From: Bryopsis sp. KO-2023 | Lineage: Eukaryota; Chlorophyta; Ulvophyceae; Bryopsidales; Bryopsidaceae | Assembly: GCA_030272585.1 (NCBI GenBank) | Contig: BSYQ01000014.1 | Coordinates: forward strand, 682,001-746,000 | DNA length: 64,000 nucleotides | Direction: 5' to 3' | Shown: in pieces, positions 1-64,000 of the stretch | Layout: every line of letters begins with the position of its first letter | Position numbering within the stretch: the first letter of the stretch is position 1 | Position numbers and translations under genes: made by a program | Notes under the pieces: generated by a model | Databases searched by the model: none | Told to the model about the DNA's origin: nothing | What the model saw: only the letters and a program-made list of their open reading frames with translations

Positions 1-22
1 TGGTGATTCTCAACCAACGCGG

Positions 23-348
23 ATGCGTCGGGGAAATGAGAAACGCTCTTTTGGCTTGAGTCCCAAGGAACTCGAGAGGCGTAGAGCAGCCAGTTTGTGT
101 TTCAAGTGCGGTGCACCATACCAACCGGGTCACGTGTGTGATTCTGGAACGGTAAGCAAGGGTGTGTTTGCTTGTTTCGGGAAAGAAGTTTTTCCAACAG
201 TTGTGGAACATGCCACAGAAAAATCTGATCCAGTGGATGCAGATATGTTGGAACCCGAACAAACCGTTTCATCAAAGACGAATCCTGACCAGGTTGTGTC
301 TGTTGATAAAAATGAGAGTGGAACTCAAGAGGAGGATGAGATGGTCGT
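23..348 (+). pseudogene. Element D: gag zinc-knuckle fragment, cut by insertion of element C
   Basis: This is part of a Ty3/gypsy gag region, from the oldest element in the window. The reading frame contains a zinc-knuckle-like CFKCGAPYQPGHVC preceded by an Arg/Glu-rich stretch (LSPKELERRR), as in plant-type gypsy gag-pol polyproteins; an acidic linker follows. The frame is open to base 348, where element C is inserted. It resumes in phase at 10,899 after the duplicated target GTCGT. The true start lies left of the window, so the apparent ATG at 23 need not be the real start. The element is dead: its later parts carry frameshifts and insertions. Confidence 0.7.
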
Positions 349-811
349 TGTAAAGACTGCGCTGTAGACTGCGACTCTGAAGCAGTCTGCCAGCCTGAAA
401 CAACAGCCTAGAAGGCTGCAACAAGTTCTGACACGAGAGAGCGGGAGAGAGAGGGTGTTCAACCCCAAAATCGAGTTACAAGAATACCCTGAGGTGCTGC
501 CCAAATACCCTAGGCTGCACCTCTGATCCAAACTGATCGTTCAAGGTCCTATCCATCAACATGACCTGACAGTCTGCCTCAGTGTCAGGTCCCCTGTCTG
601 AAACCTTCTGAGCTGCCAGCCCTGCAGAAAAGCGTCTGCTGAGCTGTCAGCCCCCATTCACAGATCTAAGGGTTCCGCCCTGCTGCAGCAAACCGGCTGC
701 AGCATTGCTGGTTCCCTAGAACTGCAGGCCTGTCAGTTCCCCTGAACTGCAGGTCTGCCAGTTCCCTGAACTGAGGATCTGACAGTTCCCCTGAACTGTA
801 GAATCCTTACA
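349..811 (-). repeat. Element C 3' LTR
   Basis: 463 bp, TG..CA ends, the same as 10,431-10,893 by eye. Contains short repeated CTGAACTGCAGG-like blocks near 720-800. Left flank is the TSD GTCGT at 344-348. Confidence 0.95.
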
Positions 812-1781
812 TTCCTCCCCATCTAGTTGGCAGTAGTCCCTTACTGCCCCAAAAGATTATAATAACAACCTTTGCCCCTTTTTGGATGTCAACTTTTTTT
901 TTTTAACTTCTCTGCCACAGAAACTGGGTTTCGAAAGGGGTTATGTTATATAAGGAAGTCAAAGCAGTTCTGCAAAAACACTGTATTCAGGAGATTGTCC
1001 TAATGCAACAGAAACCCAAAATACCCTGAAAAATCAATTGGTAACACCCTTGCTGGAAAATTACAACCTGAAGTGTTTGTTTCTGCCACCATCTTGCACT
1101 ACCCAGGAAATCCAGAAAAACTACCTTATAAAAAGTTCAAAGCAACAAGGAAATCATAGTCAGTTTAATTCTGCCTTCCCTAGAAGATTTTCCTACAGCC
1201 CACAAGGTCAGCTGAGACACCAAAACTTCTTGGCAAACAAAAACCCCCTTTTCCTGCAGAATACCTGAGTCACCTGATTACCCAATCCATTGCAACTCTG
1301 TATAATAAAACCCATTTGACTGGACTTCCCTCAAAGGTCACCATGCAATTCTTTACTCTCCCTTTGGCTAATTCAGTAACTCTTATTTCAGATTGCAAAT
1401 ATGGAATTCTCTAGCAATAACATCTTACCCCTGCTGGACTTGCAATGTATCAACAGGTGAACCATTTTCATAACCAAAACAGGTTGCAAACTTCAGAGTT
1501 TTCATCTCAACCTGATCAGAAACTGCAAAAAGATCCTTGTCCACCTCCAACACACTGATCACCAGAAACTGGACAGCCCTAAGGGTTTAACCCTGCCTGA
1601 AAAATTCCACTTCCAACACACTGATCACCAGAAACTGGACAGCCCTTGAAAAATTCCACTTCCAACACACTGATCACCAGAAACTGGACAGCCCCAAATC
1701 ACCAACTCTTTCACTGCACCCCCTGAGCAAACCACATTCAATCATCCACTCCCATGGTCACACCTCCTGTCGATTCCTGCC
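812..1781 (-). other. Element C region between ORF3 and the 3' LTR, without a recognisable gene
   Basis: About 970 bases with no convincing coding sequence. A 39-bp unit (CCACYTCCAACACACTGATC...) occurs three times at 1,541-1,579, 1,607-1,645 and 1,656-1,694, separated by short spacers that themselves contain GAAAAATT. This looks like 3' untranslated sequence of the element. Confidence 0.6.
1541..1694. repeat. Three direct copies of a 39-bp unit
   Basis: Copies at 1,541-1,579, 1,607-1,645 and 1,656-1,694 differ at one position (CCACC versus CCACT). Spacers are 27 and 10 bp. They lie in the 3' untranslated part of element C. Confidence 0.9.
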
Positions 1782-2648
1782 TCAGGTCGCCGGACGTTTC
1801 AAGCCCCTCTTTGGCGCAAGCGCGGGCACACTCCAGCGGATCTCTCGAAGTGGCACGCAGTCACGATTGGTTCGTCCCGGGGAGGCTGGCTGCGTTGGCA
1901 GGGGTGGACTGATGACCGCAATCCGCAAGGACGTCAGCACCCTCGGCGCCATGACCGTGTGCTCCCGCAGCTGGCACAGCCCGCACTCTTTCGTCGCATC
2001 CACCGAGACCCCCTTTCGCGTTTCGCTGAGTCGTCCAACCACCTCCAAGCTCCCGTCTGGGTTCGTTCTCTCCACCGTTACGTCTGGCGCGTACCAGAGT
2101 CTCTGGACACAGAGGTCCCTGCAGCATACCCTGTGCTTCCCACATGGAAGCTCCCGAACTGGTGCCCCAAGAGACCTCGCCGTCTTGAAGCAAAGCGAAC
2201 AGCCACGTCCCGTTTCTTTCAGCGCCGTCTCCATCTCACTCTTTTGGTCTGCTGCAGGTTTTTCTGGTTCAGGGAGCCCTGTGTCCAGGAAGCCGAAGGA
2301 CAACTCCTCTTCAGAATCCAACCGCGTTACCGGCATTTTCTTCGCCCACTCTCGCCACGCTTTCAGCTCACTCTCGGCAGCACTCAGAGACCCTTGCAGC
2401 TTCCACTTTTCCTGCTCCACCTTTTGACACTTGCTCCTCAGCCTTTCCAACTCCGCAACGTCGACTGCCCTCTTCCGCAGGACCTGCACAGCCTCCTCAA
2501 ACGCCACAACCTCATCTGCCCCCTTGATCACGTCGGCTTTCTCCACCGCTGCCGCAGGGATAACCACAGGGGCAGCCTCTGCTGGTTCACTGCTGCTGGC
2601 GGGGGTTGAGACGATAAGGGCGGCCTGGTTTGCTGGTTGCTGATCCAT
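1782..2648 (-). CDS. Element C ORF3: coiled-coil plus RING-like zinc-motif protein (288 aa)
   Basis: An open frame on the same strand as pol and directly downstream of it, where extra or env-like ORFs sit in LTR elements. Residues 1-45 are Ala/Pro-rich. Residues about 50-115 are rich in Glu, Lys and Leu and look like a coiled coil. From about 150 a metal-binding pattern appears: CSLC, 15 residues, CGKHRVC, 46 residues, then CGLC. That is C-x2-C-x15-C-x2-H-x2-C-x46-C-x2-C, close to a RING or treble-clef finger. The expected sixth ligand is not clear (the next candidates lie in CCRDLC). No transmembrane segment or signal peptide is seen, so an envelope role is unlikely. Elements A and B have the same arrangement in the same place. 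Function unknown; an E3-ligase-like or nucleic-acid-binding role is only inference. Confidence 0.8.
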   Translation of the reverse strand: MDQQPANQAALIVSTPASSSEPAEAAPVVIPAAAVEKADVIKGADEVVAFEEAVQVLRKRAVDVAELERLRSKCQKVEQEKWKLQGSLSAAESELKAWREWAKKMPVTRLDSEEELSFGFLDTGLPEPEKPAADQKSEMETALKETGRGCSLCFKTARSLGAPVRELPCGKHRVCCRDLCVQRLWYAPDVTVERTNPDGSLEVVGRLSETRKGVSVDATKECGLCQLREHTVMAPRVLTSLRIAVISPPLPTQPASPGRTNRDCVPLREIRWSVPALAPKRGLKRPAT

Positions 2649-2835
2649 GTTGATTCCTTTTCTTTTTTTTTCCTTTCCGAACGATAGGCTCCTCTTTCTC
2701 TCTTCTTGCTCTGCGCACGTAACTTGCTAGACAGTTTCCGACTCCAGTATACTGCACACCTATTTCTGTTTCTGTCAGGGGTTGCTTCAGTCTGTCAGAG
2801 ACATCAACCTGTCACCTCTGCTTGATCTAGTCCTT

Positions 2836-5800
2836 TCAGCTTCTTATCTCAAACTCACGTAACTTGTCCGGTGCGTTTCGCAAGTTTCTGGCAGGTTCCC
2901 AGGTGTCCTCCGATTGATCATAACCCTGCCACCTGACAAGGTACTGCTTCTTGCCCCTGACAGTCCTATCTGCCAGAATCCTGTCAACCAGATACTCCTC
3001 TTGGCCTGCCACCATTTCAGGCTCAGGTTGCCACCTGGGTGCCTCCCTGTCAGGAAAGCTGCCCTCCTGATCTTCGAAAGCAGGTTTCAGCTTGGACACA
3101 TGGAAGGTGTTATGAATTTTCCAATGACCTGGCAGCCTCAGCCTGACTGCAACTTCAGATAACCTCTTCAGAACTACAAAAGGTCCACAGTATTTTGCAG
3201 ACAATTTCCTGCTCAACACCTGTGGTAGGGGTAAGTCCTTTGTGGCGAGAAAAACTTTGTCGCCCGGCTGAAAGCCCCCTCCCCTTCTGTTTTCGTCCGC
3301 CCCCTGGCGTTGACGTGCCTGAGCAGAAGCAATGTTCCTTCTGCAGGTTTGCAATGCAGTCTGCCAAGTAGACCACCAATCATCCACTGCAGGGCAAGCT
3401 GTAGCAGCTACAGCACTTGCAGGAGTCCTGGGTTGCTGTCCATTCATCAAATAGAAGGGAGAAAACCCAGTTGTAGCATTTATGCTGGAATTGTATGCAA
3501 ATTCTGCAGCATCCAAATGCATATCCCAGTATGTGCCTGCAGGTTCCACATAACTGCGCAGAATTTCCTGCACTGTTCTGTTAGCTCGCTCAGTCTGACC
3601 ATCTGTCTCAGGATGATAACTGCTAGACATTGCTAACCGAGTGCCTGCCTTCTTCCAAAGAGCCCTCCAAAAATTGCTAGTGAAACGACTATCCCGATCA
3701 GAGACAATTTCTTGAGGCAATCCAAAGAAACGAACCACATGTTGGAAAAACAAATCTGCTACCCCTGCAGCAGTAACTGTCTGCTTTGTTGGAATGAGTC
3801 TGATCATTTTTGTGAATCGATCCACAACCACCAGCAAATAATCTGACCCTTTTTGAGTCCTTGGCAAAGGTCCAACAAAGTCCAATGAAACACTAGTCCA
3901 CCTGCCATCTGGAATTGGCAAGGGCTGCAGCTTACCCAAAGGCTTCTGAGTAGAGGCCTTGTTTCGTTGGCAGGGAATGCAATTCCTTACATACTTCTGC
4001 ACAGATCCTGAAATAAGGGGCCAGAAGTAATACTGCTGAACCCTGTGCAGGGTCTTCCTCCTGCCCAGATGTCCTGCCAATGCAGACTCATGGCAAGCAT
4101 GCAGTATCTTTTCCCTGAGCCCATCTGCTTCAGGTATCCACCATTTCCAGGAATGACCAACATGTCTCCAAAGTTTCAGACCATCCCATTTCACATGTGG
4201 AGGTCTGGAAGGTGCTCCAATCAGCTGCCAACACAATGGATCCTTCTTGTAAGCTGCCAGCACTGCCTGCTGAAATTCCCGATCTGCTGTCAACCTTATC
4301 CTTGCATTCAGCTGAGGACCATGTTCCTCTGCCTGATGTGTGGCCCTGCTCAACGCATCTGCCACCACATTGTCTCTGCCTGGCCGGTACTTGATCTCGA
4401 ACTTGAAGGATTGCAGAGTTTCCATCCATCTTGCCTGCCTCTGTGACAGATGAGGCTGGGTGTGCAAAAATTTTAGAGGTGCATGATCGGTGTGCACGGT
4501 GAACTCCTGAGCATCCAAGTAGTGCCTCCACACTTTCAGAGCATGCACCACAGCCAACAGCTCCTTTTCATGAGTCGCATAGTTGAGCTCTGCCGGTTGC
4601 AGTTTCCTGCTTTCATATGCCACTGGTTGCTGACCCTGCCCCTGGTCCTGTGTTAGGACTGCTCCAATAGCATAGTCTGAGGCATCTGTGATCACCTCGA
4701 ATCTCAGACTTGGGTCAGGCACCAAAAGCACTGGTGCAGACATTAACGCCTCCTTGACATCCTGCATTGCTGCAGCTTCTGCCTCAGTCCATTTCCACAC
4801 TGCCTCCTTTTTCAATAGAGCAGTGAGTGGTTTGGCTCTTGCAGAAAAATCCTTGATGAATCTTCTGTAATAGTTTGCCAATCCCAGAAATGACCTGAGA
4901 TCCTTCACTGAAGTCAAAGGTGGCCAGTCCCTGATGACCTGCACCTTACTCTGCAACACCTGTACTCCTGCAGCACTCAACTCATGCCCCAGAAACTCAA
5001 CTTGCTCCTTGCAGATTTCACATTTGGAAGCTGAAGCATATAATTTTTGCTCCCTCAATCTCTGCATCACCTTTTCCAAGTGAACCTTGTGTTCTGCCCA
5101 ACTCTTGCTAAAAATCAAGATGTCATCTAAGTAAACGATGCAGAAGGTATCCAGAAAATCATGTAACACATGATTCATTGTGTTCATGAAGGTGGCAGGA
5201 GCATTTGTCAGCCCAAAAGGAAGAACAATGTACTCGTAGAGGCCATACCTAGTGCGGAAGGCCGTTTTCTCACAGTCTGCAGGGTCCAACCGCACCTGAT
5301 GGTAGCCTGCGCAGAGATCAATTTTGCTGAAGCAGCGAGCTCCCTGAATCTGATCCAGCAATTCCTCTATCCTTGGGATAGGGTACCTGTTCTTCACCGT
5401 TAGTTTGTTAAGTGCCCGAAAGTCTACGCACATCCTAAGCTTTCCGTTCTTCTTAGGAACAAACAAAATTGGTGAACCCCAGGGTGACTTGCTAGGTCTG
5501 ATAAAACCCTGCTTCAGTAACTCTGCCAACTGCTTCTTTAATTCTTCTCTTTCTGCAAAACTGGCTCTATAAAGCCCCTTTTTCACTGGTTCTGCCCCTT
5601 CTACCAATTCAATCTTGTGGTTCACACCCCTGTCAGGAGGCAATTCCTGCGGCAGTTCCTCTTTAAACAAATCCTGAAACTCCTTTCTGATCTGTTTTTC
5701 TAGCTCAACTGCCTCTTTCTGTTCCTCTGACAAGGTTTCTGGTTCACTGCCTCTCACTGCATCAGTACTTTCCAAACCATTTATTGAACATCCATTATTT

Positions 5801-7038
5801 ACTTCCCGTAAATTCAATAGGTACATCGGCAGGCCCTTGCGAGCTGCCCGAGCTACCTCATGTGCAGACATGAGGTCCAAATCTGCTGTACTGCAATCTT
5901 CCAATCTGCCTGTTTGCATTCTAAGTTTAACGACTCTACCCTGAGGCCCCTGCAAAGCCACTATCTTTTCCTGCCAATCTATGGTGGGGTTATGTTTGAT
6001 CAACCAAGACATACCCAGCACCAGGTCATATCTGCCCAGTGTTACTGCATACATCTTTTCTTCAGACACAAACCTCCCCATCTTGACACTGGCCTGCAGT
6101 TCTTTTTCTACCTTTTCCGAAGTCCTGCCATCTGCCAACTGAACTTCAGAAACTGCCTCAGAGTGTTGTGTCTGTATGCTGTTTTCCTGCAACCAATCTT
6201 TCGAAACAAAATTGTCGGTTGCACCACTATCTATCAAAATTCTAGCAAAACAATCTGCCACAAACCCTGTGGTCTTCAACATTCCCTGAGTCCCCCCATG
6301 GACTCCTCTCAACTTCAAAAGTGGGGGTTCATCCAAGCTATATCCTTTAAAGCAAACTTCATTAGGTCTGCCCAGCCCAGATTCCTCTCTCACTGAAAAC
6401 AGGTCTGCGGTGTCTGCCCTCAGATCACCAGCAGCACCAACATGCACTGAAAAATCATGCAGGTCAGGTGTGGCCCCGCCTGGCCCTGCACCTACTGCCT
6501 CTGAGAATTGAGTAGTTGTGGCTACCGTAGGCACATCAACCCCCTCAATCTCACTCCATGACCCTGCAGGTGTCAGTGCCTCCTGCACTACACCTTCAGA
6601 ATCCTTCTCTGAAACATCTGCAGATGCTGCGACTCCGCGCCCAGCATCTACCATTGCACTCTTCAAACAAACTGCAAGCCTCCCCAACTTCGGCAGACCA
6701 CTTGCAGTACTGCTCACCTTCTCCCTAAGGCCTCCAGAATTCCCTGCACCGGTGTCCCTGCCTGGACCACCACCTGCAGAAATTCCATCCATGAATCTTA
6801 CACACTTCTCCTCGGTTACGGCTACACACGGCTCATCAACCTTAGAATGGACTCCATGCCCATAGGCTACCCTCCCCTGAGGTAACACCTTGTGTGGGTG
6901 GCTACGCCGACCTTCCCACACTCCACTTCTGTCCTCCTGCTTCTCCTCTCCACGGCTGGCAGTCTCTCCAGACTCCAGCCTGCTCAGTTTTCCTGACAAT
7001 CGACAGCAAAATGGCCCAACTTGTCGCAGTTGTAGCAC
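2836..7038 (-). CDS. pol: Element C pol: protease, RT, RNase H, integrase, chromodomain (about 1,400 aa)
   Basis: Polyprotein of a Ty3/gypsy chromovirus-like element. In order: aspartic protease with DSG (ILIDSGATDNFV, about residue 270); RT with [12 protein letters not shown] and the catalytic YLDD; RNase H (VITDASDYAIGAVL, then HTDHAPLKF); integrase with an HHCC zinc finger ending CIPCQRNK and a DDE core (SLDFVGPL, SDRDSRFTSNFW, HPETDGQTERAN); and a C-terminal chromodomain (KKQYLVRWQGYDQSEDTWEP). The frame has no early ATG: it overlaps the gag end by about 55 bases in the -1 frame, so it is probably made by -1 frameshifting. All catalytic motifs are intact, so the element may be capable of movement. 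Confidence 0.95.
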   Translation of the reverse strand: MLQLRQVGPFCCRLSGKLSRLESGETASRGEEKQEDRSGVWEGRRSHPHKVLPQGRVAYGHGVHSKVDEPCVAVTEEKCVRFMDGISAGGGPGRDTGAGNSGGLREKVSSTASGLPKLGRLAVCLKSAMVDAGRGVAASADVSEKDSEGVVQEALTPAGSWSEIEGVDVPTVATTTQFSEAVGAGPGGATPDLHDFSVHVGAAGDLRADTADLFSVREESGLGRPNEVCFKGYSLDEPPLLKLRGVHGGTQGMLKTTGFVADCFARILIDSGATDNFVSKDWLQENSIQTQHSEAVSEVQLADGRTSEKVEKELQASVKMGRFVSEEKMYAVTLGRYDLVLGMSWLIKHNPTIDWQEKIVALQGPQGRVVKLRMQTGRLEDCSTADLDLMSAHEVARAARKGLPMYLLNLREVNNGCSINGLESTDAVRGSEPETLSEEQKEAVELEKQIRKEFQDLFKEELPQELPPDRGVNHKIELVEGAEPVKKGLYRASFAEREELKKQLAELLKQGFIRPSKSPWGSPILFVPKKNGKLRMCVDFRALNKLTVKNRYPIPRIEELLDQIQGARCFSKIDLCAGYHQVRLDPADCEKTAFRTRYGLYEYIVLPFGLTNAPATFMNTMNHVLHDFLDTFCIVYLDDILIFSKSWAEHKVHLEKVMQRLREQKLYASASKCEICKEQVEFLGHELSAAGVQVLQSKVQVIRDWPPLTSVKDLRSFLGLANYYRRFIKDFSARAKPLTALLKKEAVWKWTEAEAAAMQDVKEALMSAPVLLVPDPSLRFEVITDASDYAIGAVLTQDQGQGQQPVAYESRKLQPAELNYATHEKELLAVVHALKVWRHYLDAQEFTVHTDHAPLKFLHTQPHLSQRQARWMETLQSFKFEIKYRPGRDNVVADALSRATHQAEEHGPQLNARIRLTADREFQQAVLAAYKKDPLCWQLIGAPSRPPHVKWDGLKLWRHVGHSWKWWIPEADGLREKILHACHESALAGHLGRRKTLHRVQQYYFWPLISGSVQKYVRNCIPCQRNKASTQKPLGKLQPLPIPDGRWTSVSLDFVGPLPRTQKGSDYLLVVVDRFTKMIRLIPTKQTVTAAGVADLFFQHVVRFFGLPQEIVSDRDSRFTSNFWRALWKKAGTRLAMSSSYHPETDGQTERANRTVQEILRSYVEPAGTYWDMHLDAAEFAYNSSINATTGFSPFYLMNGQQPRTPASAVAATACPAVDDWWSTWQTALQTCRRNIASAQARQRQGADENRRGGGFQPGDKVFLATKDLPLPQVLSRKLSAKYCGPFVVLKRLSEVAVRLRLPGHWKIHNTFHVSKLKPAFEDQEGSFPDREAPRWQPEPEMVAGQEEYLVDRILADRTVRGKKQYLVRWQGYDQSEDTWEPARNLRNAPDKLREFEIRS

Positions 7039-8153
7039 CGCACATTTGCTGCAGCGCGACCTGCGTCCATTCTGCTTCTGCCTGCCGACGAACTTTCTCC
7101 AGACTTTCGCCTCTGTCTGCGAGGACTGCCACTGCGTCCCCTGCTCTTGCTGCGACTTGCATCACGGCGTTTGCCGTCGTCAAAACCCACACGGTTTCGC
7201 TGGAGGCCATCAACCTCCATGCGGTCACCTGATTGGGGAATATAACGCGGTGTCTGCCGATCGTCAAATCTGCCACGATTGAAACTCTGAGACCTGCCTC
7301 TGCTCTGCGAGCGTCCTCTGCTCTGTGAGCGTCCTCTGCTCTGGGATCGTCCCCTGCTTTGGGACCTGTCCCTGCGTGAACTTTCACGCCTGCCTCTGGG
7401 ACTGCGGCCTCTGCGTCCTTCTCTGCGGTATATCTCCAGAGGTCCTTCCCATGTAGCGGCAAGTGCTATTGCACGCTCCAATTCTGCAGGATCTTCCATT
7501 TCAACCTTAGTGCGCAAACGATCATTCAGACCTTCTATGAAACGAAACAGCTGCTCCCCAGCATTGCTGTCGTTGATCTGCAACATGAGCCTGCGAAAAT
7601 CGTGCACATATTCTGCGACAGACATTCGACCCTGCTTCAGGCGTGACCATTCACGTCTGAAGTCCTTGTTCTCGTTGGTCTTGCCGAACTGCCGTCTGAG
7701 ATCTGCGACTAGTGCGGTCAGATCTGTAGGCAAAGCCCTCTGGCCTGCCATTGCCTCTTCGTAACGACTTCTCCACCATGTTCCTGCAGCACCTCTTAAA
7801 CAGCCTGCAGCCACCAAAACCTGCTGTTCCCTGTCTCTGGTTGCAGTCAGATCATAATATGTCTGCAACTGAACCTGCCACTCGTTCAGAGGAACATCCT
7901 GTGGATCACCATACCAGGAGTCAGGGCCTTTTGCCCTTGCTTTACCCAGAGCTGCCGGCGGATGCTGCTCGGCCAACCTAGTCCGTACTGCGTGCCGGAC
8001 TGCATCGTCCATCTGCGCGTTGACATTAGCGGCGACCTGCCTCAGGTGCAGGATCTCTTCCTGCATCTCTGCCATGCCCCGCCTCAGACCCTGAAGATCG
8101 AACGGATCTGGGGCTGGCGTTCCCATCTGGGGGTGCTCGTCTGTGCCTGACAT
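6984..8153 (-). CDS. gag: Element C gag: capsid/nucleocapsid with RS-type repeats and CCHC knuckle
   Basis: Retrotransposon gag of 389 aa from the ATG at 8,153; the frame is open further upstream but without a better ATG. The central part holds a retrotrans_gag-like capsid region (WYGDPQDVPLNEWQ ... LRRQFGKTNE ... LKQGRMSVAEYVHDFRRL). It is followed by five tandem SQSRGR units and more Arg/Ser-rich sequence, then a zinc knuckle CYNCDKLGHFAVDC. The final codons read GGAAAAC TGA; pol continues in the -1 frame across this site, so GGAAAAC is the likely slip site. The RS-type block is unusual for a gag and resembles splicing-factor RS domains. Confidence 0.9.
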   Translation of the reverse strand: MSGTDEHPQMGTPAPDPFDLQGLRRGMAEMQEEILHLRQVAANVNAQMDDAVRHAVRTRLAEQHPPAALGKARAKGPDSWYGDPQDVPLNEWQVQLQTYYDLTATRDREQQVLVAAGCLRGAAGTWWRSRYEEAMAGQRALPTDLTALVADLRRQFGKTNENKDFRREWSRLKQGRMSVAEYVHDFRRLMLQINDSNAGEQLFRFIEGLNDRLRTKVEMEDPAELERAIALAATWEGPLEIYRREGRRGRSPRGRRESSRRDRSQSRGRSQSRGRSQSRGRSQSRGRSQSFNRGRFDDRQTPRYIPQSGDRMEVDGLQRNRVGFDDGKRRDASRSKSRGRSGSPRRQRRKSGESSSAGRSRMDAGRAAANVRCYNCDKLGHFAVDCQEN

Positions 8154-8714
8154 TCCTCCTGTTCCGCTCACGCCTTTCCTGCGTTGCCCTCTGCGATCTG
8201 TAGATCGGACACTGAGGGTCAGAACAGTCGTAGTATCTGATAATATTACCACTGCGTTCTGCCTTCCTGTGGCCGTGAGGAGGCGCTCTGAGAGGAGGTG
8301 GAGGTACCACTGCCAATGGGTGTCTCACCGGACCCAAAACCTGCACTGGTCTGGGTAACCTGTAAGCATACTATGGATCCGATCACGATCTAATCGGTCG
8401 TGGATTGATCGGTCCGACCGATTAGATCGTGATCGGGTTTTTCCGATCAGATCGATCGCCGATCAAATCGGTTTGGCCGATCATCGATGGAGATCGGCCG
8501 ATCACCAATCTGATCGGCTGACCGATTTAATCGGCCGACTATGAACGGCCGATCACGATCACACCGACCAACATCGGCCGATCAAGCGCCGACAGGGCGA
8601 GGCGCTTGATCGTGATCGTGATCGTGATCGGAGATGCCGATTAGATCGGATCATGATCGGTCAATTGATCGGTCCATCACAAATGCCGAGAAATCACCAC
8701 CCGCAGGTGTTTCT

Positions 8715-8791
8715 GGGGTGCAAGGATTCGAACCTGGGACCTAACAAACTAGAGACAGACGCATTAACGCTTGGACCACTCGGAGCCACGG
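8715..8791 (-). other. tRNA-like sequence, left arm of the palindrome
   Basis: On the minus strand GGCTCCGAGTGGTCCAAG resembles an A box and GGTTCGAATCC is a canonical B box with the T-loop. The T stem pairs at about 4 of 5 positions, but the acceptor and anticodon stems are poor, so this looks like a tRNA-derived pol III promoter module rather than a working tRNA gene. Confidence 0.4.
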
Positions 8792-8873
8792 TCACTGGGT
8801 CATCCGTGTCATTATATACCTCAGTTTGTCGGACTGACAGATCACGTATATAATGACACGGATGACCTTCAAA

Positions 8874-8950
8874 CCGTGGCTCCGAGTGGTCCAAGCGTTA
8901 GTGAGTATGCTTCTAATCCGTTAGGTACCCGGTTCGAATCCTTCCACCTC
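8874..8950 (+). other. tRNA-like sequence, right arm of the palindrome
   Basis: Plus-strand counterpart of the left-arm module: the same A-box-like GGCTCCGAGTGGTCCAAGCG and a B box GGTTCGAATCC. The T stem does not pair well, so a functional tRNA is unlikely. Confidence 0.4.
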
Positions 8951-9242
8951 AGAAACACCTGCGGGTGGTGACTTGTCGGCATTTTCGCGAGACCGATCAA
9001 TTCATCGATCAAATGATCAATACCGATCATGATCGGATGCAGGTCCGATCACGATCGGCCGATCACGATCACACCGATCAAGGTCAGCCGATGAAGTGCC
9101 GACAGGTCGCGACGCTTGATCGTGATCGGGATCGTGATCGGAACAACCGATCAGATCGGTGATCGGCGAACCGATCACGATCACGATCAACATGTGATCG
9201 GACGATCAAGAGCACGATCAACATTTGATCGGCCGATCACGA

Positions 9243-9708
9243 TCAGAGATAGGACTTTACGGTTACGGTCACCGTAACCGTACCGTAACGCCGTAACCGG
9301 ACCGTAACCGGAGTACAATTTTCGTCGGAAAATCGTACTTTTACGGCCGTAACCGTAGCTCCGTACCGCTCCGTACCGCTCCGTACCGGACCGTAATGAC
9401 CGTAACGGCCGTACCAACCGTAAACCGTAGAAAGTGACCCCCGCGGGGTCCCGCGATTCCAAAGGAACCCAAGGGGATTCGAACCTGCGACCCTACAGAC
9501 TGCAGCCTAACGCTTTAGCACTGAACCACGCTACTTCACGATGATTTAGGGCCTGCCGTAGCTATACCGTACCTGTTCCGTACCGTAAAAACAGCATATT
9601 ACTCCGGTTACGGTACGGAATTACGGCCGTAGTACGGTGACCGTAACCCGACCGTAACCGGACCGGACCGGAGCCGGACCAAAAAATCGGCCCAAGTCCT
9701 ATCTCTGA
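9243..9708. mobile_element. Nested 466-bp inverted-repeat unit with ACCGTAA-type repeats
   Basis: Ends are perfect 15-bp inverted repeats TCAGAGATAGGACTT / AAGTCCTATCTCTGA. The interior is unlike the GATCGG surroundings: many CCGTAACGG, CCGTACCG and ACCGGACCG words that fold back on each other, plus a tRNA-like module. Flanks share TCACGA (one extra T on the right), so the TSD is not clean. Confidence 0.6.
9464..9537 (-). other. tRNA-Cys-like sequence in the nested unit
   Basis: On the minus strand GCGTGGTTCAGTGCTAAAGC (A-box-like), an anticodon-loop-like CTGCAGT with GCA, and a B box AGGTTCGAATCC occur in tRNA order. The T stem pairs badly, so I call it a tRNA-derived relic rather than a gene. 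Confidence 0.35.
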
Positions 9709-10417
9709 TTCACGATCACGATCACCGATCAGCCAAAAATGAAAAAAAAAAAAAAAAAAACCGATCATTGCTAAAATCGGTTCTAGGACGCAGTTATGAT
9801 GTCGGATTACTGCTGTGACCTAATATTACCTTAGTTTTGGAAGATCGATCAGATCCATAGTATGCCTGTAAGGGGCTGAAACCCAGTCCCCTGAGAAAGT
9901 AAACAGATCAGGTGGCAGGTTTCCCTGAAACTCTGCCTCACACTGGATAACAGTCTCTACGTCTGATTCTGCTTCACTTCCACTACTCTCCACTGTCACA
10001 GGTTTCCCAAAACTCATGCAGCACACTTCTGCAGAAAGCCACTACAACACCGGCTAATTCCGACTAACCAAGAAGCCTTGCGCAAAACCTGCGTCTTCTA
10101 GATCTGCGCCGCCGCGCCTACTCTGATTAACCTAGAAAACTTGCGCAAACCTGCGTCTTCTAGACCCTGCGCCGCTGCGCCTACTCAAACCTGCACTCAG
10201 GCAGTACTGCGATTTCGACCTTTTAGAAAGCTGCGCCTGCCTGCGCCAAACCTTTCTGGGATCTCTCTGAAAGCTGCGCCTATCTGCGCTGAACCTTTCT
10301 GCGACCTCTCCTTTGAAAGCTGCGCCTGCCTGCGCTACCTTTCACCAGAACTTCGTTCTCTCCTTTGCTTCCTCCTGAAGCCTTTCAGGAACGCTGCGAT
10401 CTTGTCGCCAGCCCTGA

Positions 10418-10429
10418 GCTCCGAAACCA
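10418..10429 (-). promoter_or_regulatory. Primer-binding site of element C
   Basis: Next to the 5' LTR (one base between) the minus strand reads TGGTTTCGGAGC. This matches a tRNA whose 3' end is GCUCCGAAACCA. The same 12-mer follows the 5' LTRs of A and B. Confidence 0.75.
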
Positions 10430-10430
10430 A

Positions 10431-10893
10431 TGTAAAGACTGCGCTGTAGACTGCGACTCTGAAGCAGTCTGCCAGCCTGAAACAACAGCCTAGAAGGCTG
10501 CAACAAGTTCTGACACGAGAGAGCGGGAGAGAGAGGGTGTTCAACCCCAAAATCGAGTTACAAGAATACCCTGAGGTGCTGCCCAAATACCCTAGGCTGC
10601 ACCTCTGATCCAAACTGATCGTTCAAGGTCCTATCCATCAACATGACCTGACAGTCTGCCTCAGTGTCAGGTCCCCTGTCTGAAACCTTCTGAGCTGCCA
10701 GCCCTGCAGAAAAGCGTCTGCTGAGCTGTCAGCCCCCATTCACAGATCTAAGGGTTCCGCCCTGCTGCAGCAAACCGGCTGCAGCATTGCTGGTTCCCTA
10801 GAACTGCAGGCCTGTCAGTTCCCCTGAACTGCAGGTCTGCCAGTTCCCTGAACTGAGGATCTGACAGTTCCCCTGAACTGTAGAATCCTTACA
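10431..10893 (-). repeat. Element C 5' LTR
   Basis: 463 bp, the same as 349-811 by eye. The right flank is the TSD GTCGT at 10,894-10,898. It should carry the promoter of C, reading to lower coordinates. Confidence 0.95.
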
Positions 10894-11135
10894 GTCGTCG
10901 ATCCCATTGGGGACGTCCATAATCCTGTACTCGAGAGTGAGAAGGAGAAGGTGCCAGAGAAAGATTGCGTATCTGGGATGCGACTCTTGAATACGGAATT
11001 TCATCGTTTGCAAGAAGCAAGTAGAGAGTTTACTTTGGACTCGTCTACAAACGATGTGAACTTTGCGTTGTGTAAAGAGTTTCGTACGGGAGAAAAATTT
11101 CTTGCAGCTTCGATGCTCCAGTCGAACGTTCTGCT
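10894..11135 (+). pseudogene. Element D: continuation of the gag/pol fragment after element C
   Basis: Begins with the second TSD copy and continues the frame that was open up to 348 (codons GTC GAT CCC ATT onward). It stays open to about 11,135 (..FRTGEKFLAASMLQ), where similarity to an element stops and an opposite-strand cellular gene fragment begins. I see no protease or RT motif in it. The part of D's pol from here to RNase H is missing. Confidence 0.6.
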
Positions 11136-11746
11136 CAGATCTAGATCAACCTCGTGCATGGTTGCAACCTCCTCTCTGAGCTGGTCCAGATGAGGCAATA
11201 GCTGGCGATCACGAAGGAGTTCTGCAAAAGACAGAATGTGAATGTGAGGGCAGAGAGAAAAACAACCTAATTTGAACCTGATGCTGGACTGCTCACCTGT
11301 AGGCACCATGTAGGGGTATTCCATGTCCCCCAGGTTGGTGCTCCCCTTCCTGGTCAGTCCTGGAGGTGTCACCTGAATGGAATCGAGTATCGGGTCGATG
11401 CGCCTTTCAGGGGGGTTGCCCGCTCGGTACGTTCGCAAGAAAAGTTCGTCTTCGCTTCCCGCAGCGCTGTCCAGGGCGGATGCAGCTTTCCAGAACAGAG
11501 CCTAGGAAGACAAGTAACAGTAACCCTAAGTCAAAACAATCGAAACAGAAACAGTGCAGCAGATAGCAGGCAGCATACACTTACATTTTCAAGACCAAAA
11601 TAGGTGTTCAGCGACGTTAAATGCCGGAACACCACCTCGGCGGCATCCCGATCAACCACCGTCCCGGGCTGGAACAGGTCTGTTCGGTTTTGGAGCCTGT
11701 TCCGGAGCCTCACGACATACTGCCGTGCTTTGAGTTCCACGTACAT
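11136..11746 (-). pseudogene. Fragment of an unrecognised multi-exon cellular gene
   Basis: Three exons on the minus strand with phase-consistent splicing: 11,746-11,585 (ATG start, donor GTAAGT), 11,501-11,297 (acceptor CCTAG, donor GTGAGC) and 11,221 down to about 11,136 (acceptor TTTTGCAG). The predicted N-terminus begins MYVELKARQYVVRLRNRL and continues with a Pro/Thr segment and a Leu/Glu-rich helix (LLPHLDQLREEVATM). The third exon stops at the junction with element D, so the 3' end is lost. I do not recognise the family. Kept introns mean it moved as DNA, not as a reverse-transcribed copy. Capture by the neighbouring transposon, or filler in a deletion junction, would both explain its position. 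Confidence 0.55.
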
Positions 11747-11876
11747 CGCAATCGATCAGCACTGCAGGCGAGACAACAACAAGATACCACGATACAAAGG
11801 CGCACGGTGCGGTGAAGTCGAACAGGGAGCGAAGTCGATATATTCGGGACAGTACGGCAGAACTGACTAACTTTGG

Positions 11877-12276
11877 ATTTGATCGGAAGTGATGATCGGT
11901 GCAAAAGTCGGTTTTTGATTTCTTGGACCGATCATAATCGGAATTTGAAACCAAATCCCGATCAACCGACCATGATCGGAGCTGATCGGATCAACGGCCG
12001 ATCAATCGGCGTTTCACCGATCGACCGATCACGTGCCGACAGGACGCGGTGCTTGATCGTGATCGTGATCGTGATCGGAGCAACCGATTAGATCGATAAT
12101 CGGAAGCCCGATCCCGATCACGATCATCGATCATGATCGGTAAAAAAAAAACAAAAAAAACCCGATCATTTTTAGAATCATGTGGAACGAGATCGTGTCA
12201 GGTCAGATCAGTGAAACGACCTGTCTTGACATCGAAACTGGACGGCCGATCATTTCCGATCACGTCCATAGTATGG
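11877..12276. mobile_element. Partial second copy of the Tn1 family (right end only)
   Basis: GATCGG-rich sequence with the same internal block as Tn1 (GCCGACAGG.CG, then GCTTGATCGTGATC), an A-rich run followed by CCGATCATT, and a right end CCATAGTATG at 12,267-12,276. Directly after it the sequence GCCGTGGTACATGCTCTG resumes the RNase H frame of element D (AVVHALK). I found neither a matching left end CATACTATGG nor a left copy of GCCGTGGT, so the left end is lost. Confidence 0.6.
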
Positions 12277-14039
12277 CCGTGGTACATGCTCTGAAGTTGT
12301 GGCGTTGCTACTTGGATGTGCGTATGTTCAAGGTGGTGTGTGATCATCAGCCTAATACATATTTCCATTCCCAAGAAACTCTTTCACGGAGATCGGCACG
12401 TTGGCTCGAAGTCCTTCAGGGTTTTCGGTTCGAGTGGGAATACAGGCCGGGTCGGACGAACGTGACAGATCCCTTGTCACGATATCCGTCGTATTCTCAG
12501 CAGATCGGAATACTCTCGGAGCTGGGAGGTGGCCAGAAACGACCAACTTGGAAAGGGGATCCGTCCTCGCCCCGGACCGGTACGTCGGTGCTTTGTGATC
12601 GAATTCTTGAGGGGTTGGCACAAGATGAGTGGTTTGAAACCAGTGAGGTCGCCGCTCATGGTTGTCATTATGACTCAGGCTTGTGTTGGAATGGGGCACG
12701 TGTAGTGGTACCTGATTGGGATGGCTTAAGGCAAGAGATCCTGATTGGAAGTCATGAAAGTGTGTATGCCGGACACTTTGGGATCCGCAAGACTCGAAGG
12801 GCAATTCTGAAACACTTTTGGTGGCCTGGCGTTGAGGGTGATATCGCAAACTTTGTGAAAGGATGTGATTCGTGTCAGAGGAATAAGCACCGACGCGGCA
12901 AGGTGCCAGGTCCTCTACAACCCTTACTTATACCGGATGGTAGATGGGAATCAGTATCCATGGATTTGATTACTGATTTGCCTAAGTCGGGTCCAAATAG
13001 ATTCGATGCCATCATTGTCTTTGTAGACAGACTCACAAAGATGGTTCGATGTGTTGCTACACATACGACTTGTGATGCGGTTGAAACGGCGAGGCTGTTC
13101 GTTGGTGAGGTCTTCCGTTCGCACGGACTTCCTAAGACTCTCATCAGTGACAGGGATACAAGGTGGACGTCGAAATTCTTCAAGGAATTGTGTCGTACCT
13201 TGGGAGTCAATCGGGCGTTATCGACGGCTTTCCATCCACAGACTGATGGTCAGACCGAAGCGATGAATAGGGTCCTCGAGGATACCCTGAGACATTTCGT
13301 TGGACCGCGCCAGAATGATTGGAGTGATTTGTTACCAGTGGTGGAATTTGCAATGAATAATTCCAAGTCAATGGCCACTGATGAGACGCCGTTCTTCTTG
13401 AACTACGGTAGAGATCCGTGGACGCCGTTGACGGTGCAACTCCCTACCAGAGGATCAGGTGATCAAGGTGGGACGAGTAAGACCCAAGTGGGGGTACCGG
13501 CGGTGAAGAAGATGACTGAGGACATTCGCGAGGCGATTGTCAGGGCAAAGCGGTGTTTGGAAGCGGCTCAGCAAAGGATGAAATCTTATACTGATGCGCG
13601 CAGACGTCCGGTAGATGTTCAAGTGGGAGATATGGTCTTGCTGGATGCTAGACATATTAAACTGAAATATCCCGGCAGGAGGAAGTTGTTGCCACGATGG
13701 TTGGGTCCTTTCCGCGTTTTGGAAGGTGTCCAAAAGCGAAGGTCGATGGCCGAACAGGTTGCATTCCGGCTGGAACTGCCTGAGTCACTTCCGATCCACC
13801 CGGTCTTTCATGCTTCACTTCTAAAGAGGTATTGGAAGCATGGCAACCTCCGCCACCTCCAATTGAGATTGAGGGTGAGCTTGAATATGAGGTTGAGAAA
13901 CTCCTCGACTACCGAGAGGTAAAGATAGGTCGACGAGCAGTCATGGGCTGCTTATGTGTGCACAGGGGTCTCAGCCCATGTCTGTCGACGAGTAATCCCG
14001 CAATACTTGGTGAAGTGGTTGGGATCTCGCATGAGCATA
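12277..14039 (+). pseudogene. pol: Element D: RNase H end, integrase and broken chromodomain
   Basis: Decayed 3' half of a gypsy pol. Visible are the RNase H C-terminal part (CDHQPNTYFHSQ), the integrase HHCC finger (HESVYAGHFG ... CDSCQRNK), the DDE core ([33 protein letters not shown]) and the start of a chromodomain (LEYEVEKLLDYRE). A one-base shift near 13,830 moves the frame before PPPPPIEIEGE. A 46-bp hairpin insertion at 13,938-13,983 shifts it again. The chromodomain (QYLVKWLGSRMSI) is cut at 14,039 by element A and resumes at 32,889. At least three independent lesions make it non-functional. Confidence 0.85.
13929..13992. mobile_element. 46-bp hairpin insertion with 9-bp target duplication in D's chromodomain
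   Basis: GTCGACGAG occurs at 13,929-13,937 and 13,984-13,992. The 46 bases between them fold back: AGTCATGGGCTG near the left end and CAGCCCATGTCT at the right end match at 11 of 12 positions. Leaving out one repeat and the 46 bases gives an uninterrupted chromodomain frame, so this is an insertion. A 9-bp TSD is typical of Mutator-like elements; this would be a very small remnant. Confidence 0.65.
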
Positions 14040-14218
14040 TGATATGAACCTCTGACTCATCAGTCCGTCCAGAAGTTACAGCTGGACGGGGACGGTTCGA
14101 GATGTGAGATCTCGTACCGTCCCAGAGGCCATATAACGCAGCCTAGCCTTCCCACCTCAGTTCTATCCTTTCGCAGTTAAACTATTGTCTCCCCAATTGT
14201 GACCTCACGTTCATATCA
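14040..14218 (+). repeat. Element A 5' LTR
   Basis: 179 bp. Contains GGCCATATAACGCAG, a possible TATA-like element. Matches 32,707-32,883 except for a few substitutions and the segment TCTCCCCAATTGTG versus TCTCGGTCTGTG. Confidence 0.93.
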
Positions 14219-14220
14219 AC

Positions 14221-14232
14221 TGGTTTCGGAGC
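14221..14232 (+). promoter_or_regulatory. Primer-binding site of element A
   Basis: TGGTTTCGGAGC begins two bases after the 5' LTR, identical to the sites of B and C. Confidence 0.75.
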
Positions 14233-14250
14233 TAAACTTTCCCTACCCGT

Positions 14251-14451
14251 ATGAACGCGGCATCCCAAACGAACCAGAAGCCGGAAGATTTTGGAGCAGC
14301 TTTGGCGGGGCCGTATTGGAAGACAGCAGTATACAGACAGTACGCTTTCTGGACCTCTAACAAAGATTGCGACTACGCAGAAAGCACAGCCTCGAACGAC
14401 CCACAGGACAAACCGACCAAGGACGACGAACCGGCCGAGAACGACGAATGA
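14251..14451 (+). CDS. Element A small leader ORF (66 aa) ending in an ATGA overlap with gag
   Basis: A 66-codon frame with an ATG start, rich in Asp, Glu, Asn and Thr, ending TGA at 14,449-14,451. The gag ATG is at 14,448, so stop and start overlap as ATGA. I do not recognise the peptide. The overlap suggests that ribosomes could end here and restart on gag; that is inference. It may simply be an upstream ORF without a protein function. Confidence 0.4.
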   Translation: MNAASQTNQKPEDFGAALAGPYWKTAVYRQYAFWTSNKDCDYAESTASNDPQDKPTKDDEPAENDE

Positions 14452-16643
14452 ACCACGGGGAGTTGCAACCGTACCAGGTCGTTCAGGCCGAGGATGGGTC
14501 TTCGGACGCCATGTCTCTCGCCACGGCCGAGGACGCGTTGCCCCACGGCAATATGTACGTCCAGCAGAACGTCCAGCACTTCAACAATATCCACCACAAC
14601 GTCCAGGTCGACGTGGAGCACCGGGTGGACGAGCGGCTCAACCAGATCCAGGTCGATGCAGGAGCCTGGGCCGAGAATACGCACGAAGGCCTGAAAGAAG
14701 CGCTCGACCAGATCAGATACGAGAACGCGGTCCTACAAGAAGAGGCCGAGCAGCGGCATCAAGCTCAGCTCGCGCAGCAACGGGCCGAGTTCAACCAGCG
14801 CTTGGAAGATCAGCGCCGCGATCTGGGCCGGCTCACTACCGAGGCCGAACATCGACTCCATCTGTCCCAGCAACGTGCTGTGACCAAAGCCGAAGTCGAG
14901 GTACAACGTGCGGCGGCCAAAGCCGAGCAAGATCTACGGGTCCTGGACGCAGTTACCGAGCGATTGGACCGAGAGTTGCTTTCTACCCGCACTGCGGTGG
15001 CCGAAGTGGACGAGAAGGTGAAGATGGACGACAAGAACCACGGCCAGAAGTTCGAAGAGCTGGTCGAGTTGTGGTCCAAGCAGGCTGTACCCGTACCGCC
15101 TCAAGCGAATGTTCCAGCCATGATGGCAGGGTCACAGACTCAGACTGTGAGCCCTCAAACAGGGACTACGGGGCAGCTGGACCAAGCCGTCCAAATACCA
15201 CCGTTCACGACCCAAGGACCACCCGTCGCACCAGTACCACTTATCGCACCACAACCCGCACCACGACCCGTCATACCAGTTCCCGGACCATCGAGACCAC
15301 CCATCGTACCAGCACCAGGACCACCACGACCACGCGCTCCACCTGTACCGAGGCCAGCCCCAAGACCATTGAACCTCGGAGGAACGCCGTCACAGCCAGT
15401 GCCAGTTCCAGTGCCAGTTCCCCAACCGTCCCTGCAGCCGGACCCGTTGAACTCCGCGGCCCAAGATCCATTCGCAGCAATGGGTTCGTATGCGTCCGTA
15501 GGCCAACAGGACCCGTCAGCCAGGCGACGAGGGAACCGCGGACAAGGAGCCGGCGCTCCAGGAGGAGGAGGCGGGGGCGGCGATGATCCGAACGATGACT
15601 ATGGAGGCTTCGGACCACCACACGGTTCAGGAGGTGGCAGTGGACCACCAGGTGGACCAGGGGGTGGCGGCGGTCCACCAGGGGGACCGGGCGGTGGGGG
15701 AATTCCACCTCATCTTCCTGTTCCACATAGAGGACCAGGTGATCCGGACGGCGACGATGGTGATGATGATGGTGATGGTGGACCAAATCGACGCCGTGAC
15801 CGCGGTGTTGGTCAAGTGTTACGTCAACTGAAACTTCAGATGCCGAAGCCGTTCTCAGGCGATCAGGACGTCGGACCAACCGAGTGGCTACTCCTGATGG
15901 CGCGTTGGCTTCGCGCACACGACATCGAGGAACACCACTGGCTACGCGTACTCAGTGCGCACACCAGCGGAGCCGCGAGTCGATGGATGAACCTCCAGGA
16001 GTTACGACTCGCTGAGGGACGACGTGCGCCATTTCAGAACTGGAACGCGTGGGCCGCTGAGCTCAGGCGTCAGTTCGAACCAACCACGGTCCAGGAACGC
16101 GCTCGCACGGAGTTACGTACCGTACGTCAGTCTGGTACGGTACACGATTATGTGCGGCGTTTCCAGGGCATATGCTTCAGGATACCCGAGATGACGGAGG
16201 CCGAGCAATTCTCTGCTTTCGTCAATGGTCTCCGTGAACCAATCCGGACCCAGGTGGCTGGACACGTACGACATTCCGTGGCCGACGCTGTGGAAATGGC
16301 CGAACGCCTTGATGGCGTCCGAGCACTTCACCCCCAAGGGCACAATCCTGGTCATGGACGCAGATGGGGCCGACGACCAGGCGCCAATCATCCTCGTGGG
16401 CACGGTGGCCAAAACCGAGATCGTGTGAATGCTCTCGGTGCAGGACGCGGATTCCAACGAGGACGGGGACGTGGAGGCGGACGATTTGGTGGCGGACGAG
16501 GTGGCGGTGGACGATTTGGAGGACGAAACAATGGGCAGCAACAAGGGCGAAATCGTACCATACAGTGTTTTTTGTGCAATCAACGCGGACATGGGATCAG
16601 GGAGTGTCCCAAATATGATGCCGCGAAGAAGGCGATAAACTGA
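14448..16643 (+). CDS. gag: Element A gag: coiled coil, Gly/Pro-rich linker, capsid, RGG box, CCHC (731 aa)
   Basis: Structural protein of element A. An N-terminal third (about 30-230) is rich in Glu, Gln and Arg and predicted to be a long coiled coil. A Pro-rich stretch follows (about 230-350), then a Gly/Asp-rich linker. The retrotrans_gag-like capsid domain starts at [14 protein letters not shown] and includes [12 protein letters not shown] and [17 protein letters not shown]. The C-terminus has an RGG/GRGG block and a knuckle [14 protein letters not shown]. Layout and several motifs match the gag of B (LKLQMPRAFNG), so the two are relatives. The ATG at 14,448 is the first in the frame. Another long frame over 14,291-15,586 is a composition shadow. 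Confidence 0.9.
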
Positions 16644-16753
16644 CCGTCCGGGACGCTGCATCGTCAGTCCCGGACGGACGATACGACGATGCAAGCGGGA
16701 CGGCAGGAGGGGACCAGGGAATAAGGCAAAGATATGGGAGCAAACAAACAAAT

Positions 16754-19700
16754 ATGGACCATGAGGAACGACAAGACGATGACAATGATGAGTTAGACTT
16801 CGAGCAGCCAGAATGTCCCACAGGGACGCGGCAGAGACGAGCATGGACGCCGTCCGACTCCGAAGTACCGCCAATGGCGACAGAAGTTGCTACAGGCGAA
16901 GCGGACACGAGTGCACACCTGCAGACGTCTTCAAGTGGCGAGCAGGACGTATCCGATAGCGAAAATGGAATGGAACCCCATGACGATACGTCAACTGGGG
17001 ACAAGGGACGATCCGTACAGGACGACAATTTTGACTTTATGGGTCGAGCAGCCTGTGACGGACCCCAAGGGCGATTTACTGGGTTTGAGATCAAAATCAA
17101 AATAGGAGGGAGTCCACTAATCGCGTATGTGGACTCCGGCAGTTGGGAAAATTATGTAAGTGGACGAGTTCAAGCGGAGCTGGACCTCAAGATGGACGGA
17201 GCCAACACCAAACGACTCGTGATGGCGGACGGGACGGAGCGACGTACGCTGGGGCGCATTACGGGGGCGAAGTTCCGGAGTGGCGAAACGCAGTTCCGCT
17301 CGGACTTCGATGTCTTCCCGAACATGGCGTACGACGTCATTCTTGGCCTTCCTTGGCTAGTAGCAGAGAACCCCACACTGGACTTCCGACATCGTACCAT
17401 CAGCGTCAAGCGCGGACAAGCTACCCTCACACTTCCGCTGAAATTTTCAGTGCGGCCCAAGCCGGCACAGGTGTTGAGTGTGGGAGCCGCCATACCCACT
17501 TCGTCATCACTCATTCTACGGGATATGCAGCGAGGCGAATGTGAAGCCGTAATGGTGGTAGTAAACGATGTTGACGACGAAGATGATGCTAACCAACCCG
17601 GACCAGAGCCAAAAGCAACCAGTACCAAGAAAGACGTTCACGACAGTGATGATGTGGCCAAAGTTTTACGCCCGGACCAGCCGGACGGGATCCAGCGACT
17701 CCTCAACATGTACCGACGAGTCTTCGCGTCTGACTTGCCAAAAGGCACGCCGCCGATAAGAAACGGGCACGAATTCGAGATTGAACTCGAACCAGGGACG
17801 AAACCGATATTTCGACCAATGTACAAACTCTCGCCAGCGGAACTGGCGGAAGTGAAGAAGCAGACCGAGTACATGCTCGACCGAGAAATTATCCGGCCGT
17901 CGAAGAGCCCCTGGGGAGCCCCCATCTTATTTGCGGCCAAGAAGGACGGGGGGTTGCGGTTCTGCATCGATTACCGATGGCTGAACCAAAAGACCGTGAA
18001 GAACCGCTACCCCCTGCCCTTGCCGGACGAGTTGCTCGACAGGTTCCAAGGCGCACGGGTGTTTAGTCGACTCGACCTCCGTTCGGGTTACTGGCAGATG
18101 CCAATCCGAACGGAGGACCAATCAAAAACTGCGTTTCGGACGCGGTACGGGCACTACGAATATAAGGTAGTCCCGTTCGGGTTGACAAACGCTCCGCCCC
18201 AGTTTATGTCAATGATTAATGACATATTCCGGGACTTCCATGACCAGTTCCTCGTCGTGTTCCTGGACGACCTAGTCGTCTATTCGAAAACGATGGAAGA
18301 ACACGAGGAGCATCTGAGACTCGTCCTGGAGAAGCTGCGGGAGCATGGACTGTTTGCGAAAGCGTCCAAGTGCGCATTCGCTGTGTCCGAGTTGGACTTC
18401 GTAGGGCACTGGGTCACTGCAAATGGCATTTCGCCGCATCGCAGTAAGACCTCCGCGGTCCGCGACTGGCAGCCGTTACAGAACGTGGCAGAAGTCAGGA
18501 GCTTCCTCGGCCTAGTATCCTACTACAGGCGTTTTATTCGGGAATACGCACGCATCGCGGCCCCGATTCAGATGTTGGTCAAGAAGGACGTCGCATGGCA
18601 ATGGGGTCCTCCTCAGCAGCAGGCGTTCGAGGAACTGAAGATGAAGCTCACCTCGGCCCCAGTTCTGAGGATCCCGGACCCAGCCAAGGCGTACACGGTC
18701 GTCACGGACGCGTCGGACATCGCGTTGGGTGCGACATTGATGCAGGAGGGGGACGACGGCCTCCAGCCCGTTGCTTTTCTCAGTCGCGGCCTCAACCCGG
18801 CCGAGAAGAAGTACTCGGCTTACGAGCGCGAACTACTCGGGATCTCGTACGCCCTGGCTCAGTGGCGTCACTATCTCGAGGGCGCTCCAGGAGGGGTCAC
18901 CGTCCTCACGGACCATCAGCCGGCTACCCACTTTCTCCAGCAAAAGGTGTTGTCTCGTACCCAGACACGATGGCTCGAGTATTTCCAGTCCATCATGCCA
19001 GTCATCAAGTACATCCCAGGACGAAGTAATGTGGTCGCGGACGCGCTTTCCAGGCGCACCCACATCTCGGCAATTTCGGAGGCCAAAATCTCGCCCGGGG
19101 AGGCTCAAGCTTGGCAGGATGCACTGGCGGAAGACCCTATTCTGAGCTCTATTCGGACCAAACTGCAGGCTGGTGGATCCGTTTCTGATTATTCCCTTAG
19201 TCAGGACGGGTTGCTTCTCTACACCAGTCCGAACCCAGGAGCACTACCAAAGGTGGTGGTGCCACGAACGAAACGCCAGGTGATTCTACACGATCACCAC
19301 GATATACCAATGGCCGGTCACCCTGGGGTGGCTCGTACGGCCGACTTGGTGAGCCGAAAGTACTGGTGGCGCGGATGGAGAAGGGCCGTGGACCATTACG
19401 TTCGAACATGCAGCACGTGCCAGGTGATGAAGACGGACAACGCCAAGGCGAAGGGGTTGCTGAACCCATTGCCCGTCCCCACCTACAAGTGGGAACAGGT
19501 CACCACGGACCTCATGACGGACCTTCCAGAGTCCCAGGGGTTCACGGCCGTGGCTGTATTCGTCGATAGGCTCACGAAGTTCTGCAAGTTCGTCCCGTGT
19601 TCCAAGGAAGTGACGGCCCAAGGATACGCTGACATGTTCTTCAAACATGTGTTCCCCACGTTCGGAATACCGAGCGTGATCATCTCGGACCGAGACCCGA

Positions 19701-20584
19701 GGTTCACCAGCCAGTTCTGGAAGGAGCTGTTCCGGTTGCTTGGGTCCTCGTTGAAGATGTCAACAGCGTTCCATCCTCAGACTGACGGACAGTCCGAGGT
19801 TACAATCCGGACCTTGGAGAACTTTCTACGTCCCTACGTGGAAGCAAGGCCGGACGGGTGGGCGAAACTACTGAACACGGCCGAGTTCGCAGCTAACAAC
19901 GCTACGAACGCTTCGACTGGCTACTCGCCGTTCTACCTCATGTACGGCCAGCACCCTCGTGCCCTCGAAGTGTACCGTCCGGAGTCGATTGTGGAAGCGG
20001 CGGACGCAATGGTGGCGCGAATGGATGAGGAGATGAACGAAGCGAAGAAGAACTACAAACAGGCCCAGGACCGCATGGCAGAGAACGCGAACAGGAAGCG
20101 CAGACATGTCGAGTTCCAAGTCGGCCAGGAAGTCTGTCTTCGTTCATCACACATCCCACTGGCAATTACAAAGCACCTGCCCTCGAAGATTCGAAGAAAG
20201 TATGTGGGGCCATTCAAGATCGAGAAGGTGATCTCTCCGGTGGCTTATCGTTTGACGCTACCGAGTACATGGCGCCTGCATCCCACGTTCCACATCTCAA
20301 AGCTGAAGGAGTTCCGTCGTTCGTCCGAGTTCGTACGTGACGTCGAACCAGGACCAGTACTCACGGACGAGTTGACGGGACAGCTTGAGTACGAGGTGGA
20401 GAGTATACTTCGATCAAAGGGAACGGGCAAGCGAAAGAGGTACCTCGTACTATGGAAGGGGTACCCACTACATGAGGCGACGTGGGAGCCAGAGGAGAAC
20501 TTCACGAGTGCGGCTGACCTACTGGCCGACTTCATCGTCAAGGAGGCTCGTACGCGACGCACGCGTGGTCGTAACCGTACCTGA
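16754..20584 (+). CDS. pol: Element A pol: protease, RT, RNase H, integrase, chromodomain (1,276 aa)
   Basis: Own ATG, 110 bases after the gag stop and in a different frame, so gag and pol are not joined by a simple frameshift. Domains in order: acidic N-terminus; aspartic protease ([12 protein letters not shown], then [10 protein letters not shown]); RT ([36 protein letters not shown]); RNase H ([24 protein letters not shown]); integrase (HHCC ending [39 protein letters not shown]); chromodomain at the C-terminus ([21 protein letters not shown]). All catalytic residues are present. The RT motif is FLDD rather than YLDD. Confidence 0.95.
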
Positions 20585-20902
20585 AGCAGCGATACCCGTA
20601 CGAGGAGGGTGGAGACGGATTGAGTGCAAAGTCAGCTCGTCCCAGTGAATGGCCGGTATGGGACGGAACGAGTTCACTGCCACGAGTCTGACGAGGTGTC
20701 TCCAGCTCGTACGAACTGTCATGGACGGACGACACGTCAAGACGTACCGTGAGGTGACGTATGCGAAAGTAAGGGAATAAGAGAAGGGTAACCAGGGGGG
20801 TTACCTACCAGCACTTTATTATCAACCAGTACCAGATCGGAGAGAAGAAAAGAAAGTAGGAAACAAGGGAAAAGGCGTGTTCGGACCAGAATCACAGCGA
20901 AG

Positions 20903-22047
20903 ATGGCGACCTTCCTGGAAATGGCCCAAAAGATGCAGACGGAAAAAGAGGAGTTGGAACGCAAGTTGGCGGAGGAAACTACGAGGGCGGAATCGGCGGA
21001 GGAAAAGATCGCAGAATTGGAAGCCGAGTTGGAGAAGGTTAAAGCGGACAAGACGGTCGACGAGCTTAAAACCGAGCTGGAAAAGATCAAAGGAGAAAAA
21101 GATGTGGCCGAGACGGAATTGGAAACGGTCAAGCGTCAGCTCGAGGGCGCAAAGAAGCAGGCGGAGCTGGCGAGTATGCTGCAACGCGGAGCGCTCGACA
21201 GGGAGAACCGAGAGAAGAAATTGAGACAGTCCGACGCGAAGGACGCCCAGGAGAGGATGAAACTCGTGGTACAAGCCGCAGCCGAGGTGGATAACCAGCG
21301 TGTGGCCAGCATTCGCAGGACCCTCGAAGAGGCTTGGACCAGCATCGACGTCACCCTCACCACAGGCACAGATGCCCTTTCGGTCGGACGACCCGCGCAC
21401 GAAGCTTCCGAAGTTGCGCCGACGGTTCCACCGTCCCAGCCATTACAACCTAGTGGCGACGGGACGAACGAGGGATCTCTTCTGTCACCAACGGAACTCT
21501 CTGGCTTCCTGACTACTCCGCGCATCCTTCCACCACCTGAGACCACCACCAAGCCACGTCCAGTGACGCCAGTACCTCGTCCCGACACATGCGCCAGCAG
21601 TGACGACGAGGGACCACCAGCGGAATTGGGACAGCCACTTCCAGTGACGTCTCCACTTCCAAACCGTCCCAGGACAAAGCGCAATCGCATTTTGGACCCC
21701 AGCAGGATTCCACTACGCCATGGGAAGTTCGTCGTACCAGTCCAAGTGGCTACCGAGACGGTTATCCAGGACGAAAGTGGAGGAACGTCAGTCGACACGA
21801 CTTCCACGCCACAACCAGCGAATACCCCCAAGGCGACTCCAAGTACCCCAACGGCGACCACGACAACCCGGACTCCAACCCAGGCTACGGGAGGAACAGC
21901 GGAAGGGGGAGCAATCCCAATATGTCCAGCGTGCTCGGCCACGGGGAGGCCGGTGAGGGAGCAGTACGACCGCGTGATCGGTTGTGGGAAGCACCTCACG
22001 TGCCTCTCCCACAACGCCGGCCTCCGCCTGGCCGCGCGCGCCGTGCG
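20903..22047 (+). pseudogene. Element A ORF3, 5' part: coiled coil and first half of RING-like motif, split by B
   Basis: From an ATG at 20,903 the frame encodes a Lys/Glu-rich coiled coil (about 1-120), a Pro/Thr-rich middle, and then CPAC-x16-CGKHLTC with His three residues later. Element B is inserted after base 22,047. The frame continues in phase at 32,113 to a stop at 32,401, for 478 codons in total including the stop. The apparent stop at 22,102 lies inside B's LTR and is not native. Position, order of parts and Cys/His spacing match ORF3 of B and C. No signal peptide or transmembrane segment is visible. Confidence 0.75.
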
Positions 22048-22467
22048 TGTTAGTCTTTTAGCGCTATACGAGGTAGTTTGGGATAGAGCCGAGGGTGGCT
22101 GACGCATGTGGGTTCACGAGTAAGACAGATTAGACCCAGAGTTTGGGGCATGCGTCAGCGTACTACACTTAGGGGTACTTAAGAGGCCCACTCGTTGTTT
22201 TGACACTCATAGTTACTTTGTAAGAACTCGGGATTCGTGGGATTGGTGTGTTCCCGCTTGTGTGTGTGTTTGTGTGTGTGTGTCTAAGTGTTTGCCTGAC
22301 GCAATCACTTATCCAACCAAGTGCTCTAGTAGCGTTCACAACCGCGCTAGCTAGAGAGTTGTCTAAAGCAACAAACCCCACAAGTATACTTGCGTTAGCC
22401 AGCAAGTTATCACGAATCCAATCAACACAGCCGACCACTATTGCGTCACCCACAAGCTTCACTATCA
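22048..22467 (+). repeat. Element B 5' LTR
   Basis: 420 bp, the same length and by eye the same sequence as 31,688-32,107. Contains a GT-rich run (TGTGTGTGTTTGTG) near 22,260. Confidence 0.95.
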
Positions 22468-22469
22468 AT

Positions 22470-22481
22470 TGGTTTCGGAGC
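22470..22481 (+). promoter_or_regulatory. Primer-binding site of element B
   Basis: TGGTTTCGGAGC begins two bases after the 5' LTR, the same 12-mer as in A and C. Confidence 0.75.
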
Positions 22482-22612
22482 GAGGCAAGAACTTTAAGTT
22501 CTTGAGATCGAAACTTGTGAACGTGGCGCAGCAAACGTTTTTGTTTGTTTGTTTGGTAGAGAGAAACTCCAACCGTGGTTGTTGAGTACTCCCAAATAGT
22601 GGCTGAGAGACC

Positions 22613-25267
22613 ATGGCTGACCGTGAACACGCATTGGCAGTGCGCGAGCCTCAAGTTGAAGAGCCAGGGATTGAACCTGAGTTCGATGAGGAATTGCCTG
22701 ACGCACCCAATGTTGTGTACCAACAAATAAACGTCCAGAACATCCACAATGTCCAGCAAGCAGCTGTCGACATAGACATGGGAGCTGATGCGGAAGCCTT
22801 AAGAGAGGATGTGGATGCGGTCCATGACCGTGTGGACGATTTAGCCCACGGGCTAAGGGGTCACCTGCAGCAAGTTGACCAGACACTGGGGCAGAGGCTA
22901 GCCCATGCTGAGGCCTCTGTGTCGAACCAACTGGCTGGCGCATCAGAGGTGATCGGGCAGGCGCTGGAAACACAGCACCAGCATGCGCAACAGGTTGAGG
23001 CCACACAGCATGCGGTGGTGTCGCAACAGCAGAAGCTGGATTCAGTAGCGGCTCAGCATAGTCGATACGAGCAGAGGCTATTACGCCAAGATATCGACCA
23101 TAGAAAAGAAAGAGCCGAGATCAAAGCTTCTGTGGACGCAATAACGAGGAGAATGGATGCCGCAGACATTCTAGCGGACTCTCGTTTTGCTGACCTAAAA
23201 GAAGCAACTGAAGCATCAGCACTTCAGTTAAAACAACTCTCCGAGTTATCCCTTGTTCAAGGGCGGAGAATTGAAGGCTTATTAGGAACTGTTGCGGATT
23301 CCAACGAAAAAGTCGAACGGACTCTAGAATTGTTTCGGGAGTCCTTGCATAAGCAAGGTGCTGAGGTGAAGCGTTTGCAGAGCTCAAGAGTAGCAATTCA
23401 AAAAGATTTGATTGCCTTGGAGAAAAAGGCATCCAAAACCTGGGATCAGCAGCAAGATGCAGCTGATGTGGTTGCCTTAAGATTATCTGGCCTGGAACGA
23501 AGCATGGAGGATGTGAGTGGCGGAAGTCAGAGTGCCCAAAGTGGAAGTGATGCTCGTGCAGTATCACCAGAGCGTGAAGAATCAACTTCCCCTGAGCCTG
23601 AGGACTCAGCCTTTGGGATGCCACTGCCGAAGAAATCAGTAAAGCAGTTGGCTGCATCATGGCCGCCACTGGACCAGAGCTTCGCGGTAGGAATGGTTGG
23701 GGCAGGAACCTCAACAATACCGGCTCCTCCAGCAGTACAGGTCGAGGAGGGTGAAATTGTTGCTGCAGAAGCACCACCATGCACTGCAGTGGACAGCGCA
23801 CCAGACGTTGATTTCACATTCCCTCAGTTGATACCTCCAAGTACAAGAGCTCAGCCTGGAGTACGCATCTCAGAACCCGACTCTGCCGATGGATCACGTA
23901 GACCCACACGAACTAACCCAAGAGTTCTCTCCTCAGCAGAAGTGTTATATCAAATTGACCTTGAGCGTGCTAAGGCACAGGTCAGAGAGGAGAAAGGAAA
24001 AGAACCCATGCAGATCCCCACACGTACTGGAAGATTGGGACTTGGGTTAAGTGCATTGGGAGCAAGGGTAGAAAATAATCCCTTTGCTGCACTTGGTTCA
24101 TATGAGTCTACTGGTGGACCCAGTCGAGTTCCTCGCATGCGAGGTAACTTTGGAGACCCTGGTGATGACGACCCAGATGATGATGGCGGTGATGATTACC
24201 GCGACAGACGAAACCGCCCACCTTCCCGCATTCCAGGTGCGCCTGATGGCGGAGGAGGTGGTGGCGGCGGTGGAGATGGTGGAGGCGGTGGACCTCCCGG
24301 TGGACCTCCTGGTGGAGGTGGAGGTGGAGGTGGCGCTGGACCAGCAGGCCCAGGACCTCCTAGGCAAGGACAGTGGTTGCCTAGCACCGTCAAGTTGCAA
24401 ATGCCTCGCGCATTTAACGGAAGTGGAGAACCAAAAGCCCGTAAATGGCAAGTGCTCATGACGCGGTACTTGAGAACCTGCGGAGTGCATGAAGCACAGT
24501 GGCAATCGATTATGGCCACTAACCTTTATGGAGCTGCCTCGGATTGGTTAACGATGCAAGAGTTGAAAATTCACCGAGGTGAAAGACCACCCTTCCGTGA
24601 CTGGATGGACTTCATGGATGGCTTAGCTACAGCTTTCGAATTCTCTAGTGATCGAGATGAAGCGTGGCGTGACCTCCATAAACTCAAGCAGACTGGAACC
24701 GTGAAACAGTTCGTCAAAGAGTTTCAGCGGTTAGTCTTGAGGATTCCAGACCTCGAAGAGGATCACCAGTATTTGCTCTTCGTGGATGGACTTAAGAGTG
24801 AAGTTCAGAAGTTAGTCGCAGCAACGGTACCTCGAGATGTCGAGGCCGCCATCATATCCGCCGAACGATTGGAAGCCCTTGGAGTTGGAACACAAGGCCA
24901 AGGAGGGCAAACCAATCAGAAAAAGAAAGGAGTCTGGCGTGGTGGAAGAAAGAAGAAAGGCCAGAATCAGGGTCAGCAGCAGCAGAACCCTACACCACCA
25001 GCCCAAGCACCACCACAAGCTGCCGCAGGAGTGCAACAGCAGCAGCAACAGCAACAAGGACGAGGAGGAGGACGTGGTGGTGGTGGTGGACGTGGACGCG
25101 GTGGTGGTAACCGTGGAAGAGGACAAGCCAATCAGGGAAGACAGAACCCCCAGGGGGGAGGGGGATATAATTGTTATCTTTGTGGAAAGAAGGGTCACCC
25201 TGTGAGGCAATGTCCTAGATTGGAGGAGGTGAAAAACCTCCCCGATGTAAAAAAAATGTTAAACTGA
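22613..25267 (+). CDS. gag: Element B gag: coiled coil, Gly-rich linker, capsid, RGG/polyQ, CCHC (884 aa)
   Basis: Long gag starting at an ATG in a good context (GACCATGG). N-terminal 300 residues are a predicted coiled coil (HGLRGHLQQVDQTLGQRLAH and onward). A Ser/Glu/Pro-rich part and an extreme Gly/Pro linker follow. The capsid region begins LKLQMPRAFNGSGEPKARKW and includes KLKQTGTVKQFVKEFQRLVL. C-terminal features are Gln runs, an RGGG block and a CYLCGKKGHPVRQC knuckle. It is related to the gag of A. The bases around the stop (AAACTGACCG) are the same in A. Confidence 0.93.
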   Translation: MADREHALAVREPQVEEPGIEPEFDEELPDAPNVVYQQINVQNIHNVQQAAVDIDMGADAEALREDVDAVHDRVDDLAHGLRGHLQQVDQTLGQRLAHAEASVSNQLAGASEVIGQALETQHQHAQQVEATQHAVVSQQQKLDSVAAQHSRYEQRLLRQDIDHRKERAEIKASVDAITRRMDAADILADSRFADLKEATEASALQLKQLSELSLVQGRRIEGLLGTVADSNEKVERTLELFRESLHKQGAEVKRLQSSRVAIQKDLIALEKKASKTWDQQQDAADVVALRLSGLERSMEDVSGGSQSAQSGSDARAVSPEREESTSPEPEDSAFGMPLPKKSVKQLAASWPPLDQSFAVGMVGAGTSTIPAPPAVQVEEGEIVAAEAPPCTAVDSAPDVDFTFPQLIPPSTRAQPGVRISEPDSADGSRRPTRTNPRVLSSAEVLYQIDLERAKAQVREEKGKEPMQIPTRTGRLGLGLSALGARVENNPFAALGSYESTGGPSRVPRMRGNFGDPGDDDPDDDGGDDYRDRRNRPPSRIPGAPDGGGGGGGGGDGGGGGPPGGPPGGGGGGGGAGPAGPGPPRQGQWLPSTVKLQMPRAFNGSGEPKARKWQVLMTRYLRTCGVHEAQWQSIMATNLYGAASDWLTMQELKIHRGERPPFRDWMDFMDGLATAFEFSSDRDEAWRDLHKLKQTGTVKQFVKEFQRLVLRIPDLEEDHQYLLFVDGLKSEVQKLVAATVPRDVEAAIISAERLEALGVGTQGQGGQTNQKKKGVWRGGRKKKGQNQGQQQQNPTPPAQAPPQAAAGVQQQQQQQQGRGGGRGGGGGRGRGGGNRGRGQANQGRQNPQGGGGYNCYLCGKKGHPVRQCPRLEEVKNLPDVKKMLN

Positions 25268-25521
25268 CCGCCAGGCAGGAAACTGCTTCGTCTGAGCCTG
25301 GCCGACGCAAACGTCGTAAGCGAAACAGAGTTCGTAGGCGGCGTAGGAAGCATAGATCAAAAGTAGGTGCCTCGAAAAAGGTTTGTACTCACAGCGGAAA
25401 ACCTGAGGAGCGGACTAGTACACCGCGTGAAGAGAGAACAGAGACACTCTCCACATCTACCCAATCGGCACATGACAACTGCGATTGGAAAAATGAACAG
25501 AAGGAAAGCACACCGGATGAG

Positions 25522-28500
25522 ATGGACGCGCCTCATGCGTCATCTGCATCTCTTCCCTCTGTTAGTGAATCTGTGGGCTCATTGGAGTCGCAGAGTAGTC
25601 TACAGGAGTCCCTGCCTGCAGACGTAGACGATAGTGGGTCAGAAACAACCCAGCGGTCTACCACAGAGCGAGTTAATGTGTCAGAAGTTCGATCAACTTC
25701 GTCAACCAAGGGTGACACATGCCCTCTGTTAAAAATTCAAGAAGTGCCTGTGAGAGGGTACGAAGTAAAAGCACGGATCAAGACCACGGACCTTTATGCA
25801 TTCATTGATTGTGGAAGTACAGCAAACTATATCAATGATAAGGTAGCGCGTGATCTCGGGTTGTCGATTACACCAAGCTCCAAGAGAGCAATGTTGGCAA
25901 ACGGAGATATTAAAGAACTGGCTGGCAGCTGTAACAACCTCCGAGTAAAGATAGGAGGGCTGAAGTGCAAAATGAAAGCGGATCTGTTCCCAGACCTTGG
26001 TTATGACCTAATATTGGGCATGCCTTGGTTGCAGAAAGAAAACCCCCGCATAGACTTTCAGCAGAATGAGATTTCAGTTTGCAAAAACAGCCAAGTGTTT
26101 CATCTCCCGTTGCGTCATCCAACCCAAGAGAGTATTGAACCTGAACGAAAAGTACAGTCGATACTGCAAGAAGTGCCAGTGACTGAGTGTTCAGCTAAAC
26201 GAATGATGCGTCATCTCAAAACAGAGACAGCATTCATGGTTGTAGTGCAAGAGTCTGAAGAGAAAGCTTTAGGCCAACATGAATTGCCTGACGCAATAGA
26301 GCGAACACAGCCATTCAACACTGAGGATGAGATTGGCAAACTTATTCGTTCAGACACCCCTGCCGAAATTAAAAAGGTGGTAGAAACACACCGTGGTGTG
26401 TTCCCTCGTGATTTACCCCCAGGGATCCCTCCGAAGAGAAAAGGTCATGAGTTTAAGATAGACCTGGAGGATCCAACACCTATCCATCGTCCAATATACA
26501 AGCTTTCACCAGCAGAGCTGGATGAAGTGAAAGCACAAGTGGACTACCTTCTGGAACAGAAGAAAATCAAACCATCCGAGTCCCCTTGGGGCGCGCCAAT
26601 CCTGTTTGTACCGAAAAAGGATGGAGGCTTAAGGATGTGTGTGGATTACAGGTGGATCAATAAGGTGACGGTGAAAAACCGATATCCTTTACCCCTGCCA
26701 GAAGAATTGATGGATAGAGTGTTCAAAGCCAAAGTGTTCTCGAAGTTAGATCTGCGATCAGGCTATTGGCAATTTCCAGTAAGGCCATCTGATACAGATA
26801 AAACAGCGTTCCGCACGAGATACGGTCACTTTGAGTTTTTGGTAGCGCCTTTTGGGCTAACCAATTGCCCAGCGCAATTCCAAACTCTAGTGCAAGACCT
26901 ACTCGCAGAGTTTTTAGATGATTTTGTTGTTGTCTTTATTGATGACATACTCATCTTCTCTGAAAACATGGAACAGCATGCCGAACACTTAGAGAAAGTC
27001 CTGTCGCGACTAGCAGAATATCAGCTTTTTGCTAAGGCAAGTAAAAGTGAGCTGGCTGTCGCAACAGTAGACTATCTTGGCTACCGCATTAGCGGAAGTG
27101 GGTTAAAACCACAGGAACAAAAAGTGAAGGCAGTGAAGGAGTGGAAGGAACTACAGAGTGTTAGCGATGTACGTAGTTTCCTTGGAATGGTTTCATACTA
27201 CAGGAAATTCATTCCCCAGTTTGCACATGTTGCTGGACCACTCCATGACTTAGTGAAAAAAAACCATCCCTGGAGATGGGGACAGGTTGAGCGTGGCGCA
27301 TTCAATGAACTGAAAAAGCGTTTGAGTCAAGCTCCCGTCCTTATTTTTCCAGATGCGTCACTGCCTTACACTGTGATCACTGATGCGTCGAATGAGGCCA
27401 TCGGTGCCGTGTTAACACAGGATCACGGAGAGGGGCTACAGCCAATAGCTTACCTCTCACGTAGATTCAAGCCTGCCGAGCTTAACTATGCACCATACGA
27501 CAAAGAGTTGTGTGCAATATGTTATGCGATGGTGCAGTGGAGACATTATCTAGAAGGTTGTGCGGGTGGAGTAACAGTGTTCACTGACCACCAACCTCTG
27601 ACGCATATTCTGTCGCAGAGGAACCTTTCTAGAACCCAAGCAAGATGGCTTGAGGCGGGGTACCTGACTTCGATCAACCCCAAGATCTCCTATATCAAAG
27701 GCAAGGCTAATGTGTTAGCAGATGCTCTCTCCCGCAGTGTTCCTAAGCCCGTGGAAACTGCGATGAACATTTCCACTTGGCAAGTGCATCAAGCAAGCCA
27801 AGACGAGTGGAAACAAGCCCTCCAAGCTGATAACTCCTTGGTGAAGATATTGCGGAAGCTTGAGAGTGGCGAGGAAGTTGAGGGATATTTCCTCAGAGAG
27901 GGAATACTCTGGACGGTCCCAAAGAGAGGATTAGTCGAGAAAGTGGTGGTTCCTAAAGGCCAGCGCAATAAGATCATGAAGGAGTGCCATGAGACACCTT
28001 CAGCAGGCCATACAGGACCAGCGCGAACAGGAGAAATCCTAGCGCGGCGATATTGGTGGAAGGGGTGGATGAATGAGTTGAAGGCATTTGTGCGCGAATG
28101 CCCTGTGTGCCAACAAATAAAGGCTGACACACAGAAGCCTATGGGCTTACTTCAACCCCTGCCAATACCTGAGCGGAAGTGGGAGCAGATTACCACTGAC
28201 TTGGTGACAGATCTACCAGCATCCAATGGGTTTAGTGCTGTAGCTGTCTTTGTCGATAGACTTACCAAGTTTGTGCATTTCGCCCCATGTACTAAAGAGA
28301 TTACCGCTGCAGGATACGCCCAACTTTTTATCGAACATGTTTACCGCAACCATGGCCTACCTAAAGTGATTGTGTCTGATAGAGACCCTCGCTTTACCAG
28401 CAAGTTCTGGCAGACGCTTTTTAAAGCTCTGGGTACAGAGATTCGTATGAGTACAGCTTACCACCCTCAGACGGATGGGCAGAGTGAGGTTACCATACGT

Positions 28501-29262
28501 ACTCTGGAAAATTTTCTAAGGCCATATGCTGAGAGGTATCCCCATAAGTGGGTTGAGTATTTACCTACAGCAGAGTTTGCAGCAAACAATGCAGTGAATG
28601 CGAGTACAGGGTTCGCACCTGCATACTTGATGTATGGGTACCATCCAGAAACACCAAACATTGGTGGGACGGCAACGCAATTTCAAGTGGAAGCAGTTAA
28701 GACTATGGTAGCACGGATGGCACAGGACTTAGATACCGCAAAAGCATATTACTCTAGAGCACAACACAGAATGTGTGTGAGTGCAAACAAGAAGAGGAAA
28801 GATATTGCTTTTGAAAAAGGGGATAAAGTCCTGATAAAAAGCCGTTTTATTCCGTTGGCTGCTTTGAACAAAGTGAGTCCCAAACTGCGCCGTCGATTTG
28901 TGGGTCCCTTTGAAATTGTGGAGAAAATATCAAAGGTGGCTTACAGAGTTCAACTTCCGGAAACATGGCTCATTCACCCAGTGTTTCATGTTTCTAAGTT
29001 CAAGCGTTATCACGCCTCGAGTGATAACAGCAGGCAGATACAACCTCCAGAAGGAGAGTTGATTGGTAGCGAAGTAGAGTATGAGGTCGAAAATATCCTA
29101 AGGGCTAGAGGTAAACGCAATCGTGAATACCTAGTGCTGTGGAAAGGATACGATCTACTTGACGCTACTTGGGAACCTGAAGCTAATCTGGTTAACGCAC
29201 CAGATATACTTCGCGCATTTAAAGAGAAAGAAAGAAAAGAGTTGCAGAAAGGAAGAGAATAG
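25522..29262 (+). CDS. pol: Element B pol: protease with DCG, RT, RNase H, integrase, chromodomain (1,246 aa)
   Basis: Starts at its own ATG 254 bases after the gag stop and in another frame. The N-terminus is Ser/Glu-rich. The protease motif reads FIDCGSTANYI, giving Asp-Cys-Gly where aspartic proteases nearly always have DSG or DTG; the downstream YDLILGMPWL is normal. RT motifs are LFVPKKDGGLRMCVDYRWIN, PFGLTNCPAQF and FIDD. RNase H (VITDASNEAIGAVL, TDHQPLTH), integrase (HHCC ending [39 protein letters not shown]) and a chromodomain ([20 protein letters not shown]) complete it. Apart from the DCG triad it appears fully intact. Confidence 0.95.
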   Translation: MDAPHASSASLPSVSESVGSLESQSSLQESLPADVDDSGSETTQRSTTERVNVSEVRSTSSTKGDTCPLLKIQEVPVRGYEVKARIKTTDLYAFIDCGSTANYINDKVARDLGLSITPSSKRAMLANGDIKELAGSCNNLRVKIGGLKCKMKADLFPDLGYDLILGMPWLQKENPRIDFQQNEISVCKNSQVFHLPLRHPTQESIEPERKVQSILQEVPVTECSAKRMMRHLKTETAFMVVVQESEEKALGQHELPDAIERTQPFNTEDEIGKLIRSDTPAEIKKVVETHRGVFPRDLPPGIPPKRKGHEFKIDLEDPTPIHRPIYKLSPAELDEVKAQVDYLLEQKKIKPSESPWGAPILFVPKKDGGLRMCVDYRWINKVTVKNRYPLPLPEELMDRVFKAKVFSKLDLRSGYWQFPVRPSDTDKTAFRTRYGHFEFLVAPFGLTNCPAQFQTLVQDLLAEFLDDFVVVFIDDILIFSENMEQHAEHLEKVLSRLAEYQLFAKASKSELAVATVDYLGYRISGSGLKPQEQKVKAVKEWKELQSVSDVRSFLGMVSYYRKFIPQFAHVAGPLHDLVKKNHPWRWGQVERGAFNELKKRLSQAPVLIFPDASLPYTVITDASNEAIGAVLTQDHGEGLQPIAYLSRRFKPAELNYAPYDKELCAICYAMVQWRHYLEGCAGGVTVFTDHQPLTHILSQRNLSRTQARWLEAGYLTSINPKISYIKGKANVLADALSRSVPKPVETAMNISTWQVHQASQDEWKQALQADNSLVKILRKLESGEEVEGYFLREGILWTVPKRGLVEKVVVPKGQRNKIMKECHETPSAGHTGPARTGEILARRYWWKGWMNELKAFVRECPVCQQIKADTQKPMGLLQPLPIPERKWEQITTDLVTDLPASNGFSAVAVFVDRLTKFVHFAPCTKEITAAGYAQLFIEHVYRNHGLPKVIVSDRDPRFTSKFWQTLFKALGTEIRMSTAYHPQTDGQSEVTIRTLENFLRPYAERYPHKWVEYLPTAEFAANNAVNASTGFAPAYLMYGYHPETPNIGGTATQFQVEAVKTMVARMAQDLDTAKAYYSRAQHRMCVSANKKRKDIAFEKGDKVLIKSRFIPLAALNKVSPKLRRRFVGPFEIVEKISKVAYRVQLPETWLIHPVFHVSKFKRYHASSDNSRQIQPPEGELIGSEVEYEVENILRARGKRNREYLVLWKGYDLLDATWEPEANLVNAPDILRAFKEKERKELQKGRE

Positions 29263-29710
29263 GGAAGCAGAGTGTTTGATGGCTAAGGTGGAACTCCTTA
29301 TTGCAAGGGGACGCGAAAAAGGATACCTTAGAAAAACTCTGTCGACTTCCAAACCAACTCTTTAACTTTAATGCGTTAGGTGCCTAAGTTATTTGGCTGG
29401 CGCAGTAAGTGTAGCTTCAGTAGTACTTTAGAAACCGGGCAAACGATGTCACATTCGAGATAGTGTGGTTGTTCCGAGAAAACCCCTATCAAGTGACGTG
29501 TTGAGGTGGTCTTGACGAGACTCCAACCGAGCGAAACGTTGGTGTCTCACCCCAATAACTCAACGAGGAAAGTGTACGAGTCACCCAGCCTTATAAGCGC
29601 AGCCCTCGAACCATTTTGCCCTAGTGTTTGTGTAAACGGAGCGAGCTCCTGAGTGAAAAGAGTCTAAAGACGCACAAACCGTTGTTATTTCTTTCTTTCC
29701 GACAAACATA

Positions 29711-31492
29711 ATGGCTGCCGACACACCCGCCGCAATTATTGCGAGGTTGGAAGCGGAGGTAGCTCAAAAAGAGGAGGTGCTGCAGAACAATGAGGCCTTA
29801 ACCCGGCAGCTCTCAGAGTTGAGTGACCGGACGAAAGCAGCTGAGGCTGCGAAGGAGGCAGCGGAGAAAGCCAAGGAAAAGGCGGAGGCGGAAAAGAAAG
29901 AAGCGGAGGACAAGACTAAGGTCTTGGAAGAAAAATTGGAAGCCATGAAGCTGAAAAAGCAAAGGTTCCAATCTCACATGATGGCTAACCATCGTGAGAA
30001 TGACCTCCGTAAACAAGCTCTCGGGGGAATGGTAGATCGATTTACCGCGGTAGAGGAAACGCTGCAGCGAGCTGTAGCAACCGCGTGGAGTGCAGCAGCC
30101 AACAACCTTGAGAAGGAATTGGCAGAACAAGAGCTGCAGATCGATTTGCTGGGAGAGTCCCTCAGAGACGGCTCTGAAAAACTTCAAGTGCAGAGCGAAA
30201 CAACGGACAAGATGCTGCGTTTGAACCCGCCGGTACCAGCACCACGGGTACGCGAAGAACTGGATCGCCAAGTCCAAGTTCTGTTGTCAAACGCAACACT
30301 TGATCTGGAACCGTCCAAGGACGATGATGCGGGAGGCTCAAGCAAGGGCAAGGGGAAAGGGAAAAACAAACGCCCAAGCTCGCCGTGTAGGGATGAAGAT
30401 CCACACGGAAAGAGAAGGCGAGAGGACGGTGACGATGAAGGTGGTGAGCCACCGAGGGATCGTATGCCTGGAGATGCAGCAAGAGCCAACTTGTTACTCA
30501 AGTTAAAGGCTGCCGCATTAAAAACTCCAGCACCCTCACAACCAGCGCCAACAGTTCAGACTCCCGGAGATGAGGCTACTGCAATAGCACCGGGGGAGGA
30601 CTTATTCGACATGAGAGAGGAGGAGCTTTTGGACTTGGATTTTAACGAAGAAATTAACTTCGGCAGTCCACCTCCTAGGCTCGAAGGTCCTAGTTCTGAA
30701 CTGGAGGACGGGGAAATCAGGAATGATGAAGGGCCAAGCCAGGTGACAGAGGTTCAGCGTGCGGTCCATCCACCGTTGGAGTTAGCTCCAACAGAAGCAG
30801 CACTTCGGGCTTTCCGAGAAAAGGTTAAGCTCAGAAGACTAAGGGCGGCTGCTCAGGACAAAGTGGATGCTGCACCCAGCGAAGTGAACCTGTCACGGGA
30901 GGATATCGAGGAGGCTTGCAACCCCATCACTGCGTCAGAGAAATGGCCGAAGGTCCAATATACGAACCCCAGGGACCGAGCCTTGCAAAATTACCGCGGC
31001 AACCGGCACTTTCACGAGTTGCCCATGTGCATTTGGTGCGGGAGAAGCCCAATGCAAGCAAGTGCTCAGCGGCTGACGCAGAAGAAGTATTCCGTCCTTC
31101 CTTGTGGGTATCACCTCGTGTGTGATGCTCATTGGTTGGCATACTCGATGCTGGGGCGCATCGTCACGGCGGTCCAAAAAGTCGCGGAAGTGGACAACAA
31201 GTCCATCGCCACCGTCTCCCCATTCTCTCTACCTGCCCATATATTGAAGCTGACACGCTCGACGTTCGAAGAAATCCCTCCGTTCCCAGCTGAGCACGAG
31301 AAGTTGCCACACTGCAACATGTGTGTGAAGCGGCAGCTCAAGGTGTCCGGCATCACAAGGGATCTGCCATTCCTAAAGTCCAAGAGGGTGGCTGCCGCAT
31401 TTGATCCCTGTGTCCGGTATCGTGCAGTGCAGCAAGCGCATGCGCAGGAGCAGCGTGCTATTCAGCAAGCGCAAGCGCCGGAACAGCGTTAA
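29711..31492 (+). CDS. Element B ORF3: coiled coil plus RING-like zinc-motif protein (593 aa)
   Basis: Intact third ORF between pol and the 3' LTR. Residues about 10-90 form a strong Ala/Lys/Glu coiled coil. The middle has a Lys/Gly block that may be a nuclear signal (GKGKGKNKRPSSP, GKRRRED), then an acidic stretch. From about 435 comes CIWC-x21-CGYHLVC with His three residues on (DAH), then 63 residues and CNMC: the same order as a C3H-type RING, C-x2-C-x21-C-x2-H-x2-C-x2-H-x(n)-C-x2-C. The tail has Gln/Ala-rich repeats. No membrane segment is seen. Of the three ORF3 copies it is the longest and best preserved. Known gypsy elements often carry extra ORFs, but I do not know this one. Confidence 0.85.
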   Translation: MAADTPAAIIARLEAEVAQKEEVLQNNEALTRQLSELSDRTKAAEAAKEAAEKAKEKAEAEKKEAEDKTKVLEEKLEAMKLKKQRFQSHMMANHRENDLRKQALGGMVDRFTAVEETLQRAVATAWSAAANNLEKELAEQELQIDLLGESLRDGSEKLQVQSETTDKMLRLNPPVPAPRVREELDRQVQVLLSNATLDLEPSKDDDAGGSSKGKGKGKNKRPSSPCRDEDPHGKRRREDGDDEGGEPPRDRMPGDAARANLLLKLKAAALKTPAPSQPAPTVQTPGDEATAIAPGEDLFDMREEELLDLDFNEEINFGSPPPRLEGPSSELEDGEIRNDEGPSQVTEVQRAVHPPLELAPTEAALRAFREKVKLRRLRAAAQDKVDAAPSEVNLSREDIEEACNPITASEKWPKVQYTNPRDRALQNYRGNRHFHELPMCIWCGRSPMQASAQRLTQKKYSVLPCGYHLVCDAHWLAYSMLGRIVTAVQKVAEVDNKSIATVSPFSLPAHILKLTRSTFEEIPPFPAEHEKLPHCNMCVKRQLKVSGITRDLPFLKSKRVAAAFDPCVRYRAVQQAHAQEQRAIQQAQAPEQR

Positions 31493-31687
31493 GGAGGAGG
31501 GAAAAGGAGTTATCGTCGACCAAGTGTGTGCGTGCAGCAGCTGTCAGAGACGTCAGAGTAAGAGACAGGTCCAAGACAGTTGGGTGTGGGTATGGGAGTG
31601 GGTGAGTTTTGTGTTTGTGTTTTTGTGTTTTTGTTTTTCTTTGTGTTTTGGTGTGCGTGGGCGCCCACTTTTTGCGGGGGGGGCGTA

Positions 31688-32107
31688 TGTTAGTCTTTTA
31701 GCGCTATACGAGGTAGTTTGGGATAGAGCCGAGGGTGGCTGACGCATGTGGGTTCACGAGTAAGACAGATTAGACCCAGAGTTTGGGGCATGCGTCAGCG
31801 TACTACACTTAGGGGTACTTAAGAGGCCCACTCGTTGTTTTGACACTCATAGTTACTTTGTAAGAACTCGGGATTCGTGGGATTGGTGTGTTCCCGCTTG
31901 TGTGTGTGTTTGTGTGTGTGTGTCTAAGTGTTTGCCTGACGCAATCACTTATCCAACCAAGTGCTCTAGTAGCGTTCACAACCGCGCTAGCTAGAGAGTT
32001 GTCTAAAGCAACAAACCCCACAAGTATACTTGCGTTAGCCAGCAAGTTATCACGAATCCAATCAACACAGCCGACCACTATTGCGTCACCCACAAGCTTC
32101 ACTATCA
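31688..32107 (+). repeat. Element B 3' LTR
   Basis: 420 bp, identical by eye to 22,048-22,467, followed by TSD GTGCG at 32,108-32,112. Confidence 0.95.
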
Positions 32108-32112
32108 GTGCG

Positions 32113-32401
32113 GTTCCACCGCCAGGACGGGTTTTTCCCGGAACCGGAGGACATACTCCAGGACTCGCGTATCTTGATGCTTGGGGACGACGTCGTCCTG
32201 GTGCCTGGATTGGATGAGCCGTTTCCCGCGAGCGAGTGTCCGGCCTGCTACAAACGCGAGCTCGGTACGGAGTGGACTGGCCGTTTAAAGGACATCATAA
32301 ACGGATACGGGAAATTATACTATGCACGCACCGGTCTCGAACCCCCTCACGTTCCTAAAGGGGGGTCGCGCAAGAGGCGCGCACAGGGGGCACCAGAGTG
32401 A
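32113..32401 (+). pseudogene. Element A ORF3, 3' part: second half of RING-like motif
   Basis: Continues the frame broken at 22,047. It contains the last zinc pair CPAC (SECPACYKRELG), 56 residues after the last Cys before the break (counting across the insertion), and ends with a basic tail (GGSRKRRAQ) and TGA at 32,399-32,401. The ATG-like start within B's LTR is not native. Confidence 0.7.
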
Positions 32402-32706
32402 ATTGATTGGTTTTCTTGTTATTGTTTGGTTTCGTTCGGTATTCGGTTCGGGGTTTTTCGTTTCGTGGGTTCTTTTGTGAAAGCGTCGGGGACGCTCTGG
32501 AACGGTTTTCTTTATTGACTTCTTTTTGTGAGTAAGTTCGGATTGAACAGTATCAAACGGGTTTTTCGGGTTTATTCTCTTGTGCAGAAACACTGGGACT
32601 GGTTGGGACAAACATTCGAACAGGTTATTGGGTTATTTTTGTGTAAGGATTATGGAGATGAACTGTCGGCTTCGCGGGACGCGAAGTCGTTTGGGGGGGG
32701 ACTAGT
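32402..32706 (+). other. Element A 3' untranslated region
   Basis: T- and G-rich, with no supported coding sequence. Ends with a purine tract directly before the 3' LTR at 32,707. Confidence 0.6.
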
Positions 32707-32883
32707 TGATATGAACCTCTGACTCACCAGTCCGTCCAGAAGTTACAGCTGGACGGGGACGGTTCGAGATGTGAGATCTCGTACCGTCCCAGAGGCCATA
32801 TAACGCAGCCTAGCCTTCCCACCTCAGTTCTATCCTTTCGCAGTTAAACTATTGTCTCGGTCTGTGACCTCACGTTCATATCA
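32707..32883 (+). repeat. Element A 3' LTR
   Basis: 177 bp with TGATATGAAC at the start and GTTCATATCA at the end; followed by TSD GCATA (32,884-32,888). Confidence 0.93.
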
Positions 32884-33003
32884 GCATAACTCATGGGAGC
32901 CCGAAGCAAATCTGGAGAATGCTCGGGATATGATTGAGGAATATAAGAAACCAACGTTGGTTCCCCTGAAATCAGTGCGTCGGAGTAGGCGGCTTCGTTC
33001 GTG
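32884..33003 (+). pseudogene. pol: Element D: end of chromodomain and basic C-terminus
   Basis: After the second GCATA copy the frame reads HNSWEPEANLENARDMIEEY, the missing second half of D's chromodomain, then a basic tail (SVRRSRRLRS) and a TGA stop at 33,001-33,003. Together with 12,277-14,039 it shows that A landed inside the chromodomain coding sequence. Confidence 0.8.
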
Positions 33004-33964
33004 ACTTGTGTGGGGTTGAATATGTCTTCAAGATCAGGAAGGGGAGTACTGATATGGAGAGGGGTTCGTGATCAGAAAAATCAAGTTGTTTGTATCAGGA
33101 GGAATACTTTCAACTAATGAACCTGCCTTAGTTGAAGGTTAGCTACCTTGATTTTGGGTTTCTCGCATAATGGGAGTCGACTTGCTTCCGAAACAGGAAG
33201 GTGAAGTTGAATAAGAAGAAGTCTTGGGTATCGAATCTTCTTACTGCATACGCGGATGTGCAGGTGCGAGAGTATGGATATCAATTCGGGAGGAATTGAT
33301 ATGGTGTCTTGGTTCGCCACCAAGAATGGGTGTGTTGGATGTTGGTAGAATCAGTGGGACAATAGTCAACTGATTATCCATGGTAGAGAGATGTGGGTGG
33401 TCCGCATAGCTAAAGGGGTAACCGATAGCTAAGGTACAAGAGTATCTTGTGGACCCATCTGCTCTATTGACCACACGAGGATAACTGCTCCAGGTTATCA
33501 TGGTATGTTGCAATAGCAGCATATGCTCCAGAGGCACGAGTCACCAGGTGGAGACTCATCGGAGGGGGAGGACTGTTATGCCCTCCTTGCCTGAGTGTGC
33601 CGCCTCCACTAGCCATGTGGGTGGCGTGGTGTAGTGGGTGGTCAATGTCACATCCCCCTGATGGGTGATGTGACTGGACAGGGTGTCCGCCTAGCTTGCT
33701 AGGTTCCTCCACGTGGTTGATGGGACCCATGGGGTTGGAGGGTTAAAGGACTTCAAGGGGCTGTCCAGGGGGCTTCTTTTGGGGACTAGGTCGCGCAGGA
33801 GATGTTCTAAACATTATTGATGTCATTAGAAGGTAGTTTATACATAGGAGGAAGTTAGTGGGAAGCTAATCTTTGCCTATTTAATAATGGAAGGGCGTTG
33901 TAGAAGTAGGCATATTTTGGAGGCATATTTTGGAGGTACTCTTGTAAACACTTTCGAAGGACAA
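33004..33964 (+). other. Element D 3' region with a candidate 3' LTR starting at 33,574
   Basis: No coding sequence seen in 33,004-33,573. A purine tract (CGGAGGGGGAGGAC) ends just before TGTTATGCCCTCC at 33,574, which looks like the start of a 3' LTR. A TATA-like CTATTTAATAATG lies near 33,877. The LTR end is not clear because a MITE is inserted at 33,965, and the 5' LTR lies outside the window. Confidence 0.4.
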
Positions 33965-34330
33965 TACCGTAAAAGTCCGAAAATAAGCCCCCCCTCAAAT
34001 AACGCCCCCCCCCCCCCCGTGTATACGCCCCGGTACGAAAATCAACACTTGTGGTCCGTGTATACGCCCCCTTGGTCGTACAACTCGCGTCTCGCGCAGT
34101 GACATCCCCAACAACATGTTCGATTGACTATTACTGCCTAATACCCACACTCGACAGTTCCGAAACATTAACGGAGCACTTCGGCGCGCTTTCATCCACT
34201 GGATCGACGAAGTCGAAGTCGATCCTTGTATACGCCTTTGCCCGAATATAAGCCCCTGCCCATGTATACGCCCCCTTTTTAGGGCTTACTATTCTATACG
34301 CCCGGGGCTTATTTTCGGACTTTTACGGTA
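33965..34330. mobile_element. MITE with 25-bp inverted ends and TA target duplication
   Basis: The element spans 33,967-34,328 (362 bp). Ends are perfect 25-bp inverted repeats starting CCGTAAAAGTCCGAAAATAA, flanked by TA on both sides, as in Tc1/mariner-type insertions. The interior repeats TATACGCCCC-type words in both orientations. No ORF of note. Confidence 0.8.
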
Positions 34331-34554
34331 GACCAACCTCGATTTTTGGTGACACACGCGATTAAGACAACTCTTAACGATAACAAGCCGCAAGAGCGAA
34401 AAACCCCAGAGCCAAAGTTCCGCAATTCGAAAAAAGTATCTTGCAAATATATATGCTTTTTTTGATTAGGCGGAACTGTGCTCTGAACTAAGAGCCTATT
34501 TAAAAGGCTACGAGTGTAATCAAATGTCTTTATTGTCTATTGTTCTCGCCCGTA

Positions 34555-34608
34555 TCACGGGGGGTGGGCGTTATTTCGGGGGAGGCTTATTTACAAACTT
34601 TTATGGTA
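34555..34608. repeat. Degenerate second right end of the same MITE family
   Basis: GGGCGTTATTTCGGGGGAGG, then CTTATTTACAAACTTTTATGG followed by TA, matches the complement of the left end of the 33,967 MITE with several changes. No own left end is seen, so the complete MITE may have landed near or in an older relative. Confidence 0.55.
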
Positions 34609-36031
34609 TTCCTCAACTCGTTGGTGTCCCAGTTCAAATCTATCCTTCTCCTCTCATATTCACCCTGTAATTTCTACAATAATGTTATTCATTGTTCTTG
34701 GTTTTTCCTCTATGTTTGCCTCTGTGTTTTGCCTCTATGGAAGCAACGTGAAATCACGTCAAATTACATTAACACAGCCGCAACAAGAACGCCAATTTGT
34801 GGGCGTTCTTTTTGCGCCAGACATCGTCGATATCCGAATTCGATAAAGAGGCGTAGGCGATAAAACAACGCCGGTTATCGTCATTTTATCCCGGTTGGTT
34901 TTTTCAGATGGACATCTGCGATATTTTGAAAGCAGCCTGCCAACGAAACCCCTAACAGAACGAAGATTGGCAGAAGCCGTGGTTCAGAATTGTGGACCCA
35001 CGTGGGATTCTTTTCTTTTTTTTCCCTTTCGAAATTGAGGGCAACCATCCATTTTATGGACCGGCTGCCACCCGCCCCCCCCCCGCTTGCCTGCTGTGCA
35101 GGGATGTAAAGAATGCTCAGAATTCAGATCGATTCCTAATGGTTTGTGTTGGTGAAAGACGCGTTTATGCGTTTTCGCTCACACCCGTGGCAAGTGCAAC
35201 GACTTTTCTCCTCCTTTGACCATCACGTCAAACAAATGAGATGAATGCACGAGTACATAACCGAGCAACACTCTTTCCGACACTCCAACAAGAGAAAATG
35301 CTGAACTCCAGCGAATAAGCTGCGTTCTTTCTGAAAACCGGGAGGAGTCCTCACTGGGGGCTTCAGAACAGCACCGGCCCTCGTCCGTCTGTTGCGTCTC
35401 TCCTTATCCCAAGAGATAGAAAAGGAGTTTTGGTCAGTCGACAGGCGGAATGCCATTTTTAGCAACAGTCTCGAAATGGCTTTGGTGCGGAACAACGGCG
35501 AAGGTATCGACAGAGGAGGTCGTCCCCACAACGAATTCCAAGGTGAAAACCACCAAACATCACGCCTTATCCGTTAAGAGCGATAGAGCGTTACGGAGTT
35601 CCCTGTGTTCGGCTGCGGAACATCCGCACGATCGATTCTGGCTCCTCGTGGTTTCGGAGCGAGGGTAAAAAAAACCCAGTGGAATGGTGGTTCATGGATT
35701 TGCCGGAGTGGCGCCGCCTGGAGTCCGATCAGACGGCTGAAACTCAATTCACGTTCAAGGGTCCAGGTTGCTCCCCACGATCACCTTCGCGCGAACAATC
35801 GGTTCAAATGTCAGACCACCGCAAGAGTTCCCAGGAACAAAATCGCATTATACTCGTAATGTTAACTCCCAACAAGAAGCTTGAATACATGTAGGCTTAA
35901 GGGTGCACGCTATCTCTGAGTCAGTCATCGAGCATTCATTCCCCCCCCCCAAAAAAAAAGAAAGGAAAAAGGATTGGAAGAAGAAAAAACCAAATAGGGG
36001 GAAAACAAACAAGTTGTTGCTGTGTTTGAAG
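34609..36031. other. Intergenic region before the F-box/WD40 gene
   Basis: No gene recognised. Short frames near 35,450-35,860 could include a 5' exon of the F-box gene but show no known motif. C- and A-runs (CCCCCCCCCC then AAAAAAAAA near 35,941) lie just upstream of that gene. Confidence 0.4.
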
Positions 36032-37057
36032 TCCACGAGGAGATGGGACTTGCCTGCGGACATCGTCACAGAGATTATGGCCTTGCTGCCGGGGAAAAAG
36101 ATCGCACAACATTCATGCTTGTGCCGAGTGTGGAGCATGGCTGCCAAGCACCCGAAATTGAAACAAAAAACGCTGCTCGAAAAATCCTGGCGATCGAAAG
36201 ACGTCTCCCCCATGGTCCAAAAATTGATGCAAAATGGAAAAATATGTGGAGTGGCTCAGAAAGATGTCGAAATTGCTGTGGGGGGGCCAGGGTTTGTCAG
36301 GGTGTGGAACACTGAGACGAGATCGGTTTCGACCACCTGCCAAGATGTGCCGTATTTTGAGATTTCCTGTATTCGTTGGATTGGAGAGTTGATTTTGGGT
36401 GGGGATTCGAGGGGGACGATCCATGGATGGGATGCCTCAACGGGGAAAAAAGTTGTTCAATTTGAGGCAGATATTTATGTTGTGTGTGCGATTGAAAATC
36501 TGGGGAATGTGTTAGCCTCCGGAGGGGGGGAACAGTCGATCAAGCTCTGGAAAAAGGGGGACTGGGTTTTGGACAAAACCTTGCAGGGGCACACGCACAG
36601 GGTGTGTGTTCTGGCTGGGACCACCGGTGGAGAGCGCCTGGTGAGTGGGTCTTGCGATGCTTCCGTCAGAGTTTGGGATGTGAGATCCAGAAAGTGTCTG
36701 CATGTCTTGCATGGACATATGGCCACTGTTTCTTCTTTGACCGTTTGTGGAGATGTGATTGCCAGTGGATCGGAGGACTTCACCGTGCGTTTGTGGGGCT
36801 TGAGCTCCGGCCAATGCATCCGCTCCTTCGTTAACCATAAAGATTGGCTGGGGTGTGTGGATCTGAATGGAAAGTTGGGAGTCAGCGGTGCCTGGGATAA
36901 GACGGTCAAAGTGTGGAATGCTGCTGAGGAGGAGGAGTGTTTGCAGTCGCTCAACGTTTCGTCCATCCCCCAGAAAGTGTGGTTTGATGGAGAAAAATTA
37001 GTGGCGGTGACTAGCAAAGGAGAGTTATGGATCTGGGATTTTTCTATCGACAGGTGA
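36032..37057 (+). CDS. F-box/WD40-repeat protein (at least 341 aa; 5' exon not identified)
   Basis: A likely substrate receptor of an SCF-type ubiquitin ligase. The N-terminal segment RRWDLPADIVTEIMALLPGK, followed by CRVWSMAAKHPKLKQ, is an F-box-like motif. Seven WD-type blades follow, ending VRVWN, IHGWD, IKLWK, VRVWD, VRLWG, VKVWN and LWIWD, enough for a seven-bladed propeller. The frame is open further upstream but has no ATG before the F-box, and the Lys-rich stretch there is encoded by homopolymer runs. I therefore place the exon start at a possible acceptor (TGTTTGAAG, then TCCACG) and assume an unseen first exon. The stop is TGA at 37,055-37,057. F-box plus WD40 defines the FBXW class; the substrate is unknown. 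Confidence 0.8.
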   Translation, partial: STRRWDLPADIVTEIMALLPGKKIAQHSCLCRVWSMAAKHPKLKQKTLLEKSWRSKDVSPMVQKLMQNGKICGVAQKDVEIAVGGPGFVRVWNTETRSVSTTCQDVPYFEISCIRWIGELILGGDSRGTIHGWDASTGKKVVQFEADIYVVCAIENLGNVLASGGGEQSIKLWKKGDWVLDKTLQGHTHRVCVLAGTTGGERLVSGSCDASVRVWDVRSRKCLHVLHGHMATVSSLTVCGDVIASGSEDFTVRLWGLSSGQCIRSFVNHKDWLGCVDLNGKLGVSGAWDKTVKVWNAAEEEECLQSLNVSSIPQKVWFDGEKLVAVTSKGELWIWDFSIDR

Positions 37058-40000
37058 ATCCTGTTCATTGCTGGATTTTTTATTTTTTATTTTGTGGATA
37101 TTGAACACTGCCAGTTGTGGGAATTCCATTGGTTGGGAGGTTTGGGGTTTTCAAGTTAGATATTGTTAGGTTGTGTCTTTGGGAAGTGGGGAGCTCATGA
37201 GTGTCGGCTTTTTCGTGAGTTCAAAAGGATTTCTATCAGCCAATTGAAATCTGGAATTTGGAGGGATAATGCTTGTGGAACTGGAAAATCTGGAAATGAC
37301 TGGGGGGTTGCTATTTAGGGGCAGCCTTTTCTTAGGGATTTATGTTTGGGGAAGTCCTATGCAGTATCCAATGTCAAGAATCTGGAGTATTAGATAAATG
37401 TTTACTTATTTTTTATTTTCCGTGAATCCAAGTTCAAAGGCCAAGCAGTCGATGTCTCGGTGCTGGATCTGTTTGTGAGCAACTTGGTGGGTGGTGGGGT
37501 TTTGCAGTACTGCATCAATTGTTATTTGGTGGAGTTATTTTTGGGACAGTATTGAGGTGAAGGAAATCGTACCAGTGCGACAAGGACAGTTTTGGGGCGG
37601 CAGAAAGAGATGAACGAAGTTATAGTCTTCGATGGTTGAAATGAATTTACTCCTCACTTTTTGTGGGAGCTTTTCCACTTTCTGCGGATATGAGGGACAA
37701 AGGACATTTGTGTAAGATATTCTGATTGTGCTAAGCTACAGTTCCACATCTATCCATTTCAATTTCGTTTTTAATTGTGTCGACCCCAAACCCCTACATT
37801 TCGTTAATAGCAAAAGATCCAGGATCAATACCCATTTTTTGCCATTTTTGGTTTTTCTCTCTGTTCAAGCACAGCACAGAAGATACATTACATTCTTCAT
37901 TTTCAATTTGACATAAGAAGAAGGAAAAAGGACAGACAATCTGGCCTTTTGACACCAATGCTCATCGCCATCATCATCAGGATTGGATTTTTTTGTACAA
38001 TATACATATTTTCTTGTCTTGTATAGTTTGGAATGGCCACCAAATGATGATGGGGGACCTAGTACACCTGGAATATAACCAGTTCCCTCCTGATGTTTAT
38101 GAAATTTTGATAGCATTTTGTGCTGCATGAAATTTCGTTTACTGGAACGAAAATTCAGAGAAACCCCAGAAACCCTCCCCAGAAGCCCTCTTCGAAACAA
38201 GCTGCAAAATCAAATCCAGAAACAAATGCAACAGAACATTCCCATGCAACAAGACCATTCGTTACACGAAAAAATGTTTTTCACAATCTATCCACCTTCA
38301 CATATCCCCGACCGGCTAATCCAAAATCCCCACGGATAAAAAAGAAATGAAAATAATATGTGCTTGAGAAAACCGAGAGCAGAGAAAAAAAAAGACTCTT
38401 TTGACTACTTTCTCTTTGATGGAAAAAACACTTCTGCCTTTTTCTGCCTCGTTTTCACTTGTGATTACTATTTTTTTTCCTTTTTCTTTTTCCACACCCA
38501 CCGAACAAGCCACCCCAAAATCCTAATGCAAAATCAATCCGAAATATAAACCTCCATTTTTTTCCCCCAACCGAAAGGGAACGCATTCCAGCTGAATTCT
38601 AGACAATGATTTCGAGTCAAAATTCCACCACCAAGCTCGGAAAAATGAGAAGGTTGTATCCAAACTTGCAGTCATAATTTGAATCGGGACTTGAAGTCCA
38701 AACACCGAAAATTCTTGCCAGAAATTTTGATCCAAACACTGAGCTTGGACAAAAAAAAATCTCCTTGAAATTTGCAATCGGACCGGAACTGGAATTTAGA
38801 AAGCAAAATTTGAATCGAAATTCAAACAGCAGCTCATCAAAAGAGAGAGAGGTTCCTCTATCTCTCTCACACACCACAACATGATTTTTGTTTTTTTTTC
38901 TTCTTTTTTCTTTTTTTTCCCTTGCCTTCCCAAAAACAATACAGAAAGCAGAAAAAAATCTTAAAACACCCCTTTTTAGCTTCTATTTCGGGTGGACCCC
39001 ACCATTGCGACAAAAATTCTCCTTCAGAAAAAACATAGAGAACCATGCCAATACTTTTTTTTTTTTTTCAAAACGTCTCTTTGTTTGTTTTTTTGAATCC
39101 TTTTTTTTTTTGAGAAAAATCCTTTTTTTTTAAAGAAATGTCCTTTTTTTTGTGTTTTTTTGTGTTTTTTTTGTCTGCCCCCCCTTCAAAATATGTCATT
39201 CTGTTTTTTTTCAGTATTAGTATTTTGTTTTTTCCTTTCAGCTCCATTAAAAAAGGGGGAGGCATATCCTAATGATAAAACTCATACAGGTACATATATA
39301 TTTCTGGAGAAAAAAAATATATATGCATATATCAAATCATTGCAAACTTCCCTGGGCTCTTTCAACCTTCTTTTCTCTTTTTTCTTTTTTTTTCATTGTT
39401 TCCCCTCTCTTTCTTAAAAAAATCTATTTAGCTGGACACATACATATCACATCAAATCATCCATATTTCTTTTTTTTTTTCTCTCTTTCGACATTAATCG
39501 AGCCCAATGCCAACAAAACAAAATGTAAAGGCAAGTCTATCGAGGGGTTTCTCTCTTTCTTTTTTTTCTTCTTTTTCCAGCCTTTCTTGAATAAGCTAAA
39601 ATGTTGGATATATAAAATCGTCTATAAAATCTCCTTTTCTTTTTCTTTTTCTCGTCACTTTTTTTTTGTTTGGTTTCGTGTGTATTTGTTTTTCACTGCT
39701 TCACCCCCCAACCCCCCTCCCTAATTTCCCTTTTCTTCCCCCCCCCTTCTCTATATTCTCTTTTTTTTCCAAATTGGGGGTATCAATGTCATATATATGT
39801 ATATTGTACATCCATGATGATCTGGTCTCCCTTCAACAAAAAAAGGGCCCATTGTAAATTTTGCATTGAAAACCAAGCGACATTTATCGCCACACAAGAA
39901 GAAAATATGCATTCTAAAAAAAATCACTGTTTTTTTTTTTCTTTTTCTTTGAAATCTCGGTTCGAGAAATTTTCCTCCTTTTCCCAACCCCCCCTCCTCC

Positions 40001-40133
40001 AGAACCCCCCCTACAAAAACAGAAACCAAACCAAACCCCCTCCTCCTCGGACCGGAAAGAAAACAAAACGACCCCACGGTCGGCTTCCGATACCTTCATC
40101 CCCTTTTCCCCCGGAACCACAAAAACCAGTCCC
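37058..40133. other. Gene-poor intergenic region with long poly-T and poly-C tracts
   Basis: About 3.1 kb between the convergent F-box and kinase genes, with no supported gene. 38,880-39,790 is crowded with T runs (up to about 12), plus C runs near 39,704-39,746 and ATATAT stretches near 39,292-39,332. Frames found here are low-complexity Phe/Ser/Lys strings and not credible. Confidence 0.6.
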
Positions 40134-43100
40134 TCAGTGGACGTGCCAACCTTTTTCCATGCACAGACCTTCCAGGTACTCCACGATCTGCTCAAAATGA
40201 GGCCTCCGGTCAGCATGGTATTCCAAACAAGAATCCACCAGATGTTTGTACTCCGGCTCCACCCACTCAGGCACCGAAGGTTTCAAATTTCCCTCCTGTA
40301 GCCCCATCAAAATCTCCTCGGACGCATACCCCCGATACGGAACCTCCAAAGTTGCCATTTCGCAAAGCACCGCACCAAAAGCCCAAACATCGACTCTGGC
40401 ATCCACCAATGGAGTGGAAGTCGCCATTTCTGGGCTGAGGTAAGGCAACGTGCCTCTGAGAGCGCCAGGGGATTTGATGTAGCCTTCGACCAGGCGTCGA
40501 GCTAGACCAAAATCGCCGATTCGGACGTGGGGGTGGTCCTTGGAGGAGCTGTTTTGCACTAACAGGATGTTCTCGGGTTTCAGGTCGAAGTGACAAATGT
40601 TGTTTCGATGAAGAATTGCCATCCCCCGTGCAATCTGTAATGCCATTGTGATTCGCTCCTCAAATGACGGAGCCACACCCTTCCTCCTGGAAACACCAAG
40701 CTCTGGATTAGCCCATGCATGAATGCACAAAGCCAAACACACATATTTCATGTCGAAACAGAGACTTCCAGCATATTTTTACCAGCACCACTGCCTAAGA
40801 GTTGAAACTGGTCCTAAATTGGTGTAAATCAATCCTGAAACTCTGCAGATGCATTTTTGAAATCAATCTAGAAACTCTGGGTGTGCGTGTACTAGCCAAA
40901 CATAATATAATATACAGGCAACAGTAAACTTTTTTTACTTGTGTGGGTGGTGCTTACCTTGAATATTTGGACAGAGTCCCCATGTCGCAAAACTCTGAGA
41001 TGTACCCCACGATTTCGTTCGAATCGCTGCTTTGCTTGACGAGCCCCATGAATTCCAATAAATTCTCGTGTCTTGGCAGCTCCGCAAGCAGCGCGCACTC
41101 GTGTTGAAGCTCAGGCCTTTGAGATGACCCCTCTTCCGACTGCTTCAACCGAACAGCAAAGCCGTTATTCACACCATTCAAGAATTAATCGGAGTTTTTC
41201 AAGGTACTAGCAGCCAGAGTTTGAAAAAGTGGAGGCAGAAATCTGGACAACTCGCTACAAGTGCACTTCAAAGGGTTTCATTCCAACTCATTCTAACACA
41301 GAATTTGTTTCACTGAGTGCATACCTTGAACCATTTGACTGCAACCTCCCCCAATCCAGGACAGCAGGACAGCGACACGAAACCATAGGCCCCTTCGCCC
41401 AGGCGTCGCATCTCGAATATGTGCTGCCTGGGCACCGCAATCACATGCTCCAGGATCTCGTAGAAGACCTGGCTGCCCTGGTGGGTGGTTCCATTCAACA
41501 CATCCACCGCTGCAAAACACACACACAAAATTCATCAAATTCACAACGCGATAAGAAATGCGCACATCGTATCACCCCCCCAAAAAATTTTGACATCATG
41601 ATTTGACACCCACAGGTCAGTCCAGAGGAAGGAAGGGTGTTTGAAATGCGAAACAATTCTTTGGGCACCCAGTGATTCAATGAAAAGCTAATAATTAGCC
41701 CAACGTACGCTTCTCTTGCACACTCAAATCGCATAATTCCTTCCATCTACTTAAAATAACCTTGAACACATGATATCTGTTTGCATGTAGAAATTTTCAA
41801 AAAATGACAAATTCCCAGGGTTCATTTGTAGTACGGTTGAAGAGACACGAAACCAAAAAAGACTCACCCACGGCCAGAGGGTCAGCCATCAGGCTGTTGA
41901 TCATCCCGATCACATTCCATTGAGCGTCGAACAATGGATCCTGGCATTGGTCCCTCAGCATGGTGGTGCAGCCTTCCGCCAATGCCAGGCGTTTCTTCAG
42001 GCCCTCCAGCTTCGACCCTTCTCGGCCGCCCTGCCTGTTGCACAAAGCAAAACCACTCACTCCGTCAGACCAGTTAGGGATACCTTGACAATAAAGCAAG
42101 CGAAATGAAACACCCAGCCAAGCACATTGTGTATTAGTTCCCAGTTGATGAGTTTTTCACAAGAAAACAGCATTGTGAGATCAACATACCTGGCCACAAG
42201 TGACATTGCCGCGGGGCTTGCAACGGCGTATGTCCCAAAGACAGTTCGGGGCGGTGGTGGAGGCAGGCAGGCTCCGACCGGAATGGCTGCCCCGTGCACC
42301 TTGACCAAGTGCACCTCCTCCTTGACCCCAGGGCAGAGGGCTCCCATGTCCACATCCTCCACATGGGCAGCCCTGGACCAGCTTCCGTCCGTGTCGTCGG
42401 GCAGAATTTCTTCGAAGCCCAGAGCCTCGAACGACACGGCGGTCCCCTCGGAGCACCCTGGCGACTCCGGTGCCACCACCAGCTCTTCATCCACCCCCCC
42501 ACAGCTCCCGAAAACAGATCTCAGGGAGGGAAGCTGGGGGGAGAGCTGGTGCGGCAGGGCCTCCTCCTCCTCCTCCAGGCCGCCGCAGGTCCCGAAGATG
42601 GAATGGAGGGAAGGCAGCCCATGTCCGGATGGTTGGCACATGCAACCATCCTTCATGGGCACCCCCCCTCCGTGGGACCCCTCGCACGTCCCGAAGACCG
42701 ACCGCAGGGATGGCAGCTGAGGGTCGCCAATCCCTGGGTGGACATCCGGGGCCCACACGTCCTCCTCCCCCATCGCATGCCCCACAGTGGAGCTGGAGCC
42801 CCACACGGAGTCCAGCGATGGGAACTCCGGGTATGCGATGGGGGACTCCAGGGCTGGTGAGCCCCCCCACGGTGCTGCCTGAAAACATAACCAGCACACA
42901 TTCCACAGTCAGTTAATTTCCCAGCTGCATCCCACCACCAACACTTGATCAATTCATAAAAACATCTGGAAAAGAAAGAAAAGCAAAGCAGACAAGAAGA
43001 AAATGACCCACCTCGGCCAGGCCTCCTCCCAGCATGCACTCCTCCACGAGACCACTGGGGAGGAGGTCGGGGAGAGAGAGGAAACTATCCTCGCTTTCGT

Positions 43101-43865
43101 CCCCTTCCTCCATGCACCCCCAGAGGTCCCCCAGAGAAGGCACTGGCCTCCGTGGGGAGCCCACCGTGCCGTAGCCGGGGGCGACCTCCTCCATCCCGAT
43201 TCCCAGCAGACAGGCGCTGCTGGGAAGGCCTCCTGCCAATGCCATCCCCAAGGGGAGTGGCATGGCAATCGGCCCCTGGACGGTGTCCAGGACGGGGCCC
43301 CTGCCTTGGGAGGTTGGCACGTGGTGGGGTGGGATCTTCATCCCGTAGCCCCTGCCAACCCCCCTGCCCTCGAGCCCACCCAATGTGGGGCCAGGGCCTC
43401 CGGCCGCGTTTGCAGCGACCACCTGAATAGGCATCAACACACTCATTCGTCGATGGTTCCAAGTTTTTTTATGACCACAATCTGTTTAACATCTCATCAG
43501 ATTTCAGAGTGTGCCAGCCATCCATACTCAAGGTTTGTGCCCAGTGTGTGGTTTTTCATAGAGATTCCCCACATTGAAGTTGACTCAATGCCCTGGAAAA
43601 TGGACATGCATCTCAAGGATTGAAGAAGCACCAGAAAGGGTGGGATACATTCCATGCAAGGGAAAAAAAAATCAAAAACTACATAACCAAGCAGTTTGGG
43701 CAAATTTGATGTGGACACTGGAGAAAGTATACTTACTTCCTCCGTCGGCTGCACCGCCGACCCAATCCCGCCACACACCCCGAAGAACCAATCCCACTCT
43801 TCTGTGGGGGTCTCCAGGGCTTCTTCCGGCACCAGTTCCGGGGGGAACATGGCATACCCCGCCAT
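40134..43865 (-). CDS. TKL-type non-RD protein kinase with N-terminal FG[TS]C repeats (771 aa, 7 exons)
   Basis: Exons (minus): 43,865-43,737; 43,422-43,012; 42,878-42,190; 42,034-41,868; 41,509-41,325; 41,139-40,958; 40,686-40,134. All junctions are GT..AG, phases agree, and the sum is 2,316 nt. The kinase domain covers about 497-765: Gly loop LGEGAYGFV (502-510), VAVK with Lys524, a helix-C Glu near 541, HFDLKPENIL with catalytic Asp622, DFG with Asp646, then YLSPE and DVWAFG. His-Phe-Asp in place of His-Arg-Asp makes it a non-RD kinase. The 460-residue N-terminal region is acidic and Ser/Pro/Gly-rich, without a transmembrane segment, and repeats a PSLxSVFGTC-like motif (about 199, 234, 267, 295, with looser copies at about 24 and 145). 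A soluble RAF-like plant kinase is the nearest idea; its substrates are unknown. Confidence 0.88.
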
Positions 43866-45709
43866 GTCAACTTCAGGGGCTTGACAGGACCTTTAGACTA
43901 TTGTCTAAGTGGGACCCGTGACAAATCGAGCCCTGAAACACAGCGAAAACAGTAAAAACTTCGCTCAGTTTAACAAGCTTGAATGAAAACATGCATCAGA
44001 AGAGTCGATTCTATGAATTTTGGTGGGCCCGCAACGGGGGACTACATTGAATGGAAGGAAATTTAACCTCCTTCGATCACATACAGATCCAATTTTCCTT
44101 TCTGCAGTGCTTCTCAAAAATTAAAGTAAAAATTAACTATGATTTTCGTATTAAAATATCTCAAATTTGGCAGAATTCCTGAGGTGTGGACATTTCACAG
44201 GAAGATTCGCTTGTAAAAACCTCCAAACGAACGAATGGTTCGATTTTATGACGAAAACTATCCTGGCAGTGCTCCCCCCAAAAAAATTCGAGAGAGAAAA
44301 GTTTTCTAGCAAAAACGCGCGAAAGCTTGTTCGAGGGATCAAATAACGTTTCCAGTTTCAGAAGAAACAGTCAAAGGAGAAGAGCGGAAGCAAGCTAAAT
44401 TTGATTCGCGATAGGCACACGCTTCAGATTCCATTCAAAAGCGCTCCACTCTATAGCGTGAGCGAATTCCGCACAGTTGACGTCCTATATAAACATGGAT
44501 ATCCCAAGCGGGCCGAACACCAGCCCGGCTTCGACAAAGCAGCAAACCCGCACTGTCTAGAAACCCTAGAGGCGTCGTCAGACATCCGCTCATCATCATT
44601 TCTGGACTCGCGCGATTAGAACGGTCGACGCTCCAGGAAAAAGGTTCGTTCGCGTGGTTCTAGCGCTCGCAACGACCTTGTTTGTTTCACATAGGTTCTC
44701 TAGACACGAATCATACGTTTGAAACCAGGCCTGCGTCGATATTGCCTATCGAGCACGCCCAATTCCCCAACCAACAGAACACGCTCCGAATTGAGCCCAC
44801 GCCCAAACGCTCATCAAAACAAGTCAAGAAACAAAAGGAGTCGATTCGACGTAACCGCACCACGGAGTCGAACGTATTCTTGAGGTCGAAGAGAGAAAAA
44901 AATGAGATAGAAAGTTTTTTCTGGAGAAAAAATTGGCGCGAGATGCTAACCTTGCACAGCGAGGCGTCTGTGCTTAACAGCGGCACGGAAAGGATGCAGA
45001 AGAAAACAACTCTTGGCCCATTACCCCTGTCCAAAAGCAGGCCTTGCCCCAGAGCGGCGTCCACGACTTCTTATAGCGGAACGAAGGACGAAAAAAAAGG
45101 GAATCGAAAAAGAAAAGTACGATGAAACCCCATGCACATGTTCCGTTCAGCATGTGCTGAATCGGCCAGATTCGGAATATCTTTGTCGGAACGAAAGCCA
45201 CCCTCCCACGAGCAGTGCGGCTCCCACTGGGGGAAAAACAGTCGGTTTCTGGAATCGCTCTTTCTCTTTCTCACGCAGACGTGGGGGTCGAGCGGCTGGG
45301 CTGGCGTGGGGGTGATGCGACGTGGAATTCGGTCAGGTGGGGGAAGCTGGGTTTCGACCACAAGAAGCTTCGCTCATTTCGCCGTTCCGGCGGCGGGTGC
45401 ACTCCTTCGTTGACGTCTATAGAATAAACTAGGGGTGAGGAGTCGTTTTCATTCTCGCGGCTGTTGCGAATCTGTTTCTCTGCGAGTCGCGACGCCACTC
45501 CAACGACAGCCCCCAGAAGGAGAAACAGCGGAAAATCTCACTCTTCTCATTCCACGTGATTGAATGACTCAAACCCAGCCCACAGTTCGATTACGTAAAG
45601 TGCATTGTTGGAGGAGCAGTCGTGTAAACAACGTCGTTTGTGCCATAGCATGTCCTGCTCGACACAGCTGCGGAACGCACCCACGTCTCGACATCGTTGA
45701 TTGCGGGTC
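43866..45709. other. Divergent intergenic region between the kinase and CRAL-TRIO genes
   Basis: Both flanking genes point away from it, so it should hold two promoters. A TATATAAAC motif near 44,488-44,496 (TTTATATAGG on the minus strand) is a candidate core element for the kinase. Short frames at 44,680-45,125 and 45,010-45,410 have no recognisable motif. Confidence 0.4.
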
Positions 45710-47365
45710 ATGGAATCTTTTGAAATTGAGGCGGCTCCGCTGGAAAGGGCGTGCGTGAGGTCCAACTCTTCGGGCTCCTCCAGGGAGGGCGTCGGACGGC
45801 AGTCCGTTTCGAACAAGAATACTTGGTGGGACATTCTGAACCCGTTCCGCCTCTTGTCCCGAAGTACGTTGGAAAGACACGGAACGGTGCGCTGAGTCGC
45901 TGTTACTTCTATTCATAGCGTCCTGGACAGTTCCAGTTCAAAGTCATACAAACTGTTGTCATGTGTGCACCAGCATGAGGTGCAAAATCGAAATCGGCTA
46001 TTTTTTTCTTGGCAAATGGTGTATTATGGGATGGTGGAGCCCTCCAGAAATGTGTGGGGAGTAGAATTTGGACACATTTCTGAAAGGCTCCTCAATCCAC
46101 GATTTTAACAGCGTTTGGATTGCATGATGTGCAGCTAGGGGAAGAATTTCATGAAACTACCACCAGTGAAAACAAGGATGAGAATTTCTCAGATCTCGAA
46201 ATGCTGCAATTCATCCAGACCGGGTTCTTTGACCTGAATGGCCAAGCGACCGTGTTGATCATTGCCAAGCATTTGCCTGCCACAGTCATATCACCTGAAA
46301 GAATCAGCAGGTAGGTTAGCTTTTGTGAAATTATGTGGCAGAGCTCTGAAACCTTGATTGGGTTGACCGGTGTCAATCCACCCAAATGTAGGTGCCATGC
46401 AATTTCGTGTGTGCCTGTGCTTATTATCATATTGATTCAACTCTGAACATGTGTTAAGGCCTTTTTTTGGGGGGGGAGACAATTAACAATTCGCATTCTC
46501 ACAGGTTCATTCTGCTGAAACTGGAAGCCATTGCAACAGAGAAGCACTACTCGGTGGTCTATATTCATACAGGGTCATCGTATTGGACAAACTCTCCTGG
46601 AGTGCGATGGCTATGGAATTCGTACAGCAGGTGTGGCAAGCAGACACACCATACAGCTGGCATGATTTGCCTTTGAAAAGATAATCATAAGTGGAAACAC
46701 AGACCCTCCGGTTCTTTCTCAGATATGTTTTACATCGAGGGTGTAAGCCCGTAATTCATTGAAGGTTCAGGTTTTTGAAGCTGAATTCTGATTTGCGTCC
46801 AGCTCCCCACCCTGGTGTCGTGCCAAGCTGCAGCAAGTCTATGTGGTGCATCCTGATCTCCAATTGCATGCTTCCATGTGGCTGCTCTGCCGTTGGATGA
46901 GCGATCGATTGTGGTCGAAGGTAATGGAATAGATTCTGTTAGTGGAGAGGTGTCGACCCACCTTTTTAAAAAATTGCTGCTGGTTTTGAAATGTGAGAAT
47001 CGAAAAATGCCCCCATCATCCACATAAAACGAGCTTTGGTCAGGACGACAGTCCCCATCAGGATTCGAAGTCATGCCAGCAAAACCACTAACTACCAATT
47101 TTTGAGCAGTTTTTCTGTCGAATGGAATGCCGGTGTTGGTGTGCATCTTGACACGATTTTTTCTTGGTGTTTATCCTTGCAGGTTCATTTTTTCGTGCGG
47201 TTGGAGTTTCTGTGGGACCACTTTGCAAAAGATGCATTGCCCTTGCCAACTTCTGTGTATGAGCACGACCAGGAGCTGGAAGATCATCCATTGATGGACT
47301 ACGGAATAATCACCTCAAAGGAGTGGTCCCCACCTGGAGGTCCAGACCTGGCAAGATATCAATGA
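45710..47365 (+). CDS. CRAL-TRIO_2 / BCH-like domain protein (259 aa, 5 exons)
   Basis: Exons: 45,710-45,863; 46,112-46,310; 46,505-46,630; 46,803-46,920; 47,183-47,365. Phases agree and the sum is 780 nt. The domain (about residues 75-225) reads in the order expected of the divergent Sec14-like fold of GDAP2, BNIP2 and p50RhoGAP: ATVLIIAKHLPATV (first strand), ERISRFILLKLEAI, HYSVVYIHTGSS (central strand and loop), KLQQVYVVHPDLQLHASMWL, and KVHFFVRLEFLWDHF. In those families the fold binds small lipids or small GTPases. No RhoGAP or macro domain is attached, so this is a stand-alone form. The N-terminal 50 residues are Ser-rich and unremarkable. Confidence 0.8.
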
Positions 47366-48277
47366 TGGTGGGGTTATTTTGCTGCTGAGGGCTGGACGTG
47401 GCTTCTCCTTTTTCGAAGGGAAAGCCCTGCTGATTGTATTTTTTGGACCATGACTGGATGCTGGCTAGTGGGGCGAATCTGAGTTCTCTCGAAGATTGGA
47501 TGTTGAATGAAAAAGGGAGGGGGTGGGGGTGGGGGTCTAAGGCAAGCGTTAAGCACAAGTGGTGGAATGCACCTTCGACACCCTCCAATGGTAGTTTTAG
47601 GCACTTGTTGGGCAGTTTTGGAAAATGGTGCTCAAAGCTCTGGATGAAGAGTGTCAATATATTCTTTAAAATTCTTGTTTGGGAGACAGACAGAATGTAT
47701 ATTGGACAACTACGATTGTTTTTTTGTACCTTTTTTTATTCTTGCGACAATTTGGGGCCGTGTGTGGAAGTGTGCCGCCAGGTCGATCCAAGCAAAGTTA
47801 TTCTGCATTTCCTTGCACAGAGCAAAGCCCAATCTTATGTGAACTTGCAGCTTTGCAGATTCTGCATTCGTTTTTTTTTAGAAACGTTGTTTTTGGTCCC
47901 AGCTTTGTTTGAACCCAAGACAAAAACTGATAGGAAGTTGTTGATCTGCGCAAAGCTGTGGTAATGAGCGTTGATGCAGTGCAAAACGTATGTTGTATTG
48001 GCATGCTTACCACCCGATTGTGGATGGTTGGGAGTGCGGGAAGGGTTGAGCCATGTTGGGAGTTGTGAGTAGAAGAAAATGGACATTGCCCTTTGGGCAG
48101 ACTGCATCTCCCCTCAGGGGGCAAGTCTCCCCTTTCCTGGCTGTCTTGTGAACATCAGTTTCGTTTGACAGGCTGTTGAGGAGCAAACCGCCCAGCTGGA
48201 GTTCTGTGTTACGTCTCCGATCAAACCCAACATTCTGCAATGTGTACGACATTCTTTCCGTTTGTTGAAATCGTCAA
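47366..48277. other. Intergenic region between the CRAL-TRIO and plastid membrane genes
   Basis: About 0.9 kb. A G-rich run (GGGAGGGGGTGGGGGTGGGG) near 47,514-47,534 could form a G-quadruplex. No gene seen. Confidence 0.5.
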
Positions 48278-50513
48278 ATGCGTTTCTGGACGACTTTGTC
48301 GACGAAGGGGGGTGCCTCGTCCCAGTTTCCCTCGATCGTTCGGATGCGACGAAACATGAGCTTGCCCACCGCGTATTCGAGTCCTCTGGCGTCGGCGGCG
48401 AGACGAGTGTCGGGCTTGTCTGCATCGACGTCCGCTAGGCGTGTGGGAAATATTGCCACCCATAGCTCCAGCGGGAAGCAGTTCAGTGGGTTAAAGAGGG
48501 TTCGCGACAGCGACTCCAAGAAGAAGTGGAGGGTCGGTGTGTACAACAGCAAGGACGACGAGGAGAAAACGCAGGAAGAGTAAGTCGAAATAGTAGTTTC
48601 CAGTTTTTTTTGTTCAGAAAAAAAGCACAGGGGTCCAGGTTGGGAAGTGCAGCAAACGCTGGATCTTATTTCTTAGGGGCAAAGACCAGGATTGGAAGTG
48701 AATTTTTTCTGTGTGTGTGAATCGTTGGATGGGATGTCTGGTTACATGGTCAGATGCATTGGAGTGAGATTCCAATTTCTTTAGTACTAAACCTGCCCAC
48801 TTAATAAACCCAGGCCCCCCGTATTCATCTGTTGACAATGTTTGTTTATTAATCTGGATCGGACGGAATGACCGAGCGATTTTTATAAACTGGATGCATG
48901 CATTCCCTCAAAAGCAATCGATCGCTACCCCACATCGAGATCAAATGCGAACCGTCTATAGTGTACTTATTTTTGTAATTGAAAAAAGTAATGGGCTTTC
49001 CCCCCCCCCCCTGCAGATTCCTCAAATGGTTGTCTACCGTGATGTCCGAAGATTCGACCAAAGTGGATGCAACCAGTGCGACTTGGGAATTGTTGGAAAC
49101 GTTGCCCATATGTGCTAACAAAGAGTTTCTGGAAAGCATGAAGCCCTACCCCAAAAGATTTCCTTTCATCTCGGAATTCATAGACGCCATATTACCACCA
49201 GACGCCAACCTGCCTCTAGAAGCGTTCGGTTACCAGGTAAGAAGTCGGGAATTCGTAGGAGGAAAATATGAGGTGTTTCTCAATTTACCAGATCAAATTT
49301 TTCTCTTGGAGTGTTGACTTGGCCTACGCGAGCGTGAGAATAGGGACGTATTCGTGATTTTTTTTTGTGCGCTTGTTGGGTTTCATTTTTTGATTTTTTT
49401 TTATTTAATTCACTGGAGGGTTGGTATTCGGATAAAGGTAGTGGCATCTTCAGTTCATGTGGGCAGCCGGGTATTCTCATTTCCAACTCTTTTTTTTCAA
49501 GCTATTTTGGGGGGAGGCTCTTTATTTTCAAGAATTGTTTAGTCGCATCAGTATCGATGCTCTGTCTTTCTTCTTTTTTTTTTTCATTTTGGAAATGCTT
49601 TTGCATGAGCCTGACAGCTCCATGTAGACATACATTTTTATTTTTTTTTACCTTTGCCAAGAAGTGATATAGACCCCACCAAGATTCCAAAAAAAAATGA
49701 ACTGGTTACCCCATGGAAAGGTTTGCGCAATCCCTTGATGAACAGGCCCACCATTTGTACTATGTTTTCTGCATTGCAGAGGTCCATTGGGTATTTAGTT
49801 GTGGCAGCAGTTCGGCTGACATGTATCTTGTGGTTAGTCGAGCCACTCCTCCTCTACTGTTTCCTGAAGACATCCAATTCCGATTTGGCACATCCCCTCA
49901 CGTTCAGCATCTCCAATTTGGTTGGGAATTTCAGCACTTTGATAGTGCGACCAGAGGAGCCTTTTCTGGGGTTGTACGTCGGAGCTGTGACAGGGATCTA
50001 TACATGGATGCAAGGAATACCCAATGAAGGAACCCCCGAGGTGGCACATATACATGCATGTTGACAATGTTCAAGATGTTTGAGAATTGCCACATTAATA
50101 TTACCCACCAGGACTTGGCACGTCCAATTGTATTTTTTCACCCCCAACTTGGCTCCGAAGTTGAACTAGAGAAAGCTGTTGCATGTCTTGACCTCGTTTT
50201 CGGTTTCCCCCACTCCTGATTTCCGTGAAAGAGGGCTTCTTTTTCCTGTCCGTTTCTCTTGTCGAACTCTTGTTTTGACAAAGTTTCTGTGGATCGTCTG
50301 TTTTACCTGCAGATACCGTTTCGATCAGATGCTGCTTTAGCCGCCATCAGTAGGGTATCCATCGCATTGACCACAGTTCTTATCGTTCCGCGAGTGCTTT
50401 TTGGGTGGAGTTTGGCGGACAGTCTTGAGGTTTCAACAGGGTTGACTGCTGGCTGGATATATGGTCCAGCATCGGCTGTGGCAGCTTGTGCCATAGTGCT
50501 TTTCTTCGATTGA
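48278..50513 (+). CDS. Putative plastid multi-pass membrane protein (327 aa, 4 exons), family not recognised
   Basis: Exons: 48,278-48,579; 49,017-49,236; 49,780-50,040; 50,313-50,513; 984 nt with consistent phases (the donor at 50,041, GTGGCA, is weak). The N-terminal 90 residues are rich in Ser, Ala and Arg and poor in acids (SSPLASAARRVSGLSAS), like a plastid transit peptide. A soluble segment follows (about 100-175, WELLETLPICANKEFLESM). Then come about four hydrophobic segments: SIGYLVVAAVRLTCILWL (about 176-203), LGLYVGAVTGIYTW (about 235-252), ISRVSIALTTVLIVPRVLF (about 271-291) and TAGWIYGPASAVAACAIVLF (about 303-327). I cannot assign a family. A thylakoid or envelope location is inference from the leader. 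Confidence 0.65.
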
Positions 50514-51189
50514 TATCGGGCTGGGGGTTCTGGTGGCAAATATTCCATGCATTGCAAACAGGCATTGTCTTAGAATTTGTTTTTGTTGCTATTATTTAAC
50601 ACTGGATCAAACCTGCATCATTGTGTGAAAAACGGAGCAGTAATTGCCAGTGCCAAAGCAGCAATCGATCTCAATGATGGTGAAGGTGATAAGAACAGAA
50701 GCCCAGGGAAAAAGTCTAATATTTGACGAACTGCCGAAACTGGAACAGCCTGGTTTTCTCAAACGATAGCCTTTTACACCGCACCACATTGCAGTGATAT
50801 TGCATTACCATCGAACATATCAAAAATTTTCTCTCCACCTCTACTTTTCCCAAATGTCAGGTTCATCCTCCACAAAACAGGAAAATCTCCTTGTCACTCA
50901 ATACAACCAACGCAGAAACAATGATCGACACCACATCAAAAATATCATATTATTTCCATCACCCTCTTTATGTCCCAACACTATGGAAGTCAATACTCCA
51001 CAAAACAGTATAATACCCCTCCCACTCAATGCAACCAAACAAAAGCAATCAGCTCCACAATCACGTGAAGCATGCGTCACAGTCTATTAATGCAATCCTA
51101 AACCAACAGCACCTCCTCCCACACTCTCACAATACGGACAAGGCAGCAATTCACAGCTGACCTTCTATTCTTTTCCGAATTTATTTCGT

Positions 51190-51790
51190 CAAAATTGTCA
51201 TTGAAAATATCGCAGCCACCATATCGATTCCGACTTCACTCCATCAAACTTTCGTCGAAAATATTGCAGCCACCATATCAAACTCATAGCGAGTCTCACC
51301 ATACATACTAATCTTTTCTCCCTGCTTCCAAAAAAAGAAAATCTTTCCTTCTTTCCTGTTTCTTTCTTTTCTTTTCTGATTTTTTTTTTTTTTAATTTCT
51401 TCAAAATTGACATTGAAAATATATTGCAGCCATCATATCGATTATGACTTCACTCCTTCAAACTTATCACAGAAAGTATTGCAGTCATCATATCAAACTC
51501 ACAGAGAGCGCTAATCTTTTTTTTTTTTTTTTTTTTTTTCCCCGACTATTTCTGTCTTTCCTCGACTTTTTTTTTTCCTATTGAGATTGAATATATCGCA
51601 GCCACGATATCACACTCATTAAGAGTCCCACCATACATGCTATCAATCTTTCCTCCCTTTTTTTCCCTCTCTTTTTTTCCCCTCTTTTTTTTGTCTTTTT
51701 TTTTTTGTTTTTTTCCTGACTATTTCTGTCTTTCCTCGACTTTTTTTTTTCCTATTGAGATTGTCCAACAGCACAACTATCCTATTCCCC
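51190..51790. repeat. Degenerate tandem repeats (GCAGCC..CATATC blocks and T runs)
   Basis: GCAGCCACCATATC, GCAGCCATCATATC, GCAGTCATCATATC and GCAGCCACGATATC recur at spacings of about 60 to 110 bases, each set followed by T runs and a CTGTCTTTCC segment. Copies have drifted in sequence and length. Confidence 0.7.
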
Positions 51791-51914
51791 ATCATCCGAA
51801 CACACATGCCTGCAATTTTTCAAAACATGCTGTCGTTTTTTTTTTCCAACCTTCTTCCTTTTTTTTTTGAACCTAGAAAAAACCTAAGGGCTTGACCCGG
51901 GAGCCCCTCCCAAA

Positions 51915-52160
51915 AGGGACTCATGCACCCCCAAGAGGTGACCAAAAAAAAGACACATGAGTCCCTTCCGCGAGAACCTCCCGACTCAAGACAAAACGAT
52001 CTTACTGTGTTTTCAAGGAGGACAACATCCTCATGATTTTGCCTCGTACCTCCCAAAAAAACACCAGAAAAAAAATATAGAACCTCCACAACACCAAAAT
52101 GATCTTCCCCCCACAAGGAGAAAACCATGACGGCATTGTCCTCCTTGAAAACACAGTAAG
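51915..52160. repeat. Two consecutive inverted repeats downstream of the acidic repeat gene
   Basis: First: GGGACTCATG near 51,918 and CATGAGTCCC near 51,955. Second: a perfect 25-bp pair, 52,001-52,025 (CTTACTGTGTTTTCAAGGAG and on) and its complement 52,136-52,160, with a 110-base loop. Both would lie in the 3' untranslated region of the minus-strand gene if its transcript extends this far. Confidence 0.75.
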
Positions 52161-52190
52161 ACCCAACAGATTGTGTATTAAGGACACACA

Positions 52191-53777
52191 TCATGTCCTA
52201 GTTCGCTTGACCTTGCGAATTTTCCGCTCTCCTCCCGCGGAGCCATTTTTCCTTTTGCCAGAATCGTCTTCCGGCTTCATTGCGATACTGTTGTCGTCCG
52301 TTTTCAGAAACCTCCCGTTTTCCAGGACCATCAACCTCCCGTCGTCGGGCTCCAGAAAGAGATAGAGCGCTATTTTGTTGTTAAAAAATTGCTCCCTCTT
52401 TTCGCACCATTCCCACATGCCTCCTGGGATTTCGTGCGAACACCACCAAAGCACTTTGCGGATCCTCACCCCAGGACCGTACCTTTCGCAGACGTTTCCC
52501 GCAACTTTGGGAAGAGTTTGGCACACAGAAACCCCGAAGCCGTCGCTACCAGGGACGGGATGAACAGCGTTCGAAGGCGGTCCGCTGAACGAAATCCCAC
52601 CTCCCATGTTATAGAACCCTCCCACGACATACCCAATCCGCATCGCCTCGTCATGTTCTGGCCACGTCCCGCGAAGAGGACCCTTCCAATTCCTCAGAGC
52701 TGCCAGGAGTTTCTTTGCAGACAATTCCTGTCTGTAGGAAAACAAGTCCTCTTTCGTGCAGCTCTCACTTTCGCTCAAGTTCTCTGCCGACGCACCGAAG
52801 AACGGATTGTGCAATTGATGAGAGTGGAGCTCACTTTCGCTCGAGTTCTCTGCCGAGGCGCCGATGGAAGGATCGTTGAAGCGAGGGAGGAGCTCACTTT
52901 CGCTCGAGTTCTCTGCCGATGTGCCGACGAACGGACTGTTGAAGTGAGGGAGGAGCTCACTTTCGCTCGAGTTCTCTGCCGATGTGCCGACGAACGGACT
53001 GTTGAAGTGAGGGAGGAGCTCACTTTCGCTCGAGTTCTCTGCCGATGTGCCGACGAACGGACTGTTGAAGTGAGGGAGGAGCTCACTTTCGCTCGAGTTC
53101 TCTGCCGATGTGCCGACGAACGGACTGTTGAAGTGAGGGAGGAGCTCACTTTCGCTCGAGTTCTCTGCCGAGGCGCCGATGGAAGGATTGTTCCAGAAGG
53201 GAGAGAGCAGCTCACTTCCACCTGGCTTCTCTGTCGAAGCGCCGTTGAACAGATTGTCCAAGAGGGGAGACAGGAACTCACTCTCGCTCGAGTTATCTGC
53301 CGAAGCTCCCATGAGCAAATCGTCCAATATAGGGCACAGGGCCATGGACTGACATTGCTGAGGTGTTTCTGGAGCGTTCCAGTCCAGCTCAAGAAACTCC
53401 GAGTCGAGCGACGGAAAGCACTGCTCGAAGGACGACTCTGGAGACCCAGGAGACGAGCTATCACCCACAGTACTGTTCGCCCCATCAAATCCGTGCATGC
53501 CTGGCAGGGTGCCGTCGCACTCCATAAACTCCAACTCGGGGAAGTCCAAAGTCAAACCCGGCTTAGATATTTCCTGGGGATTCATATGAAGCGCAACCTC
53601 TTCGAAGTCCCATACATCAAACAGAGATGGGGCATCGGCGTCACCTGCAGACACAACCCGAATCAGTGACGGCTGAACCTGAGAGCACCAGAAAAAGTAA
53701 AACTCGGATGCGTATCGCGGTCGTCACTCACCACTGTGTGTGTGACGGCGTCCCTCAACCGTTCCGCCACTGGACAT
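52191..53777 (-). CDS. Acidic tandem-repeat protein with basic C-terminus (499 aa, 2 exons), family unknown
   Basis: Exon 1 is 53,777-53,732 (ATG, 15 codons, donor GTGAGT); exon 2 is 53,644-52,191 (acceptor TCTGCAG); together 1,500 nt. Residues about 10-115 are acidic with Pro/Ser (FPSLDSEFLELDW). The middle (about 120-310) is a run of roughly 21-residue repeats of the type ENSSESELLPHFNSPFVGTSA, four of them identical in DNA. The C-terminal 190 residues look globular (KKLLAALRNWKGPLRGTWPE, KVLWWCSHEIPGGMWEWCEK, ALYLFLEPDDGRLMVLENGR) and end in a basic, NLS-like tail (RKIRKVKRTRT). I recognise no family. The layout, acidic repeats plus a globular part and an NLS, would suit a nuclear regulatory protein, but that is a guess. 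Confidence 0.75.
52893..53144. repeat. Four identical 63-bp units in the acidic repeat gene
   Basis: Units start at 52,893, 52,956, 53,019 and 53,082 and read the same by eye. More diverged units extend to about 52,767 and 53,340. The length is a multiple of three, so copy-number changes keep the frame. Confidence 0.92.
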
Positions 53778-55591
53778 AGGATCTTCTATCCGGCGCTGTT
53801 GCAGAGGCGGATCGCGGACGGAGAAGTGTTCAGCACTGTATTTATCGCCAGAACAATTTGTGATCATTGTTCTAATCCACTCGCATTACGAAACGTAGTC
53901 GAAGGGGGGTGGGTGGGGTCGAGCTGCTGCTTCTGATGGACGCAGTGTCCCGTCCTGATACACAGCTGTCGATCCAAACCAACGAAACTATTGCCACACA
54001 GGCAAAAACCACCACCAAACAGGCACTCCGGAATCAAACGCAAATTTCCGAGACACTTACGGAACTCCTTAAATATTGGCACCCAAGGGACGGGGCACGC
54101 ACCCTTCCTCCCGAAGTTCGCAGTCCAAACAGGCCCCAGGATCCGTCCTATTCCCCATGCACTCGCTATCGACCCTTTCGCCCCATGCCGTCAGTCCTGT
54201 GCCCTTGTATGGTCACTGCCCTGCAGCGACGTCGCGCAGCATGCACGTACATGCTGCGTGAGTCGTCATCTTGTGAAACCACTGCGTTTGCCCAGCATTC
54301 GCTACTATAAAAGAGTGATTCGATATGCCCCAGGTTCCTTGACGCATGTGCTTTGATGGTCGTTAGCTTTTCCGAAAGTAAACAAGCAGAGCAATCGCTG
54401 AACAACGTTGCCGAATTGGGCCGGGGCACGTGATGCATGTCCTTCCGACACTCCACGTGCACTTCCGACACTTGCGGAGCAGCAGATGCGTGCCAGGGAG
54501 TGCGGCGTCCCTACTCATCCCGCGAACCACTGTGGAACCAGGTCGGTATGACGGACACTGGGTAAGAAGCGTGTTGGAAAAGTATGAGGAAGCGCACCAT
54601 AGTTGTGTGTGAGTTCGCAATCAATCAGCAATCGGAAGTGTTGAGGGAAGCGTCAGGCGGCATCTAATTATGTGATTATTTTCGCATGTCGTTATGTTTG
54701 TTTGTTCGCGATTATTGATCCATTGATCAAGTATCCTGAAAAAATCGTTTGTGTAGGAAACCCACAAATCACCTTGAAAGTTCTTTGCCAACTGGACATA
54801 GAACAGGAAGGGAAAGGGATGATTATCGTTGTGTCTTGTCCTTTTCCAGGAAGATGTTTATGTTTACAGCAATTGCTGAATTTCAACACTGTGACCATCC
54901 AGAGAGGAAACCGCGAGTTCTCCGCATAAAAAATGGCCACTTGAAACTGATTCGGTCCAATAAAGGACCCTATTAATGTTCGATATATGAATAAATCAGA
55001 TAACACCCTAAGAAGATCGCTCCGAAAAGGACATAGGATACTGAAAACGACGTAGGATACTGAAAACACGGAAGCAAAAAATAAATCCAAAGCCCTCTGA
55101 GCAATCTATCACAAATGAAAATAATTTGCAAAAAATTTCGCCCACCGTAGGTAGTGTGGAAAAAGAACTCAGCCATCGAATACCTACTTGGCCAACTCAA
55201 AAATCATCCACACCAGTGCTGTTTATAAGTCCAATGGTATTTCTCATGAACTACCAATCAATGTTATTTCTCAAAACATCAATCGATCCCATCTTGCAAA
55301 AACAAAAGTGCACCCATCGAAGAAAGATCAACTGATCAATTCCACCTTGGAAGCACAAAGGTTGAACCTCGCAAGTAAAATATTGTCGGAACAAGCAAGA
55401 CATTGGATTATTTATCTCTGGGCTACGCCATCCCCAGACAATCCCTGGACCTCCTTGAAATTGATGAATTCCCTTCCCTCAGCCTGGACCACAAGCTGGC
55501 AATCTCGAATTGTCGACCTTTGATGCAAGTTGGATTTTTTGGAATGAAATATTATATATATATATTTCTTTCCGAGAATCCAACTGCCCTT
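53778..55591. other. Intergenic region between the repeat gene and the decarboxylase gene
   Basis: No gene supported. A GATAAATAC motif (minus, near 53,842-53,850) is a possible TATA element about 65 bases before the ATG at 53,777. CTATAAAAGAG at 54,304-54,314 resembles a TATA box, but no convincing coding sequence follows it. Small frames at 54,160-54,620 and 55,190-55,520 show no motif. Confidence 0.4.
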
Positions 55592-58500
55592 CTAGCCATG
55601 GCAGACCACCAGAATCGTTCGTAGAGTTGGATCCTGGGCACCGGTGATGGTGGAGACTTGGGCGACCTGGAGGGCTTCGATCAACTTTTTTGTGATTCTC
55701 TCCCCTGGGCATACCATTGGAATCCCTGGAGGATATGGACAGATCGATTCCGCACTCAACCTCCCAATGGATTCCACCAAAGGCACCCTGAATACAAAGA
55801 AACCACCACTTTGTAAACAAAAAAAGGGGGGGGGGTTGAGAAAAAATAACCCCAACCAAAAAAGCACATCGAATCGAGAATTCCTACTTGGTGATTTCTT
55901 TCTTTGTGCACCTTTCCGAAGCAGAATAAAACGCTTCTTTAGGAGTCAGTTCCACCTCTGGCAACCACGGCCCTGACTTCTGATGTTGGGAATTTTGACT
56001 TCGTTTGATTTCATCTGAGTTGACTGCCACATATCAGGAAAGACATAGTTGGATCCCCATGTGATTTTGCAGCAGAAACAAAATTGCACCTTTTTTCCCA
56101 AAAAGTGGAAATCCTCGCAGGACAATTATATGGAGATGCTGGATACAATAAGCTGGAAACTTGTAGGATATTTGCTTTCCTTATTTCACAAAGAATTGTG
56201 TGGTTTTGGTACAGTCACACTCAAGCAACAATAAATGGGGAGGGTACATATTCAAACCCTTTTCGGGTGGGAGGTGTTTCCACTCACGGTTGTTCAGACA
56301 GGAAGCGAGGGCAGTTCCCAATGCAATCCCGTCATCGAGACCTGATCCAGGTCCAAATATGAAGTTCACCAGCTGCAAAATCACACAAAGAAAGAGTAAC
56401 CTAAGAAGAAAGATAAACCTAAGAAAGAGTGACATACGGTCAATAAGGTCATTTCCAGGTGAGGAAAGTGCCGACTTCCAACACAACAAAACGGCAGCTT
56501 CCATCCAATGACTAATTTCTACCAGAACAAACGGGGAATGCCCTGGAGAAAGAAAAGATGGAGACTGCTATTCTGCAAGGTTCCCCCTACCTGTTCGGTT
56601 GCGAATTCCCCTACGATTCCATGCTGGTCCTCCAAAGCATCATACAATTCAAACCCAGACATCGGCAATGCTTCCATGCATAAACATATCCGCAGGGGAT
56701 CATATGCATGCACTCCTTTGTATGCATCCACAATCCCATCCTCTAATAAACGAACTTCTGGAAGTTTCCGCAGCATTTTCCGCGCTGTCTACGTGAGAAA
56801 CCAGGCATCGTATAAATTCTATATTCAGGTCCGAACCCCCCCCCCCTCCCTGAAAAGAAATAATAATAATAAAAAGACATTCTAAAAATCCGATTTCGAG
56901 TCTTTATCAAAATTTGGCAAAGACTATCCCCACCTCGGCAGCATGGAGGGGCTTCGAAAACAGTTTTGGGTTCTGGCATTGCTTTCTGGCAGCGTCCAAG
57001 GAGGCCATCAACAAATAGCTCGGGCTAGACGTCTGATTCGAAGGAAAATACATTTTCAAGCTTCAAATGTCTTCTGTTGCAGCAGAAGCAACACTCAGGG
57101 AACTCAGATTGCACAGTGGTGATACTCTTATGGCTCGCAACACAAACATGTATCCTGGACGAAAATTCAGCAATCTCACGGCCAATTTCTTTCCGTTTAT
57201 TTAGTACTTATTTTTTCGATTTCGTTTAATTTTTGTTTTTGAATCATCACCTGATGCACGCCTACTGTACATAAAAAACCACCTGTAACAAGGTTTTCCT
57301 TCACCTGGAGCAACCTGAGAAGCTTCGTGATTTTCTGCGGGCTGACTCTGTCCGATTTTAGATGGAGCATTGCTGACTGTGTCATCGACGTCAAGCTCTT
57401 GTGGGTGGACTGGATAACGATGTCGGCTCCACAGTCGATGGCAGCCGCCGGGAATCCTTCATGAAACTTGAAATGCCCACCATGAGCTTCGTCCACGATC
57501 AAGGGAACATCATATGAATGACACAGATCTGCCAAATCTGAACCAAACGAAAAATTCGGGATCAAGAAAAAAAAATCCAAAAAAGAAACACCTCCCTGGA
57601 AAAGCTGTTGCATCGTCCATGCACACTCCCCACTTTTTTTGGTTAAAAATTGGTTTGTGAATCCATGCATCGATGTCGAGATGTTTCCCCCCACCCTTAC
57701 CTCGGACGTTTGCAACTGCCCCAAAATATGTTGGGGAAACGATGACTACGGCGCCGACTTTTAATTTCTTTTTGGTTGCATTTTCCAAAGCTTCTTGCAC
57801 TGCCTTCACTGTTACACAATGGGCAATACCATTTCCCACATCGTGTTCCGGGAGGACATACACTGGGCGGCATCCTGAATCAATGACACATTCAAAAGTC
57901 AAACACTGGATTCGAAAAAAAAATACATGACAGAAAAGAAACGTCTTTATTCTGGTACGAATTAGTAACAATTCTTTCTGTCATGGAGATTCAACACAAA
58001 TAAGAATCGAAATTCGACATGGTCAAAACTCCAAACGCTGACCTGATAAAACCAACCCTGAAAAAGCCGACACATGGCAGTTTCTTGCCAAAATGCAAAC
58101 GGAGTTTTCGGCGCAGGTTGCCATTATTGAAGCTTGAACGCCCACAGTGCATCCGTTGACCAAAAACCAGGTTTTCTCGGAGCCGAATGTTTCTCTGGCC
58201 AGCATCTGAGCTTCTTCAATCACTCCATTTGGATTCGAGAGGTTGTCCAAGCCTGGATAAGCATGTCATTATGAATTCAGTACGCGAATCAATTTTAACT
58301 TTCAAATTTTAACTTTTTGTTTTTAAGTTAAGCTTCAACGGTTGCTCAGAAGCACAGGAAAACATGAAAATCAAGCTGGCGATTCGACATCGAAGTGCCA
58401 GTTAACCACATTGATTTGGCACCTAATCCTATGTCATAATGCACTGATTTGAACTCTCAATGCGACTTCAGATTCAGCTTAATACATCAGGCACTGGGGT

Positions 58501-58931
58501 GTGTTTTTTTTCGGAAAGGTGGGAGGGGGTGTCCATGATCTTTCTTGCTGGGCATTTCCGTAACAAATTTCACCTTTCAATTCTGTGGCGTCACAGCTCA
58601 GGGCTTTGTCGCCGATCAAATTCACTAGCTCATTGCCTGCTCCACGCCCCCTCTACTGGACAAACTCAACCTTTGAAAAACCTTTTCATCAGAAGTTCAT
58701 TCAAGTAAGGACTGTAGAGGAAAATCAGCAATTCGACACTGAGGCTCGAGTAAAATGGGGTGTTGGGTTGAAATCGATCGAGATAGGACAATTCCTTTTG
58801 CCGATCGTCACCTTGTGGCCTGGCACATGCAACGGGACTTCGAATCGACGCCGAGCTCGCTTGTTCAACGCATCCACCAAGGGCAGTCCCTGGGTGCAAC
58901 ACCGCACTGAAAGCGACGCGCGATCAGCCAT
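55592..58931 (-). CDS. PLP-dependent Orn/Lys/Arg decarboxylase, short form (498 aa, 10 exons)
   Basis: Exons (minus): 58,931-58,812; 58,652-58,574; 58,252-58,043; 57,874-57,701; 57,537-57,305; 57,032-56,934; 56,788-56,591; 56,372-56,288; 56,014-55,912; 55,787-55,592. Phases agree and the sum is 1,497 nt. Motifs are in family order: LHVPGHKRGRGAGNEL; TWFLVNGCTVGVQASIMA; VIVSPTYFGAVANV; VDEAHGGHF with Asp210, which pairs with the PLP ring nitrogen; QSTHKSLTSMTQSAMLH with the PLP-lysine Lys241; SSPSYLLMASLDAARK; and C-terminal GRLSAESICPYPPGIP. About 500 aa without the N-terminal wing domain matches the bacterial YaaO/SpeA-like constitutive form, not the plant eukaryotic-type arginine decarboxylase. 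It should make a polyamine or its precursor; the substrate cannot be read from the sequence. The acceptor of exon 2 (GTCCAGTAG) and start of exon 7 are less certain. Confidence 0.9.
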
Positions 58932-59710
58932 GCTTTTCCTCGCTTTCCCGTATTAAACTCGTCAAAATACAACGATCTGCTCGATGAAATCCCTCAGCGC
59001 GGCCCGAATTGGGGCGTTCATGTCTCGATTGGTTAGCCATCCACTCGCGAAAACAACGTCTAGCGTCCGTTCAAGGCGTGTATCAAAAATCATGGCCAAC
59101 GCGCGATGAAGTGGCGACGATATCCAGGCAAGGATATCATCCCGTCGGTCGGCTGCTGGGGTGATTCCGCCGTACATCCATTTCGGTTGGAAAAAGACAA
59201 GCCTTCGCACGAATCCTGGTTTGCTGGATACGAAACAACCCCGGGCTGTACGGAATTCAAGCGACGTGCGTGGTTGAACAAAGATATATCTGTCCACTTG
59301 GTTGGAGAATCGACCCCCAGTTTTTTTGCCACTGTGTGAGGTATCTTTTCGTTTAGAGCTTCTTGGGTTGCCCACCTTGTGGATTTGGATTGGAAAAAAA
59401 AATCCATTTTCTTTTACCCAGTCACACATGTCAGAATCCACATGCACATTCCATCAACCAAATTCTCAAATCCTCAATGTAGTTCGATCATCCATATCGA
59501 ACTGTTTTTTGTTCAAAAAACAGATTGAATAGAGGAAGCATCAAGAATTCTGTCCAGAATTAGCAGCACATTTACATCCATTTTTAACTTCTCATAAAGT
59601 CTTTCCACCGTGTCAATGGATGGCATGGTCCTTTTCATTTTTCAACAACCAAGAAACACCAATATCTGTGTGCGTGTGTTTTCTTTGCCGACAGGATTGT
59701 TTTGTGATTG
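58932..59710. other. Bidirectional intergenic region between decarboxylase and SEC15 genes
   Basis: The two genes start head to head 779 bases apart, so the stretch probably holds both promoters. A 161-codon minus frame (59,447-58,962) and shorter frames on both strands lie here; none has a recognisable motif. One could belong to an extended N-terminus or a 5' untranslated exon (an acceptor-like TTTGCCGACAG precedes the SEC15 ATG). Confidence 0.4.
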
Positions 59711-62700
59711 ATGAGGAGTCGAAAGAGTGCAGCCATTGGAAAGCATGAAGATTCCGAACAGATTCAGGAAGTTGTGGACAGTGCTATCGACAGCAATGAC
59801 ATCCTGCCCTTGGTAATGGAGAGTCACCCCCGATTCAAGAAAGCAAAACAAACATATATCGTGCTGCGAATTCGGTTTGATGTAAAAAAATGTGCATGGC
59901 CTGGCCGGGAGAATCGCATGCCCCTCATGCATTCGGACACCCCCCCCTCACACACACACACATGATATTTTGATTTTTGATGGGCTCCAAACAAGCCGTA
60001 ATGGGTAGAAGCATGGATTGCTGGACTGACTCACTTCATGATTAGAGCAGTCAACAACAATCTATTCATTGCCTCTTGATTGGCCAAATTGGTTCGATTC
60101 TGTTATCCGCCAACTACCATGATTTCGTTTTCAGTGATGTGGATTGATTTATCCCTTTGCCTCCCAATGTCAAGGCCCCTGTGTTAATGTTTCAGGTCCG
60201 CTTGGTCTTTGAGGGTGTTTCAGAAGTTGTCAGCTCCCCCACTTCGACCGCATCCGGTCAGGCAGGCACTGGAGACATAGTCAAAGCTTGCCTAGAGAGC
60301 ATTGTTGCGGATGAAGATGATGCTGCTGCCCAGATATGCAGGTAAAAGGAACGGCATGTCTTAGTCCACACATGAAAGCGATTTGGAGATACGCAGGTGC
60401 ATGATTTCATTTGTTTTCTCTGTGTGGCCTCCTCATCAAGCCAGATAGGTCCCTGTGGACCTGAAAGGAAAGGCAATCCTTTTTCTGTCATAGATGTCAG
60501 ATTGTTGTTTTGTATAAGATGAGCTGTACCTCTCCGAACGATTTTTTGGTGTGTTGGTTGCTGTACAGAGGCAACACGGAGACGATTGCAGAGAGCATGG
60601 ACCAACTGGACAGCATGCAAATGTCAGCTCAGCAGCTGGCTAATGATATCTGGGCCGTCAATGCTGAGCTGCAGGTGAGTGCAGCTGTGGTGGCTTTTCA
60701 CATGCAGCGCATCGACAAGAATTTCCTGATCTCCTTTACGTGTTTTTTTATATTTTTCTTCGGTTTCGTTTTCAGAATGCAGGACAGGCTCTGATGCATC
60801 GACTGAAAGAGGTGGGGGATCTGCAAGAAGTGGAAGATCGGCTGTTGGCAACAGGAAGAGCCCTTCAATGGACATGTGCCGTGTTGGAGAGGTGCACGGT
60901 GGTGTGCCAAAACATTGAACAGCACAAGCTATATCACGCTCTGAAAATTCTGGAGGATATTCAAACCAACATGATACGTAAGGGTGGCTGTCGAATATGG
61001 TTCGCACCAGTAGATCTGGCAGGGCCCATATGGCTACATAGGTGGACATGGCTTCATCCCACATGGTGTTTTGTCAATTATGTCGAGTTGAAAACACTCG
61101 ATAGAGTAGGGGGCTGGTGAACGTAAGTCATCATTGGGTGGGTTTTAAGACCTTTTGGCTGCATCAAGATTTGAAATCGCAATTTAGTTTAATAGGCCGT
61201 GGTGGAGCTGGGGGTCGATTCGTTTGTGATGTACTGCAGCTGATGATGGAAAGAAAAGCTCGAAGCCACTGAAAGGGTTTCTGGAAAAAGTCATCAACGA
61301 TTTGGCAGGGGTGGTTCAGAAACTGGCCATATCAGACTTCAACGATTGGCTGGTGAGTGCCAGGGCCGAAGCTCGACAAATCGGACTGCAGGCGATCCGA
61401 AGGGCTGCCATTCTGAGACAGCATGAAGAAAGATGTGGTCTGGAACGCAACACCATTCTGGAATCCATCAAGAGCGGGCAGTGAGTTTTACCTACCCCTT
61501 AGAAAAGTCATTATCCACTGCTCTGACCCTCCCAGAAGGGGTACTTTTCTGCTTCTGCAGCTGAAAGTGAGTGGATTGCGTCTATCAATGGACAGGGACC
61601 TTTTGGCAGCCGTTGCTTTGAGCACCCCATCTCTGAGGGCGTTGGAGACATTATCTGAAACAGCAAGCCGTCCAACGTTTCAAAGCATGGATGTCACAGC
61701 CACATCCGAGGCTCTGACAGGGCAAGACCGCGCCCCACAAAAACGTACGGAAGAATCCATGAAAAAAAGAGACGTCCTCACTTGATCTCGCAGGCTAAGC
61801 ACCATATGAACTGGATGGTAGACAGCATTTGTGGTGCCATTTGAACCATGGTCTGGTCAAAGATATGCATTTTTAATGAATTGTGTGCAGGGACAGTGTC
61901 GATTCCAGGTGATGAGGAGCACTGGGAAGTAGCATCTGTGGTTTTATCGGAGGCCGGCCGGGCAAGTGCCACAGCTTCGCGATCGGGGACATCCATCCTT
62001 CAGGATAGCAGAGCCAGTGAGAAGCCTGGCATGAACATGAGGGGCCTTCACAGGTGATTGCCTCTTTATGTCGATATCAGATTTTGTGGAGGTAAAAAAA
62101 CGCCTTAATGTGGCCAAGATATGGAAATATGGCTTGTGCTGTGGAAACTATCTGAAGGCAGAAACACAAATAGCAGATGTTTGGTGTGCCAGCCGTTAAT
62201 TTTGAGGTTCGTCGGATGCTGTCGATAGGTGCATTCATGTCCACCAGTGTTTGGGACGAATCGTTGCTTTCCGAGACTACTACATGCAACAGCGGCGGAT
62301 GCAAATGGACTCTGACCTCCGACCACCAGCTAATTTCCTCGAAGTTTACCAATCCTATCTTGCCCAGGTGAGCTGTCGCTACTGTAGCCTTCATTGACTA
62401 GCTGGTATGTGAACTATGCATTATCATCTATGGGACCTTAAATGTCGGTCTGGGCGCAATGAACAAAATCGATGTCAGGATGTCAATTGCAAACACGGGA
62501 GCTGCTTGGGCGATTTTAACTTTGTGAAGCCAAGCCAGCGTTGTGGGGGAGAAAGCCAAAATTCGTAACTTTGGAAAGCAAGGTTAACCACCACGGGCTG
62601 CCTGCTCAATAGATTGAAAAAAAGGCCCTGGACCAAGATTGTGGGCAATGTGCAGGTGACAGGGTTCTTCATTATCGAAGACAATGTGCAGCGCATGACG

Positions 62701-64000
62701 GAGGATTTGATAGATCAGCATGAGGTGGATGCCCTGTGGGAAATGGCGACAGCCACCCTCAAGAGCGTGGTGGACTCTGCGTTTGAAAGCATGAACTCTG
62801 CGGCGGCCATGTTGTTGGTGAAGGATTTCCTGCTGTTGGTGTGCAGTGGACTGAGCAAATCGGGGTATCCTGCGGCAAATTTGAAGGAGATTCTCAGCAG
62901 CAACATGGGGAAATATCATAATCTCATGAATGTGCATGTTGGGAAGGAGGTAGGCATCTGCAAAGAATGCCGCTGTAATGTGATGTACGATTTTTGCATG
63001 ATGAAATGATGTCAATGCCATGTGATGTGGTAATAGGCGTTACGTTCTGTAATGCTGATGTGACATAATGTGTTCAGATGATGATTTGATTTGATGTCAT
63101 ATTTTTGAATGGGATGTAACATGCAATAAGAGTAATATTGAAGTGATGTGATGCTGGATATATCGGTAGAAACGGAATCGATGCCATGTGATGTGGTTCA
63201 AGGGAGGGTGATGTGCTGTAGCATGTCAAAATTTGATGTCATGTCATGCATGCATGCATGCATGCCATGCGATGCGATGTGATGTAATGTAATGTAATGT
63301 AATGTGATGTGATGTGATTTGATTTGATCTTAAGATGTGTGAGATTCTTCCAGGTTGCAAGAATCTGGGACGCCGATGAGCAAGAGCGTGTCGGGATTCG
63401 GTCCGAAAAAAATGAGAGGGAAATCATCACGGACCTCGGCTTGCCTACTTCTTTGGAGAGCTGGGAACCGCCCACTCAATTCCCATACAGAGCCCCTTTC
63501 ACTTCCATGGTCCCCCACATCATTTGGCTGGTGCAAGAGTACGTGCGAGACTCGGTGGCTTACCTCAAGGGTTTGATAAATCCTGGCGATGTGCTTTCGG
63601 CTTCATGTTTAAATCGAGACAGGATGATCAAAGTGAGTGCAGGAAACAAACTTCTGTTCGATATCAGAGACTGACACAGAGAAATTTCAGCAGGGCCTCC
63701 AAAAGGCAAAAAATCGAACGAAGGCCTGCAAAAAAAGCCTTTGCATCGAATAACAGTCGACCATGGTGTCTCGCAGGTTACAGTGGATGCCATACAATTG
63801 AAACTGCATGGACTTTCTGCTGAGGGATGCATGCTGAAAGAGAGCATGCAGCTGGTGACTAACATGTGGTCCTTGACCTATGGCCTGGCGGCTTTGGAGG
63901 AATGGACAGTCACTCAAGTCGTGCAGGGAGGGGGCTCTTCGGAATTGGACGGAGGGGCTGGGAGGAAGCCAGGGAAAGCGAGGGCCTCACCCGGTACATT
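59711..64000 (+). CDS. SEC15: Exocyst complex subunit SEC15 (partial, 11 exons, C-terminus beyond window)
   Basis: Exons: 59,711-59,812; 60,196-60,341; 60,569-60,674; 60,776-60,977; 61,240-61,480; 61,536-61,744; 61,891-62,016; 62,207-62,367; 62,656-62,949; 63,354-63,632; 63,777 to the edge. The first ten sum to 622 codons with consistent phases. SEC15 is the exocyst subunit that links secretory vesicles (through Rab GTPases) to tethering at the plasma membrane. Family landmarks in order: LYHALKILEDIQTNMI; ISDFNDWLVSARAEARQIG; CIHVHQCLGRIVAFRDYYMQ; VTGFFIIEDNVQRMTEDL; ALWEMATATLKSVVDSAF; MLLVKDFLLL; FPYRAPFTSMVPHIIWLVQEY. About 696 residues are visible against roughly 780-800 in plants. The donor of exon 6 (AAAC then GTACGG) and the acceptor of exon 8 (TTTTGAG) are the weakest joins. 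Confidence 0.9.
62990..63335. repeat. Degenerate GATGT/CATGC microsatellite in a SEC15 intron
   Basis: Fills most of the intron between 62,950 and 63,353. Repeated ATGTGATGTG, ATGTAATGTA and CATGCATGCATGCATG words; the CATG run sits at 63,245-63,265 and the TAATG run at 63,285-63,303. Confidence 0.85.

Follow-up and report, generated by a model that had tools for sequence, protein, structure and literature searches.

Three chromodomain retrotransposons and their third gene

The window, by which we mean the whole stretch of 64,000 nucleotides analysed here, contains three complete Ty3/gypsy retrotransposons with a chromodomain (A, B and C), identified by profile search and by reading of their long terminal repeats (LTRs) and target site duplications (TSDs). 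The coordinates of their features are given in Table 1. As in chromoviruses, each comprises gag, the protease-RT-RNase H-integrase order with a C-terminal chromodomain, and LTRs flanked by a 5-bp TSD. Only in C did a gag zinc knuckle pass the Pfam cut-off. All three share a primer-binding-site-like TGGTTTCGGAG beside the 5′ LTR. B is nested within the third open reading frame of A, whose reading continues 3′ of B.

Table 1. Features of elements A, B and C in the window (positions are those of the window).
Element	Feature	Position	Strand
A	TSD GCATA	14035-14039 and 32884-32888	
A	5′ LTR, 179 bp	14040..14218	+
A	gag ORF	14367..16643	+
A	pol ORF with chromodomain	16754..20584	+
A	ORF3, part 1 (coiled coil, linker, ligands C1-H6), interrupted by B	20903..22047	+
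A	ORF3, part 2 (ligands C7-C8, basic tail)	32113..32401	+
A	3′ LTR, 96.1% identical to 5′ LTR	32707..32883	+
B	TSD GTGCG, within ORF3 of A	22043..22047, second copy 32108-32112	
B	5′ LTR, 420 bp, 100% identical to 3′ LTR; TGGTTTCGGAG then at 22470	22048..22467	+
B	gag ORF (Retrotrans_gag, Ty3_capsid)	22613..25267	+
B	pol ORF (protease, RT, RNase H, integrase, chromodomain)	25522..29262	+
B	ORF3, 593 aa + stop	29711..31492	+
B	ORF3 zinc domain, C1 to C8 (C-x2-C-x21-C-x2-H-x2-C-x2-H-x60-C-x2-C)	31028..31324	+
B	3′ LTR	31688..32107	+
C	TSD GTCGT	344-348 and 10894-10898	
C	3′ LTR, 100% identical to 5′ LTR	349..811	-
C	ORF3, 288 aa + stop	1782..2648	-
C	ORF3 zinc domain (C-x2-C-x15-C-x2-H-x2-C-x4-C-x41-C-x2-C)	1974..2201	-
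C	pol ORF with chromodomain	2836..7038	-
C	gag ORF	6984..8252	-
C	5′ LTR, 463 bp	10431..10893	-

Between pol and the 3′ LTR each element carries an additional sense ORF, ORF3. A first-pass annotation of this DNA had reported these ORFs together with the three LTR sizes; all the ORFs were found at its coordinates and on the strands claimed, and the LTR sizes were verified. ORF3 runs from a coiled coil through a variable linker to a Cys/His domain with eight ligands. In the B copy of the window a coiled-coil-like part (residues ~7-147) is followed by a basic/acidic linker, the zinc domain (440-538) and a basic tail. Six of seven other B copies that were read encode 604 aa and the remaining one 624 aa, via an upstream ATG. 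A further element, D, first met adjoining a B copy, also has a chromodomain in pol, and its ORF3 (622 aa) includes a long coil-like part.

Heptad periodicity was evident in the N-terminal part of all nine ORF3 families examined (shuffle p 0.0000-0.0235, values that are optimistic since only the best window per family was tested), and the ligands are present in all three elements of the window, so the coiled coil and zinc skeleton noted earlier were both borne out. The N-terminal sequences are hardly comparable between families. At least one basic cluster occurs in each of the nine families, often in the tail. As the first-pass annotation had also observed, no membrane part is evident: a hydropathy scan found no clear membrane segment in any of the nine (top 19-residue Kyte-Doolittle mean 1.39). 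This, together with a Cys/His domain of intracellular type, makes an envelope-like protein, the frequent assumption for a gene in this slot, extremely improbable.

The Cys/His domain can be written as C-x2-C-x(12-21)-C-x(2,3)-H-x2-C-x2-H (or -x4-C)-x(40-60)-C-x2-C. Genome searches provided 16 ORF3 subfamilies for comparison (A, A2-A8, B, D, D2, D3, C and C2-C4), so that the earlier mention of three elements was an understatement. All eight ligands are kept in 16 of 16 subfamilies, each judged by one representative; the first Cys pair of A8 can be read as either CVLC or CLSC. The A/B/D subfamilies show the form C1-x2-C2-x(12-21)-C3-x(2,3)-H4-x2-C5-x2-H6-x(47-60)-C7-x2-C8, and the C group has C5-x4-C6-x(40-42)-C7. 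The skeleton described in the first-pass annotation is therefore present, with the addition that ligand 6, a His in A and B (C5-x2-H6), is a Cys in C (C5-x4-C6), which gives A, B and C alike eight candidate ligands. The core C-G-x-H-x2-C is common to the three elements of the window. Synonymous ligand codons are mixed among the 16 representatives (TGC 61, TGT 39, CAC 20, CAT 8), which argues that the amino acid itself is what is kept.

The full pattern was present at 57 of 61 loci (L001-L019, L021-L040, L051-L060 and L073-L084). It was not intact at L009, which B splits, at L012, which has an in-frame TAG, at L019, where the match is truncated, or at L073, with Phe as ligand 6. In a six-frame translation of the 64-kb window it occurred nowhere but in the ORF3 of B and C, that of A being missed as it is split by B. 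It did not arise in any of 50000 residue shuffles of ORF3-B, nor in any of 50000 of ORF3-C.

Spread of ORF3 and selection on it

Several hundred ORF3 matches were listed in the Bryopsis genome, and many other copies of these elements carry homologs. ORF3-B was free of stops in all 74 scored places, at 98-100% identity (a lower bound, from 295 candidates). For ORF3-C, 59 places among the 133 matches listed span 284 or more of the 288 aa with no stop, at 87-100% identity. ORF3-A has nine long places, one of which has a stop and another of which is the split window copy. Decayed or short loci (L042, L048, L049 and L050) were left out, and L068 and L069, which resemble the L066 subfamily, were not counted as separate. 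ORF3 is in sense to pol in the five families checked (A, B, C, A3 and D). An antisense ORF3 in D, suggested by L052 and L055, was rejected, as a second pol and a gag piece lie upstream in sense; by alignment reading, D inserted into other elements, and the converging pol, whose stop lies within the D LTR, is theirs.

To estimate selection we used pooled Nei-Gojobori dN/dS with codon bootstrap ranges. The values were 0.199 (0.153-0.251) for ORF3-A in 7 copies of 83-100% identity, 0.052 (0.020-0.108) for ORF3-B in 8 copies and 0.244 (0.178-0.326) for ORF3-C in 13 copies. Reading these alignments in the two shifted frames gave 1.17-3.05. The pol tail of A, used as a further control, gave 0.289 (0.170-0.431) in 6 copies, so that constraint on ORF3-A is similar to that on pol, with the two sets unmatched in divergence (synonymous difference 0.057 for the pol tail and 0.177 for ORF3-A). 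The A set comprised seven of the nine long places, with L009 (split by B) and L012 (one TAG) dropped; the pol-tail set comprised six of these seven, L014 not being picked up by the motif and L017 contributing just 288 residues. Eight of the 74 places were taken for B and 13 of the 59 for C, namely the window copy and 12 spanning 87-98% identity. Choosing copies by protein match favours conserved ones, but the controls (shifted frames and pol) argue against this choice as the cause of the low values. ORF3 is thus under purifying selection in A, B and C, as the first-pass annotation had proposed: its dN/dS (0.05-0.24) lies well below 1, compared with 1.2-3.1 in the shifted frames.

Constraint is unevenly distributed along the protein. 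The zinc part is more constrained than the rest in ORF3-A (0.089 vs 0.267), where constraint is weakest in the linker (0.385), and in ORF3-C (0.172 vs 0.352). In ORF3-B it is not (0.103, interval 0-0.47, vs 0.045). The one pair available for C2 gave 0.468, with 0.884 in the zinc part from very few changes.

Some related families do without the gene. No ORF with the zinc pattern was found 3′ of pol, in the roughly 1.4-2.5 kb examined, in 11 of 11 copies of five other gypsy families reached via lineage E: E itself (L086-L090), the E-like L094, the unplaced L091 and L093, and L092, L095 and L096, which have an A-like pol. L092, L093 and L096 are weaker cases since other retroelement ORFs fill part of the stretch. 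The pol tail of L092 most resembles that of A (56% over 41 residues), and L095 and L096 belong to the same family as L092; absence of ORF3 is hence not limited to a separate lineage. The evidence for selection does not rest on these absences. In the RT-RNase H part of pol, A, B and D share 58-69% identity and form one group, and C and E are about equally distant from them (44-52%). ORF3 probably predates the A/B/D split and was lost in the A-like family. That of C is either older still, or was acquired separately, or was exchanged.

Comparison of the domain with RING fingers

RING fingers follow the consensus C-x2-C, C-x(1-3)-H, [CH]-x2-C and C-x2-C in this order, with 4-48 residues between ligands 6 and 7. 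Those of E3 ligases contact the E2 through a hydrophobic residue at C1+2 and a Trp in the central helix. Like the C3HC4 and C3H2C3 RINGs, the ORF3 domain has eight Cys/His in cross-brace order, part of the spacing and a predicted hairpin-helix. The RING ligand order was present in all 16 representatives, with C3-x(2,3)-H4 within the consensus. However, ligand 6 is a His after two residues in 12 representatives and a Cys after four in the other 4, where the RING consensus has a Cys after two. The C6-C7 loop is 40-42 residues long in the four C subfamilies, inside the RING range, but 47-60 in the 12 A/B/D subfamilies, exceeding 48 in ten of them. In the C group the residue at C1+2 is L, L, V and L and the helix Trp is present in four of four subfamilies, while the E2-contact residues are mostly missing in A/B/D. 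Lys or Arg follows C8 in 3 of the 16 representatives.

No Pfam family matched the zinc domain at the cut-off. The expected profile match to RING families was limited to sub-threshold E values (Prok-RING_4 best at 0.032, zf-RING_5 0.088, Sina_RING 8.1), and other zinc families matched equally weakly. Because of the atypical ligand 6, the A/B/D loop lengths and these weak matches we do not class the domain with the RINGs; the sequences support no more than a 'RING-like ligand order'. Of the RING-like character suggested earlier, the ligand order and most spacings fit a RING, and ligand 6, most A/B/D loops and most A/B/D E2 contacts depart from one.

The AlphaFold2 model of the A3 domain (pLDDT 90.7, pTM 0.83) shows a hairpin, a helix starting after ligand C5 and a C7-C8 knuckle passing into a helix. 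This order of hairpin, helix and second knuckle would fit a RING-type cross-brace. The first-pass annotation had named structure prediction as a check on the zinc sites; the A3 model, metal-free and with its coordinates uninspected, appears compatible with them, but the modelled domain had no significant match, RING or other, in the PDB (Foldseek and VIA). The C-group domain, modelled separately, shows a similar order of elements at a pLDDT of 70.0; in this weak model the helix is followed by a second hairpin, which the A3 model lacks. On balance, two zinc sites in cross-brace order seem likely. Site 1 would consist of C1, C2, C5 and H6 or C6, and site 2 of C3, H4, C7 and C8.

These comparisons bear on the suggestion that ORF3 is a RING-type E3 ligase for ubiquitin or SUMO which tags host factors of restriction or silencing to have them removed. 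The RING ligand order with the C-G-x-H-x2-C core in A, B and C, the Leu or Val at C1+2 and the helix Trp of the C group, and the sub-threshold RING matches would agree with it; the missing fold match to RING, the atypical ligand 6, the long A/B/D loops and the loss there of most E2-contact residues argue against it, and for the family as a whole we regard it as unlikely. Judging by its residues, the C group is where an E3-type activity is most plausible: its protein might serve as an E3-type adaptor, and those of A/B/D as non-enzymatic scaffolds.

The differences between the groups also raise the question whether C and A/B/D acquired ORF3 separately and converged on the zinc pattern. Profile comparison between them was weak (E 0.0098, probability 4.2; E 0.029, probability 1.7), the pol of C is about as distant from A/B/D as from E, whose copies lack ORF3, ligand 6 differs, and the weak C model has its extra hairpin. 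Set against this are the identical slot, the same coil-linker-domain order, eight ligands in one order, a similar C-x2-H-x2-C core and predicted elements that are alike up to the helix. Convergence is a serious possibility, to which we give somewhat less than even weight.

Precedents and a possible role of ORF3

Among 5.8 billion proteins, homologs of ORF3 were found only as gene models of Bryopsis sp. KO-2023 (two for B, one for C), and ORF3-A had no match. Absence elsewhere is weak evidence, as the genome's own copies of A were also missing from the search answer. IMG/VR contigs gave no matches for A6 or for the A and B domains. Searches of the PDB by sequence gave nothing for A4, and best values of 0.29 for A3 (an Arp2/3 subunit) and 0.62 for A5 (INO80), both of which we take as chance. 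A description of the protein was not found in searches of the open-licence PMC literature, which brought up no paper on the Bryopsis nuclear genome, nor was anything similar in the parts of PMC3350952, PMC6338049 and PMC8226300 that were covered. The first-pass annotation knew of no described family with this layout, and none was found in searches of Pfam, the PDB or the open-licence PMC literature.

The slot itself is well known. Sense additional ORFs of plant LTR retrotransposons (aORF-3S) have been discussed as env-like, some with transmembrane domains, and they resemble ORF3 in slot, orientation and conservation across copies (PMC7264820). Unlike them, ORF3 has no clear membrane segment and has a Cys/His domain; a text search of the main text of that paper returned no mention of zinc, RING or alga. 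The TRP28 ORFs of Retand also lie between pol and the 3′ LTR, are lineage-wide and have been proposed to be nucleic-acid-binding regulators, but they are antisense, have another domain and belong to non-chromoviruses of flowering plants (PMC11963269). Our Pfam scans gave no transposase-28 match (pfam04195), and ORF3 is in sense in the families named above. Bdelloid rotifer LTR retrotransposons carry ORF3s of Env, GDSL, DEDDy, TM and CC types, similarly diverse extra genes with one type labelled CC (PMC5408684); zinc and RING had no mention in a search of its main text. In ORF3 a gene slot already known holds a new protein.

The closest functional precedent we met, by analogy, is CERV of Cer1, an LTR retrotransposon of Caenorhabditis elegans. 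CERV is an additional nuclear protein that has a potential leucine zipper, a KRKK signal and a candidate finger rich in Cys, and unspliced genomic RNA is exported only when these Cys are in place; it has no obvious homology outside nematodes, and its mRNA is spliced from five exons, of which the first ones share the frame of gag (PMC10309623). By analogy ORF3 might act like CERV or Rev, as a nuclear protein that coats or exports unspliced genomic RNA, multimerising through the coil and binding RNA or a partner through the zinc domain. Its coiled-coil signal, basic clusters and Cys/His domain are comparable parts, and its homologs were likewise found in Bryopsis alone. In A, B, C, D and A3 the start of ORF3 lies about 190-450 nt beyond the stop codon of pol, so that a spliced message may be needed here too; inspection by eye of the five gaps between pol and ORF3 revealed no shared splice acceptor. 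In two predicted Bryopsis gene models, P0004 and P0005, pieces of pol are spliced to the part of ORF3-B that encodes the coil, and the Cys/His domain is omitted. The finger of CERV is of C4 type rather than of eight ligands in RING order, it has helix-hairpin-helix, M and G domains, and the likeness is one of layout as described in PMC10309623. We consider a CERV-like role possible but doubtful.

Another suggestion is an anti-silencing or chromatin-targeting factor that binds element DNA or host chromatin, as is reported of the VANC proteins of VANDAL transposons, or that aids integrase in site choice. The chromodomain in the pol of A, B, C and D, the basic clusters of ORF3 and the strong N-terminal divergence between families, as expected of sequence-specific factors, point in this direction. 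Yet no DNA-binding domain was recognised in ORF3, and conservation across families is highest in the zinc domain rather than in the divergent part, so this role appears decidedly unlikely.

In Bryopsis, a large group of chromodomain Ty3/gypsy elements carries ORF3 as a genuine accessory gene, and very probably one that encodes a zinc protein maintained by selection. The coil, the basic clusters, the Cys/His domain and the lack of a membrane part argue for a nuclear accessory protein. We tentatively favour a nuclear oligomeric zinc scaffold linking element RNA or cDNA to host nuclear factors, a mechanism which as a whole falls a little short of an even chance. The protein would oligomerise through its N-terminal coiled coil and enter the nucleus, as the basic clusters of all nine families suggest; its C-terminal domain would fold on two zinc ions in RING order and offer a protein-interaction surface that recruits host nuclear machinery to element RNA or cDNA. 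More speculatively, and in our opinion rather improbably, the family may represent a coil-fused two-zinc fold new to the PDB, acting against host control as a ubiquitin/SUMO effector or nuclear scaffold, with its at least 16 subfamilies reflecting competition among elements or between element and host.

The function of accessory genes in LTR retrotransposons of the plant lineage is mostly obscure, and they are often labelled env-like. ORF3 has a well-defined architecture, is under strong selection, occurs in many subfamilies and yielded a confident domain model, and its host is a green alga that can be cultured. With sister families that lack ORF3, these features allow a direct test, on a small protein, of why a third gene is retained. 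Should its domain prove to be a new zinc fold or an effector of the ubiquitin system, elements would be seen to encode a countermeasure of a new type.

Nested insertions and their surroundings

Young elements of this genome are found one within another. In the window, the chromodomain Ty3/gypsy element B (22048-32107) is inserted within ORF3 (20903-32401), the third sense gene between pol and the 3′ LTR, of element A, and a second case of nesting was found at locus L002, where B lies within ORF3 of a copy of the further family D. We also read loci L070 and L055 as D inserted within pol of two different elements. Other features of the window and of the D element at L055 are listed in the table. 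A chromodomain was looked for in the pol remnant and none was found, and the WD40-repeat protein is probably encoded by a host gene that adjoins the element cluster.

Other features of the window and of a D element
Feature	Location
Gypsy pol remnant: RNase H, integrase, SH3 domain	12180-13922
WD40-repeat protein	35903-37057
Inverted repeat, 166-nt arms, 26-nt spacing, 84% complementary	8654-8819 and 8846-9011	
Region of this inverted repeat and of diverged direct repeats around element C 5′ end	8535-9159 and 11960-12140	
Exact 99-bp tandem duplication between ORF3 and element end, D element	L055, 2404-2600	

Decayed and probably misannotated ORF3 copies

Decayed pieces of ORF3 accumulate on contig C2, which makes up 8.83 of the 91.1 Mb of the genome. 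Among the matches listed, all eight of those with in-frame stops in the genome search with ORF3-C were on this contig (8/8), as were 6/9 and 8/17 in two further searches for ORF3 subfamilies, mostly at about 1.6-6.4 Mb. The contig may contain a large, old, little-purged region, possibly non-recombining.

Two deposited Bryopsis gene models (P0004, P0005) fuse the coil part of ORF3-B to pol fragments, so that in some cases parts of retrotransposons have probably been annotated as host genes.

Absence and possible exchange of ORF3 in A-like elements

Among the A-family copies (L010-L017), synonymous difference was threefold higher in ORF3 (0.177) than in the pol tail (0.057; a set smaller by one copy), perhaps a sign that A subfamilies have exchanged ORF3. 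In a gypsy family with A-like pol, no ORF3 was seen downstream of pol in three copies (L092, L095 and L096). Comparing A with this family would reveal the cost of losing ORF3.
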